A stretch of 64,000 nt of DNA from Baylisascaris procyonis (taxonomy: Eukaryota; Nematoda; Chromadorea; Rhabditida; Ascarididae), in NCBI GenBank assembly GCA_037389465.1, contig JAZARR010000212.1, forward strand, positions 1,258,001-1,322,000, in the 5' to 3' direction. Positions 1 to 64,000 of the stretch are shown here, in pieces. Every line of letters starts with the position of its first letter. The first letter of the stretch is position 1. The notes under the pieces are model-generated. The model did no database searches. It was not told the origin of the DNA and saw only the letters and a program-made list of their open reading frames with translations. The position numbers and the translations under genes are program-made.

Positions 1-5
1 AGGGT

Positions 6-1632
6 TCAGATAGTGGACATCATCGATGCGAATACCTTCAAAGATGGATGCAAAGCAATAAAGCACGATTCCTGTCTTTACTGCATTTTTAGTTTTTGCA
101 TTTCAAGGGCAACGAAAAAACATTCGAAATAAATATGCACATTTTGCCGAACTATGCTATTTACTGTATATATAATCTTTAAAACATTGTCAAATTCACT
201 CATCAGTTTTCCCCCTAAGTTCTTCTACGCTCTTTCACGCCAGTCACTGCCTGCAGATAACGCAGCAGAAATGATAACGTTATTTCATAATGGATCAGCA
301 GATGTTACAACACCTGTTGCGAATTTTAAAAAATAACGTGCAAAAAACTTCTCCTTTTCTAGAATTTGACTCGAGTTATTCCTAGCATCAAGTTGCAGAG
401 AATATTCCTTTCAAAGAAAAATAACCATCAGATTCTCCTAAATATTAATTGAAAATGAGGTAATAATTTTCGGAAATGTTTACCTGAGCTTTGGGACTGT
501 ATGAGGCTGTCGCAAGTGGGACGATGCTTTCGAAATTCGCATCCGCGACAATAAGAGAGCCGTCTTTACAATGGAACAACAGCGTATTGTTCGATTCGAT
601 GTAGAACACCTCACACGCATCTTGCAACCAATCCGGTAGCTCCCACCTTACAATAGTAAATAATTTACAATAGCGTAACTTTAAACCAATAGAATGCATA
701 GAAACCAGAGAGATTGGTAACAAGTGAAGAAGACTAATAGATGTTGGAGACTACGAAAAGTGGATGCGAACAAAGATGCACTGATCTTTGCCCAAAAAGA
801 GTTTAAGATAGAAAACAACAGCGCTTGAATTATATCACAAACAACGAACAAGTTGCAATAAGGGGCATATGAGGGATAAGACGTAACCCAATAAACGTTC
901 ACCAAGGAAACCAATAACTCTCCATCCAGTAATGTTTTCTACAATCTGCCAATTTATGTGAACACACTATAACGAAGATCGATGCATGTGTACAAGTGAA
1001 GTTGAACGCTGACCGCTGACAAGTAGCTTATCGGTAACTATGTGTGAACATAGTGCCCCGGACTGACTGTAAAACTCTACTCATCGATTCATCGATTCTA
1101 CGAACCCTTTTGAGCTGACTCATTACCACTCTGACCAAACCCAAGAACCAACTCGACCTAACGTGGATATGTGATGCACCAGAAGTGATCACCTAACCTC
1201 AGCTCGGTAACGAAGTACATGTGTGACTGAAGGGTTTTGTAAAATACCAGCTAAACATGATTGCCTTTTTCTTTTCAAACGCTAAATATTTGAACGCTTT
1301 TGAGTGCATAAGTTTTGCACTAAAAAACGATAAAGCACAAAAATTTGTCATTTAACAACCCTTTCAGCGCTATTTTTTCAATAACAATTATCATTTTCAA
1401 GTGCTGCACGAGAGCAAAAAATGTATGAAAATCAGCGATAATGAAAAACTGTATTCAAAAATTGTTTAACATTAACTACCTAAATAAGAATACTTCACTG
1501 AACTGAAAACGTATTAAGGATTTCTTACTCCGTGGAGATGGAAACGGCGATTCGATCTTCGTCGACAACTTTGAGCGGTTGCGCTGCCGCATCTGCGCCA
1601 GGCATTGGATTGACCTCATGGACATCGGACAT
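6..1632 (-). CDS. Unrecognised protein, three-exon model at the window edge
   Basis: I do not recognise this gene. Three minus-strand exons fit together in phase: 1632-1529, 646-484 and 71 leftward. The first exon opens with ATG at 1632 (MSDVHEVN...) and ends at a good donor (GA|GTAAGA). The second gives an uninterrupted 54-codon stretch containing LPDWLQDACEVF, HCKDGSLIVAD and SIVPLATASYSPKAQ, ending at CAG|GTAAAC. The third starts after GACAG and reads ESCFIALHPSLK, then either splices at GTATTC (35) or reaches a TGA at 8-6. The alternation of 'KDGSLIVAD' and 'HPSLKVFAS' resembles beta-propeller (WD-like) strands, but that is only an impression. The acceptor of exon 2 (ATTGTAAG) is weak. 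The 5' end may be further right, and the gene may continue past the window. Confidence 0.4.
484..646 (-). CDS. Candidate second exon of the left-edge minus gene
   Basis: This is the best-supported exon of the model: one base plus 54 codons with no stop, balanced amino-acid composition and a CAG|GTAAAC donor. A D-G-S-L-I-V-A-D strand-like segment is followed by FESIVPLATASYSPKAQ. Continuing left, the intron runs about 410 bases to an acceptor at position 72. Confidence 0.45.
1529..1632 (-). CDS. Candidate first coding exon of the left-edge minus gene
   Basis: This exon has 34 codons plus two bases. The ATG lies nine codons after an in-frame stop, so it is the likely start on this reading. The coding bias is GC-richer than the flanks (PMPGADAAAQPLKVVDEDR). 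The donor GTAAGA matches the consensus, and the two leftover bases are completed to Glu by the next exon. Confidence 0.4.
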
Positions 1633-4584
1633 CGTCGAAGAACACACAACCAATCTTCACCTTTTGCTCAGGCCACCAAGTATGCAAACAGCTGAACCTT
1701 CGGTTGCCAGATATGAACATCAAAGCGAAACACAACAGAACACCTGCAAATACACTCATTTGCACTGAAAATGGTCTCAGTGCAAACCCACGCTCTCTCG
1801 TTTAATCTAGTGCAATGATGTCACAACGATATCCAGCCACGATTTGTAACCTCCGCTTCTCCCCACAAGAACTGTGTTCCTCGAAACAATTGGACAAATC
1901 GTTGAAATCTCCCCACTCCTACCGCACCGCTCGTGAGCGAAACTTCTGCAACCATTTTAACGCTTGTCGAAGAGTCCAACAGAAGTTCAACGGTATTAAA
2001 GATCAGGGAAATCTATAACTGGAACTCACTCTGCAATCACAGTTTTTTGGTAGATGCAATTTGATAAGCGGGGGTTCACAGCATAAAAAATGCGGGTATG
2101 AAATGGGATGAGATATGACATCAACTCGTCAATAAATGTAGTACCGAAGCCACATTTCCCTCTTCGGAGGGCAAGCGGCCAATGAAAATTAGCATAATAT
2201 TTCCGCAATACAATGTCGTAAATAAAAGTAACAAAATTTTTAAGATGCTTAGTCCAAATTCATCTAAATCAGAGCATAAACGATCAACTCAGAGAATTTT
2301 TTCACCGCAACGACTAAACTTAGCTCTACGAAGGTTGAGGTTGAATCAGGCCCAGGTCACGAGCATTACCTTATTTAACTCACAACAATCATATGCAGAT
2401 GAAAACCCACAATCATTCCCATCGAAACCCATTTTTTAGCCACTGCCAATGATATGAATCTATCTACAACAATCATTGGATTTGCTTTTCGTCATTTGCA
2501 CCAATGCACCACTCAGATGTGCCAAAATTTTCACACACTTCAACTGAAATGCGAAAGTGAATACTGAACAGTGGAATTTTTATGACATTGAAAGGTGTTG
2601 AAAGTGCTTTATAATGCGGGCGGCATGCAGAAATGATGGTGCTTTAATGTCGACAATTAAATAATTGAAGATTTGTGAAACCTCGTAGAACCGTTAGGTG
2701 AGGAATCAACACCGAACAAATTGTTTAATTAACACCCTACCCGAGGGATCGAACTAACTGTTGAATTTTTTTGCAAGAGGCGATGGTGTTCGTGCAAATC
2801 AGATACAATCACCTACTTCATAGAAATTTAAAGGAGATCATAAAGCAAGGCAGGAAGCGGCTGCAACCTATTCTTGCATTAAATTATTTGAATGGAATTC
2901 GGCGACAGTACTGCTTTTGTGATCTTCGAAAGCGAGCAGAGGAATTATTTCTTGTATGTGCAGTGTTAGACAACAGCTAAGTTAGTTTCTCGCTAGTACA
3001 TAAATTACTGAACCAAAAAAATAACCTCATATGCACTTGACAGCGAAGGAAGGGAGGCAGGAAAGGAGGGAGGAGGGGGAGGGGAAACAAAAAGGAGGAG
3101 GAGCAAACAGATGCTCATCTTCTAGTAGCAAAAGAATTCCTCAAAAAGAATACCGAAATCTCAACAGCTCGTTATCCAGCAATGTTCAATGAGGAAGAAA
3201 GTGCAGAAAGTGCAGTTCCAAACCACTGCTTTCGCACTGTATCAATGATCTTATACCACCGGATCCTCAACCTCCTCTTACCTTGATTGTCAACAAATCC
3301 CTAGCCAAATGGTCTCCTCGAGACCTACCCAGCTGGTTTCAAAGCGAGCACAAATGCAAAAGGAATTTGGATTAAAGGACTTCAGTGAGACAGTAAGTTT
3401 CACATGCATATCCGCTTATTCAGAATGACATACATGCTTTTCTATTAGTGATCCAGAAAAACCATATCCACAACGTCACAACATTTTGCCCTCCTCAGCG
3501 ATGGTAAAGCCAGAAATATGTGGTATTTAGTTGTGGCATTGAAGCCCTGATACTGTAAGAAGATAAGCGGTATGTTGTCTCATCGGATGTGTCATACTAT
3601 GCTATTCATTGGCAACGGTGACTTTCGTCTAATAAGCGTTCTAATGGACAACAAGGCACGTCGAGATACGCTTTAACGAATCAAGTCGAAACCACAACAC
3701 TAGGGAAGGCATTCATATCCTTTATCAATCGACTATCCACCTATTCACTATCGCCCTTTCTCCTCCTTTAATTAAGAAAACTAAAGAAATGAAAATAGCA
3801 TATGCTCCCAAAATTTAGTCTATCACACAATTTAAACAACAGCAAAATCAGTATGCAAAAATGAACCACTTAAAAAGACAGGCCATAAGCAGCTCTTCAA
3901 AGGTGTAAACGGTTGATAATGAACGCTTGTAGAGATTGGCGGTAAACGCTTTCACTTGCTAGTGATTCAAGTAGATAATGAGTGACGATGAAAAAATTCA
4001 ACCTGCCGATACTCTCAACAAATGGCTCAAAAAAATATCGGTAACAATGGCGCGACTGATCGAATTTTATAGATTATTTTCATCGCACAATCGCAGTGAA
4101 TAAAGTTCAACAGAATGAGTGTCGTCATTGCAGGATCGATTGATTCGAATCGTCAAATAAAACAACGTTGCATCGGAAAGAAATGTGTGTGCTCCATACT
4201 TACACTGCACCATAAACACCCTCAACAAAAAGACAACTATTTAAAATTGAAATTCTATAGAATTGGATTTCAAACCGAAAATGAGATTGAAATTAAAAGT
4301 GAAAGGAATTAAAAATCCCACCCGAAAAACTGAAATTCAATAGGTCCTTCTCCATTTCGACTTCGAGAAGGTGAAAAACGGCATAACCTCTCCTCACATG
4401 AACGGAACACAATTGTTTCCTTATATTCTTTTCGCCTCAACATGCGCACATCTCGCAATTTATGTGTAACACAAGTCCCTTTGAATTAGCGCAGAAACCT
4501 TGCAGCTGTGATATGCATCATCGCTGTATAGTGCCCGCATTAACGATATAACAGAATTCTCGAAAACTAGCTTTTGAGAAGCAC
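1633..4584. other. Non-coding stretch, no gene recognised
   Basis: This stretch holds AT-rich DNA with short spurious ORFs, a purine-rich tract (about 3046-3115, GGAGG and GAAAGG runs) and a reverse-oriented tRNA box B-like word (GGGATCGAACT on plus, 2745-2755). A 70-residue plus-strand ORF at 2771-2980 looks mildly protein-like but has no recognisable motif. The part just right of 1632 would hold the promoter or leader-acceptor of the minus-strand gene. Confidence 0.4.
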
Positions 4585-4691
4585 TCAAAGAATGCGTCCG
4601 CGATGTCCTGCGCTGTTACTGGAATGCGCTGATTGCGCCTGAGAGTGTCCGACGTGCGTCGGCTTCCACTGTGGTAGCGGCGACAACCATA

Positions 4692-5558
4692 TCACCGTCG
4701 TTGGCGCGTTTCTTGACGGATTGATCGCTGGAAGTAATCCATCGGACGTTGTCGCACATGGCCAAGTTTCATCTGATCGTTGCCACAACCTACGAAGATT
4801 AGTCCTGCTACCGTTCGCCCGTTTATCCCAAACGTTTTGGTTGTCTGTTCAGAGAAACGGATCAGATTGTTCGATGCATCGAGGGTTTGCTCCGTGACTA
4901 GTTGTAAACGACGGGTTCCGAGTCGCTTCCACGACGCCTTCGATACGACAGTGATGTCCCATCCTGTGTCCACCTGGAATCGAACTGAGTGTCCGTCGAC
5001 AAAAGCGGCAAGAACTTCGCCCTTTTCGCGCTTCCATCTTCGTCTTGACGCACTGCATGCCATCTGACTGATAGCGCAGGCGTCGTTCGTTGGTCCTCCG
5101 CTTGTACTGTCTCCAAATGCACGCGCAGCAGCTTTTCTTGTGTCTTGTATTCTCGACTGAGCGCAACTGTGGTTGCAGAACCGGCATTCCTTGAAGAAGT
5201 GCATGCCAGCGCATTGCCAGCAAGGTGTCCTCGGTGTGGCTGCTTTATCGTATCGCATCTGATGCTTGGATCGCTCCTTTGGCGTCTTCCGTTTGAAACG
5301 TTCCGACTTGCCCTGAAATGTCGCAACGTTGACCGTCTGAATCGCGCTCGAATCCTCGACCATCTTGTTGTGGTGCTTCAGATTATCCAGCCGCCTGTAT
5401 TCCGCGATGAGGTCCTTGAGTGTTGCGTTGGGTCCGTACCGATCCTGTTCACCAAGTAAAGTCAGTACTCGACGTCTGCTGGCGTTTGGAGTCCGCATTT
5501 GAAGACCAGGCACTCGAACTGGTCTGCATTGAATTCGCCCAGGCGAAACTTCTCGCAC
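4692..5558 (-). pseudogene. Nucleocapsid zinc knuckle and aspartic protease fragment
   Basis: This is a 288-codon open stretch. Residues about 40-70 finish a capsid-like helical region (LKDLIAEYRRLDNL). A basic linker (ERFKRKTPKERSKHQMR) leads to a zinc knuckle with two Cys two residues apart, then His and Cys; the spacing C-x2-C-x3-H-x4-C is one residue shorter than the classical retroviral form. After a variable linker comes the protease entry FQVDTGWDITVVS. The usual small residue after DTG is Trp here, which may impair activity. The following flap-like segment decays into unrelated sequence near 4700. The first residues differ in frame from the preceding gag fragment. Confidence 0.7.
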
Positions 5559-5678
5559 CCTCGTTTGACGATGCTGTCACATGCCATGATGTCGTCTCGT
5601 GGGTTCCTGACAAGCTTCAGACAATGATAACGCTCGTTGAAAAGCAATATCTTGGGTCCGAAGATGTCCTTGAAGATG

Positions 5679-6128
5679 CTAAGCGTTTTGCCGAATTCTA
5701 GGTCGCACCTGCTCCGGGAAAATGTGGTTTGCGTACATCTCGTAGGTCATTGCTTTGAGTTTCCACAAGATGAAGTGCACACGTCTTGGGTCGCTGAGCT
5801 TCTGAGCGTCGATGTCGAAGTTGTTCTCGTATTGTTTAAACCACGTTTCGGACGTGACGTTAACGTCCGGAAAGTATTTAAAGGTTGCAGTCACGTTGTT
5901 CAGAACAGTCGGGGGTACTGTCGAGAACGCTGTCAGCTGCTGCTGCATCGGCGCCTGCTGTTCCCGCTGTCGTTGGAGTGGCAGAACCAGCGAGTCGGAT
6001 ACGCCTTCCATCTTCTGTCGCCAATCCGAATTCCGATCGCCAGTTGTTGTGACTGGCGGCGTTGGCGTTGAGGGGACCGAGCGTAGGCAAAGGGCAGGAG
6101 CCAATAACAGTCCGTCGAGCCAAGACAC
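5679..6128 (-). pseudogene. Gag-like fragment, N-terminal part
   Basis: This is a 149-codon open stretch. Its first third is low-complexity, rich in Pro, Thr and Gln (LQRQREQQAPMQQQ), as is common at the start of retroelement Gag. It then enters a helical capsid-like region (NNVTATFKYFPDVNV, WFKQYENNFDIDAQ). The frame is lost near 5707, where the downstream capsid sequence continues in another phase. The annotated start is not a convincing ATG, so the real 5' end of gag is uncertain. Confidence 0.65.
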
Positions 6129-7618
6129 ACAAACGAGCCGAAGTCCGACTTACTTAGGACTTACATAGGCCCCTAAGGTGGTACAAGAGCACTTGAGTCG
6201 ATCAAGGACATTACGCTGAGAACAATAAAAGAGAATCGACTACACGAGCAAATATGGCACCGCAGTGTTAGATCACAAGGAGGTATCTTGGGTTAGGTCT
6301 CCGGTGTCATACCCAACACAAATGCAAATTTACAAACATACATTACACCCGTCGATGGGCAACATTTAATTTACAATTGATTCCATAATTGTACGAAGAA
6401 GAAAAGCAAGCAAACACAAACGAAATAAGTGGAAGGACGTGCCGCTAAGACAGACACGAAATGCGTTTTCCCTTTTCAATCCATCAAGCCAACCGATCGC
6501 TTAAATATAAAAAGTGAGCGACAGAAAACCTAAACAATACAATTAAGAAATCAAGCAACTATACAAGACCCAGCCAAAAAAATGTTTTCCAGGTCGCAGC
6601 TTGACGGCTGTTGCTGAATTAAATTGCCAAGCAAACTACGAAATGCTCTTAAGTGTGCATAACTCACAACAAACATGACCAACAGCAATGAAGTTGGGAA
6701 TAGGCGGTGTACATCATATTTCCCAATTTTTTCTTCACAGTTTTTGTGATTCGTGAGTTGAACCCATTGGACAATCACACAGACAAACACATAGAAATGT
6801 ATAGATCTGAGGACGCCGCAATGCAATTTACGAAGTAGCATAAGTGAAGGATCGTTAAGAAGTGCAACGATAAGCGACAAAGCAACCATGAGTCGAATCT
6901 GTGATGGCAAGCACAAAGCTAAATGCGAGCAAGTATTACGCTGCGAACATTTGGATGAATATAACCATTCTTCTATAAACTAGAGACTGTCTTATCTCGT
7001 GTGCATCTTGAATGCTAGCTTCATGCAGCCTCATGAAACGGCCGTCACCTAGAAGTGAGCAACACTGAAAGCACAAAATATATAGCGCTCAACGAACACC
7101 CATCACATTGCGCTGTAATAACGCATTTCATGTACGAGATGTGCTTCCACCTAGAAGCAATCAACGCATCATCCAGTATCGATACAATCACGACCAAGCT
7201 AAAGCTTATTAGTAGCGAGGTTACTCTCTACTCTTTAATACAGTAAATAAACATAATGTAGCGTGATCGTCCCAAAAATTCACCACTATTTAGTTCTCTA
7301 GTCCTTCTTATGCAAACTTCGTCATCATGCGTTCAACAAATGTCTCTTATTTACTTTTCTCATCTGCACTCTTCGTTTAGTCCGTATTTAATCCCTCGCC
7401 ATAATGTTCCCTATTTGCAGTAATGAATTATTGTTGATGCTGCCCTCTAGTTTTCCACTCATGAATAATTCCTTGGGAATGTTTAAAAAACGAATGGCAA
7501 GCAAAACATACCTTCTACCTGATGTTGTAATCGGTCTCATTTATCGGCAATAGAATAAAGATGTTTTTATTGTCCCAGTGAAAGGAAAACTAGAATTCCA
7601 AAAGTATTCAGCAGACCA
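6129..7618. other. Non-coding stretch upstream of the retroelement
   Basis: This stretch may contain the 5' LTR of the minus-strand element. The minus-strand word TGTTGGGTATGACACC (plus 6302-6317) looks like an LTR start, but no matching second LTR or primer-binding site was confirmed. The remainder is AT-rich with no supported gene. Confidence 0.3.
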
Positions 7619-7894
7619 TTAAGGTTCAATAATGAGGGTTTTGAGGATATGGCCACAGAAAGTCGCCAAAGAAAACAGCACGAACGCAGCCAGTATAAAA
7701 TTCAAACTTGTAAGAGCGCCGAATTTCTTAAAGGGAACAGCGAGAGCACTACCTTTCAAAGCAGATAATACTGACTCTAACAATAAGTAGCAGTATATGT
7801 AGCTGCTAATGGTGGCAGAGATCATTGCCCGTACCAACATGTAGAACTGACGGAAGTGGTTAATACTGTATGCAGTAGTAAGTGGGGGCGGCAT
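7619..7894 (-). CDS. Possible terminal exon of a membrane protein
   Basis: I do not recognise this sequence. It is a 91-codon minus-strand open stretch that ends in TAA and could begin after an acceptor TGCATACAG at about 7860. It encodes two hydrophobic segments (around SATISSYIYCYLLLESVLSAL and LNFILAAFVLFSLATFCG), separated by KGSALAVPFKKFG, and a short tail LKTLIIEP. No partner exon could be joined with confidence. AT-rich DNA gives hydrophobic chance ORFs, so this may be spurious. Confidence 0.2.
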   Translation of the reverse strand: MPPPLTTAYSINHFRQFYMLVRAMISATISSYIYCYLLLESVLSALKGSALAVPFKKFGALTSLNFILAAFVLFSLATFCGHILKTLIIEP

Positions 7895-10800
7895 TGATGA
7901 GTACTCTTGGTACCAATATCCTTAAGCAGTAATGACCATTACAACAGGAACGGTTGTAGTAACATCACCAATATTAGTAGAAGATATTATTTCAATGATA
8001 GCATAACCCTTCCCCATATGCCACAGTTCACAATAGTGTCCGTCTGCTGCACCCATTGATGTTATGTGATTCAGATGCGTTAATCCAGCGTCAGCCTAAA
8101 TTGGACAATATGTTCTGCACAACCGTTCCAACAACTAGCCGTGGCGAATCCGCCAATAAGTGGAGGTCTCCGAGCATGAAGATGCCGAAAATGTTTTTGA
8201 AGAAATTTTTAAAATTCAGCGAATTAGCGAATTTGCAACCACAAATTGCAAACACATCTTCGGATATCACTTCAACACCGGAAACACGGCTTACAGATTC
8301 AGCTCGGAATTGGCATGAGCTAATTCATGCTGATCTTGTGTGCGATAACAATTTTCCTTCAATCGCTGCTTGCCGAACATTGTTTTGTATCTATAGAAAG
8401 ATAGGCAGCAGATCACGTGGCGACCGATTATTTACACGTTGCTGCGAAAAAATACTTTTTGTGGCTTATTTATTATAAATCAGTTAGTCAAAAGGTATTT
8501 TGTAATGCGCTAACAGCTTTTCCATCTATTAAGAATGCCAAATAAGTGTAGTGTTTGATATGCGCTACTGATGCCGAATCATTCTGTGAAAACGCCAACC
8601 GAATGTGGAATGATCGATCGGTACGATATTGACACCCTGAGAAATGTCGACCTCGTAGCAGAGACGATTTTCTTAAAGGTAAATATGTCTGCCAGCCTTT
8701 CCTCACACGTTTCCGAGTAATTTTGCTAATTTCTACCTCAGTTTTGATTAAGAACTAGCAAACATGTAAAAACGGCAAACGTTAGCGTTGAATGGTCAAG
8801 AAAGTAAAAAGTGAATTAAGATAGGATAGGTTCCTATTCCATAAAATAAACTCCGGACATAAATGCTATCCCTGACATTTCTTTAAATAACTCTTTCATG
8901 CTATGCACTCTTCTCCCAATTGAAAACTATTATCATCAATCCTTGGTTGAAAGACTCTCCGTCAATATGTCCACAACATTTGGCCTATTAAAAAATTTCT
9001 CTAACATGTAATATGACAGAAAAATATCATTATTAAGGGCATTTTGTTATTGTATTCACTCAGCAACAAGCCAATAAAAACAGTTCAATATCGTTTTCTG
9101 TCCGGTCAGAACGTAACCTCATCACTGCGCGACTGGATCGCAGCACAAACAAACAATAACCTTCTGTATTGACTGCAAGCTTATCGTGCTTGTAGTTCTT
9201 GTTCAAGTGAGCAGGATAATTTTTCGTTAATCGCTCACCCACTGAGAAAATAGGTGATTCCCCTTACTTTACCTGCCAAATAAAAAGAGATGTTCCTCAA
9301 TGTCGTGCTGCCTTTTCTTGTGCCTAATGCAGATATATGAACGACGAGACAATTTGTCAGACGCATACAAACTGTTCACAGCCATCTTTGAAACATATCG
9401 CCATTTTCAACACTTCACTACCACTTTAATTTGCTGCAAAAGAATCACAGAACTTCAAACGAGTGTTCTTAACTTCATCAGTGAGACATTTCGCATTAGA
9501 ACTGCTGTTTTTTGCATAAACTAACACAACGAACGCTTTCATCACTAGGGCAATGACATACTGCAGTCTACAAATGAAGGAATCCACGATTACGGCGCCA
9601 AATTTTGCAGTGATATCTATCGGAATCTACTACGCTCAAAAAACTATTGCAAAAACCTTAAGGAAAATCAGCTGTAATTTTCATATTCTGCAACTCAAAT
9701 GCTTCAAATAGTTTACATTAGCACAATACCTCTAGGCTTCGAAATATCACGCGCAGATATGGTCACTTCACCTTGTCAAAGACGCAGTTTACTGAAAAAT
9801 TTCAAAGATATTATGTGGGTATGGTGTTTCATAAAAAACCTTCGCCGAACTTTATATATCAAATTATAAAATACGACTAAGATTTTTCGATCTTGAAGCT
9901 TTCGAATATTACTGCATGAAGTTTGGCTCGAAATTGTTAGAAAACATTTTTAATTTTCTTGAGATAAGCATCTTCACTTTTCTCCAGCCACATATAACTC
10001 GTCCTGATCGTCACCAACTGGCACATAGAAAATTTCAGTGAATAGTGTTCTTTACTATTTTGAGTTCGGATTTGTTCGTGTTGCAAATAACCCGCCCCCT
10101 CCTCTTCCAAAATCGAGGAAGAGAAGAATCCTTGGACGTTTATGAGTCCTCCCTATAAATCCGATTGCTAAGATAGTGCCTACTTGTTACATTACGTGCC
10201 GGGTACCTTATTTTTACCTCCATTTTTTCTTACACTTCCCGAATAAGCATCAACCTTTAAAGGTACGTAACCATCAAACGCGTACATCATGGTGCCTACA
10301 TTAGCCAATTACAATTTTCCATTAGGCCATTGGAATCATATGTTATGTGCTCCATTTTCCTTTGCCCGTTCTTCTTTTATTACACTCATACACATTCCAC
10401 TGCTTTTATGTAGTTTCCTTTAGTTTTGTGGGCAAAAGTTGTTATTTAGAATGTCACTCTCGCTATGCAATGCTCAAAAACCCTCGCTGACGAAACTGAA
10501 AAGGGATGAGGAGGATGATTCAAAGCAATGAATAACCCGACGTTGCCGATTGTGCTAGATGTATTCCATTTTGCACAAACATATGACAACCTATGGCTGC
10601 ATTATATTTGTATGCGGAATAACGCCTTCTATTTGACATTTTCGTGAGGCCATACTCCATGCGGCAGTGAAACCATAACAAGTTAAGCATTATTCACTCA
10701 AACTGTAATAAAGTAACTGCAACACACTTAAAAGCAAAACAACGTACCTTACTTTGATTTCACAAAAATCGAAGCAATCACTCTCCACCCTCCAACCGAA

Positions 10801-13800
10801 CAGCAACCAACCGTTGTGCGAGCAAACGCTAACAAACACTGCACTTTATCAAGAGCGGCTGCCCACAACTAAAAACGCGGGGATTTTTAGATGCAATGGC
10901 AATCTTTTTGGCGGATCAGGATTCATTTCGTATGAAAATATTTTTGATGTGGGCAGTGACCAATTGACGAGGTTGTGCTTCATTGGCGATAAATAAGTGG
11001 ATCCATTAAAATTGCTGCAATCAACGAGCGTGGTCTTAGTGGTTGCCAACTTGTCGATATATTTCGATATAATTGTGCTTACTTCTACACTCTTACGTCC
11101 AAAATTATGATATCCTGTTTTATTGGATTACCTTAAAGAGCAAAAATGTATATTGTGTGAGACCGTCCAGCATGCGTCCCTAGCAACTACAAATTTTTTT
11201 CTTTTTCTCCTTAAGGTATTTCCATGTAAAAAGGTAATTTTTCTCTTTTCTCTCCAGAAAAGAAATCATGCATTCTTCTTGTTGAAGAATTTTTTCAATC
11301 CGAATGAAACCTTTGTCTGTTTAAAATAACTCCTGTGGTTGATGTGAGGTGCGGAGAATATTCTTAAGCGATTTTATTGATGCAATACTAGAATGGTCAT
11401 GTTTCGTTGCATCCCTTAGAAGTTATACTTAAAATTGAGATATATGTGCATTTTCTTGAGATGTAATGTATATTTTCTAAGTGATTATAGCTTCGATTGA
11501 AAGCGCTAAGATGACCAAAGGAATTGGATTGTGTTTATGCTGGTTACTTAGTTCTTTGTTCACCAAAGTTCGCTGCTCATTGCTTTACAGGAGCAGTCAC
11601 CTACGTAGTTCAACGCTTGCCAATCGCCTCAAGCATCTTATTCGGAAGAGCAAATTAATCTTTAATGACCACGTGAGAATTTTTAATTGCTGTTGATTTG
11701 ATGCTGTGTATATTCGTACTGTTATCGTTGGTGATGCAACGATGTTCACATAAGTGAGACGTGCAGCCCTTTTTTATGCTTAAACAGTGAGGCCGTGTTT
11801 ATCTGTAGACAAAATAGCTCCAACGACAGGCACTGAAATTGCGCTCTTTAAACATCAGATGCCATCTTTTAGGTAACTTTACCACAACAACATATCGCTT
11901 GGCCTCTTCAGGGAATGTGTTGCACTTGTCAAACTGTGGACGGCCATTGTTTGTATGCACAATGTTTCTTGGAAGGGAAGGTTATTGGCATCGACGATCC
12001 GAACAGAGAGAAGGAATGTGAAGAAAAAACTCGATTTTTGTGGAAGAAGCAAAGCAATTTTTGCTGACAAATGTATAGTTTTAGTCTGCACTGGCTCAGA
12101 GAATAGTACGAAATCCCGTAGGAAAATCCATCGAAGGTCCACAAAAATCCACCGAAGTTCTCATTTTGGTCAGGTCCAGGAAGCATAGGATAGGGGACCG
12201 ATTTTTCTCGTCTTTGGGAATGCCTTTCGGTGTTTTGAGAAAAGCCATGATTAAGAAACGTTTGCTATGGAAATTATGTGTTTAGTATCTAAAAAGTTTT
12301 TAGTGTTTTCGTTTTTCAATTTTAGTAATGAAATAAGAAAATTGACCGAAATGATATGCATTTTTCGACTCAGTAAGTTAAAAGCTTTGCAAAAATAGAA
12401 GCTAACAAGGCTTATGCCCCTGTCAAGTATAACGCTTGGAAAAAGTTTGGAAGGAATGTCAAATTCGAGATTACTTTGTGCTACAATTACGGAAGTATTT
12501 TTACTCCAAGCAGCTTCACTTTTTGAAGAGGTGAAGCAGTGCAGTGTAATCATCCTCAGAGCCAGAAATGAGTGCATCAGACGATATCCATATACATTGT
12601 TTTTTAATGAATGGAGTTGTTGTTTGCCTCTGAGCCATTCTATTGTCATGAGGTGATAAGTTGCTAGCAAGAACCTTGCATATGGCACTCGTGCAGGTTT
12701 ACGACTATGTACTCATTTTAAATCTCACACCTCTAGCCCTTCTGGGAACTAGTGGGAAAGAAGCTGCGCGCAAACACGTAGACAGAGCAACGAAGATAAA
12801 GTTGCGTTTTGTGATGCAGTGCAAAAGCGCGTGAGCTTCAACGCATGAAAGCTTTCGTTTGTGAAAGTTACGAAGGTCCACTTAGTGGCCAATTTGGGTG
12901 GTCTTTCTACACTGCACGTGTTTGGTTAAGATGCGTTAGGGGCAACGATTAACTATTAGGGGGTGAGGTTTGTTGAATCATTTTCAGTGGAGCTATATAA
13001 GCACTTCCATATTCTGCCATTTCCTTCTCCATAAAATAAAATTCGTACCGTTAAATCGTTCAAATAAAACCAACGTGAATTTGTTTTTATAGGTTTCTAT
13101 TGTTCCGCAAACTCTTTTCTTCCAGTAGTGCTAATTACTCATTTGATTTCGGAACATCATTCTTTTACCTCTCACTTGCCTTACTTATCGAGCAATTCAC
13201 TACCGCATTTCTTCGTCCTGTACACTGCCAGAAAATAATCACAAGTCTTTGGGCGTTTGTTTTGAAAAAAGGAAGTCGTTTTTCTCAGAAACATGACTGC
13301 ATCATGAAATCGTTAATTCTCTTTGAGGAAAATGACATCACTCACAATTGAATAAATTTTTCTTCATCAAGACTGAATTCAACATTTTTAAAAAGTTTTC
13401 ATCGTTTTGAAAATTTCTTATCATACCGGAAACATTCTTTATCGTTTCTGAAAGGTTTCGTTGAGAAAAGTCGAGTTCTTGTATGGGCAAAAGAAACGTG
13501 TGAACATGATAAAAGAAATGCATCCATCAGACTGTTATAAACTTCCTGTATGCAAGTAATAATTTTTCCCTCATAAAAAGCGATTCATGAATACTTCTTA
13601 CTACTCACCAAATTATATGATCAAATTTCTTTGGTTATACACTTTACGAGTTTCTTCCAATAACTCGAAAAACAGTTTTCATCGATCTTATCTCCAGTGA
13701 TTGATCTTATTGAGAGTGTAAGACTTCGCAATAAACAAACAGTGATTTACTTGTATAAATATTTCCAAAAGCAACTTGTGTATTGTACTTTGCTATGTTT

Positions 13801-14137
13801 TTACTAAGGCGATATAAGGTTTTCTGATGTCTTCGTTTATTGTTCGATACGAGGGAAATTTTAGGTGATGATCGCTCATTAAATGTGTTCATTGCAAACG
13901 AGGTTGACCTAATATTAGTAAGTTGTCATCAACTTCTGTGAGTTCCATACACCACTCAACTCAACGATCATTCTCATATGCTGTCTATTGAAATTGGTGA
14001 TCAAATGAGAAGGAAGCCAAGCAAAAAGCTCTAGTTTCAGGAATACTTTCAAACAGATCGCCGAATCAAAAGCTTTATGAAAACCGTGCTGCTTTCACTG
14101 ATAATGTCAGAACAGCTGAGAACACTTAAAATTGATC
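7895..14137. other. Gene-poor AT-rich stretch
   Basis: Many short ORFs occur on both strands, including a 140-codon plus ORF at 8056-8478 and a 145-codon minus ORF at 12251-12688. None shows a recognisable domain or a consistent exon structure. No RNA gene or clear repeat was seen. Confidence 0.4.
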
Positions 14138-15810
14138 TCAGCATGATTTAAAGCACAACAGAAAATCATAACAAACACTGTGGAGTGGTAATTCGACGCA
14201 CTGTTTCATCAAGGCTTTCTCAGTAGCAATACCGCAGTTACTGTCCTGTAAGCTTTTAAGATACTGCCTAATACGATAGTGTGCCAAACCAGAAGACAGA
14301 GGGCAGCAAGTGCCAGCTGCTGCTTTCTTCATCACGCCAAGGTATATGCTGTGCCGCTAACGAAATGTCTAGGTTAGATCCTACGTTTGCGTTAACAACC
14401 TGGACACCTTGCAGTCAGAACGTACGACAGGACAAGTAGCTCACCACCTTTACATTGGTTTTATAAGAGGATGATTATTCGGTGCCTCCATACTTGCAAG
14501 CTCTTAGTTGTGAAGTCTAGTGGCGACCCTCTGAGAGCGACGCACTGCGAGTACCACATTCTAGACTCGTGCATACGTAGTGCTAAGGACTGCGGTGAAG
14601 GACACTTAAGGATTCTATGGATTTGTCGTTCACACTGCCTCGCTGTTGTTCTGCTCCTCGATCTGCTGTGAATGAAGCAACCCAATGGCTGCAAAAGCAC
14701 CGTGTGACATGACACCATTAAGTGTCACAGCAACTTTCAATTGGCAAATGTCGCAAAGTCAGTTGATGGCGCCGAGTCGGTCAGTTTTCTAGATGAGTCA
14801 GCAACCTCAAATCAGAAAGCATTTGTCTAAAGATGAATACTGACCCTTAAAAAGCGCACTGCATGGTATGAAAGCAATCAAAAAATTCCCATCTTGGATT
14901 TAACTGCCTGCAGGAATCAACTTCCCTTTTAACCTTTTCAGGCTTACAATGATTATCTCGATGAGCGCTTCCTAACGCAAAAGCATATCTGGATCTAATG
15001 AAAATGAGTGCGGCTGCCTGTCGTATCGCGTCTGTCTTTCCATTTACAGCGTCTAGCTCATTATACCATCAAAGCAAAATCCAGCAAAAACTATTGCTGC
15101 GAATAGCCATGCCTTCAGCGTCAGAAATAATCCCTCATGGAACTCTAGGCCCTCTCCAGAATTACAGTTTGAGAATACCTCAGAAACATATTTGCTCCTC
15201 CTGGTCAAGAAAATTATTGCCGCGGTGTCCGCCGAAATCGTAAAGATAATCACTAGACATCTTGTTCATTAAGTCCTCGCTCAGTAACTTGTTCGACAGT
15301 ATTCACCTCCTCGAAAATTTCCGAAAGCAGTTTCCGAACTTGGCTTAGAGATGTTATTCCTGATTCAGTGCTTCCACTAGTCTTGTTTTGAAATTTTTCA
15401 AGCGATCGTTTCGGTATAGATAATGAAAGGAACTTGATGTAACTGTCTTTACACATGATTTTCAAAACATTCTTTTGTCTCAGAGTTAAGTACTTCCGTA
15501 TGGCAGCGAGTCATTGCGTTGATATTTTCTATAATATGAGATTGCGTATGACTGATTTTCGCCTTATCTCAGATGTGCTATTAAAGCAATTGTTGACTTC
15601 TTCATTTGAGGTCACCCCTCGAACGTCTGGTTGTTGTTGTTCCGCAGATTGGCATTGCATATTTCCATAGTTGCCCTGAGGCGTTCCTTAGTGAGTACAG
15701 CTCGACCAATCCAATTAGCATGGCTGTGCATGGGATAGCCTGCCAATGAGTTCACTCTCACAGGCGATGCAACAATTGATCCGAAATTTTCAACTTTTCA
15801 ACAAATAATC
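14138..15810 (-). pseudogene. Decayed coding remnant in alternating frames
   Basis: Successive protein-like stretches lie on the minus strand but in shifting frames. They are: about 15800-15635 (SIVASPVRVNSLAGYP, WIGRAVLTKERLRATMEIC); about 15640-15540 (VTSNEEVNNCFNSTSE); 15525-15450 (RCHTEVLNSETKECFENH); 15465-15253 (a helical segment SLSQVRKLLSEIFEEVNT); 15253-15053 (one hydrophobic segment WLFAAIVFAGFCF); about 15050-14870 (DAVNGKTDAIRQAA); 14718-14510 (HESRMWYSQCVALRG); and 14335-14138 (EKALMKQCVELPL). Few plausible splice sites separate them, so a degenerate gene or transposon is more likely than an intact multi-exon gene. I do not recognise the family, and chance ORFs remain possible. 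Confidence 0.28.
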
Positions 15811-18800
15811 TTCAATTCTGCATTCAATTCAGTACCAAAACTTACATAGTGGCGCTCAGCTAAAAACATAATAAAATACTATGCTTTTAGGGTTGCGTCA
15901 AGCATATATACTGTCGCTTTCTTCAGTACATAATTCTTTGTCATAAGTGCCGCTTAAATGACACGAAATTTCCAAGTTGCATGCAAAGTTTTCTTACGAA
16001 GGAAATTCTTCTCTGATTAAAGAGGGATAAAAAGATTCTTAGAAAAGGCCTAAAGGTTTCAATGTGCAATGTGAAAGTCTCGCAAAGTATGAAGAAAAGC
16101 ACGTAACTTGTTGCAAAACCTGTCTCAGGATATTTGCTTTGCATTCTTTGGAATACTGTCATGCTCAGTTCGATCTTATTTTTCCGTTCTAAGATTGTAA
16201 AAGACTTCTTCTGACATTCCCACTGAAGTTATGTTTATATTCACACAATCAAAAGAGATTAGATGGTTTGTAGCTTGCACGCTAAATTTGTGGACTTAAC
16301 AATGTGTCCAACAGTTTACAGTTCAGAGCTGTCCGGATAAGGGGTCAACTAGCGGAAAGAGTAGTTGAAGATGATGAATCATCTATTTGCGTCCTTTAAT
16401 CTGCAATCCGTCTGCACATATCGCACTCTGCTGCACTGTATTTCGATCTCAAATAATGATCTCGTTTTATGAATGTGTTTTCATAATGTGTCGCTTTTGA
16501 TTGCTGCTATATTTATACATATAAATGTGGTTTCTTTCACTAACCTTTTTATTCCTGTATTGCTGCAGTTTTCTGTGTTCCCTCTGAATAGAGAGTTTGC
16601 AATGACAGTAGGCGAGTTACAACACAAAAAGGTCAGCTTCGAAATTTCTTCGCTTGAATTTCACTACTAAAGGGCACAATGTTAAAAATTGGAAAAGATT
16701 TATCAAAAACTACGATATCTTAACTTTCGATCGAAAAAGACCAACTCTCTGTGAAGATGAAAATGACGAAAAATCTTCACTCCTATCTTAAATCACATCC
16801 AAAAAAAGTGCAAGTCTAATTACATCCACAAGTATGCCTGGAAAACATGCCGATCGCCATGTGCTGCTTCAGACTCTTCAGAAAGCGATGCTATAACTTG
16901 AAGGTTCGGGAGTGAATAACAGTATCATTTATCCGGGGACTCTTGCAGTACCCTATAATGTGTTATATGAAATCTTATTCGAACAAGCCCTACGAAAATT
17001 GCTAGATCCCTTCACTGCTTTGTAGCTATCGTAACTAATCGAAATTGCGTGGCAAACCGAAAAGTTTCGCTTGCGATCAAAATTCGATTGAAACCAAAAG
17101 TGTTACAGAAATATCGGTCGATTCAGACCGAAGAGATTTGGTGAAAACCGTATCTCTTTGCAACCCAAAAAATCGATGGAAGCCGAAATCGAAATTCAGT
17201 CCATAAAAACTGAATGCAATTTCAATTTTCTACCGCAGTTCGGTTGGTTAGCTAATATGACTACATCTTTGTGTACGTGTGAGATTGTAATGGCGCATTG
17301 CATAGGCTGTGAAGGAATGCGATGTACCGTTTCGATGAAAGCGAAGGCTCCATCCCTCTGATCTCGGAGTGGGGCATCTGCAATTCTCACTCGCACCCCA
17401 CTGCGTTGGGGATTTAGGCATTTTGAGAGAGCCAAGCCGCCTTCTAAAATCTATCGTCCCTCCCCCCCCCCCTCCCTACCCACCGCACTCCCACGTCTCC
17501 CCAACAGCACACATCTGCGTCACCTAATCCCCTCAATTTGAGCCCGCGAAGTTTGCAATTACTGCGCACACAATTAGCATTCGCTCGTTTCTGTGCCTCT
17601 CACTCGGCCACCTCTACTCTTGTCGTCTGCTAAACCAATTTCGCTTTTATCTTTGTACCTATTAACCGGGTAGTCGCCAAAGTCTATGCGGCATTTTTCG
17701 TCCCAGTGAATCCTTTATGGTTTTTTTGGCATGCGGAAGGTGAGGGATTATCATGGCCTAAAATAATAAAACTAGTGATGGGAAGGAAGTTATGGAACTG
17801 TAAAATTCGTGCCATATTCTTTCCACCTGAAATAGACTTATTCATTTATTTATTCTTTCATTCAGTACTCATTTATTATCTTTCGCTTCAGCTGCTGCAC
17901 AATTTGGTAAAATGTTGTAGTTCATAAGGTGCCGTTGTGTGTATTTTGCTCTGATTATGTATCGAGGAGGGGACAAGAGATTCGGAGCTTTTGAGAGTGG
18001 TATCTTTTCGAAATTGTTTTGTACAAATCGCCTCCAGCATCTGCGAAAGAATACGTGCGTGAGACGTGTCCATCTTGTTATCGCAACAGTTTATCGACTG
18101 CAAGCGGCGCTTTATTCCCCATTTCAAAGAAATTCGTCACTCTTTTCGCTTTTCGTTTTCCTCAAAAACCATGTTCGCCCGCATGTGGTGTGATGCACAT
18201 CAATGCAGCGTTGTGTCTATTCATCTAAAGAATTTGATAGTCGCAAACAGAAGGTATTATTCTCGATTTGTCTCATAGCGATTCTCGAATTCTGATATCC
18301 TTGTTCCTTTCTACGCTATTCCTTGTTTTATCCCCACAAACCACGTTTCGATGATCATAGGCGGGAATCTTTGCTTCCCACTCTTCCTGCTCTTTATTTT
18401 GAAATTCAGACTAGCTTATGGTCACATTACACTCTCCTTTCTTTTCATCCCCGACAATGTTTCATTCTCGGAAAAAACTCGCTTCCTTCACAACACCAAA
18501 GCACTTGACATGTTTTGTGAGAGTATTTATCAAATTGTACACGTTTCAGAGCAGTGTTGATGCTCAGCATTTCTCTTTCCAGAGGGAATTTCAGTGTTTT
18601 CTAAATTCTTTTTCTTCGCCCATGTCTATTGGCAGTAGACTGATTTTGAAGATGAATCGCAGTGAGAGCGACGAATGATGGGTCCCCACCCATGACCGAT
18701 TGCACTTTCAACTCATTACCAAACATTCATCACCTCTTTCTCACGTTTATTCATGGGAATTATTAGCAACAGAAATTAAATCATTAGATTTCTGATGAAA

Positions 18801-21800
18801 CAATTTCGATGATAAAGGAGATTCAAGGTAACATATAAAAAGTCGCTATTGGTGGCGGTTATGAAAAGTGTTTTGAAGACCTCTGTTTAAAGCGAAAATA
18901 ATGCTATTAATGACATTCTTGTCTTTTGCAGTGAACGGGCTCTGAGTACTTCCAAAGGAGTACCTCTGCACTGAATTCTGCAGTTTTCAAATATAGCAGC
19001 GTTCTTCACCTTAAGTTTCTAACCTTGTTTCTTAGAAACAAATAGGTTGCATATCCAATATGACAAGATATAATATCTATTTTTGCTGAGCAACTGAATA
19101 TATGAAAAAAATGACCTCCCCAGACCCATTTAGTGATATGAGAAGGTTGCCACCGAAACCTGAATTTTGATCATTTTCTGATTTTTTCAATAAATACGTG
19201 GTTTTTAATTACTAAAGTACCAACTACTTCATTAGAATTTCATTGATAGCCATCTGCAACAATATTTTCACTTTTGCAATTTAAGTAAACGAGTAAAAAA
19301 GATTTATGGTTTCGAAAAAATTTCTTATCTTATTCTGATTGTCACCATATAATGCTCTAGGGAAAAACCGAATTTCTTTGTTCAAATGGTATCAAATTCG
19401 GACAGATTTTTTTCCGGAAAAGCTCGAGCTAATTATGCCTGCAACGCTTCACGAGAAATCCAAAAAAGTCGGTTTCTAAAAACGTGTGTCTGATTGCCTG
19501 TTGTTGAGGAACACCAATGCTAGTGTTAACAGTTTGCAAACGTTCAAAATTTATTTTTTCCGAATTCTCATCATCTGAAACGGTGAAATTTGTTGGTGAT
19601 TTGTGCAATTGCGAAGGATTATCTATGCCAACACCATCGGCATTGTAAAGAATTCGAATGTTTTCAGTGGTATTATTTCTAGCAATTTTATGCTCGAAAA
19701 CACAGCTGGTGAAGTTTAGAAGCGTTCGAAATCTGAACAAAACGGTCCACTCGGCGAGATTTATTTTTCACTTCGAAGCACTGAAGGAGTCCGTGTAACG
19801 ATATCGTAAATTTCATTGCATTCGTTGAGGACACCGAGTGCAAAAAAAAAAATCCACATGCAGAACTCGAGTTTGATAGATTCAATTAAGGGGGAATTTT
19901 ATTACTTATAAAACAATGGAGTCGAGCACTACGAGGATTGTTCGAGAACCGTTGAGCAAATGGGTTTGAGTCTAGAAATATAGGCATAAAGAATGCGGTA
20001 AGACATTGCGCTATCCTTTTATACAAAACAACACAAAAACAAAGATAGTTCCAAATGTATCGAGTTTTTTTTTCGCTTTTTGCTGGGATTTTCAAATTTG
20101 TAAAAGCCGTCGAAAAGCAAATTCATTCATTTAATTGACGATGGATATTTTGGTAATCTGTTGAATATAAGCGTTCTAAGATACACTCGAGTTCTAGATT
20201 TTCGCTCATTTTGGACTATTTAAGCTTATGCGTAATCCTACCGCTAATCCAGTAGTGAAATTTCCGGCTACAAGACGTTTATCGCTCGAATCAATCAACC
20301 ATCGAATAAAAATGAGCTAATCGTTCGCCGGGATATAGAAACTACTCGATATTTATCCTGGAACTTGGACATTTCCTATCGTAAATAATTTTTGAATTAG
20401 ATGCTCTGAATCTTCATTTATTGCTTATAGCCCAGCTATTTACATTATTTTCAATGCGAAAAATGTTCAACACTGATATGGCGCTATTGTACCACAAGCT
20501 TTTATCAACTTCTTTGTTGGAACTCACTGCTTCTTATATCTATTATTCCAAGTTGTTCTCTCTCATATATTGTTCCGTTGTACCTGAGGAACTAAGAGAA
20601 TGTGTTTATGTGAATGATGAATCATAAAATGGATTTAGTGGGGGTTTGCTTCTCCAAATTCTTTCTCTCTTTCTCTATTTTTCCATTTTTATTGCAGTCT
20701 CTCCTCCTCTCTTTAGTAACTTAAACGTTGCAAAGAGATCTCTTTGTGGACTATCATGTAGTCTTTTGCCATTAATCTAGTTATTACCAAATTGCTAGCG
20801 GACTCATCGAATTGATTTCGAGATCATCTTCATCTCGATTACAGCCCAATATCATCTCGGTTACTACCTGCCCAAGATGAAACTTTAGAATCGTTGTAAA
20901 ACGTTTATAACCTGAAAAGTGTTACCTTCGAGCCATTATGATTAATAATATGTTATAGCTCAATAAGGATGATTGTGGTTATGCCTCATGCTCCGAGACA
21001 TGTTCCTTATAAATACTTTTCGTATAAAATGCGCTACAGTGGTTCACATGTGCTAGTTAATGAAAGTGGCAATAACTCATTAGATGGTAGAAAAAATTCA
21101 ACACCTTCAATCGTTGGAAATTCGTGCATCTGACAGCAATGTTCTATCATTTATCCTCCACTGAACGAAATTGTCCTCACATTAGATATGCGTCACCTCC
21201 ATTCTTCCTCTCCTTTCACATTAAAAGGCTTCGATACCCTTCCTATTCTATACGCTATTTCATACCCTTTATTGATTATGATTCCCATTCGCAAACGAAA
21301 TCCTTTTGGAGGGATGATATTGGGAGATCCTCTGTTTGCTTGAAAATTATTCAGCGTTAAACATTTTCGAACATGAGAAAAATGTAGCACTACGAATAAT
21401 TGGTGCATATAGTGCAGCATTTCTGCATTTGTTGTTGCATGTTCCTAAAAATGTCATTCGTGTGTGTTTAAATTTATTTCGATTGCCAGTGAATGTGCTT
21501 CCATTAAATGTGTGTGTATATTGCTTGCACACATCCACATGACTGTGCACCAACCATTTACGAGTGCAGAATTGCAAATATACTGCAAGAATCGTTTAAG
21601 AGAGTGCTGAAATTATACTCTTTCAGGAATATCAGCTGAACAATTCGATTATCGCTGCGTCTTCTAAATATTTTCCCACTCTGAAGTTCTGAAAATCACA
21701 GATGATTTTAGGGGCACATTCAGATTAGTGCTTCTTTCAAGAATTTATTATTGCATTAGGGAATGCTATGATATTGTCACACATATCTTCCTACGATAAG

Positions 21801-22924
21801 TAGAACGAGCAACAAAGATGTTATTCCACCTAATTTAACTTCTGGCACAATAAGAATATTACTGTGAATGGAGATTTCTTGTTAGTTATTGTAATAAAAA
21901 GATTATAATGAGCCATTCGTTTGGGTGTTTTATTGATTCGTTTATTTATACGTAAGTACGAGAAAAGTGCAGAATAAACGATTGTAAATTAAACATAAAA
22001 TTGAAATTAACAAGCGAAAGAGCGATAACTCGGCGACTTTAAGATGAGATTTAAAATATAGAGGATAAGTAAAATTTGATTGCAAATAGCACTTCCAACA
22101 AAATGAAGTTAACTCCATTCGTCTCCCGTAACCTTTAATTAACTTTTTTTTTGCATAATAATTCCTTTGCAGAACGGATCATTTTCAGGCAAATGGTATA
22201 ATTTTTAAAAGAATAGTGAATGGATAACGTGTGTGAATTTGATAATTGCTTGAAGAAAAATATTTGTCTAGAATTATTTTTTGTATCTCTTTTCACCAAC
22301 TTCGCTATTTTCTTTCAATTATACCGGTTGCTTTCTATTTATTTCAGCTATATTCCAGTTATATAGACAGTTATACTGCTAATGTTGTCGATTACGTTGT
22401 TGGCTGCTTTCACAATCCCACAGATTTTTATTGCTCACTAAAGAGTCAGTCAACTTTTCGACTTTGGAAAGTGAAAATAAACCCTTCAAATTTGATCTTC
22501 AGTCTCGAGCTCATTTAAATTCCATCCTAATATGAAATTTATCAGTTATGAAAGATCTATTACTCGATCAAACGTTTCTTTTTGGTTAGTCAGACAAGTG
22601 GGAAGCAGCGTCTCAGGAAACACCATTCATCCTTAGTGGTTTAAAGAGCTTGCTGCTCCACAATTTACAGTGCTTTTGAGGTGAGAAAAAACATCGACAT
22701 TAATTCTTTTTTACCCATTACACTATGCATTCATCTATTAAATTTATTACCCTTCTTTTCCCTTCAGGGAAAAGTCGCATCTTCGATGTGTTGCTTCTAT
22801 TTCGTAGTAATCGGAGGGATTTGTTTTGGTTTTTAGGGTGCAAATTCCCTATGAATAATCGTGATTTCAAAAAACTTTTCGAGTTAATTTCATCGAAGGA
22901 CGATTTTACAGGCCAGCATATAGA
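15811..22924. other. Gene-poor stretch with C-rich tract
   Basis: The sequence is AT-rich except for a pyrimidine-rich block at about 17440-17520, which includes a C run starting at 17462. A short inverted repeat AGTGGGG/CCCCACT lies at 17368-17374 and 17396-17402. A 104-codon minus ORF at 19429-19740 (NNTTENIRILYNADGVG) is protein-like but unrecognised. No gene is supported. Confidence 0.35.
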
Positions 22925-23115
22925 CCTAGAATTATTTGCTGGTTGAGGTGTATTGTTGCGTTGCTGTGCGCGGCTAGGGGCCGTATGAATGAGGGGGCCG
23001 GCCGATCGTTGCTGCTCACAGCCGCAAATATTGCGCGCATGAGATGGGCTGTTCTCGCAAGCCGAATTGTGTTGCAGAGAGGCTGCGCGCGCGTCTCTCG
23101 TTTTTGTTGACAACT
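22925..23115. promoter_or_regulatory. CpG-rich island
   Basis: Against an AT-rich background this segment is unusually rich in CG dinucleotides (GTGCGCGGC, GGGGGCCGGCCGATCG, ATTGCGCGC, CTGCGCGCGCG). It could be a promoter, a non-coding first exon, or an old coding or transposon piece. A minus ORF (22718-23194) crosses it without a recognisable domain. The assignment as regulatory is an inference. Confidence 0.25.
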
Positions 23116-26100
23116 TTGCGCAGTCAGCTGCCAGTTGCAGAAGCAGCAGTGTCCATTCAAGGCTATATTGCCTTTTAGCTCCTTCCCTGTTCAATTACTC
23201 CGTCGCAAATACCAACCCTTTCACTTATATCATTCTGGTGGATGTTGTTGCTATTCCAGCATGATCTTCCAGAAGTCCACAGTTGCGCGCAGCTTGTGCT
23301 TCCGGCGTTAACACCTGTATTCCAAAACATGCATCGCTTATTACAGAATCGTCACCGTGTGGTGCACCCATCCAGAAGGATTACGTGATTTGATGTCAAT
23401 ATTTGTGTGCGTCTCATCTACTCATTGTTTTACATGCTTCACGCTGCATTATGTGTCTGCTGTTGATCGATTCATGCCGCGTCTGTCGTCTGCTGTCTCG
23501 CCTATCAGGGTCATGCGACTTAGGTTTTTTCATTAGACACTTTTCTAGGCACTACACAGGTTGACGAGAAGAGGAGCAAAGCCCGAACCAGATTTGATGT
23601 GTCAGTAGTTTTCCTTGCTGCACTCAACACAATAGGAAGTCTACTTCCCCCATCCCTACTCTTCGTTATCTTTCCATCTTCTCCACTATAACATTTCAGA
23701 GAAGTGCTATGTAAAAATGTTATTTTGCATTGATGGGTATTTCTATTGTGGAAAGGATTCTTCTGCAGGTCGATAGTGATTTTTAAGGGTATTTTAGTGT
23801 TGCATGTTTGAGTGTTCGTTGAGAGCAGCGCAATTGTGTTCGTTGATTCGACTGCTTAGAGAGGCGACGTATTGCTGTCGTTCAAATTGGTCGCGCTATC
23901 GCTTTTCCTATCTTTTTTTTTTTGCACGTTGCACAGATTCTTTTATCTTATATCTTTTTGCATTTGCGAGCATACACTCATTCTCGTATATCTTTTTAAA
24001 GGTTTATTGTCATGTTCACACCTAAATAATATTCGGTCTATCTATAGAAGTGTACGGAGCATTAGTTTATGCAGTTGCACTCGTCTTCTTTCATTTAAGG
24101 CATTCTCTCGCGTTCTAAACTGAATGTAATTGTTCTCTTCATCAGCCGTGATTCGATGCATTTAGAAAAACAACCAGACTGGAAAATTTCCTAATTTAAA
24201 TGTGAGGATTTCATGGACTGCTAATTTTTTGACACAGCTCATTCATAAGGAGCACTCCGAAGTACTGAGTGGGCATTAAAAAGTGCTTAACCAATACTCG
24301 AGCAAAAGCGTTTAGTTGGCTCCTTGAGGGTGTAAGAGGCAGAACGAAGGAAGAAGGATAAAGGAGGCGAAGGACGAACGAATTACAGCGTATGAGTGAA
24401 GCACAACTTCAATGTCGAAAAATTTGAAGGCGAAAGATAGGCCCCTATTTCAAGGTCACCCATACCATAACGCCTTGCATATCGAAAGTCGAGTTCCTTA
24501 TTGAAGCATACGCTAGGCGTAATCTTTGTACGCTCGAAATAACAGCACCGACATAGGTTGTTTTCATGTGAAGCTTTATTCCGGAAATCTGAGTGGTTCG
24601 ATCAATTCGTTCAAGCGTTCGCAACTTCTTATCCCATAACAAATTTGTTTATTACTTCGGAATTGAAGTGTGGAATTCTTCCCAACCTCTTTTCCATTTC
24701 CATTCTCTTCTGCTCCCTCCCACTGGACTCTCAACCTCAGTCACTACCTTCCTTACCGGGTCAAATACCTTTTCTGCTGTTCCCTGCTCCGCTGGTTACC
24801 TTCTCTTGCTCGATTGCTGCCTCTTTTGTTCTGTCCACTAACTTCTTTGCATTGCCTGCTATTGAGCAGCAAAGCTCTGTGACAAGCTTAATCCGAGTGA
24901 GTGAGTGCTTGTTGCAGAGATGCGGTCTGTGATGTCTGAAAACAGCTGATCTCCGTTTAATGCTGTTTTCTTTAGATGTTCAATTGTTTCGTGGCACCCA
25001 GCTGATCTCAAGCGTTTAAACACAGTTCACTGCCAGTTGTTTTATTTGTGATTGGCGTCTTCTCTATTGTTTTTTTAAGTCGGCCTCTGTTTCGTTAATA
25101 AGCCGCTAAGTGCCCAACCCTTCACGCGGAAAAATTTGCAAGTATTTACCAAGTGCAAAAACTCTGCTGTCGAAAGTATCTACATTCCTATCGGCTTCCA
25201 GCCTTATTATCCTAAAACCCTTATGTCTATTTATTCGTTTCTCGAAATATACCATGGAACGCCGTCTAGGAATCCCTAGGTTTATTCGTTCCCCATTTTT
25301 GTTTTTGGGAAAGTATCGAAAGGAGATATATAGCCGAAGGGGGATTTATGGTTGATGGGAGGCTTTTGATCTTCAGAAATTTTTGAGGGGTCGGTAATCG
25401 ATGGTGAAATTTTCATTTTTCACGCGAAAAGTGTGTAAGTTATGAGAATGGGTGCCGTCTTGAAGTGCTTCATCTCAGTCAAACTGGAGGGGAGTTTTAA
25501 ATGAAAGATGATTAATAGTCGTAAGGGATTTATGATAGACGGAAATTTATAAAAGCTTCTAACTTCTGAAGAAAGCTTATGTTGAGGAGGTGCCTTTATG
25601 CACGATTGAAGTCACTTTAAAAATTGTGTGAAGAAAACTGAATGCCCTAGCATTCAGTTTCGAAGTGCAACATTTTTTGCGGTTTCGCGATTCCGATTTC
25701 AAAATTCGTTTTGCTCAGAAACCTAAAGAATAAAGCGTTATTAGCTGAAAGTATGCAGCAAACTGCAATTATTCCTTTTCATCGCATTCGCACTACAATA
25801 AACTCCCTCATCACCATCATACTCTAAACTAAGGGCCGTAACAAGGCAAAACAACGCATATTTGCAGGCGATCAAAAAACTTTTGCAATTCTTTGAAGCG
25901 AGTGGTATGTCAGTGAATATTTATTACGGCATTTCTTCTTCGTTCCCAGTTCTTTTTTTTTTTTTTTTGGGAGTGATGCTGTAACACTTGCTCTTTGATT
26001 ACTTCTCTTTTTATACTTTGATTATTTGCGTTGAATTGTTCATTAAGTGGAGTTTTCATTTTGAATTAATTGAAATCTTGAGCGATCCTTTGTCGTTGTT

Positions 26101-28852
26101 AAAGAACGGATATGAAACCGATCCAATTCATAAAATTCTTATCACACATCAATATGCTTTATTTCCTTCTTATAGAAACTCCACCTGGCTGAGTGTTAAG
26201 TGGAATGACGATTCTTTTGTGGTTATACAGTTGAGTAATCTGCTGGACAGAATTGTGTTTGTGAGAACATGATATAAGCGTATATTGTGTGCTTCTTTTG
26301 AATAGCGTAGCCAAGAAGATGCGAGGGAGGAAGAGGGAGGGAATGGTTGCCACTCGGATGAGAATTTTTAAATTTCACCCCAACAGGTATGCCTTCCCAA
26401 TTTGTTGACGAAAATATGCGATGGAATGAATGTTTATAAGAGGAAGTAAATAACTTTCTAGTATAAGTGAATATAGAAAGGAGATGGGGAAGCAAAGGAA
26501 TGTACTTTGGAGAGGGGGGGGAGGAAAGGAGGAAGCAATAAGGACAGAAGGATGTCTTTTCTTTTTGAGTTTCTTATTGATCTTCTTTTTTTGATTTTTT
26601 GATTTTTTTTACAATCATTTGGAATTTGTGCAGCGCGTGAAGATCGGAAGAACTGATATTCAACAGTTTGGTGCGACGCTGTAAAATTTGTTAATATTTA
26701 TGGATTAGGAGGCTAGTGGTGATTTTATGTTGTTACTGTGCACTGGAAAACGGGATCTCTTTTTTAAGCTTAGGTGTTCGTGTGCGGGTTTAATGGGGCG
26801 GTGTAGGGTCATATCTGCACAAAGTTTTTCCGAAGAGTGAACGAATGCCGATATACCTACTCCTCGAAGCATCATTTCTAATATATCTGTTCAAGGAGGA
26901 TACCAAAGAGAAAGGGGAAGACCGAAGAGAAAGAAGTATAAAAATGCTAAATGGCCGGAACATTGCGACAGAAAACGCAATTCCGCTGCTTCCCGTCCGT
27001 CTAACTTAGTGAACAAGGAAGAGAGAGATTTTCCAGCAATCCGTAAAAAGCGTTCAAGCCCGGGTATCTATAAGACAAAGCTCACTTCTCTTTTGCACAT
27101 GCCGTTATGGCCTGTATAAAGGTCTGTATAAAGAATTGTTTTGTACACCAAGCAGAGAGAGAGAGAGAAAATTGTAATAATTTTCTCATCTTTTCTCCCA
27201 ATTTTTAAATGGTTATCCATGGAGAGTTTAACGTTGCTCTTTCCCAACACGGAACGTACGTAAACGGTCAACAAACCTTTATTGCAAGCAAAGAAGGAAG
27301 CAAACTAAGCAAGCAGATACCAAAACAAATCAAAAGGGTTTGATTATGCAAACAGCATTACTAGAGAGCTCTAAAAATGACGTTTAGTTTTATTAAAAAA
27401 AAATTTAGTCTGTAGAAGACAGAATCTGTTGCACAAAAAAAAAAAAAACGATACAGTGGCTAGTAGAATTAGAGTCGGAGCGTTTTATAAATGGTGATGT
27501 CAAATCCCACATCTAATTTCGGAAATTTTTTGCATAAAATGATTTAGTTTATCAGTTGTGCAAATTTCCGTAGCGGCAAATATCACGACACTTGACTGAA
27601 AAAAATCCCGAAAACCTTATGAAGAACGGAAAGCGGAAGTGGCAAATAACCGGAGTATGAATGTCAGGCACAGAAGTGGGCCAGAGTGCAGATGACCAGA
27701 AGCGCAAATGACTAGGTGCGCTCCAGAAGTGCCTTTTTTGTGGCCGTCCTATCAGGAGTACACTGATGGTAAAGTCGAACGGTCTGCCGATTGGCCTCTT
27801 GCAAAGTATGCAACTCGTTTTGTTGGTTGATCAGTTGTGTCTAAATATGTAAATTTAGTTGGCAGGGCGGAAAGGATCGAGTGAATACTAATTCAGTAGG
27901 CAAATAAGCGGACGAAGCGGCTCGCACATATATGGATGAACAGCCTTAATTGCTTTATTAGACGGAATCGCGTTGAATCATTGCAAATTTGTGCATAAAT
28001 ATTGAGCGGAAGTGCTGATGAATGGCGGTGCAACGAGCCGATCCGCTGCTGTGCATTATGTACATCGATGCAGTGCATAGTAAACTGTTGGACAGAGAGT
28101 TTGCTCGTATGTAGCAATAATGCACACAAATAAACAACATCAATGCTGATCGTTGCAGTATTCGTTGTTATCGCTTGTCACGCTCTACCTCCAAGTTATT
28201 CTCGATAAACGATATATAGTCGTTGCTCACACCTTTGCTATAATCCACATCTCGTAGAGAATGAATAGAGTTGATGGCTCAGAGGGTTAGAATACCCCAA
28301 ATTATAGCCCTCATCTTTCTTTAAATCTCAGGCTCGGTTATAATCAATATAAGAAATTGCCATGCTCTTTTGGAGAGACGAGACACTGTCGCAATGCCTG
28401 TTCCCTATTTGAACGATGTTTTTGAAGGTAATGATATTTGAAAATTAGGCGTCAATTCGACTAAAAGTAACCTGGCTCGTGTGCTCCGAGGAAGAGGGTT
28501 TGGACGCTTGTTGAACTTAAACGAGAGCGAATAGACTAGAGGGAGAGGGGGAGAAGGAGGCAATTAAATTCCTGAACCTGGTTGGATCCGTTTGAGAGTC
28601 CAACGGGATGTTTTCTAAGGGGGTAGTTAGATAGCGTGGTGTTTATGATTTGGCACATGTCCAGGTTTACGCGGATTGCACCGTCGCGCAAGCAGATGAG
28701 TACATTGAGCGATGCTGTCGCGCACGGCATCAAAACCAACCGCTCCGGCAACGGCACCCATTTCGCTTAATACTCCTTGTTATGCTCGATAAAAGGGGTA
28801 ATGCTGAGCGTGAAGTTCAAGCTTATTTAAGTTCTAATCCAACTTTTGCACG
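23116..28852. other. Gene-poor stretch
   Basis: Homopolymer T and A runs, purine tracts (about 26505-26545 and 28535-28565) and short chance ORFs are all that can be seen. A short GC-richer segment at about 28600-28770 is open in several frames but matches nothing I know. Confidence 0.4.
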
Positions 28853-28944
28853 CTTATCGAATAGCTGTGTTTGACTAGAGAAAGCAGTATGATTATTGCT
28901 AACTGAGAGGTTTCAGGTTCGATTCCTAGCTGCGAATAAGTTTT
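28853..28944 (+). ncRNA. tRNA-like element (tRNA pseudogene or SINE head)
   Basis: A perfect pol III box B word GGTTCGATTCC lies at 28916-28926. About 54 bases upstream is a near-match to box A (TAGCTGTGTTTG, 28862-28873). The 5' CTTAT and 3' ATAAG ends can pair, an AGCAGT/ATTGCT stem sits at the anticodon-arm position, and AACT/AGGTT resembles a long variable arm. TTTT, a pol III terminator, follows at once (28941-28944). The acceptor and T stems carry mismatches, so a functional tRNA is unlikely. A decayed leucine- or serine-type tRNA or a SINE head fits best. Confidence 0.35.
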
Positions 28945-31649
28945 CTGCTTGTTAATTCATCCGGCCATAATGCACAGTAGTCAGGTTGAGTGTGACTCTC
29001 TCACACATAACCGTAAACATTAAATGATGACAACTGCATCCTTCGTATTAAAAATATCAGGTGATACAGGTCTCTTCCCGGTTTAAAAATAATTCGCTCA
29101 GGTAGCCGAATGAGGATTTCTCTCAAAAGTAGATTTATTGATATGTTTGATGTCTGAAGATTAGATCACTATATAGCATAGAGGCGTCAATATCGAGAAA
29201 GTTGTATAAGGATGCTTTATTTTGAACTCCTCGCAAGTTATACATTAATGTAACAATCGCAGAATTTCTCTACTGTCTTCTTTAATGGTGAATTCTTATG
29301 AATTGTCGAAAACTATACGAAGTTAAGAGTTCAAAGTCTATCGATTTCCTATAGTGGATTATTTCATTATGCATCGTCGCATCAGTTTTTATGGTTATTG
29401 CTGGTTTATCATCCTTCGGTCGGCATCAATTGGTTCTTCTTTCAAATGTGTTCACCATTGCTCCTATTAACGCAACAATAATTCAACTATACTAATAATA
29501 TCTAGCTAATATTTCATATTTTTGGAAACTCTATGATCATTACTCTTATATGTTTGCCTTTCTTGGTTTAGATTTCAGTTGTGTAAATCAACAAAGGATC
29601 CATCCATAAGATTATATGGTGTTTTTCATATTTTTTGGTGGAATCTTTTTGTCTTGTAGCATCGCATTATCTTTTTATTGCAACTATAATGCAGTCAAAT
29701 GTAATGGTAAAAGATTCGTAGGCAGCTGTAGAATATGCGACGGAAGGAACGATTGACGATGCGGTTTGGTTTATTTGCCCTTCGGTTGATTCTCTTTACT
29801 GCGGGAGTTCGACTGCTTGTGTCACAATTTTCCATTTCTGCAGAGTTATTGCTACGAACGCTTTTTATTCTTTGCCGATGTATTATATTTTCATAATCTT
29901 ATTCCACATGACATGGCTTAAGAACACGTTTATTTATTATGCGCTTTTGAAGAAGGTGAGGCGGCGATGGGTAATTTGATGTCTGTGCACATATATTTGT
30001 GTCTATCTGTCTGTTCGGTTGTTCCAACACGAAGATTGACCATTCGTTGGTCTTCTATATCTTCATTGTTCAAGTGGATCCAACGGCTATTTAAAGATTA
30101 AAGAGTTTAAAAATTGCATGCATTTTCAACCGATCGGATTTTCATTTTATACTGTTCAACGCGTAAAAGAGTTAATTTTTTTGGAGGAAATTTGTGTGGG
30201 CAATTTGATAAGCTAAACTATGAATGTATCGTTGTATATATCTCATAGTTTTTTTGGCATTTCACTTGTTTGATTGATATGATCGGTTAATCGCAAAAAT
30301 AAACAACGGCAGCTCTTCAATTTGTTTACATATTGATTCACACATACTTACGTTGCTTTTTTCTGATGCATTTTATATTGATAACTGCAACGATGAATTT
30401 TCCATTCAGGAAAACGAAGTTCGCATAAAATTATCATTTAATAAATGCAATTTTGAGGTTTTTTTGGAACCAAAAGATCGCGTTCATAGAGATATTTCCT
30501 CCTCACCTCCCCCCTTCCTTTTTTTTTCATTATTTTATAGTGATATTTATTCATAGATGCAATATGCGAGATCGCTGGAAAAGAGTATCGTAGTCACTAC
30601 TGTTTTTTTTCGCTGCATTTTTTTGTTTCTTTTAATTACGTGTTGAAAATTCCGGAAACGCCGGCCTCTGCAGTGGTTTATTAGATGTTTCGAGTGCTTC
30701 AATGGCACCATTAAAAGCGGATTTCTTCATTAAACTCTTCCATTTTTCTAATTTTGTCAATCAGCTCTCTTTCTCTGCTATAGAATATTCTTATGTTGAT
30801 AATAACTCTAAATTGCCTAATTTAAAAGAGTTACTTTAATGTCAGATTATGAAGGGCGAAAGTCTTCTTAGTTTTTAATTCTTGAGATGTGCATTAAATT
30901 ATTCGAACAAATTTTTTCACCATAAAAAAGAGCTTTAAAATCAATAACGAAATGCGAGTGACAAGGAAGTTGTTGCAATCAGCGATCTCCTTCGAAGCGA
31001 ATTGCATTCCATTTGCGAACCAAAATCGAAACACTGCAAAATCATCGATAGACTAACAGTTGATGATGAATAGCGAAGAGCTGAGCACAATTTTCGCCAA
31101 TTTTTCGAAGTCGAATCGTTCGTTTCATCTCTATAATACAAATATTATTGCAAATAACGATGAAGGCATCGATGATGAATAGAAAGAAAAGTTTATTCAA
31201 TAAAAGAGAAAAACACAAAGCGTATAATTGAGGTAAGGCTCAAAAAGTACTTAGCAGCTAATATTTGAGATAAATATTGTGGGAATGAAATAAAAATGAG
31301 AATTCAAAGGAAGTTTACCATTTGGCATAGTGCACATAGCATGCACTCGTTGATATTTTCACGGAAGTGGTTTATTTAATAAGTAAGAAATTCGTTTTGC
31401 AAAAGCATTATATGAAGATATTATGCGTCTGTTATGTGCCTATATGTGTCTGTCTCTTTGCTTAGTAGTTTCATTGGGAATCATTCAAGTAAAATTAACG
31501 AACTTGGCTTGTATAGTGTACGCCATGGGAACATCGCCTATGCTTTGATTTACGTTGATCTACTAACTATGAACGAAGTTGTAGGCATTTAAAAGTAGAG
31601 AAAATTTACGTTCATTTTGTGTCAGTAAATTTTTCATTTGACGCTGGTT
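28945..31649. other. Gene-poor AT-rich stretch
   Basis: Nothing beyond short ORFs and T-rich tracts is seen. One 67-codon plus ORF at 30353-30556 has ordinary composition but no domain and no supporting splice pattern. Confidence 0.4.
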
Positions 31650-31755
31650 GAAGTTGTAGAAAAACGAATCTTTGTGGAAGATTTGTACGGATCGTTGGAT
31701 TGGTTCAAATATGAAGGTTGTATTTTGCACGTTCTTTTTTTTGTTGACAGCTTGT
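31650..31755 (+). repeat. Dispersed repeat, copy 1
   Basis: This segment aligns by eye to 36736-36840 over about 100 bases with few gaps. Shared words are GAACGAATC/AACGAATC, TTTGTGGAAGATTTGT versus TTTGTGAAAGATTTGT, and TATTTTGCAC followed by a T run and GTTA/GTTG. It is probably two copies of an old mobile or SINE-type element. Confidence 0.5.
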
Positions 31756-31925
31756 CAATTTGCCTGCACATAGGTGAACGGGATGAGCACATCAGGCTTC
31801 CTCACTTGTTGCACTCATTGCACAGTTTGAGGCTGTTATTGCCAGCCGAGCGATTTGTTTCAACTAGTGATCATTTTTAATTGTGCATCTGTCGATTGTG
31901 TTCATTATTCATGTGAAAATGAAAG

Positions 31926-32060
31926 TGTGATAAGGGTGACATAGGTGTTTATGAAAAACTACCGCGCCGATAGCTATCGCTCATAGTTTATCGATCAGTT
32001 GATAAGTTTATCATTTATGGGCTGCTCATGATAAGGTTATCGTTTATGTGCTGATAATGA
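31926..32060. promoter_or_regulatory. Cluster of GATA-factor sites
   Basis: About seven TGATAA or TTATCA/TTATCG words lie within roughly 135 bases: 31928, around 31987, 31999, 32007, 32029, 32036 and 32051. Nematode ELT-type GATA factors bind TGATAA and drive gut and epidermal genes. The cluster lies 11 kb upstream of the FERM gene, so the target is unknown. AT-rich DNA makes single sites cheap, but this density is notable. Confidence 0.3.
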
Positions 32061-35000
32061 ATGATTACTTCATCGTTCTTTTTATATTTACCTAATAAGT
32101 AGCTATTCGTAAAGAACTAATCAATCGAAAATGGAATGCTCAAAGAGTGATCTGAGTTGGACATAAAAGTTAGGTCATCCATCTGGAAATTAGAACGACG
32201 GAATTGCTGATATTTTCTTCGTTTTAATGCCACATGAGCTGGACGACTTCATTGTAGCTCACAAGACCAATATGATTTAGTTTCATATATGACGGAATAT
32301 TTGAATGCGAAGAGCAAATCTTCCGAAAAAAAAAAATTATCAGTGCTTGAAATGAATTGCAAGTGAATTTGAGATTGAAATTATGCTTTCATTATTTGTT
32401 ATAAAGCTGAACTCGTTTATAGTATGTGAAAAAATGCCCAAGTATGTTCTGTGTTATTGTGCAACTATTGAAAAAAAGTTATATGGATGTAACAAAAACG
32501 AGAAAATGTTTATGAAAATTTTAGACGCATTTTTGTGATTTATTAATTACTCAACTGCTTTGTGCAATTTTTTTCTTGTCCAATTTGTGTTTTTCTTGTT
32601 GATGTCAACAAACAAAAATGTGATTATCCACATGAAAAATGTGATTATATAAAATGTCATTCGAGAAGTTTATTGTTTCTTTGCGTTGAGGTTTATCCAT
32701 AACGGTGTTCATATGATATGCTTCTAATCAAGAATTGAAAGTAAATCCGAATAAAGCTTTTCATTCATTATTCGACTATATTATCATAAGGTTACTAGTG
32801 TGTGCTTATGCTTTTGAAGAGCAACATTACCACTCTTTCATCACTAAATGGCTATTCCTTATCAACTGTTTTGCTTTCGATTATGTAGCGTTAAAAGCAA
32901 GTATACTGCAATATCTATGTTCGTAAATTAATTTTGGGAGTAAAGGGAGATATTAAAGAGAGAGGAGGGGGGTGCATGAGTTGTAGGGATTGGTTGTATT
33001 TGTATATCTGAACATGTAATGCATCGAAAGTCAATTTGCGGCAAACAGGAATATGTGTCATCAAGTTCTTCGATAGGTTTATTCTGTCTTCTGTCATCTT
33101 TTTCCTCCTTTAAATACACCGTTGTCGATTTTGATGAAAGCTTTGCTTGAGTGCTTAAATGTTTCTCGTTGTTTTCCTACGGTATCTTCTCTTGACACGA
33201 TGTTTTTTTTTCTTTTTTTGAAATACAGTATCGCCTTCGATTTGTCATAGAGAAGCGGGGCACTAACGGAGAATAAGTCATGAAATTGATGTGCATTAAA
33301 ATACGTTCTTTTGTTGCGTGCATGCGAGTATGCTTTAGCTGGGTGTGCAGATTTCGCATCCACTAGTGCAATATGCATCTCCCTTCCGCATTATAAATAG
33401 TAAGCAAATCAACGAATACCAGGCTATTGTCCTCGCGAATATAAGTAACAGCGATCGTCCAGATGAACGGTTGACTCAGAAGTAGGACTTTTCATGGTTC
33501 CTGAGATAGGTCCATCCTCATCACATGTTACGGAATCCACGTATTAAATGATCTTATTCGTCTGCCACAAGTGCGACCTCACCTTACGCCACTCAACGAA
33601 CGCCTCGCACCTTCCTTCTAAAGTAGCGAATAATAATGACCCATTCAGTAGCACGAACAGTGATCACGTTTATGGCCGAGGTCAGCATATTGATAAGTAA
33701 GTACTTATGGTACGCTTTTGGGAGTTGCTGATATAGTGATGATAGGCGCTTTCAATGCTGACATTAATTAAATCCTAATCTGACCATCTCTGCAATAAAA
33801 AATTTTTCTGATGATGAAGTAACCTCAGTGATAAAAGAGGGAATGAGATCAAAAAGTGAGCAACATCAGTGTTTACACTGAACAGAATTGCTGCATTTCT
33901 CTTATCGTTTTTATTGTTTCATTGTGTTGATTCTCTTACCATCATAAAACATCTTTTTCCCACTCTATTATTGTATAAAGTTGACCTAGAAATTTGTGAT
34001 AGTCTTTTCGAAGATGAAAATTCCACGATATTTTGCTGCAAAATAATTGAAAAAAACACGAAGTATTTTGATGATTTAGAAGGAAGGCATTTCGGAGGAT
34101 GCAATGCGCCCATTTAGAGAATGGATTCGCGTTGTAGTTGAGTGTGCTAGTGAGGTGCCCATCGATGGTGATTCAGCGTAGCAACCAACTGCCTCCGATG
34201 AGCAGTTGTTTTTTGCACATTCATTGCACATGTTCATTACACAGTTGCGATGCAGTCTGTGGATTCGGTTGGTAAAGGGATCGTCGTACTTCAACGCTTC
34301 GATGTGTTTAATCATTTTCAATGCTTCAAAACAAAACGTTACTGAGCATAAACGGTAAAATTGTAGAGAAAAACATTGCAGTTAAACGGAAAACAAATTT
34401 TTCATTTAATTGACGCACTTTGTAAGAGAAGGCAGATAGGAGTGGAAAGTGCAAGCAGCAGTGAATACCGATCTTTCGCTTTTCGGGCCATTCTTGTCGC
34501 TGTTGCAATCACGGCGCACTTCTTTTAACCGCTCCTTGTGAGCAAACCGAACAAACGTTCGATACCAAGGCTGCTCTGCCTGCAGCATTGTTCCTCTCAC
34601 TCTTATCTCTTATTAGTGATGCCTTAATATCGCTTTTGCTACGTTAGATGCAGCGACGAAAAATATTTCATCAAAACTAATGAAGCGCCATGATAACATA
34701 TGAGCAGAGACCAAGGTGAGATTTTAATAGGTTCATTTAGCCTCTGCAGTAAGAAACACTGGCTCGATTTCAGACACTGACTTTTTGCTCCGTTTATCTC
34801 CGGAGTCGACCGAGAATCATGTCACCCTCATCACATTGAAGACTTAGACAACGGCAGCCTTCAGAGAGTGAACGGTTTTGTGGGAATGAGTTCCCGGCTG
34901 GGCCCCCAGAGTGCTGCTTATAGCAACGATCATTAGAATGACATCAAGCAAACAGGAATGATAATAGGAAGAGGGTATTGATGTGGAGTACATCAAGCAA

Positions 35001-36735
35001 TTGCGCATGGTAAGTGCTCACTAGCATTGCGGAAACGCTTTTTGCAGACCTCAGCTTATGCGGTGAACTCCATATTGCATGCTAGCCTCGAGGCAGAACT
35101 TTCATTTGAGATGAAGGACAAATCAAAAAGAAGGCTTATTGCATTCACTCGCTTCCCAAAAAAAGCTCTGTAAATGCAGAAATAAGCTTATAAATGGAAA
35201 ATATGGTGTTTTTGACAAGTTTTATGCGGAAAGGTGACATCTAATGTGGAAAGGATGCAGGCAAATCCATCGATTTTTTTCGTTAAGTAACGATTTCTGA
35301 CTACGATGAGTCAGAATGGCGATGCTGCTATCGAACACACGTTGTCACTCATTCCTAAATCGTTTTGTGTGAAAATTATTTTCGCATTGCGTTTTGCATA
35401 TTTTAGCGTTTAGTTGATCGATCATTTAAAGGTACTGTTTAAGCTGATTGCACAAACAATCGCAGCTTTGAGATCGCAATGTTTTTTCCGAGTTCCGGTT
35501 CCGGCACCTTAAAATAACATCTGGGATGGTATTAATTAAATGCTTCGTTTTTTTTTGTTTTTGTTTTTTTTTTCTTTTTTTGAACATCTTTGGCATCCTT
35601 TCACACAGTTTCGCTCACACATTGAAGAGGAAAAACTGGGGCTTGTTTTCTATGAATCGAAATTTTATATATCAGTGTTTCTATGAAAATTCACATAAAA
35701 TGTTACATATGCATCTTGCACTTACTAATGTTTCACTGTTACTTCACATCAAGGTTATAATTACTTTGTGCTTACATAGGTGACTTTTGCAAGCGCAGAT
35801 TGTTGCAGCAGCAAATGATGCTGTCTACCTATTCCCTATTGTCTTAGGAGTCTATTGCTTCCAGTGGGAAATACAGCGCGAGTGGAAAATGCGTTTTTTT
35901 GGTGCCGCAGACGAGGCAGGTTGACAAATGTAGGGGCTCTGAATTTTGTTCACTCCTTTTCTTTTTCATAGCTTGCTTGTAGTGTCTTATGGTGTTAATC
36001 ACTTTATACCTTGTCTGAAACGCGCCGTCTCCCCTCCGCTAACTTTGCATTAGCTCGCTAACTGTTGCCAGCGTTGTTAGTACTGCTGAGTATTACAAGT
36101 ACTTTTTGCTACTGCTTTAGTACAGGCTACTACTGCAGTTACTTACTACTGCCAGGAGTATTACTTTTGCAGGCAATGTTTACTACGCTACTATTAAGAC
36201 TTCTTACTGCAGCCACTGCTGCTAAACGATTGCTCGTACTGATTTCCTTACGGATACACCTGCTACTACCACTTAAGTAATCAAGCAATAAGTGGTAGTA
36301 CCATGCCATAAGGATCCAGCCGTATGAGCTCGCGACCTTCGCACAACATTAATTTATGTCCTTCTATGTTTTTTCCGATATTTTACGACTTCGTCGAGAA
36401 CATTAGTAAGCGACTGATTTTCATAAATCTGTTGAAGCTTGGCAGTGGAATTTTCACGGTGGTTGTTATGCACTTCTGGGATTTCCTTTTGCAAAAGTAC
36501 AGTATGGCAGCGACATATCCGCATCTGTGTCTGTGTCTGTCTCGTGTCTGTCTGGTTGGTAATCTCAACTCATCTCTAAAGCCGGAATTGCGAATCGCTA
36601 TAGTGTCGTCAAGATGATGACATCCTACACCGTGTTTCATGCTGAAGCGCACTAATTTCGAAGAAAGTTACAGAATTTTAAGGGTGCTAAGAAATTTACA
36701 TATGCTTCACACGAGTCGGATTTCCATTTCCCGCC
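32061..36735. other. Gene-poor stretch
   Basis: Short ORFs on both strands at 33.0-34.6 kb have no domain. A GC-balanced segment at about 34740-35110 is not open for long in any frame. No gene is supported. Confidence 0.4.
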
Positions 36736-36840
36736 AGTTGGGACATAGAAGAACGAATCCTTTGTGAAAGATTTGTGCGAGCAGAAGGATTAAATAAAAT
36801 ATAAAAGCGTTATTTTGCACAGTTTATTTTTTGTTAGTGA
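36736..36840 (+). repeat. Dispersed repeat, copy 2
   Basis: This is the partner of the segment at 31650-31755, in the same orientation. The alignment covers the GAACGAATCC, TTTGTGAAAGATTTGTG and TATTTTGCAC blocks. The centre differs more, so the copies are old or the centre is not under constraint. Confidence 0.5.
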
Positions 36841-37099
36841 CTCGTGAAATCGGTCGGCTAGGTGAGGGAATGCAAACATGCGTGTTGTGCCAACTTATTT
36901 GGCGTGTTTTTCCGCTTGTTTTCATAAAATACATGCAGCTGTCACGCCTTATGACTATTGCTTTTGTTGATTGTTGTTGCGTAGTTGCTTTGTTATGTTG
37001 TTTGCTCTTTTTTATTTTTGTATTCACATATGTTAGAGAACATTTACTCACTATGAGGCATTGAAATTAAATTTGTGAGTTGTGTTTATGGGGATGTTT

Positions 37100-37160
37100 T
37101 AATGTGTGTGGGGTGGGAGGGGGGGGGGTGGGGGAGGAGGGAGGGAAAGGTGGAGACAAA
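37100..37160 (+). other. G-rich tract with quadruplex potential
   Basis: The plus strand carries many G runs separated by T or A (GGGGTGGGAGG, then nine or more Gs, TGGGGGAGGAGGGAGGG). Four or more G3+ runs within 50 bases fit the simple quadruplex pattern. No gene is adjacent. Confidence 0.5.
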
Positions 37161-37609
37161 AGAAAATTATTTTGCACGGAATGGCGCTCTCTCGTTTGTT
37201 TATGTAGCATGTGCTGAAATGAACAAGTTTGCTCGTAAGCGGTATAGTGCACTGCTATGCTAGCTTCTTTGTTTGCTGCCCGTTGCATCACCATATGTAT
37301 ATATGCTCACTCACGAGATGAGTGCGCTTCCAGGTGGTAAATAAACGGATGCTACGCACATGGGGACGTATGTACTAAATGGAATAATGCTGATGCATTT
37401 GCTGCTTCTGCAAGCAGTGATCTCATCGTTTTTGAGAACGAATCTCAATGTTTGAAAATTCTAATTTATCGTTAAATCGTTTTATCGTATAGATATGAAA
37501 GAAGGAAATACTAATTAGATAAGTAAGGAAAGGTAAACAATTGCGATATTTTCGAAGAACTGAAATGTTGAACAACTGCTATGTCACAGTTTTCAAGTAC
37601 ATTTGAGAG

Positions 37610-37815
37610 CGGTGTTCAGGAGGGGCTTAGACTTGTTAAGTCTGAGCTCGGTGGCGACCGGGATCGAATTTGATCTATGACGGCATGGAGATGGATTAAA
37701 CGCTGCATGAGTCAAGTACTCGTAGAAGATGGTCATTAGATTGTAATTGGTTTTACTCATCTCCGGGTTAAACCCGGTTCTGCTCGCAATCGAAGGCTCA
37801 TTTAACGCAGTCATA
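37610..37815 (-). repeat. tRNA-like/SINE-like repeat, copy 1
   Basis: Read on the minus strand, it contains GGTTTAACCCGGAGATG, then GTCATAGATCAAATTCGATCCCG, giving a box B-like TTCGATCCC at 37660-37668. Segments match the copy at 38944-39150 in the same order (TAA/TAG-GGAGATG block, then GTCATAGAT block). Divergence is high. Confidence 0.35.
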
Positions 37816-38943
37816 TTCAGAATGGGCGTTTTTTTTTATTAAAATGACCTCCGTTTCATGGAAAAAAATAAAAGAATGTCAGAAAAAGAATACTGGAAGC
37901 ATCTTTTGCCGAGAATTTTGTATTGTTGTTAAGGAAGAAGTCGTAAATATTTATTTCTTCAAGGCTACTTAGGTGCTTAGTTTATTTATTTGAGCATCTC
38001 TATTTTATGAGACTTTCTCATCGAAAATATAATTATTATATATCGAGCAAAAAAAGTGTAATACTTTTTAAGCGTTTTTTTTTTTGTTGTTGATATTTTG
38101 AAAAGTTCTTTATTCTTCAAAAAAAGTTTTCCTGGAGAAAAATTTGTTTTCATTCTCAAGAAGCAAGGATAATTTGTAAATGTGATTCACATATTTTATT
38201 GATGAATGCTTCAGCTTTATACTATAATTATATACCATAAATGTAAAAGATTTGTGGGCAATTTATGTGATGATGCATTCATTCATTTCTCTTTAGCTCT
38301 TTATTTTCTTTCTTCTCTCGAAAATTTGCTGTGAAATGTTGAAAGGATTATGCACCGAATCAATCAATGTTATATTCAATAAGAGCCACGCATATATATA
38401 TTTTTTTACGATAAGCTTTTTCAGTGAGTTTTATGTGTGTTTCATTCGTTGAATGCACTCGTTGAAGGCCGATGTGTTTTATTTTTTGCATTCGTTCGCA
38501 AGTTTCACCAAATAGTAGCAGCTGTTCAATATGTACAAAAACATTCGTTATTGTTCGCTCGCACTTTTCTTGTTATCGTTGTCGATTTATTCGGCTTTCA
38601 CTTGCATTCCATCTATTGCGATTTTGGTTGCGAAATTCAATGCTTTGCAATGTGATTATTTGCATCATTTGAGCTAAATCATTGCAAAATTATTGCAAAG
38701 TTGAGTAATTGCAACGTTTTTGTTGTCTTCACTTTTGCAGTTTTAGTAAAACCCCAACGAAATGTTATTTAATTGCTTAAGGAACATATACTTAGATTCG
38801 GTTCTATATGCTTTATCATTTCACACTTTGACCATTCTTAAAATTGTAGTATTGCCGTCTTGAATCATTGGCAACGGCTGCGTAGAATGTGCGGAGTGTA
38901 AGTTTCCTCAGGGCTGAGCACTGTTGCGTTTTCAACATGTGAT

Positions 38944-39150
38944 CGTTTTGGGGCTCGAATTAAACTCGAAGCTTATCGGAACCGAGTCGGGACTGAACCA
39001 GTCTTAATCTATGACCGTACGAAAATGTTTCGACGCGGTCCCGACTGGGTGGTCGGCCGACCGCCTTGCACTCAACCAGAGCCGCGCTTAACCCATCTCC
39101 ATACGATCTTAGGCTAAACGCCGCCCTGATTGCTATCTCGATCGGGATTG
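38944..39150 (-). repeat. tRNA-like/SINE-like repeat, copy 2
   Basis: On the minus strand the order is GCGGCGTTTAGCC, then GGAGATGGG, then GGTCATAGATTAAGAC, then GGTTCAGTCCCG, the last resembling box B. GC content is above its flanks. The order and short matches to 37610-37815 suggest one family. A 132-codon minus ORF crosses it but is not recognisable. Confidence 0.35.
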
Positions 39151-40639
39151 CTATCGTGTTTATCGCTTCTGTGAAACCGTTCTTGTAATGGCTTAACACT
39201 GGGTCGAGAGGATTGTGCATGAGCCAAATGTAATCTCTATATATCATGTACATTGTTAAAAGCAAGGCATGTGGAACACTTCTTGTCTTAAACAGAGGAG
39301 TAATGCATTGAGAAAATTCTTGAAATGGGATGTTAGATGAACTCTTCTTTTTTCCCAAAACTTTTTTTTCAAAAATAATACATCCAACTCCTCCTTTTTT
39401 TCGGCCGAAAGTGCAAGAACGAGCAAAAAATTCACTGCGGATAATTCATTGCAGATCTCTTGCGTTCTTTGAACTCCGTTGCATTTAGCTGTGGCGCCAA
39501 GTTTTCATCAGTTCTCATGGAAACGGTTGTTGAATTTGTTGCACCTCGGTCATTGCTGTTGTTTGCACGACGTGTCGTTATAGAGCGCTATAGCAATAAG
39601 AACGCAATCCCTAAAGTATCGCTAAATAGCCTCGTTCAGATCGTTGTCCTTCTTCTTTTCAAACCTCATTCATATAGCTAGAGATGACTCTTTAAATCAT
39701 TCATAATATTTATTCATCCGGTCTTTTATTTTATTGAATGAGAGGGCATTTTGATAAACGTTCGATAATGACATGTGATCGTCTGTTACGGCGTTGATGC
39801 ATATCTTCGCGCATCTTTTAACGTTATCAACTTTAAACGATTCATTTCCTTATCAAAGCAATCGTATTTATTCTTCCTTGAAGTCCACAGTGGAAGCCAA
39901 TGGATGATTGGAATTATTTCTGTGAGATTTCCCACAGGCATATTTTAGAATTTTCAAATACGTTTGCCGTCATTGTATCGGCTTAATTGAATCACACAAA
40001 TCTTCCACATTCAGCCAACAACACTTCCTTCCCGCGAGGTAGCCGTTTTAGAATCGCCGGTTGCTGCAGAAAAAGTTGCTCTGAATAAGCCGAAGGTGTG
40101 AGGGATCGAACTTCCCTCGAGCTGTTCTTGTTTCCTTATTTTTTCTGTTGTAAGTAATATTTTAACATTCATTGGATCTTGCGTTCACTTGAAAAAGTGG
40201 TTGAAAAGTAAAGAGAAATGTTGAAAGTGTGTAATTGGGTATGGAGAAAATGTTGCAAGAAAAGGGCTTCTTGAGGCTTGCAAGAAAAGGAAAGATGGGA
40301 CCAGGAAGTTACTTTCCACCCCTCCCTCCATTCTTCACGTTCGGATTTTTGTTAGAAAAATCATTGCATCGATTTTCCACGGCTAAGTTCTAGAAATGCT
40401 CGAACGCCATTTCAAATGGTCTATTCATGTATAAATGAATAAGCGAATGGTTTATAAAAGTTTGCAAAAAATTTTCCACCCAAACCCTCATAATTTCTAG
40501 TGCAACATATTATCACTCAGATGTGATAAGCAATAGTCAGTAATTTACTTCCTTTTTAACTTTGCTGGGGTGATTGTAAATTACGGTTAGCGGGGGTTGT
40601 TTGGCATTCGTTGAAAGTGATACTGAGGACGCAGTACAT
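39151..40639. other. Non-coding stretch
   Basis: This is AT-rich DNA with a second reverse box B-like word (GGGATCGAACT at 40102-40112), matching that at 2745-2755. No gene is supported. Confidence 0.35.
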
Positions 40640-41115
40640 ATCTGCTTGGGTATATTATTGTCGGCTGGCTATTTGGCGTCGCGCACAACTTTCATGCGTC
40701 GCGGTCACTAACGCAAATATGGGGGATATGACGCGCGTATGCGGTGTTGCTTCGTTCAATTTGGTTTCTTTTTGCTATTTTGTGTTGTGCACTGCGCATC
40801 GACTGATGACGTTTTCTTGAATGTTTTATGCTTCGATTTCGTATCATTAAATGTAATGAAATTGCTGCTAGTTCGTAGAAGAACCGGGAAAGTGGGAGAG
40901 GGAGCTAGGCCAAGTTTATGCGAACCTTGGCATACCTTAGCCAAGGCTTTACCGCCTTTCACTTGCAAACAATGCCCATCCCGTTTTTTGCATTGCAGGT
41001 GGCCGTGGCCAAACTTTCTCTGTGTAACCGGGTCGGTGCAGCGCTGATGCGAGTCGGTTGTTCAATCACTAAGTTCTCTCTTTCGTTGCTGATTGACCTG
41101 GCTGTGGTTTCACTA
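40640..41115. promoter_or_regulatory. CpG-rich segment upstream of the FERM gene
   Basis: The segment has many CG dinucleotides (GGCGTCGCGCAC, GCGTCGCGGTC, GACGCGCGTATGCGG, CGGGTCGGTGCAGCGC) and lies 2.2-2.7 kb before the first coding exon of the plus-strand FERM gene. It could hold its promoter or a non-coding 5' exon. Overlapping plus ORFs (40611-41121) have no recognised domain. Confidence 0.3.
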
Positions 41116-41529
41116 GCATGATGGAGGCCACTTTTTTTTGTTTGTCCAACTTTTCAAAATTATCACTTCGTAGATATTATGTTAGGGGCAAATAAAACAA
41201 AATTGCTCTGACGAAGTAGAGGGAAATATTGTAGTTCAAATTTTTTTGCAGTTTCCGAGGAAAAACTTATCGCTAATAGAGTCTTCCTCGATCACAGATT
41301 TTTTGTGCATCAGTCATTGCGCCATACTAATCCATGTTTTGAGGACATCAGATAAGATGGAAAGGAGTTCAGTTCTGCTTTAAGGATCACTCTGGCCTTC
41401 GTTTTTATAGTAATAGGTATTCGTTTCCCTCATGATGAAAGGTATCAGTGAGGACATTCGCAATTTGGGGCAGCCCATGGATGGCGTGCTAAGGCTTTTC
41501 AATAGAACCATGCAAGAACGAAGCTTCTA

Positions 41530-41666
41530 TAAATGGATAGGGAGGAGGAAAGAGGAGGGGGCATGTAGCCAGCAATAATGTTGATGAAGGTGAGGTGAGG
41601 GAAGGGTATGTAACCCGCATAACTGTTGAAAAGAGGGGAAGTATGCAGCCTGCGGAAATGTCGTGT
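41530..41666 (+). repeat. Short tandem repeat, about three ~40-base units
   Basis: Three units share a purine tract (GAGGGG or GAGGGAAGGG), a core like GCATGTAGCC/GTATGTAACC/GTATGCAGCC and a tail like GTTGATGAA/GTTGAAAA. The unit length is about 38-45 bases and the copies are degenerate. Confidence 0.45.
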
Positions 41667-42530
41667 TATATATTACAGATGCATGTGCTATTTCTTTGTT
41701 TTCTGCAGTTTTAGTAGCGTTTCAATCCTCATGCTAGCTTTAGGAAGTGGCATATTTTCAAATGGCCAAAAATACAAGAATACTGAGCCTTTCCAATTAA
41801 GGTAGAATGTTATCCCAGTGTAATGGCGAAGAGGGCTTGCGAAAGAGGAATCAGTACTTGAAATTCCCAAGAAAAGCGAAGAAATCTTATGAAAAGTTAT
41901 TTTCCCAGTCGGCAAAGACTTCCACTTAGTTCACCTAAGCTGAAAAGTTTTTGTGCTTAAGCATTCTTGTAAAGGTGGAAGTCCTGATGTCTATCACCAG
42001 ATGTCACTCTTCGATTTGGTCTAATGTTGCATTTTCAGCGTCTTTGCTTTTGCTAGTAACTTAAAGCGTCACGTGCTTTACTTCTTTTGTTTGTTCGTAT
42101 TTTAGAGTTTGGTTCATTTTGCTGGCTGAATAAACATTTAACGAGTTAAATTTATGTCCGATTAGGTTTTTTCTTTTAGTTTTTAAAATTTCTAAATCGT
42201 CACTATGCATTAGTTAGCATCAGTTCAGATATTATTAAGGAATTTGCGTGTGCAAGCAAAAGCCCTAATTGTGATGAAATGTCGATGAATAACAGCTGTT
42301 TTCGACTTCTTTGAGCTTCAAAAAAATGAAGCCTATCAATTAATATGCGCTTGAAATCTTGAGTGACGATGAGGGTTACGAAAAACAAAGCCTTTAGCGG
42401 CAGGTTTTTCTGTAAATTGTCCAATGAAGTTGTTTCGATAAACAGTGCCCGGTAAATTATCGAATTTTAGTAGGATGTTCAGTGATTGTAGCGATCATAT
42501 GCAGGTATGGGTGGGCGAGTATATCAATGG

Positions 42531-42554
42531 TTTTTTTTTTTTTGGGGGGGGGGG
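42531..42554 (+). repeat. T run followed directly by G run
   Basis: About 13 T are followed by 11 G. It is a slippage-prone homopolymer junction. The exact length in the assembly should be treated with caution. Confidence 0.7.
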
Positions 42555-43106
42555 ATTATAATAATAATGAAATAATACACTGAATATCTTCAGCACTCTC
42601 CGCAACATTCTACAATATTCGTGATCATATGTTGTGTGAAGTGCTCCTCACTACCCGCAGTTTTCGCAGTAAGCAGCCTAAATGTGCCCACATCCTATTT
42701 CCGGCGTCATGTTCGGTGTTGGAAATAAGAACGTAGCAGAATTATTTTCATGCCATCTTATACCCCGTGCACAAGGAATTCAGGATTGATTCCTTTGTAC
42801 GTGGGGCGTCGGTGCAGCGCCAACCGGCATACGAAGAGAGTGTGGAGGTTGTCTGACGCAATCCCTCATGATCACCCTCCGTGTACCTCACAACTACTTC
42901 ACTGCTGGTGTTTTGCAATTCTTGATGGCCATCTTTCGCTGCTGTTTTCACACTTAATATATATTGAATATGCCTGCAATACGCATAGTTACAAAACAGC
43001 ACCATCTTCGATACGTGGATATCTTTTTTTTCGTTCCGCAGTAATGCGCTTCATTAAGGTCCACCAGCCCAGCTAATACAAACGGCGGTATGTGCACGAG
43101 CAAAAA

Positions 43107-43122
43107 GGGGGGGGGGGGGGGG
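43107..43122 (+). repeat. G homopolymer of 16
   Basis: An uninterrupted run of 16 G lies about 230 bases before the FERM gene start. Long G runs are unusual in AT-rich nematode DNA and can form quadruplexes or reflect assembly error. Confidence 0.7.
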
Positions 43123-43329
43123 AGATTGAAAAAATCTCTTGGACCATCGTTTCGAGAGTTGAGTATTGCTTTCAATGAATGCTGCATTTATTTCATATAT
43201 GCGTTTTTTTCTTTCTTGCATTGATGAGGCTTGATGAAGTTGTGCCGTTATCTTGAAATATCTCGTTTATTCGCTATTTGCTTTAGAAGAGGCGTGACCG
43301 AATATCGAAAGTGGTACTAATAAATTAAT

Positions 43330-43352
43330 GATTTTTCTTTTGCAGAGCTGAG
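43330..43352 (+). promoter_or_regulatory. 3' splice site just before the FERM gene ATG; possible spliced-leader acceptor
   Basis: A strong nematode acceptor (TTTCTTTTGCAG, G at 43345) is followed after only seven bases (AGCTGAG) by the ATG at 43353. Nematode genes that receive a spliced leader by trans-splicing typically have such an acceptor a few bases before the start. A cis intron from a non-coding upstream exon would look the same. Confidence 0.5.
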
Positions 43353-43490
43353 ATGGGTAAAGGCGGAACAACGGCAACCGACAGCCCTCCTGCAGAACGG
43401 CCTGCGAATGAGAATCCGGCCAACGATTCGAATATGCAGCCGGCCACTGTCCATCTGCTCGACGCTACCAAACAGATTTTCTACGTACCG
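43353..43490 (+). CDS. frm-1: FERM gene exon 1: N-terminus and first F1 strands
   Basis: This exon has 46 codons and ends in phase 0 at CCG|GTTAGT. The first ~30 residues are a polar leader rich in Pro, Asn and Glu. The end, [16 protein letters not shown], is the first beta hairpin of the FERM ubiquitin-like lobe. The ATG follows a splice acceptor by seven bases. Confidence 0.85.
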
Positions 43491-46400
43491 GTTAGTTTTA
43501 CTGCTAGAAATTTTCCCAAGTGACTGTCGCAAATGCGTCAGAGAAGTGGATCACCTCGAAAGAATTGTGCTAATAAAGGTGGAGATAGAAGGTTGATTGC
43601 CACTGGTGGCGGTATTTCGCTTTGAAAATAATATTTTTCATTTTGTTTCTGTTTTTCTTTTCGAAGACATTATCAGATTCTTTTCATGCTGGAGATAACT
43701 GTATTTTCTTATGCGCTATCTGTCCTGAAGGCAACACCGGGTTTTTTCGGGGTCTGGATAATGCGCGCTAGTCATTTATAAGGTTTGAATCGACTCTACT
43801 GCCTACAGTCATTTACCATTCTTCGAGTATGCTATTTTGTAATGAGTACATTTTTGTATACCAAAATTGTAAGCAGAAGAATCCACTTCTAGTATTTGCA
43901 AATCGAATATTTCATCTCTTTATGAGTATCGCTTTCATCCCTTTGTTTGTATGCTGCACTCCCAACGCCGAAACATGGAGCTAAGCGCACGCCAAATCAT
44001 TGCAACTTTGATTCATTGCGTTTGTTGCGAAGAACGAAATGCTTTAAAATTTGAGTGCATTATAATGGGTTTTTTTCAATTTCTAGATTATTATTAGTCC
44101 TCTTGTAAACGAGGAATAATAATGTAAAAAATATCATGCACAACTATTAAAGTTGCTGGAAAGTCATAGTATGGTAAAAGTTGATTATAGTTTAGTTATG
44201 AATGACTCAGGTCATTTTAACTTCCAAAAAGAGCAGGAAGTTCCAATCCATTTAAGGTTAAGCTGTACATTTTAGGGTCTATGTTTTATCTCTGCTGAAA
44301 AGATGTTCATTTTTTCTTCGGCATGAGACAGACAGAAGTCTTTTCGGGATGACTGAATCGCTTAGTGAAAAAAAATTCCAGTTTTTGCAAAGCAACGCAT
44401 TGCGTTCTTTGTACTCCAGCGAATTCAAATGTAAACATGTTTATTTTTGGTACGTCATGTTACTGTTTTTTTTTTGTCCATTTCTTATTTCCCCACTGTG
44501 CTTATCAGTCCTTGTAGGCAACTGATAACGTTCGTTCGTGGGTTACTTTTTTTGAATTGTTATCGCAAATCGTTGGCATCAGTACACTGCTTCATTATTG
44601 TTATGTTGACGAAAGCATCGTTATCACAAAGTGGGTGTGGCCATGTGGAATACATATAAAAGCATTTGAATGCTTGATAGCTTTAGTAAAATTTGGAGTA
44701 GAAGCATATCCGTTCAATGAACTCGTGAGTATTCTTTTGATGAGATTTTTATTTGTAAAAATGAGCGAAACTCCTAAACCCGTTCCACCATCGAACAGCT
44801 CGAATTGACCTGCTTTCGCATTTCTAAAATGTTTTATGCTTCTTTACACTGTTCCATGTTTTTGCCAATAAAAGTAATGCCCACTGTAACAAAATCGTCT
44901 CTCTTAAAAATCTTGGGCAGCTTACAGTAATGCCATAGATTTTATTCGATTTTGTGGTTATTTCAAGGGGGAGCGAAGTCGATGTCCCTTTTGTCCCTTT
45001 TATGTCCGTTTTAGAGTGCACTGTTTTCACTCTTCTGAATGCATCTAATAAAGCTCATGATCATGGTGCTAATAGTTAGAGCTTATTAAAGTTGGATTAT
45101 TGAATTGAACGAAACGAGTTGCTCAATAACTAAATATGCGCAGATAGTATATCGCTTGATGAAAATGATGGGGCACTATTTTTGCTTAATTCTTTATTTT
45201 ATTTTTTATTTATTTGCAGCAGCAACGTGACTTACTTGTGGGTTGTGATTGCAGGCAATGAAAGGACTCACCAATTTCATGCATACTTAAATCTTGTTCT
45301 CATCGTTCCTCTGTTCGAAAAAATTGCATCGTTGATTTATTATTGAATCGCCGTTTATGGCAATGTGCTTTCGGGAGAAACTCTTTCTCTTTCATTTTCT
45401 TTCACTGTAATGTCGTGTTCTTTCACTGTCTCACTCTTCCTCTCTTTTTGTCTCGACTGTGCTATTAGAGCATTGCAATGCATTAGATGTTTTTAGAAAA
45501 AAGCGGAAGGAAAAGAACTGTTTGACAAGGTCGTGGATTATCTGAAGTTGGTCGAGAAGGAGTATTTCGGGCTGTCCTTTCTGGACACCGATGGAAACCG
45601 GGTGAGTTTTTATTTCGTGGCATGGGAACTCACCTATAATGTTATTAACGGTGTGACGATATTCAAAAAGTGTTTTTTTTTTTTTTAAATTGCATATCTC
45701 AGACGCAAACGTTTTAAAAAGGGACATTCTGATGTGATTCTCCAATTCCAAAGAATTGCATTCTCTGCCGAAGTGAATTCCTCTTACCGTGTATGTATCA
45801 AATGCTTGTTATAGCGAATTCAAGTCTTATTTTTGGTGGGACGATGTAATTTGCTGAATAATTATTCTTTATTGCTTTACCTCGTGTTGTTATTTTGGAA
45901 TTAGTGCTAAATGATGAAATTTTTTAGCACTGGATATATGAAGACAAACGCATCGCAAAGCAGCTGAAAGGCTGGTTTTTTCACTATTTTGCTATTTTTG
46001 TTAATATTCTCAAAAGCCGGGCTAATCGTCATTGTTATATGGAGGTGATATGAAGAGGTTGAGGAACTATAATTCATGCTATTCGCACCTTGTTTTGAAT
46101 TTTTAGCTTGTTTTTCTGACCGTAAGAGCTCTCGGAGTTTATTTATTCTTTGCACATACCCTTGATTATTATGCTTGCCATCTTTTTTCTCTCTCTTTCT
46201 TTGTCCGGCTTCCTTTTTTTGCTAGACTAGGTAGAGGGATTATGCGAATGCTTGAGCAAATCACCACCCCCTTGTCACTCTTATGTTTACGTGTTCATGT
46301 ATTTAAGCTAACACTATTTCTATTCAGTGTTTATGTTGCATGTTTTCAGGCCATCCATGGGAATTCAATTTTGAGGTGAAGTTCTATCCACCGGATCCTG

Positions 46401-49400
46401 CAACACTCACTGACGATTTGACACGCTATCATCTGACTCTTCAGATTCGTCATGATGTCTATACTGGGAGGTAAAGATATTATGTTCGGGTGCATTTCCG
46501 TCGATGCTTTTCTTATAATAAAATGGGAATTAAGGTACTTTACGTTAACTACCGTCGAGTGTTTTCGGTGCTTTACGCATCGCTAGTAAAGGTTGGGAGG
46601 AAGTCTGAGGCATTTTTTGGTCATTTTTATTGATCCGCGTGCTGATTGTTCTAGGTAATAACTGCTGTTTTTGCACTTTGCTTTTATCACATTAAAATCT
46701 TACTTGGCAAAATCTTTAAAATTTGGTTAGCCCGCATATAGAAACTGTTCTTTCAGTTTATGAGCGGCAGTCTGATCCTTGGGCAAGATTAAGCGTGTGT
46801 CTCGAATGCATAGTTAAGGTGGATGCATTGAGTCAGCAGTGGGCATGCCTGCTGTATTGAGTGTTTTATAAGGAATGTGAGCTGTTTCCTAGCAGGGTAA
46901 ATTTTTCCTCGTTTATTGGTGTGCTTAACTGGTGGGAGTTCCACGCGCTGAAGCCACAACGTCGTTCAGGTTGATCGTAAAAGCGAGTTTGTGTGAAAGT
47001 ATGAGAAAAACAGCATTAAATTCTGTTGCATAGTGCTCATTAGGTGTTATGACAGTAATACGGTTGGGTGCTAGCAGAAATAAGCACGCATTTTCAAGGT
47101 ATGCCGAATGTAGTGCTTACGAATGTTGCCAACGTTTTGAAAAATGCGCCGGCTTAAAGAGAGTACAATTAGGGGCTAATTGGAGAAATACTTTGACGTC
47201 AGCTGTTACATTGTTTTTCGGCTACCTTTATTTCTTACTCAGAAACCACAATGGATGCTAAGAGAATTCTGTTAGCCAAATGTTTGAGAGTATCTTCTCC
47301 CGTCGATTCTTTTGCTTTGTTTTTTCGTCGTTGTTTGCCATCGTTGTCACGGAATCTTATATCACATTAATAGTGAATATGACATAATTATAACGATGTA
47401 GTCGAAATAAATAGCTGCTCAGAAATTAGCAGCTAAGGATGTTCAAAGATGCAGCACTAGCAAATAACCTGGTCGTTGCTGTTTCATTAAGAAGTTTGGT
47501 TGTGGGGGCGATGTGCCTCTAATTCACCTATAGCAATCATTTGTGTGAATTTTCCGGAGGATTGATATGGTGCTTTGATGAAGGTATATAGGCTACAATG
47601 ATATGAAGAGGCTGTAGTGCACTTTCTTCCGTCCGTACATGGTACTCTTGAAAGGAATAGCAGACGGGAATGCAATAGGCACGAACACACTCAATCGAAA
47701 TTAAAGTCTCTATGGCATTTCTGTTCATTCAGTAATTATGCAGGAGATTTTCAAGCGTTGTTTATCACGCTGGATTTTGACGGCGGATTTCTTCTGGGCA
47801 TCACTGCCTAATCACTTTAGGTTAGTGGAAAGGTTTTCCCAGCAGTGCTTTTATCTGTTGAATCTGCGCTGCAAAAATACATATCGTAAAGGCCGTTTTT
47901 GTTCATCATCTCCACATCAACACACTACATTACCAAAGCGAAAGGAATGTACTCTGAATCAGCCTGCTTTTCATCGACGTTGCCGTGTACTTCTCGTACA
48001 ATCGGGAATCTCTGGTTCGCGACTGGCAAGTGGCATATTTTGTATTCCGCACTGAGCCGATGCTCTATAACTCATCCCTTCGACCTCTAATGCCGTTGTT
48101 TTATGGCGACTTTTGAGATCGCTGTAAATTGGATTGTTGATTTGATTCGGGCAAAAAGCGTGCCTGCTGTACTAAGCACCTTCATCGCCAGATGGAATGG
48201 ATCTTGTAGGACAAATGCCCAAGTGCACTGTGAGCCACGATTTTGAAAATCATTTTCATGAACATTTACAGTATCATGAACAAAATTGATTGCTATTACA
48301 TCTTGGGGATGAAATGGTGAAGCGGGTGAAATTCGACAGGTGCTCAAATTGACGCCAAACTCTACCATGTGGCCATCTGTGTATGAAAACAAAATGGATA
48401 TTTTCAAATAATTCCAAATGTGTGTCGCTATCAATGAGAATGGTTTAATTAGTCGTTGGAAGTATGGTACAATTTTACTGGTTTAATTCTCGGTTCTGCA
48501 AAACGAACGTTACGTTCTGGCAGAGATTGTGCTTTATTGAATCTTAATGCTTCATAAAGGTTGCATGTGTGATTCAGGAGCTTTAAATACGGAACAATTT
48601 GCAGGCTTCCAGCAACTTTTGCCACACATGCATTGCTGGGCTCGTACATCGCTCAGGCGGAACGAGGCGATTTTCAGGATACAGCAGATTACGACGATTT
48701 TCTCAGAGATTGCCGTTTGGCACCAGTGCCATCCTCGGCCTTGTACGAAAAGATCAGAGAGCTGCATAAACAGCACAAGTAAGAAAGAGCTTCATATTTC
48801 TTAATGCCCTTTATTCACTTTTATGTGAAGATAAAAAGCAAGCGGTGGGAGTGCTAGAAGCTAAGAAAATTTGGAAGGGAACTTTCGAAACGAAGTTCGT
48901 CTCAGCTTTGGCCAGATAGAGCGTAGGGGCAGATGGAGATACTGAGTCAAATATATCAGTAACCTGCTAAGAAATGTTAAATTAAAGTAAGTTGTTTACA
49001 TTAAAGTCATATTTTGATACTTCAGAAAACTGTGTTTGATTTAGCAATAATGGTGGTTTAATCTGTAGTAACAGCACTGCGTGAAACATCTTGTACATGC
49101 AGTGAAGTTAGTATAGCAGTATTTTTTAAGACAATATACTGTCGCTCCATTGCCTTCGGTTAGGTCACTCAACATTGGCGTTGAGGGTCTAATTCGCAGC
49201 TGTTAGTACTGACACACTGCTGTCGTCTTCGATTTCACCGTAAACCTGCATGCATCTAAGTGCAGTGTATTTTAACTTACGTGGCTGAAGTAAAAAAATA
49301 AAGATTTAATGTCGCCATTGCTGCCGATATCTCGCAGCGGAATCGTGCTCAGCGGGAATGTTTCACAGCACAAAACTCGAGGCAATTCTGTCGCCTAGAG

Positions 49401-52400
49401 TTTTGTGATGACACGGTGATCGAACGCTCACGTGCAGTGTTGTCCTCCTGAAGTTTGTACTACTGCATGTTGGCTGAGTTCGGCGTCACTGACGTAGAGC
49501 TCTTTGCTAAAAGAACTGTCAGCCGGAAACAGCTGCGAATGAACAAAAAAGGGGTTTGTACAATGCAGAACTGTCTCGCTAACCGAGTTGTCATGCATTG
49601 TCGTCCGTTTGTTTTACGCAAAAAGTGGTGGGTCCTCTGTGATACTCATCGGATCCTCGTAAAGTTGGACTGGAGGCTTGATAGGGAGACTGATAACGGC
49701 TCTCTTTCTTAGTCTTGACGGAATAATAGCTGGGGGATTGTCGTCATTTTTGATCCTTTTCTTGTCAACCCACTGTGAAATTTTCGAGTAGATGGCGCTG
49801 TATAAACTAGCTTTGTTATCTGCCATTCTTTGCTTTATTTAACATTGATAGGGGAGAGTGAATTTGATCATTATTTTAATCTCGTTTTCAACACGAATTT
49901 TTTAGAGGTGAGACGCCAGCGGAAGCAGAATTGCACTATTTGGACAATGCCAAGAAGCTAAGCATGTATGGCGTCTTCCTGTTTCCTGCTAAGGTACGTG
50001 GTCTTTTTGCGTCGACGATCATAGTGACTGGGGATAGTAGTGTGAATATAGGCGTTCCCCTAAGTTTCTGAAACTGCTTTCTTTCCGTTTCTTCCTTTCA
50101 TTCGTTTCAGTGTTTGCGGTCTCAGAGCGTTTGATTTATATACGCATGTGATCTTGCCACTTCAGTATCTGTTGCTTATGAGCGTTTATCTATTTTTTGC
50201 ACCGATTGACCTAACGTACCATGTACAAATATGCATAACAAATCGAGCTATACGGAAGAAGTTGCACAAAAATCATTAACTACTAGTATCACCTTTTCTC
50301 CCTAGTTATCTTTTACCTGGGGGACGCATTCAGTTTTTCTCAGCATAGGCAGGTAGTTTTTTTTTTTTACAAATCTCTGCAGTGCCAAACGTTTAATGTA
50401 CCGACAAGTTGCACCCTTTTTTCGTTCATAAGTAAATGCTATCATTATCGCGTTTACTAATACAAAATTCCTGCTCAGAAGTGAGCACCCCTCACCGCCT
50501 TGTTGCAAGTAAAAATTTTGATGTTTAGATGATTCGTTTGGGCCGCTTTTTTATTCATGCATGATGGGGCGTTCTCGCGTAATTTTGGTTTTACTAGGAT
50601 ATTCTCTAACAAACCAGACCACCTATGAAAGTTGCGAACGTCAAGCGTTTCTATCTGCATTAAAAAAATGAGATTTCGCACAGAAACCAAAAATAAGTCT
50701 CGTTTTTCGTGTTTATTCCCACTAATTCTTCTCATTCTTTCATTGCTTTTATGTAGATGTTGAGTTCCTTCATCTCTACACCATAATCAAAAAGAAACTG
50801 TTGGTAATTATGGTATCCAAAGGAGTACTTACGATGGAAACATTCTTTTATGTCTTGCCTAGAAATTCTAAATCGTGCTCATCTACGATCGAAGTATAGT
50901 CAACAGAAATGTGACTTTCTTGCAGGATTCAAAAGGAACATCAGTTCACGTAGGCGTATGTGCCCACGGCATTAATGTCTACTGCGATCAGATCCGCGCC
51001 CACCGCTTCATCTGGCAAAATATCATCAAGATTGCTTACAGACGAAACACGTTCTCGATTAAATTGCAACCTGGCGAGGTTAGTGGTTGCAATTGTATAG
51101 TCCGATTGCGTTCCCTTCTGGTGGGTGTTGCGTTTGGCAAGTTGTAAGTAATATTACTGAGAATGGTATGGGATCACGATACGGGGCATCTGAAAGTGCG
51201 AGTTCAGTCTGGCCTAGCTTAGGCATAGGAAGTATTTTGAGAGATATCTCTTTCGGATGCATTCTGCCCGCATCGTTTATTGTCGTCGTTGCGCTTTCGC
51301 TTGTGATTCGTTCAAGTTCGTTCCCTGAAGGAATTAAAGGTTTTCCGGCGATAGTTTATTCCCCCCGGCATTGTATTTTTTACGGCTCGGATCAGCGCAC
51401 ATAGGTCTTTTGGAAAATCGGATGATGTTCCGAGCAGTTAGATAATGAACTACTGCTGCGTTCTGCCTCATGTGTTTATGCATACATTTGGGTGTGTTTA
51501 TGTGTATGTATATGTACATTTGTGTACATGGATGTTTTGCTTTATCATTCTAAACCGTTCTTCTGTGTTGCTGTCCTGTGACGGTAAGAACACAGATCCG
51601 AGGTAAACTATAGCGGGATTTTGTTTTGCAGTTGGATAGGAATGCGGTGCTTTTCCACCTTAAGGTGCCGGATTATGCCAGCGCAAAGCGCATCTGGAAA
51701 TGTGCTGTAGAGCATCATACGTTCTTCCGGTTCGTTTCTTTTATTTTTTCGATCGCGCACCCGGTTTATTTTGCTCAAGCGATTGAGGATCACTTGCGTT
51801 CTTCTGATGGTCGAAGATTGTTTCATTCGTAACTTTCAATGCTTTCGATGATCACTTCGGGGCATTTGAAAAAAAGTGGCATAACCATTTTTTGTGGAAT
51901 CACTGTTTCGCAGTATCGAGCATAGCTTTGTGTGCGACAGAATTCGCTATACGCTTGGAGCAATAATGGTTAGTAGCTCAGACTGCCCATCGTTATGCAT
52001 TAGCAAAATTGACCAACACGAAGTCTCGTGGTTAGGGCAATCATTGATATTGTGTGGTGATTATATATTTACCAGTTTTCTTCCTTAGCGTTAAAAATTC
52101 TTAAAAGTATCTAATTTAGATTGATCCAGCCGGACGAGAAGCCGCATAAGGGGCTGTTCAGATGGGGTTCAGGAAGATTCAGGTATCAAGGTAGAACCCA
52201 TTTTCAATCAAAGATGGCTTCGCAGATGTTCGATCACCCGGCGGCTACCGTTAAAAGATCTCATAGCGCTCGCTTGGCATCTCGAAGCGATGAAAATCGT
52301 GTGTCTTTCTTTACTGCAATTTTCTACTACAGCTATCGTTGGGATTTCGCATATCGCAGTTTACGATTAATCGTGCACTCCTGCCAAATCATTCTGAAAT

Positions 52401-55400
52401 ATTAACTTTATGCGATTTACCAATTCCGCATGTTTTTTATGGAGCAATGAGCCTTTACGATAGGGGGTTTTACCGGCAAATTTCGTTTATCATGAAAATT
52501 TTGTTTTGTCATCGACAGTTTGTAATGCTTTGGGCGCATGAAAAAGTTCTCTTCGATTCTGTAAGAGCGATAGGGAAGGTTTTAATAAGTGAACGTCACT
52601 GTTTTTTTCTCTCAAAGTTTTGAGTGTAGGGAGGCCAGGTAAAGAAAAGGGAGAAGACTTTTCGGGTTCTTACAGGTACTTGAACTAATCCAGCATCTTT
52701 TTTTTTTGTTATGAAAATCATCTAAAAATTTGTTCTGTAAGTAAATATTTGGCTCAGTAATTTTAAGTTCTGTAGCAGTCATGAACTGTAAAAAGAATAG
52801 CTCTCTCATCATATCTTGAATCCAGTTGTTCTTTTGCTGTAATTGCTGAATAAAATCTTGTTGGTTCCCTTGCATAAAAATGCTGAGATAAGGGTGCTGT
52901 CTAGGAATTTTTAAAAGTCACTGCTTGATTGTTCATTGAAATCGTTTTCAGTCGCGCCGGAAGCAGCGAAACATACCTCACCGCTTCATTACGCCGATGA
53001 TGGCACTTCACGTGACGTAAGTCTTTAAAGTAGCGTATTGTCATGAGAAATTTCGTTCCAAATAATCCTCTTATTAACTTACATCTATCTCGCATTAATG
53101 TGTGATATTCACAGAGAGCATGACCGATCAGAGTTTTGGGTTTCGAGGACTGAATAGGTTTACTGAATTCTGAGGACAAGGTAACTTTTGACTCTTTATC
53201 ATATTTTATGGGTTTAGATGAAATCAGTTAAAAAACTCTTCGACTTTGTCTCATATCATTAAAAAATGTGGCATATAACCGTAGCCTGTTCTGGTCACTC
53301 CATTTTCCTTCTTTTGCACATACTTTTCTTACTACCCCATTTTCCATCTCTTATACACATAACCTGTCATCAGCACTTCATTTTCTCCTTCTGTGGCGCA
53401 GGTAGCATGCTACGATCACTCCATTTTCTTATACTGACGCTCACAGCTTGATCTAATCGCTACATCCTCCTTATCTCGCACACATAGCTTGTCCTCATCA
53501 CTCTATTTTCCTCGTTCTTACGCCACGCAGCCTGTTACATTCAACCCGTTTTACTTCTTCTCTGGCACGCATAGCCTGTTGTAATCAATTCCTGACCTTC
53601 CCTTTTATTTCTCTTTTTTCTCTTTCATCTGAAATCGAATTTTGATGCTCCTTTTCGCAGTGGTATCTAATATTCTTGTTTCTTTAGCTAATTGTGTCAT
53701 TGTCTCTCATCCAGTCTCTCATTGTTTGTACCTAACTGGAGTATTGCCAGTGCTTTTTCTTGCGTTCCATAAAACGCAATTTATTCAAAAATGTACGTTT
53801 TCGTGTTGATTCAGATATGCTCAAAACCAGCAGTGAATATTTGCGGCGCTATTGGGAAGTCACAAGATTGCCTCCAGCCAGATGCAGCACACTTTAGAGC
53901 CGCTTCATCATTCTCATGAATTTCAAAAATCTTTTCCAGTGCACTTTCTCGGTTCTCAATATCTTACGTTGCTAAGCTGTGGCCTGTTTGCATTTTGCTG
54001 CGAACAATTTTCGGGGGATGAGGGACAGTGATTTATCGATTACTCCCCGGCGGCAAAAGGTGGAAGAAAACTCACTGCATGTATCAAAGATTACCGCTGC
54101 AGTTTTGCCGTCCAAAAAATTGTGAAATAAGAGGCTGTTGGTGCTTTTTTGTGTTGTTAATATGATATTCCTTTCAGCTGACGAGCACGCCTGAAAAGTC
54201 GTATACATTGCATTCGGTGGATACATCGGGCAAAAAAGATATGAAAAAGGTAGCGAAAACGAGCGAAGTTGAGGTGGGTGAATGCAATGATGCTATTTTC
54301 GATGGTTCTGCAGCATTGGTGCATGATGATTCCCGCTCTCCTCCTGCCGCATCTTTTGGCCATACTACTTACTCCTCTCCGCTTCGTTTTTCACCTTACT
54401 CTGCCCGAGTCTCGCAGACACCTCAGTCATTCCACGGCAGAGCACATCAAGAACCACGAAACAGTGCTAACGGCCAGCATGAAAGTCTAGGCTTTGAGCG
54501 ATCACAACCCATTCATAACGGGCCCGATGTTTCTGAACTTCGAAAGGAAGATGACCTTCAGTTTGGTCCATTGCATGACACTGTCGTTGTTTACCATCCT
54601 GGGCATTATGAAGAAATATCCAGAAGTGGGGGACCTATGCGTGAGCCTCCAATTGAAGCAGGCGATGATATTGTGTTCATTCCTCGTGGAAACTGGAAAT
54701 TAACGGTCACGAACACGAAACCTGGTGCCGTTGCAGGTTCTAATCTTGGTTCAAGTCTTCTGGAAAAGGGAAATGAGTTGGACAGTTGGCCAATTAAATA
54801 CTTCGTAAATGTATACCACTCAGGTTTCGAGAAGTACAGCGGTGGAAATAAAGATATTGATGATTTTGAGCGAGCAATATGGGAGGGTTCTGAAGAAGTC
54901 GTCAATTGGAAAGACATTGACAAGTCCAAGTACCCCCTCAAGAGTGACGTACTCGTTGAACCGGTAGTGCGAATGGAGCGAAGTACTGAGCTGCCAGCGG
55001 CGTCTCTGAGAGCCCATTCATCTGTCTATCACTGTGGCTACTCGTATCCGGTCACCGGCACCGATGATTCTCCTGAAGCGCGTCATCTCTCGGGAAAATG
55101 GTTGTGCTCTGATATCATTAAAACTTATGGAACATCTCGGATAGGCGGCCCGAAGCCGATGCGGGGAGAACAGATTGTGCGCGAAGGTCGCGAATCCGTT
55201 TTGAATGGTAACCGAGGGGATGATATTGTGCAGGTGCAACCATCTGGGGACTATAGCCATCTTCATCGGCCTTTCGCTTATGCGACGCATGGTGGCAAGG
55301 TCGAAGTAGTTGGGAAAGATGATGTTCGTCCAGAAACTTACGGTCTCCCGTCTACTTCATATGATGGTCCTTTAGAGAGTGTGAGTCGTGCCGAAGAAAT

Positions 55401-58400
55401 GTCGTCGACGCCCATCCGGGACCATGCATCCGTATATCATTCTGGAACGTCCACATCCAAACTCAAGAAACCTCGCATTCCTAAAATTCGTTTGGGCCTG
55501 AAAAGCAAGCAGGAGTACAACAGTTCCTCCTCAGAATTATCAGAGGACGAGAGCAGAGAAATAACAAATAGTGATAAACGGAAAAAGAAGGCAATAATTC
55601 ATATGCGAGATTTGCCTGCTAAGGCATCTGAAAAAGTCACTGCAGTCGAAAATGTGTACGATGCATCAGCGCCTCATCCATGTACTACATCTGAAAATGG
55701 TGGTGCTAAGTTGTTGTTCGCCAAAACGAAAGAGTATGATGCTGAGGATCTGAAAATACCCAAACATCGTCGTTTCGCTCACTCTTGCCATGAGGGTGAA
55801 GTAGAAGTGGTGGAAAAGGCTGATGTAAAGCCTGAAACTTACGGTCTTCCATCCACCTCTTACGAAGGCCCTCTGCAGAGTACAAAGCGTGATGAGGAGC
55901 TTGGTATGATTCCGATTCGCGACCATTCTTCGGTTTACCATTCTGGAATATCGTTTGTGAAGCCTAAAATTCCGAAGGTGGCTGTCAATGTAGGAGGGAA
56001 AACAAAGAAAGAGAGTTCTTCAGAAGAACCATCTGATAATGGAAGAGAAGATGCAGAAAAAACACTCAGGCATGCAAATTACAAAGAATCACAAAGAGAT
56101 GGTAAGAAAGTTGGCGAAAGCGGTGTCAGGTTGTTTTCATTTTGGCGTTCTTCTGGGCGCAAAACGAAGGATGACGATGAACAGCGTGAAACATCGTTTC
56201 AGAATGGCAGCACTTACCCAACGATAACTTCACAAGTTCACAGTGGGCCAGTTGATAGCACTGATAGATTTCCAGAGCTGGAGTCTACGCCCTTGAGAGC
56301 AAAAGTAAGCATTTATAACTCTGAGCAGACTGGACTTCCTGGAACCTGGACAGATTATCGCGTGTTTGAGCGAGCCATACATGAAGGCGATGTGGATTTT
56401 GTTGAGAAATCTGAAGTTAAACCCCAGTCATATGGTGTTTCTTGTGAGCCATATGTTGGACATTTCGAAAAAACGGCGCTACAAAGGGAACTTGTGTTTG
56501 TGCCACTGAAAGAACATTCAGCCAAATATCATTCAGGACAGTCATGGGGTCCAGCCGTTCAAAATGCAGAAGCAGATGAGACTGCACTTCACGAAAGCTT
56601 GGCTGGCATGGATAAAAGTAAGGATGGAGCAAGTGAATTGTTTTCTTCCTGGCTCGTGTCAGGCCGGAAGAGTATTTCGGCGCCCGTTGATGGGCATGGT
56701 TATCCTGTGAAAGTAGCGCAGGCTTATATCGGGCATGTTGACAATATTTTTCATACGGAGGATATCCAGCATGAGCCATTCACTATTGAGAGTATTAGAA
56801 AATCAGCAGAAGGGACTGTTATTGAACATGTTAGTGGCGAAACCACCAGAAAGGAAAAGACATCTGGTCTGCCGCCCATCTCCTGCGAGGAACATCTTGC
56901 AACGTTGGATAAAGGAAAAGACCTTCCTTCTGTTCCGTTTCGTGATCTTGCGACTGTATCATCCGGGCAGCAGAATGTAGGAAATCAGGATGGATCCGAA
57001 AAGCACGCAGCGGACAGAAGTGAGGGAAATGTCGATTATCACTCACTTGGGCAATCACCGCAAGGAAAAGTGGAGAGTAAAGAAACTGGCGGGCGCAGTG
57101 TTCCATGCGCTGTTGACTATCCAGTCATTACTTCACATGTTTATGCTGGGCCTCTGCAGAGTGTTTCTCGATCTAAAGATATTCCGTCTGAACCACTGCA
57201 CACTATTGTAACTGTTTATTCCAGTGACCAGCCAAAGCAGCTTGGAAAGCATCAGGGGCCACAAATCTTTCGTCATGTTGTCCTCGAAGGTGATGTTGAG
57301 ATTATTGAGAAAGGTGATGTGAACCTTATTTCTTACAAATTATCATCTTCTCCCTATCAAGGTCCATTAGAAACCGTTTATCGGGAAGAGGAATTGTCTT
57401 CCACACCTATACGTGACCATTCTTCGGTGTACCATTCCGGTATTTCGTTTGTCAAATTCAAGAAACCGAGGTTGCCGAAGTTTGGCTTCGGACTTAAACG
57501 AACGAGGCGCGAGGAAAGTTCATCTGGTGAGTCGTTGAGTGGTGATGAAGCTAATACCGAGGGGGGTGGTCAACAAATGATTCGGGCTGAGGGCTGTGTG
57601 AGTGAAAAAACTAGCAGTTGTGACGATGGCCACTTCTCATTGTGGCGTCCTCATGGATGGAGAAGAAAAGCCTCTGATGGAGCAGCGGAGCTTGACATCA
57701 GTACCGAGCGTTCCGTTCTACCAGGTAAAGAATTGCCAGTTGGTAGCATTGAACGGTCGGAAGATATGGCCACTCAGCCGCTAAATATCCGTGTCGTGTC
57801 AGAGCAAGTAAGCAAACCGGGACTTCGAGATCGGCTAAAAGATTATCGTTTATTCATCCATGCACGCCATGATGGTGATGTGGAGTTTGTTGAAAAAGTG
57901 AACGTGAAAACAGAATCGTACAATTTGTCTTCCATCCCTTACGGCGGAGCTTTAGAGCACACAGAACGAGACGAAGATCTTCCCTTCACGCCTGTTCGTG
58001 AATACGCCGCCGTTTATCACTCGGGACTATCATTTGGTAAAATTAGGAAACCTAAACTTCAAGTTACGCGCTTCGCTTTGATGAAAAGGGATACTGAGGA
58101 AACATCTAGTGAGTTATCGAGTGGAGAAGAGACTGATGAAGGTAAGAGAAGTGCCGGGGGTTTGTTCTCTTTCTGGCGCTCGTCCGATCGGAGGCCAAAA
58201 ACTGACGAAGTCGTCCAGAAGAAAGTTGCTGAAAAAGCGTCTGTCACCTGCAGCAGTCCTGCTCATGGCACTGAAAAATCGAACGAAATGGAAACAGGGA
58301 AGTGGAACACTGGAATTGAAAAACACCTGAAACGACCGAAACTGAGAGAACGTTTAGGGGACTACCGTCTTTTCGGCCGCATTCACTGCGACGGCGAAGT

Positions 58401-61400
58401 TGAAGTAATTGAAAAAGGCGATGTGAACAAAGAATCTTACAGGCTGCAGCTGATACCTTACAAGGGTCCGCTAGAATGCATTCATCGTGAAGAAGAGCTC
58501 TCGTCTACTCCAATCCGTGACTACTCCTCCGTTTACCATCCTGGGCGGTCTTACATCAAGGCCAAGAAAGCCATATCCTCAGCCATGGTTGGAAAAATGT
58601 CATCTACTGAATCGTCAAGCGACGAAAGCACTGACGAGAGCAAGAAAAAAGGAAACAAAGATGTTCGTAGCGGACTATTTGCTTTTTGGCGATCGTCAGA
58701 CCGGAAGAAGAAAAGCGAAGAACCTAGTGCTGCTTCAATAGCTGATGATGCCCGTCCAAAACAGCCGACCGAAGTGTGTAGTGGCTTGGTTTGGGAAACG
58801 CTGAAACAAGAAGATATGGAATCGGGACCATGCTTGGCAGCAGGTGGTGTGCCCCCTAACACGAAACCAAAGCTTCGGCAGCGTTTGGGCGATTACAGGC
58901 TATTTGGTCATTTCAGTTACGGTGGCAAAACCGAAATTATAGACAAAAAAGATATAAAACCGGAATCTTACAAGCTTTCCTCAATTCCTTACGATGGTGT
59001 TCTTTTAAACGACTTTCCGGTCAAAGATCTTGAATTCACACCGATTCACGATTGCTCGGCCATTTATCACTCTGGATTATCATACAAGAGAACGAAGAAA
59101 GCGAAATTACCGAAGTTGCATGCCACCTTGCAAAGAAGTCGTGAGGAATCATCAAGTGAGTCAACAAGTGACGAAGGCACGGGTAAAAATGAAGATGATG
59201 CTAAAGGTGTTAAGGAAGGCGGCGGTGGTTTTTTCTCATTTTGGAGATCTCCCATGCGGAAGTCAGAAGAAGCAGAGGTCACACAGATGATAACTGCAAA
59301 CAACGCGCAACAGACGGTGCCACAAGTACCACACAGAGAACCAATCGATAGCACTGCAAAAACCAAAGAGATGGAGTCACAGGCGTGGCGGTATGAATCT
59401 GGGACGCCATTACCACAACGACAAAAGCTTCGAGATCGCTTAGCTGACTATCGTCTGTTTGGTCGTGTTTTCCATGAAGGCGAAGAGGACACTGTCAGCA
59501 AACATGATATCAACTTACAGTCATACAAGCTGTCGTCGGTGCCTTATGAAGGCGATCTAGAGGATATGCCAAAGGAAGAAGAGCTGCTGTTCGCGCCCAT
59601 TCGTGAGCATTCGTCCGTTTATCATTCAGGGAAGTCTTACGTCAGAACGAAACGTGCAAAGCCTTCCGCTGAAAGTGAGGGATCGAAAGGGAACAAAGTC
59701 GAAGAATCTTCCAGTGAGTCTTCAGGCGACGAAAATACCAGCTTCAGCATGAAAAAAGCTTTACTTTATCCGCGGCGACCATTGAGTGATGCTGGTAAGC
59801 GCAAAGAAGGTCATGGCATGTTTTCATTCTGGCGTGCGTCAGATGGAAGAACGAAAGATGCTGAGGCATTAAGCGGACTGGTTTCCGCTGGAAATTATCC
59901 CACGATGCAGTCAAAACGCTATAGTGGGCCAGTTTATGACACTGAGAAGACGGAAGAAATAAAAACGGAGTCCTGGAATGTTGAGAGTGATGTAGCTGCT
60001 ACAAAGCGACCGAAGATGAGAGAACGTTTGAACAATTACCGCCTCTTTCGTCATTTTGCGCATGAGGGTGAGGTTGATGTCGTAGACAAAATGGATGTGA
60101 AGCGGGAATCGTACAGAGTGCCACTGGGTCGTTATGAAGGCGAATTGTGGAATATTCAGCGAGATAATGAGCTTTCTCCCCTGCCTCTGGGAGATTATGC
60201 TTCTGTTTATCATCCGGGAACGTCATATATTAAATTGAAGCGAAAGAAAGCTCCTCGAGCAAGTGTAGATGGAACAACAAAAGGTTCTGAGTCGTCCAGT
60301 GAATCTTCAAGTGAAAGCGTTGATGAAAAGCAAACAGTGAAAGAAGTGAAAGGTGCGAGTAGCAGCGTCTTTTCATTCTGGCGTGCAGCGGAACGGAAAG
60401 CTAAAGAAGATGCGAAATCGAGACGTCTTCCCGTCCAAGAAGCTCATTCATTGGTACCATCTTCCTTCACTGGCCCAGTAAATACTATGAAAAAGACCGA
60501 GGAGATGAGTGCTACGCCGTTAGCAACGATGCCGAAAGTACATAGGATAACGAAGCCTAGGCTTCGCGAAAGATTGAGTAACTACCGTCTTTTCGGCCAC
60601 GCAGTTCATGAAGGAGACATCGATATTATCGAGAAGGAAGATGTGAAACCGGAAACTTACGGTTTATCTACTTTGCCATTTGAGGGCGCTTTAGAGAGTA
60701 TTAGCCATGAGCGCGACCTATCATTTTCACCAATTAGTGAACATTCATCAATTTATCATCCGGGCACATCGTTCGTGAGAAGCAAAAAAGCCAGTTCAGT
60801 AAAAGTTGGTGTTGGATTCATAAGGCATGAAAACGAAGAGCCATCGAGTGAGTCTTCCAGTGAAGAGGAAATCGGAAAGGGCAAGAAAACAGCTTTGTTA
60901 CACCTCAAAAGTGCTTCAACAGAAGAAAACAAAAGAAGCGACGGTAACAGCGGTCTGTTTTCTTTCTGGCGGTCGTCCAGTTCGAAAGCTAAGGATGAAA
61001 ATATCGTCTATAAAGCTGGCCCCAGCACGTCTTTGCAGGAGGTGTCAAAGGAACCTGCTAGCGATCAGGAGACGAAACCAGTACCAGAGCCTTCTGATAT
61101 TCATTTATCCAAGAGGCCAGGTTTAAAAGAGCGTACAAGGGACTATCGTTTGTTTGGCAGGGCGATTGTCGGTGGCGACACAGAAATTACTGAGAAATCG
61201 AATGTGAATCCAGAAAGTTACAAATTATCCTCGGAATTGTACAATGGACCACTTGAGCATATGAGCTGTGACCATGATATCTCTTTCGAGCCGATTCGTG
61301 ACTATTCCTCTGTTTATCATCCTGGTACGTCTTACGTGAAGACAAAGAAAGCGCTTTCTGCCCGGTTGAAGTTCTTTGGCAAGGATAAAGATAGTGAAGA

Positions 61401-64000
61401 AGAAAGTGAATCTTCGGATGATGATGAGCATGAGATGACCAAAACTGGTGCTGCCCCTCATGTAAAAGACGATTATCCAGAAGTTAGTAGGAGTAATGAA
61501 GCAACTGGCGGCTTGTTCTCTTTCTGGCGCGCATCTGAGCGAAAAGCAAAAGAACAGAAAGCTTCCTCTAGAATCCCTTACCCTGGGGCTCCCACCACAG
61601 AATTTGCAGAATCAGCCACTCATCCAGTTCATGAAATCATGGCGGCAAAAGAAATGACGTCTAAGCCACAAAACACGAATCAGCGGCGTGCGAAGACGCC
61701 AACGCTTCGCGAACGCCTTGGCGATTATCGTTTGTTTGGCCGTACCATTCATGGCGGCGAAGAAGACATCGTTGAAAAACATAATGTAAATCCAGAATCA
61801 TACAAGCTGTCAAGTGATCCTTACAGTGGAAAATTAGAAGAAATCACACTTGCTCAAGAACTTTCGTTCTCGCCAGTTCGTGACCACAGCTCTATTTATC
61901 ATCCTGGAGTATCCTATATAAAGGCAAAGAAGCAGCTACAACAGCCGGGTTCATTGGCGAAGAAAGCAGATGAACAGTCCGTTAGTGAATCGTCAGGTGA
62001 TGAAGAACAGGCTCAGAAAAAACAGAAAGCTGTTCTTCATATAAAAGACTGGAAAGCTGCGGGTGATGCAAGTAAGGGAAAAGCGGGTGGTCTTTTCTCG
62101 TTTTGGCGGTTGTCTGATCGGAAAGCAGAAAGTGTAGGTGGCGCCCAGAAAGCGTCTGCGGTTGAGAAGCAAATTTCGGTGGAATCGGTAGACGACTCGG
62201 GCCGAGAAGGCAATACGCCACAGACCGGAGAGATGGTGTCACAGCTTCTGAATGAAAAAGTGGTTGGAATGCAGTCTAGCCGACCAAAGCTTCGCGAACG
62301 TCTCGCTGATTATCGGCTGTTTCGTCGTGTAGTTTATTACGGTGATCAGGAGTTCATTGAGAGAGATAACGTGAGACCAGAAACGTACAATTTGTCTTCA
62401 GTCCCATTCACTGGAGTCTTGGAGCGAACTGAGCGAGAAGAAGAGCTTGAATTCTATCCAATTCGAGATCATTCGTCTATTTATCATCTTGGCACGTCTT
62501 ACTTGAAAGGTAAGAAAGGGAGTAGCAAGTTGGCATGGAAAGAAAAAAAGAAAATTGTTGGTGATGAATCAACGAGTGAATCCTCAAGTCCTGAAAGTGA
62601 TGATGATAATAAGAAAGATGGAGCGACTGGCGATAAAATCAAGGGAACCACAGGTGGTTTGCTATCATTTTGTCGTACCTCTGAGCGAGTTGGAAAAAAA
62701 TCCGATGCGCATCTGAAGTCCGCTTCGGATATAGAACCCCGTCCTTATGCAGCTCCGGTAAATGACATTGGTCCGGTGGACGAAACTGTCCGAACTAAGG
62801 AGTTCAGATCCGGACCTCTCCCTGCTGGCATCCGAACTGATCGCTTAGATCATCCGAGGCTTCGAGATAGGATTAACGACTACCGTTTGTTTGGCCGGTC
62901 TTGCCATGAAGGCGAAGTGACTGTTATTGAAAAGAGCGCTGTTGCGCCCGAAAGTTATGGTTTATCGACAGAGGAGTACCATGGCCCACTTGAAACAGTG
63001 ACTTGCGTAGAGGAACTGCCGTTCAGACCTATTCGTGACTGCACAACTGTGTATCATCCAGGAAGGTCGTTCATCAGGCGAGCACCAAGGCAACCTGAGA
63101 AATTCTCGGTGGAGAAAAGTTCTTCAGAATTTTCTATCAGTTCCTCAGCAGAAGACGAATCTTTGGAAACAAAAGCGCCACAAAAGGAATCAAAGAAGGT
63201 TGATGGCTCGACAGGCACAAAAGCGGATGGGAAAGCGGGCTTCTTATCGTTTTGGCGCTACTCTGAGCGAAAATCAAAAGCGGATTCAGCAAAATCGGGC
63301 AAAGATGTAACACCCGATGTAGTATCTTCTCTTCCATCTCAACATGCACAAGTTGTGACTGTGGATAGTATCCAGCGATCCGGAGAAATTGTTTATGAGC
63401 CATTACGCATGGAAGTTGATGTATATCATTCTGGCTTGCCGCAAGAAACGATGGATGCTAATAAGTCGCACGCATTCACTCATGCAACTCATAAAGGTGA
63501 AGTTGAGTTTGTTGAAAAGGCTGACGTCAGACCAGAGACCTACGGGCTTTCCCGCGCTAATTACGAAGGGCCGCTGTCTAGAGTTGAAAAAGAGCACGAA
63601 TTGGATCCCGCACCTATTCGACAATATGCATCTACCTATCATCCCGGACAGTCTTACGTCAAGTCTAAAAAGCGCTTGCCATTATCAGGCTTCAGAAGAA
63701 AAGAAGATTACGAATCAAGCACATCGGACGGGGAGGATGGTAAAGGTAACGAAATTAAGAAAACCGATAAACACCTGCTTGACGGTGGCAAGAAAAGTGG
63801 CGGCAAGGCCGATAAGGGACCTTTTGGCGTCCTGTCACTTTGGCGTCCCGGAGTGAGCATGTCAAAAGACATTAGTGAAACTGTCACCGATAATGTTCAG
63901 AAAATCGAGTTTCCTGTTGAGTGCACTTCCGATGATTCCGTTTCGGTTCCAAAGGCAAACATATTAGACCACTCTGAGGAAATACGCAGTGACATCGACC
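43353..64000 (+). CDS. frm-1: Protein 4.1/FRM-1-like FERM protein with giant repeat exon (3' partial)
   Basis: This is a membrane-cytoskeleton adaptor of the protein 4.1 family, whose FERM domain binds cytoplasmic tails of membrane proteins and phosphoinositides under the plasma membrane. Coding exons are 43353-43490, 45497-45601, 45928-45970, 46350-46470, 48605-48778, 49906-49993, 50926-51078, 51632-51729, 52120-52298, 52952-53016 and 54178 to the window end. The first ten total 1164 bases (388 codons) and every junction keeps phase. Residues about 34-120 are the F1 lobe, about 120-225 F2, about 225-325 F3, then a FERM-adjacent region ([13 protein letters not shown]). The last exon adds at least 3274 codons of repeats with no stop. 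No spectrin-actin-binding domain was recognised before the edge. The symbol rests on family resemblance to the nematode 4.1 homologue. One intron seems to use a GC donor. Confidence 0.85.
43491..45496 (+). other. Intron 1 of the FERM gene
   Basis: About 2 kb between GTTAGT and a TTTTTAG acceptor. It is AT-rich, and no gene or repeat is recognised inside. Confidence 0.7.
45497..45601 (+). CDS. frm-1: FERM gene exon 2: F1 lobe helix
   Basis: This exon has 35 codons, phase 0 at both ends, an acceptor GTTTTTAG-type and a donor CGG|GTGAGT. It encodes [24 protein letters not shown], in which the pattern L-x-x-V-x-x-x-L-x-L-x-E-x-x-Y-F-G-L is the protein 4.1 family F1 signature. It joins exon 1 directly (YVP then KKAEG) as in other 4.1 proteins. 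Confidence 0.9.
45928..45970 (+). CDS. frm-1: FERM gene exon 3: short F1/F2 linker with apparent GC donor
   Basis: This exon has 43 bases: [14 protein letters not shown] plus one base. The W...D..K.I.KQ.KG pattern is typical of the F1 end in 4.1 proteins. The next exon requires one leftover base, which puts the donor at AAAG|GCTGGT, a GC rather than a GT. The nearby GT at 45975 would break the frame. Confidence 0.8.
46350..46470 (+). CDS. frm-1: FERM gene exon 4: F1 to F2
   Basis: The acceptor TGTTTTCAG is followed by two bases completing Gly, then [16 protein letters not shown], the highly conserved '[10 protein letters not shown]' stretch of 4.1 FERM domains, then [17 protein letters not shown], the first F2 helix. 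The donor AG|GTAAAG leaves phase 2. Confidence 0.9.
46471..48604 (+). other. Intron 4 of the FERM gene
   Basis: About 2.1 kb from GTAAAG to TTTGCAG. It contains a minus-strand protein-like open stretch at 48090-48376, described separately. A second acceptor (GTGATTCAG at 48577) would give a frame-incompatible exon and is rejected. Confidence 0.7.
48090..48376 (-). CDS. Protein-like minus-strand stretch nested in FERM intron 4
   Basis: I do not recognise it. It is open on the minus strand, preceded by a good acceptor (TTTTCATACACAG, ending opposite 48377). It encodes [19 protein letters not shown], then [18 protein letters not shown] and [17 protein letters not shown], which looks more like real protein than chance translation of AT-rich DNA. 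A possible donor follows at AAG|GTGCTT (48180). It may be a nested gene exon, a pseudogene or a transposon piece. No second exon was found. Confidence 0.28.
48605..48778 (+). CDS. frm-1: FERM gene exon 5: F2 lobe
   Basis: One base completes Arg, then [19 protein letters not shown] and [20 protein letters not shown] follow, matching the F2 acyl-CoA-binding-protein-like helices of 4.1 proteins (P-C/A-x-F-x-T-x-A-L-L-G-S-Y). The end is IRELHKQHK. The acceptor is AATTTGCAG and the donor AA|GTAAGA. Confidence 0.9.
48779..49905 (+). other. Intron 5 of the FERM gene
   Basis: About 1.1 kb with consensus ends (GTAAGA, TTTTTTAG). Nothing else is recognised. Confidence 0.7.
49906..49993 (+). CDS. frm-1: FERM gene exon 6: end of F2
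   Basis: The sequence [23 protein letters not shown] matches the conserved 4.1 pattern 'G-x-x-P-A-E-A-E-x-x-x-L-x-x-A-x-x-L-x-x-Y-G-V'. One leading base completes Lys, and the donor AAG|GTACGT is phase 0. Confidence 0.9.
49994..50925 (+). other. Intron 6 of the FERM gene
   Basis: 0.9 kb from GTACGT to TTGCAG. It is AT-rich and no feature is seen inside. Confidence 0.7.
50926..51078 (+). CDS. frm-1: FERM gene exon 7: F3 lobe (PH/PTB-like) first half
   Basis: This exon has 51 codons, phase 0 at both ends. It encodes the F3 strands [14 protein letters not shown], then [22 protein letters not shown]; the F-x-W-x-x-I-x-K-I-x-Y-R-R/K pattern is diagnostic of the FERM C-lobe. The acceptor is CTTGCAG and the donor GAG|GTTAGT. 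Confidence 0.9.
51632..51729 (+). CDS. frm-1: FERM gene exon 8: F3 lobe second half
   Basis: It encodes [21 protein letters not shown] and then AVEHHTFF, ending in the W-K-x-x-V/A-E-H-H-T-F-F-R helix that closes the FERM domain. It ends in phase 2 (CG|GTTCGT). Confidence 0.9.
52120..52298 (+). CDS. frm-1: FERM gene exon 9: FERM-adjacent region
   Basis: After the FERM domain comes [20 protein letters not shown], the FERM-adjacent pattern (S/G-x-F-R-Y-x-G-R-T) that carries phosphorylation sites in 4.1 proteins, then [14 protein letters not shown]. The preferred donor is AATC|GTGTGT (phase 1) because it keeps the next exon in frame. CGT|GTGTCT would not. Confidence 0.85.
52952..53016 (+). CDS. 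frm-1: FERM gene exon 10: short linker exon
   Basis: This exon has two bases plus 21 codons ([21 protein letters not shown]) between a TTTTCAG acceptor and a GAC|GTAAGT donor. It is supported by phase on both sides. Another reading frame is also open, so this exon is less certain than its neighbours. Confidence 0.7.
53017..54177 (+). other. Intron 10 of the FERM gene, before the giant exon
   Basis: About 1.2 kb from GTAAGT to CTTTCAG. It carries the minisatellite at 53284-53618. Because it precedes the giant exon, it is where skipping or inclusion of the repeat region would be controlled. Confidence 0.7.
53284..53618 (+). repeat. Degenerate minisatellite, eight units of ~41 bases
   Basis: Eight successive units of 40-44 bases have a common pattern: C(C/T)TGT near the start, ATCACT(C), CATTTTC, a pyrimidine tract with CTTCTT, then GCACACATAG or GCACGCATAG. 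Copies differ by substitutions and small gaps. The pyrimidine-rich strand is the sense strand of the FERM intron. Confidence 0.75.
54178..64000 (+). CDS. frm-1: FERM gene exon 11: giant repeat exon, open to the window end
   Basis: After a CCTTTCAG acceptor the frame stays open for 9823 bases. I translated every codon and found no stop. Its first ~360 codons are mostly unique ([20 protein letters not shown]..., a Ser/Pro-rich stretch) with three isolated YHxG words at 54592, 54814 and 55027. From about 55260 a ~185-residue unit repeats about 16 times. No membrane segment or enzyme motif is visible. The sequence is polar and highly charged, with serine/acid clusters, so it is likely extended. 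Several strong internal donor-like words (56102, 57725, 58142, 59795, 62510) could allow shorter isoforms. The end lies beyond the window. Confidence 0.85.
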   Translation, partial: MTSTPEKSYTLHSVDTSGKKDMKKVAKTSEVEVGECNDAIFDGSAALVHDDSRSPPAASFGHTTYSSPLRFSPYSARVSQTPQSFHGRAHQEPRNSANGQHESLGFERSQPIHNGPDVSELRKEDDLQFGPLHDTVVVYHPGHYEEISRSGGPMREPPIEAGDDIVFIPRGNWKLTVTNTKPGAVAGSNLGSSLLEKGNELDSWPIKYFVNVYHSGFEKYSGGNKDIDDFERAIWEGSEEVVNWKDIDKSKYPLKSDVLVEPVVRMERSTELPAASLRAHSSVYHCGYSYPVTGTDDSPEARHLSGKWLCSDIIKTYGTSRIGGPKPMRGEQIVREGRESVLNGNRGDDIVQVQPSGDYSHLHRPFAYATHGGKVEVVGKDDVRPETYGLPSTSYDGPLESVSRAEEMSSTPIRDHASVYHSGTSTSKLKKPRIPKIRLGLKSKQEYNSSSSELSEDESREITNSDKRKKKAIIHMRDLPAKASEKVTAVENVYDASAPHPCTTSENGGAKLLFAKTKEYDAEDLKIPKHRRFAHSCHEGEVEVVEKADVKPETYGLPSTSYEGPLQSTKRDEELGMIPIRDHSSVYHSGISFVKPKIPKVAVNVGGKTKKESSSEEPSDNGREDAEKTLRHANYKESQRDGKKVGESGVRLFSFWRSSGRKTKDDDEQRETSFQNGSTYPTITSQVHSGPVDSTDRFPELESTPLRAKVSIYNSEQTGLPGTWTDYRVFERAIHEGDVDFVEKSEVKPQSYGVSCEPYVGHFEKTALQRELVFVPLKEHSAKYHSGQSWGPAVQNAEADETALHESLAGMDKSKDGASELFSSWLVSGRKSISAPVDGHGYPVKVAQAYIGHVDNIFHTEDIQHEPFTIESIRKSAEGTVIEHVSGETTRKEKTSGLPPISCEEHLATLDKGKDLPSVPFRDLATVSSGQQNVGNQDGSEKHAADRSEGNVDYHSLGQSPQGKVESKETGGRSVPCAVDYPVITSHVYAGPLQSVSRSKDIPSEPLHTIVTVYSSDQPKQLGKHQGPQIFRHVVLEGDVEIIEKGDVNLISYKLSSSPYQGPLETVYREEELSSTPIRDHSSVYHSGISFVKFKKPRLPKFGFGLKRTRREESSSGESLSGDEANTEGGGQQMIRAEGCVSEKTSSCDDGHFSLWRPHGWRRKASDGAAELDISTERSVLPGKELPVGSIERSEDMATQPLNIRVVSEQVSKPGLRDRLKDYRLFIHARHDGDVEFVEKVNVKTESYNLSSIPYGGALEHTERDEDLPFTPVREYAAVYHSGLSFGKIRKPKLQVTRFALMKRDTEETSSELSSGEETDEGKRSAGGLFSFWRSSDRRPKTDEVVQKKVAEKASVTCSSPAHGTEKSNEMETGKWNTGIEKHLKRPKLRERLGDYRLFGRIHCDGEVEVIEKGDVNKESYRLQLIPYKGPLECIHREEELSSTPIRDYSSVYHPGRSYIKAKKAISSAMVGKMSSTESSSDESTDESKKKGNKDVRSGLFAFWRSSDRKKKSEEPSAASIADDARPKQPTEVCSGLVWETLKQEDMESGPCLAAGGVPPNTKPKLRQRLGDYRLFGHFSYGGKTEIIDKKDIKPESYKLSSIPYDGVLLNDFPVKDLEFTPIHDCSAIYHSGLSYKRTKKAKLPKLHATLQRSREESSSESTSDEGTGKNEDDAKGVKEGGGGFFSFWRSPMRKSEEAEVTQMITANNAQQTVPQVPHREPIDSTAKTKEMESQAWRYESGTPLPQRQKLRDRLADYRLFGRVFHEGEEDTVSKHDINLQSYKLSSVPYEGDLEDMPKEEELLFAPIREHSSVYHSGKSYVRTKRAKPSAESEGSKGNKVEESSSESSGDENTSFSMKKALLYPRRPLSDAGKRKEGHGMFSFWRASDGRTKDAEALSGLVSAGNYPTMQSKRYSGPVYDTEKTEEIKTESWNVESDVAATKRPKMRERLNNYRLFRHFAHEGEVDVVDKMDVKRESYRVPLGRYEGELWNIQRDNELSPLPLGDYASVYHPGTSYIKLKRKKAPRASVDGTTKGSESSSESSSESVDEKQTVKEVKGASSSVFSFWRAAERKAKEDAKSRRLPVQEAHSLVPSSFTGPVNTMKKTEEMSATPLATMPKVHRITKPRLRERLSNYRLFGHAVHEGDIDIIEKEDVKPETYGLSTLPFEGALESISHERDLSFSPISEHSSIYHPGTSFVRSKKASSVKVGVGFIRHENEEPSSESSSEEEIGKGKKTALLHLKSASTEENKRSDGNSGLFSFWRSSSSKAKDENIVYKAGPSTSLQEVSKEPASDQETKPVPEPSDIHLSKRPGLKERTRDYRLFGRAIVGGDTEITEKSNVNPESYKLSSELYNGPLEHMSCDHDISFEPIRDYSSVYHPGTSYVKTKKALSARLKFFGKDKDSEEESESSDDDEHEMTKTGAAPHVKDDYPEVSRSNEATGGLFSFWRASERKAKEQKASSRIPYPGAPTTEFAESATHPVHEIMAAKEMTSKPQNTNQRRAKTPTLRERLGDYRLFGRTIHGGEEDIVEKHNVNPESYKLSSDPYSGKLEEITLAQELSFSPVRDHSSIYHPGVSYIKAKKQLQQPGSLAKKADEQSVSESSGDEEQAQKKQKAVLHIKDWKAAGDASKGKAGGLFSFWRLSDRKAESVGGAQKASAVEKQISVESVDDSGREGNTPQTGEMVSQLLNEKVVGMQSSRPKLRERLADYRLFRRVVYYGDQEFIERDNVRPETYNLSSVPFTGVLERTEREEELEFYPIRDHSSIYHLGTSYLKGKKGSSKLAWKEKKKIVGDESTSESSSPESDDDNKKDGATGDKIKGTTGGLLSFCRTSERVGKKSDAHLKSASDIEPRPYAAPVNDIGPVDETVRTKEFRSGPLPAGIRTDRLDHPRLRDRINDYRLFGRSCHEGEVTVIEKSAVAPESYGLSTEEYHGPLETVTCVEELPFRPIRDCTTVYHPGRSFIRRAPRQPEKFSVEKSSSEFSISSSAEDESLETKAPQKESKKVDGSTGTKADGKAGFLSFWRYSERKSKADSAKSGKDVTPDVVSSLPSQHAQVVTVDSIQRSGEIVYEPLRMEVDVYHSGLPQETMDANKSHAFTHATHKGEVEFVEKADVRPETYGLSRANYEGPLSRVEKEHELDPAPIRQYASTYHPGQSYVKSKKRLPLSGFRRKEDYESSTSDGEDGKGNEIKKTDKHLLDGGKKSGGKADKGPFGVLSLWRPGVSMSKDISETVTDNVQKIEFPVECTSDDSVSVPKANILDHSEEIRSDID
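55261..64000 (+). repeat. frm-1: Coding tandem array of ~16 units, about 520-590 bases each
   Basis: Each unit reads, in order: (K)LRERL-x-[24 protein letters not shown], KLSSx[27 protein letters not shown](T)SY, a basic patch (KKAKLPK), a Ser/Glu cluster (SSSESSSGDE type), then [13 protein letters not shown] and a variable linker. The Tyr of the VYHxG word lies at 55435, 55936, 56527, 57430, 58015, 58534, 59065, 59620, 60208, 60754, 61315, 61897, 62482, 63052 and 63637; a degenerate copy (VSSG) is at about 56959. Spacings are all multiples of three, from 432 to 591 bases. The array continues beyond the window. The first two and the last visible units lack a clear DYRLF word. Confidence 0.9.
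56134..63846 (+). repeat. frm-1: FSFWR motif series within the array
   Basis: A hydrophobic-aromatic word FSFWR, usually followed by (S/A)S(D/E)RK, recurs once per unit at 56134, 58165, 59233, 59821, 60370, 60958, 61516 and 62095. Variants are FSSWL (56641), FSLWR (57634), FAFWR (58678), LSFCR (62665, Trp replaced), LSFWR (63244) and LSLWR (63832). It stands alone in an otherwise charged, disordered-looking linker, which suggests a short binding or membrane-touching motif. The function is unknown. Confidence 0.85.

What the first reader, a model, noticed from the sequence alone, without database searches (positions are those of the whole stretch)
54178..64000. Giant uninterrupted exon fused in frame to a protein 4.1-type FERM domain
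A single exon of at least 9.8 kb with no stop follows ten small FERM exons in matching phase. Typical protein 4.1 proteins are far shorter after the FERM and FERM-adjacent regions. Because the frame has neither a clear start nor an end in the window, simple ORF finding would miss it entirely and report only antisense fragments.
Basis: partly seen in the sequence, partly recalled or inferred. Interest (0 to 1): 0.9.

Follow-up and report, generated by a model that had tools for sequence, protein, structure and literature searches.

The report
Giant repeat-tailed nematode protein 4.1
A roundworm gene for a membrane-skeleton linker of the protein 4.1 family has an unbroken coding stretch of at least 9.8 kb behind it, predicted to be one exon of the gene about 11.9 kb long, which encodes a repeat-filled tail also found in predicted proteins of other nematodes, and it is likely an optional exon that would turn an ordinary linker into a giant multi-docking scaffold.

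Summary
From 54178 the frame is open for 3,274 codons to the window edge and joins, in phase, ten upstream exons coding the FERM lobes and the FERM-adjacent region (a model; no RNA). Predicted proteins of 4,253-5,561 aa in Parascaris, Toxocara, Anisakis, Steinernema, Aphelenchoides, Caenorhabditis sp. 36 and C. elegans join a FERM head to a homologous tail; the Parascaris model uses the same junction. Filarial relatives are shorter (1,619-2,391 aa). The tail is an array of diverged units of about 190 aa, 18 motif copies in the window, with a 'YxGxL..EL..PI..SxVYHxGxS' core and, in 9 of 15 aligned units, a strict 'FxFW' aromatic-basic box. Cores evolve more slowly than linkers. The exon most likely ends about 2 kb beyond the window; both ends look phase 0, so skipping it would leave an ordinary protein 4.1. 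In C. elegans, ten 203-aa units match '609-base tandem repeats' that a splicing paper counted as intronic, so the array is likely optional there. Best reading: an optional scaffold tail, like a giant-ankyrin exon but on protein 4.1. The motif's partner is unknown. Eight paper searches showed no description of this tail.

The parts
43353..43490 (+). exon 1, start codon and N-terminus of the FERM head
   Evidence: tblastn with Parascaris P0003; junction model
45497..45601 (+). exon 2, FERM_N
45928..45970 (+). exon 3, FERM_N end; following intron begins GC instead of GT
46350..46470 (+). exon 4, FERM_M
48605..48778 (+). exon 5, FERM_M
49906..49993 (+). exon 6, FERM_M/FERM_C boundary
50926..51078 (+). 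exon 7, FERM_C
51632..51729 (+). exon 8, FERM_C
52120..52298 (+). exon 9, end of FERM_C and FERM-adjacent (FA) region
52952..53016 (+). exon 10, linker, ends in phase 0 with donor GTAAGT
54178..64000 (+). giant exon 11 (runs off the window), 3,274 codons seen, predicted total about 3,950 codons
   Evidence: end inferred from P0002 and P0004, which read on past R(L/I)TQ
55225..56904 (+). three N-terminal repeat units of 167-197 aa (boundaries about 55225, 55726, 56317); further motif hits begin near 54529, 54850 and 57130
   Evidence: motif model and alignment
57223..63999 (+). twelve repeat units of 173-196 aa with the YxGxL...VYHxGxS core, the last cut by the window end; strict FxFW box in 8 of these 12 and in one of the three N-terminal units

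Best explanation
This is a nematode protein 4.1 gene (FRM-1 type) whose FERM-coding exons are predicted to splice into a giant repeat-coding exon, likely an optional cassette, so that one gene would make both an ordinary short linker and a giant scaffold. Shown: the exon is open and in phase with a FERM-FA head, and homologous tails follow FERM heads in predicted proteins of other nematodes. Inferred: the FERM-FA head holds the protein at the membrane on adhesion-receptor tails; the long, probably disordered tail offers about twenty copies of one short docking motif to a partner not yet known; the aromatic-basic boxes touch membrane lipid; the C-terminal 4.1 domain, outside this window, anchors the far end. 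Copy number would set reach and avidity.
For: Open, phased exon model and FERM/FA domains. FERM head plus homologous tail in one predicted protein in relatives: Parascaris 4,676 aa, Toxocara 4,253, Anisakis 4,528, Steinernema 4,369, Caenorhabditis sp. 36 5,235, C. elegans 4,541, Aphelenchoides 5,314 and 5,561; shorter in Dirofilaria 2,287 and Loa 2,391. Core motif copies at i-E < 1e-3: 18 in the window, 21 Parascaris, 23 Toxocara, 17 Anisakis, 34 Steinernema hermaphroditum, 18 C. elegans, 5-6 in three filaria; a control set of 20 shuffles, the reversed tail and the FERM head gave 13 hits up to 10, the best at 0.17. Motif profiles of six other lineages match the window's at hhalign probability 99.3-100; six column-shuffled controls gave 2.0 or less. 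Identity to the window in cores against the remaining tail: 0.88/0.80 (P0002), 0.83/0.74 (Parascaris), 0.65/0.50 (Toxocara), 0.50/0.33 (Anisakis); aromatic box 0.95/0.94/0.78/0.73. Best-matching units keep order: 18 of 18 against Parascaris, 17 of 18 against Toxocara with one tie. One unit gave a low-confidence model, pLDDT 55, pTM 0.15, consistent with disorder. Cassette: phase 0 at the 5' end; P0002 and P0004 read VRILCLLA after TQ where P0003 and P0005 continue differently, so a phase-0 donor after TQ is likely. Ten 203-aa units in C. elegans equal the ten 609-base tandem repeats that PMC4039745 (passages) found in introns flanking alternate exons, in frm-1. FRM-1 was recovered near the neurexin intracellular domain by proximity labelling (PMC10802952, passage).
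Against: No RNA evidence for this species. The 3' end of the exon and the C-terminal domain lie outside the window. No partner for the motif is known: no Pfam domain passes its cut-off in the tail and no solved structure matches by sequence. The low-confidence model rests on only 15 sequences, so disorder is not proven. Runs of Ser/Glu/Asp are about as well kept as the cores (0.93/0.90/0.66/0.52), so slow evolution is not unique to the supposed docking core. Steinernema nearly lacks the aromatic-basic box (2 copies, shuffle mean 0.36), so that part is not universal, and net charge after the box is only mildly positive in the window (+1.1 per 12 residues, background -0.1). Filaria work with 5-6 copies, so a large number is not needed everywhere. 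The near-identical C. elegans array (98-99%) could also reflect a tolerated spacer. PMC11524483 (passage) says that the muscleblind-dependent frm-1 isoforms differ little relative to gene size, so that splicing event may not be the giant exon.
Confidence: 0.62

Rival explanations
1. Passive spacer: the tail is only a long disordered tether whose length matters, and the repeats are a by-product of growth by duplication.
For: Low-confidence unit model consistent with disorder; copy number varies from 5 to 34; C. elegans has a recent, nearly identical array. frm-1 coding sequence is listed among abundant sources of circular DNA (PMC5633380, passage), though the passage does not say that the array is the source.
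Against: Cores evolve more slowly than the remaining tail in four of four comparisons, and the core consensus is kept across lineages; a spacer needs neither. Units keep their identity and order against Parascaris and Toxocara.
Confidence: 0.25
2. Two genes: a short protein 4.1 gene ending near exon 10 and a separate downstream gene for the repeat protein, joined only by annotation.
For: No transcript data for this species; one relative (S. carpocapsae P0010, 2,961 aa) is predicted without a FERM domain.
Against: In-frame stop at 54163 just before the exon, no ATG codon before residue 22, phase match and good splice sites; 17 of the 21 residues before that ATG are identical in Parascaris; fused predictions in nine genera, one of them with the FA part only.
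Confidence: 0.05
3. Constitutive rather than optional: the giant exon is always included and there is no short isoform in ascaridids.
For: The three named ascaridid models with a FERM head (Parascaris univalens, Toxocara, Anisakis) include the tail, though the length filter of that search would hide short isoforms.
Against: The exon appears to be phase 0 at both ends; in C. elegans the array was counted in introns flanking alternate exons (PMC4039745). Skipping it would leave 738 aa in Parascaris, by subtraction from P0003.
Confidence: 0.08

Closest known systems
C. elegans P0009, 4,541 aa, taken here to be long FRM-1 (ZK270.2)
   Same: FERM head, repeat tail with the same core motif, 4.1 C-terminal domain. 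The source names it 'Moesin/ezrin/radixin homolog 1'; that it is FRM-1 is inferred from the 4.1 domain and from the 203-aa/609-base match
   Different: Its FA match is below the Pfam cut-off (21.8 against 30.6 bits). Its tail is dominated by ten 203-aa units 98-99% alike, whereas neighbouring units in the window's main array are 36-49% alike and keep their order in relatives
Vertebrate protein 4.1 (4.1R/N/G/B) and Drosophila Coracle (recalled)
   Same: FERM plus FA head; CTD present in relatives of the window's gene
   Different: Those proteins are far shorter (recalled); no spectrin-actin binding domain was reported by Pfam in P0003, P0006 or P0009
Giant ankyrins (vertebrate AnkG, Drosophila Ank2, C. 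elegans UNC-44) with one very long neuronal exon (PMC5135030, passages)
   Same: Membrane-skeleton adaptor with a long single exon rich in Ser, Glu and Lys, in some species repeat-bearing
   Different: No ankyrin, ZU5 or UPA domain; the six typical residues make up 47.6% against the published >55%; a search that allowed proteins up to about 7,600 residues returned no ankyrin, but it also missed C. elegans P0009, so this is weak evidence
MARCKS effector domain (recalled resemblance only)
   Same: Aromatic-basic 'FSF' box with serines
   Different: One weakly basic box per unit, no test of lipid binding

Membership tests
protein 4.1 family (FRM-1/Coracle/4.1R type) | FERM N, M and C lobes | tested here: met
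   388-aa modelled head, E 6e-21, 4e-18, 6e-23, all above cut-off
protein 4.1 family (FRM-1/Coracle/4.1R type) | FERM-adjacent (FA) region | tested here: met
   E 2.9e-9, 37.2 bits, cut-off 30.6
protein 4.1 family (FRM-1/Coracle/4.1R type) | 4.1 C-terminal domain (PF05902) | not testable with these tools
   lies beyond the window; present in relatives P0003, P0006, P0009
protein 4.1 family (FRM-1/Coracle/4.1R type) | spectrin-actin binding domain (typical of vertebrate 4.1R, not of all members; recalled) | tested here: inconclusive
   none reported in P0003, P0006 (E up to 1) or P0009 (E up to 0.1); the region may lie beyond the window
ezrin/radixin/moesin (name given by sources to P0003, P0006, P0009) | ERM C-terminal domain | tested here: not met
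   tested in relatives only: not reported for P0003, P0006, P0009, which carry 4_1_CTD instead
giant repeat tail of nematode FRM-1-type proteins | tandem core motif at i-E < 1e-3 after a FERM-FA head in the same frame | tested here: met
   18 copies in 3,274 residues, phased to the head
giant ankyrin | ankyrin repeats, ZU5-ZU5-UPA, death domain | tested here: not met
   Pfam scans of the visible tail and the head
giant ankyrin | long-exon composition: S,E,T,D,K,P above 55% (PMC5135030, passage) | tested here: not met
   47.6% in the window tail, 52.8% in the C. elegans P0009 tail (summed)

The most novel reading that the evidence does not exclude
Nematodes built a giant protein 4.1 in parallel with giant ankyrin: an optional exon of about 12 kb that carries a previously undescribed nematode docking module in 5 to 34 copies, recruits one partner at high valency along the membrane skeleton, and is tuned in length between lineages and, in Caenorhabditis, still being re-amplified.
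Probability: 0.4. Interest if true: 0.75.

Novelty: new variant of a known kind. Interest (0 to 1): 0.6.

Why it matters
Giant exons on ankyrin are a classic case of how neurons turn a general adaptor into a specialised long-range scaffold. Protein 4.1 belongs to the same membrane skeleton, and here it appears to have done something similar with an unrelated repeat that is kept across the nematode lineages sampled. C. elegans carries it, so the function of the tail can be tested directly in a laboratory strain. It also recasts a published 'intronic' 609-base repeat as likely coding sequence of a giant isoform, and shows that database names such as 'Moesin/ezrin/radixin homolog 1' hide a 4.1 protein.

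Tried and rejected
Separate gene with its own start: rejected on phase, upstream stop, no ATG codon before residue 22, and fused relatives. A shared tail with giant ankyrin UNC-44: a Steinernema query whose length range allows about 2,400-7,600 residues returned 9 proteins up to E 10; 7 are named or domain-marked as FERM proteins, the others are P0002 and P0010, and none is an ankyrin. That search also missed C. elegans P0009 and Heligmosomoides P0008, which one search had found, and one search missed the Aphelenchoides proteins; these searches need shared exact words, so a distant link to ankyrin is not excluded. CREG beta-barrel match in the tail (E 0.014, 15.8 bits against a cut-off of 27): discarded as chance. 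IMD and katanin-MIT matches in the C. elegans array: no stretch passes on its own, discarded. A fold for the unit: AlphaFold2 gave pLDDT 55 and pTM 0.15, so no fold search was made. Solved structures: 0 matches up to E 10. Tandem Repeats Finder: 0 arrays at DNA level in 54000-64000, which fits strongly diverged units. Shorter or non-nematode relatives: a 1,500-aa query returned 4 proteins up to E 1, all nematode. Plasmid collection, first 2 kb of the exon: no match, as expected. The hhalign comparison used units picked by the window-derived model, so its probabilities lean upward; the searches do not have that bias.

Full report
What was claimed and whether it is there. The frame 54166-63999 on the + strand is open for 3,278 codons and leaves the window. 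Base shuffles of the same DNA gave at most 241 open codons in 200 trials, and the other five frames carry 113 to 293 stops. GC rises from 0.39 in the preceding 2 kb to 0.45-0.47 here.

Gene model. tblastn with the Parascaris relative P0003 places each piece of the FERM head in order. A junction search that required AG acceptors and GT or GC donors gives exons 43353-43490, 45497-45601, 45928-45970, 46350-46470, 48605-48778, 49906-49993, 50926-51078, 51632-51729, 52120-52298, 52952-53016 and 54178 onward, stop-free and in phase, with a 388-residue head. The head passes Pfam cut-offs for the three FERM lobes and FA. The third intron begins GC. The giant exon has an in-frame stop just upstream at 54163 and its first ATG codon is residue 22, so it is not expected to start a protein by itself.

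Relatives. A search with the whole tail scored 7,966 candidates and returned 8 proteins: P0002 (source 'lgn', no organism named, 3,992 aa, 83% identical over 99%), Parascaris (77% over 100%), Toxocara (54% over 100%), Anisakis (34% over 97%), Steinernema, Caenorhabditis sp. 36, Heligmosomoides and C. elegans (24% over 48%). Six of the eight carry FERM lobes (Toxocara without the N lobe), Heligmosomoides carries the FA part, and P0002 has no domain. A second search from Steinernema (5,266 candidates, 9 proteins up to E 10) added S. carpocapsae and two Aphelenchoides proteins but did not return C. elegans or Heligmosomoides. A third, for shorter relatives (7,980 candidates, 4 proteins up to E 1), gave a Parascaris equorum protein of 1,470 aa and three filarial proteins of 1,619 to 2,391 aa. 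All named hits are nematodes. These word-based searches each missed relatives that another found, so absence elsewhere is not shown.

Where the exon ends. P0002 starts at the first ATG codon of the exon and reads on through RRLTQ into VRILCLLA..., and Toxocara P0004 reads RRITQ-VRILCLLA, whereas Parascaris and Anisakis continue RLTQ-SVAK and RITQ-TVTK. The simplest reading is a splice donor directly after the Q codon. That puts the exon at about 3,950 codons, 11.85 kb, phase 0 at both ends. Skipping it would leave 738 residues in Parascaris, by subtraction. This part is inferred.

Anatomy of the tail. A motif model built from 15 window copies finds 18 copies in the window tail at i-E below 1e-3. 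Counts in relatives: P0002 21, Parascaris univalens 21, Toxocara 23, Anisakis 17, Steinernema hermaphroditum 34, S. carpocapsae 30, Caenorhabditis sp. 36 20, Heligmosomoides 16, C. elegans 18, Aphelenchoides 21 and 21, Parascaris equorum 12, filaria 5, 5 and 6. E-values are for that small set of sequences; counts, with fewer sequences, were equal or one to two higher. The control set of 20 shuffles, the reversed tail and the FERM head gave 13 hits up to 10, the best at 0.17. In the alignment of 15 window units, nine columns are invariant (F17, G24, Y39, G48, P63, Y71, H72, G74, S76); an acidic serine stretch follows in most, and a strict FxFW box in 9 of 15, with looser forms such as LLSFCR in others. 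The pattern FxF[WFL] occurs 9 times in the window tail against a shuffle mean of 0.2 and maximum of 2, 14 times in C. elegans, 24 in Aphelenchoides P0011, but only 2 in Steinernema and 2 each in the two filaria tested.

Selection. Using cores defined inside the window alone (975 residues), identity to orthologues is higher in cores than in the remaining tail in four of four comparisons; Ser/Glu/Asp runs and the aromatic box are also better kept than the remainder. Best-matching units keep their order against Parascaris (18 of 18) and Toxocara (17 of 18, one tie), and mostly against Anisakis (17 of 18 in non-decreasing order, several sharing a best match). Two of the 18 units overlap, being 31 residues apart. 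Against Steinernema and C. elegans no such order is seen. In C. elegans ten units spaced by 203 residues are 98-99% identical to their neighbours. The array has thus stayed differentiated in the window's lineage and its near relatives and was recently homogenised in C. elegans.

Link to published observations. PMC4039745 (passages read) reports ten tandem repeats of 609 bases in C. elegans frm-1, with no other BLAST occurrence in the genome, in an analysis of introns flanking alternate exons taken from WormBase. 203 residues times three is 609. So the 'intronic' repeat and the coding array are most likely the same thing, and the array would be spliced out in some annotated isoforms. PMC11524483 (passage) lists frm-1 among genes whose isoforms change in muscleblind mutants and calls its product large, but says that the isoforms differ little relative to gene size. 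PMC5633380 (passage) lists frm-1 among coding regions that give abundant circular DNA, without naming the part. PMC10802952 (passage) recovers FRM-1 near the neurexin intracellular domain, and PMC7557474 (passages) presumes FRM-1 to anchor beta-heavy spectrin. PMC4642926 (passages) used only the FERM part of FRM-1. In the eight paper searches made I saw no paper that describes the tail as a protein. I saw listings and passages, not whole papers, and the library holds open-licence papers only.

Mechanism. The head's family role, binding receptor tails at the membrane, is recalled knowledge of FERM proteins. The unit gave no confident fold, which is consistent with disorder but rests on 15 sequences. 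A long chain with slow-evolving repeated cores fits a docking array better than a plain tether. The aromatic-basic box resembles lipid-contact segments such as that of MARCKS; that resemblance is recalled and untested. Optional inclusion is inferred from phase and from C. elegans. The partner is unknown, which is the main gap.

Verdict. The gene model is firm on sequence grounds but lacks RNA. Predicted giant proteins of this kind are already in databases, several under a misleading name. What is new here is the reading of the tail as a conserved array across nematodes, its symmetric-cassette anatomy, and the reconciliation with the 609-base repeat.

Noticed in passing
window 4692-6149 (-): Open fragments with a gag-type aspartyl protease (PF13975, E 2e-6, just above cut-off) and DUF7083 (E 5e-11) suggest a retroelement remnant on the minus strand.
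   Followed up: partly
window 45971-46349: The third intron begins GC rather than GT. The Anisakis model P0005 lacks the exon before it, which might be an annotation error caused by the unusual donor.
   Followed up: partly
window 1-64000: No tRNA by ARAGORN and no Rfam family at the gathering score.
   Followed up: no
P0009 residues 1288-3320: C. elegans P0009 holds ten 203-aa units 98-99% identical to their neighbours, which probably makes this exon hard to assemble and prone to length change.
   Followed up: partly
P0014, P0015, P0016: Filarial relatives keep only 5-6 core copies and are 1,619-2,391 aa long, a natural short-tail comparison.
   Followed up: partly
P0003, P0006, P0009: Sources call these 'Moesin/ezrin/radixin homolog 1' although they carry the 4.1 C-terminal domain and no ERM C-terminal domain was reported.
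   Followed up: yes
window, skew change near 26-28 kb: GC skew turns from mostly negative to mostly positive around 26-28 kb, which could mark a change of gene strand upstream of this gene.
   Followed up: no
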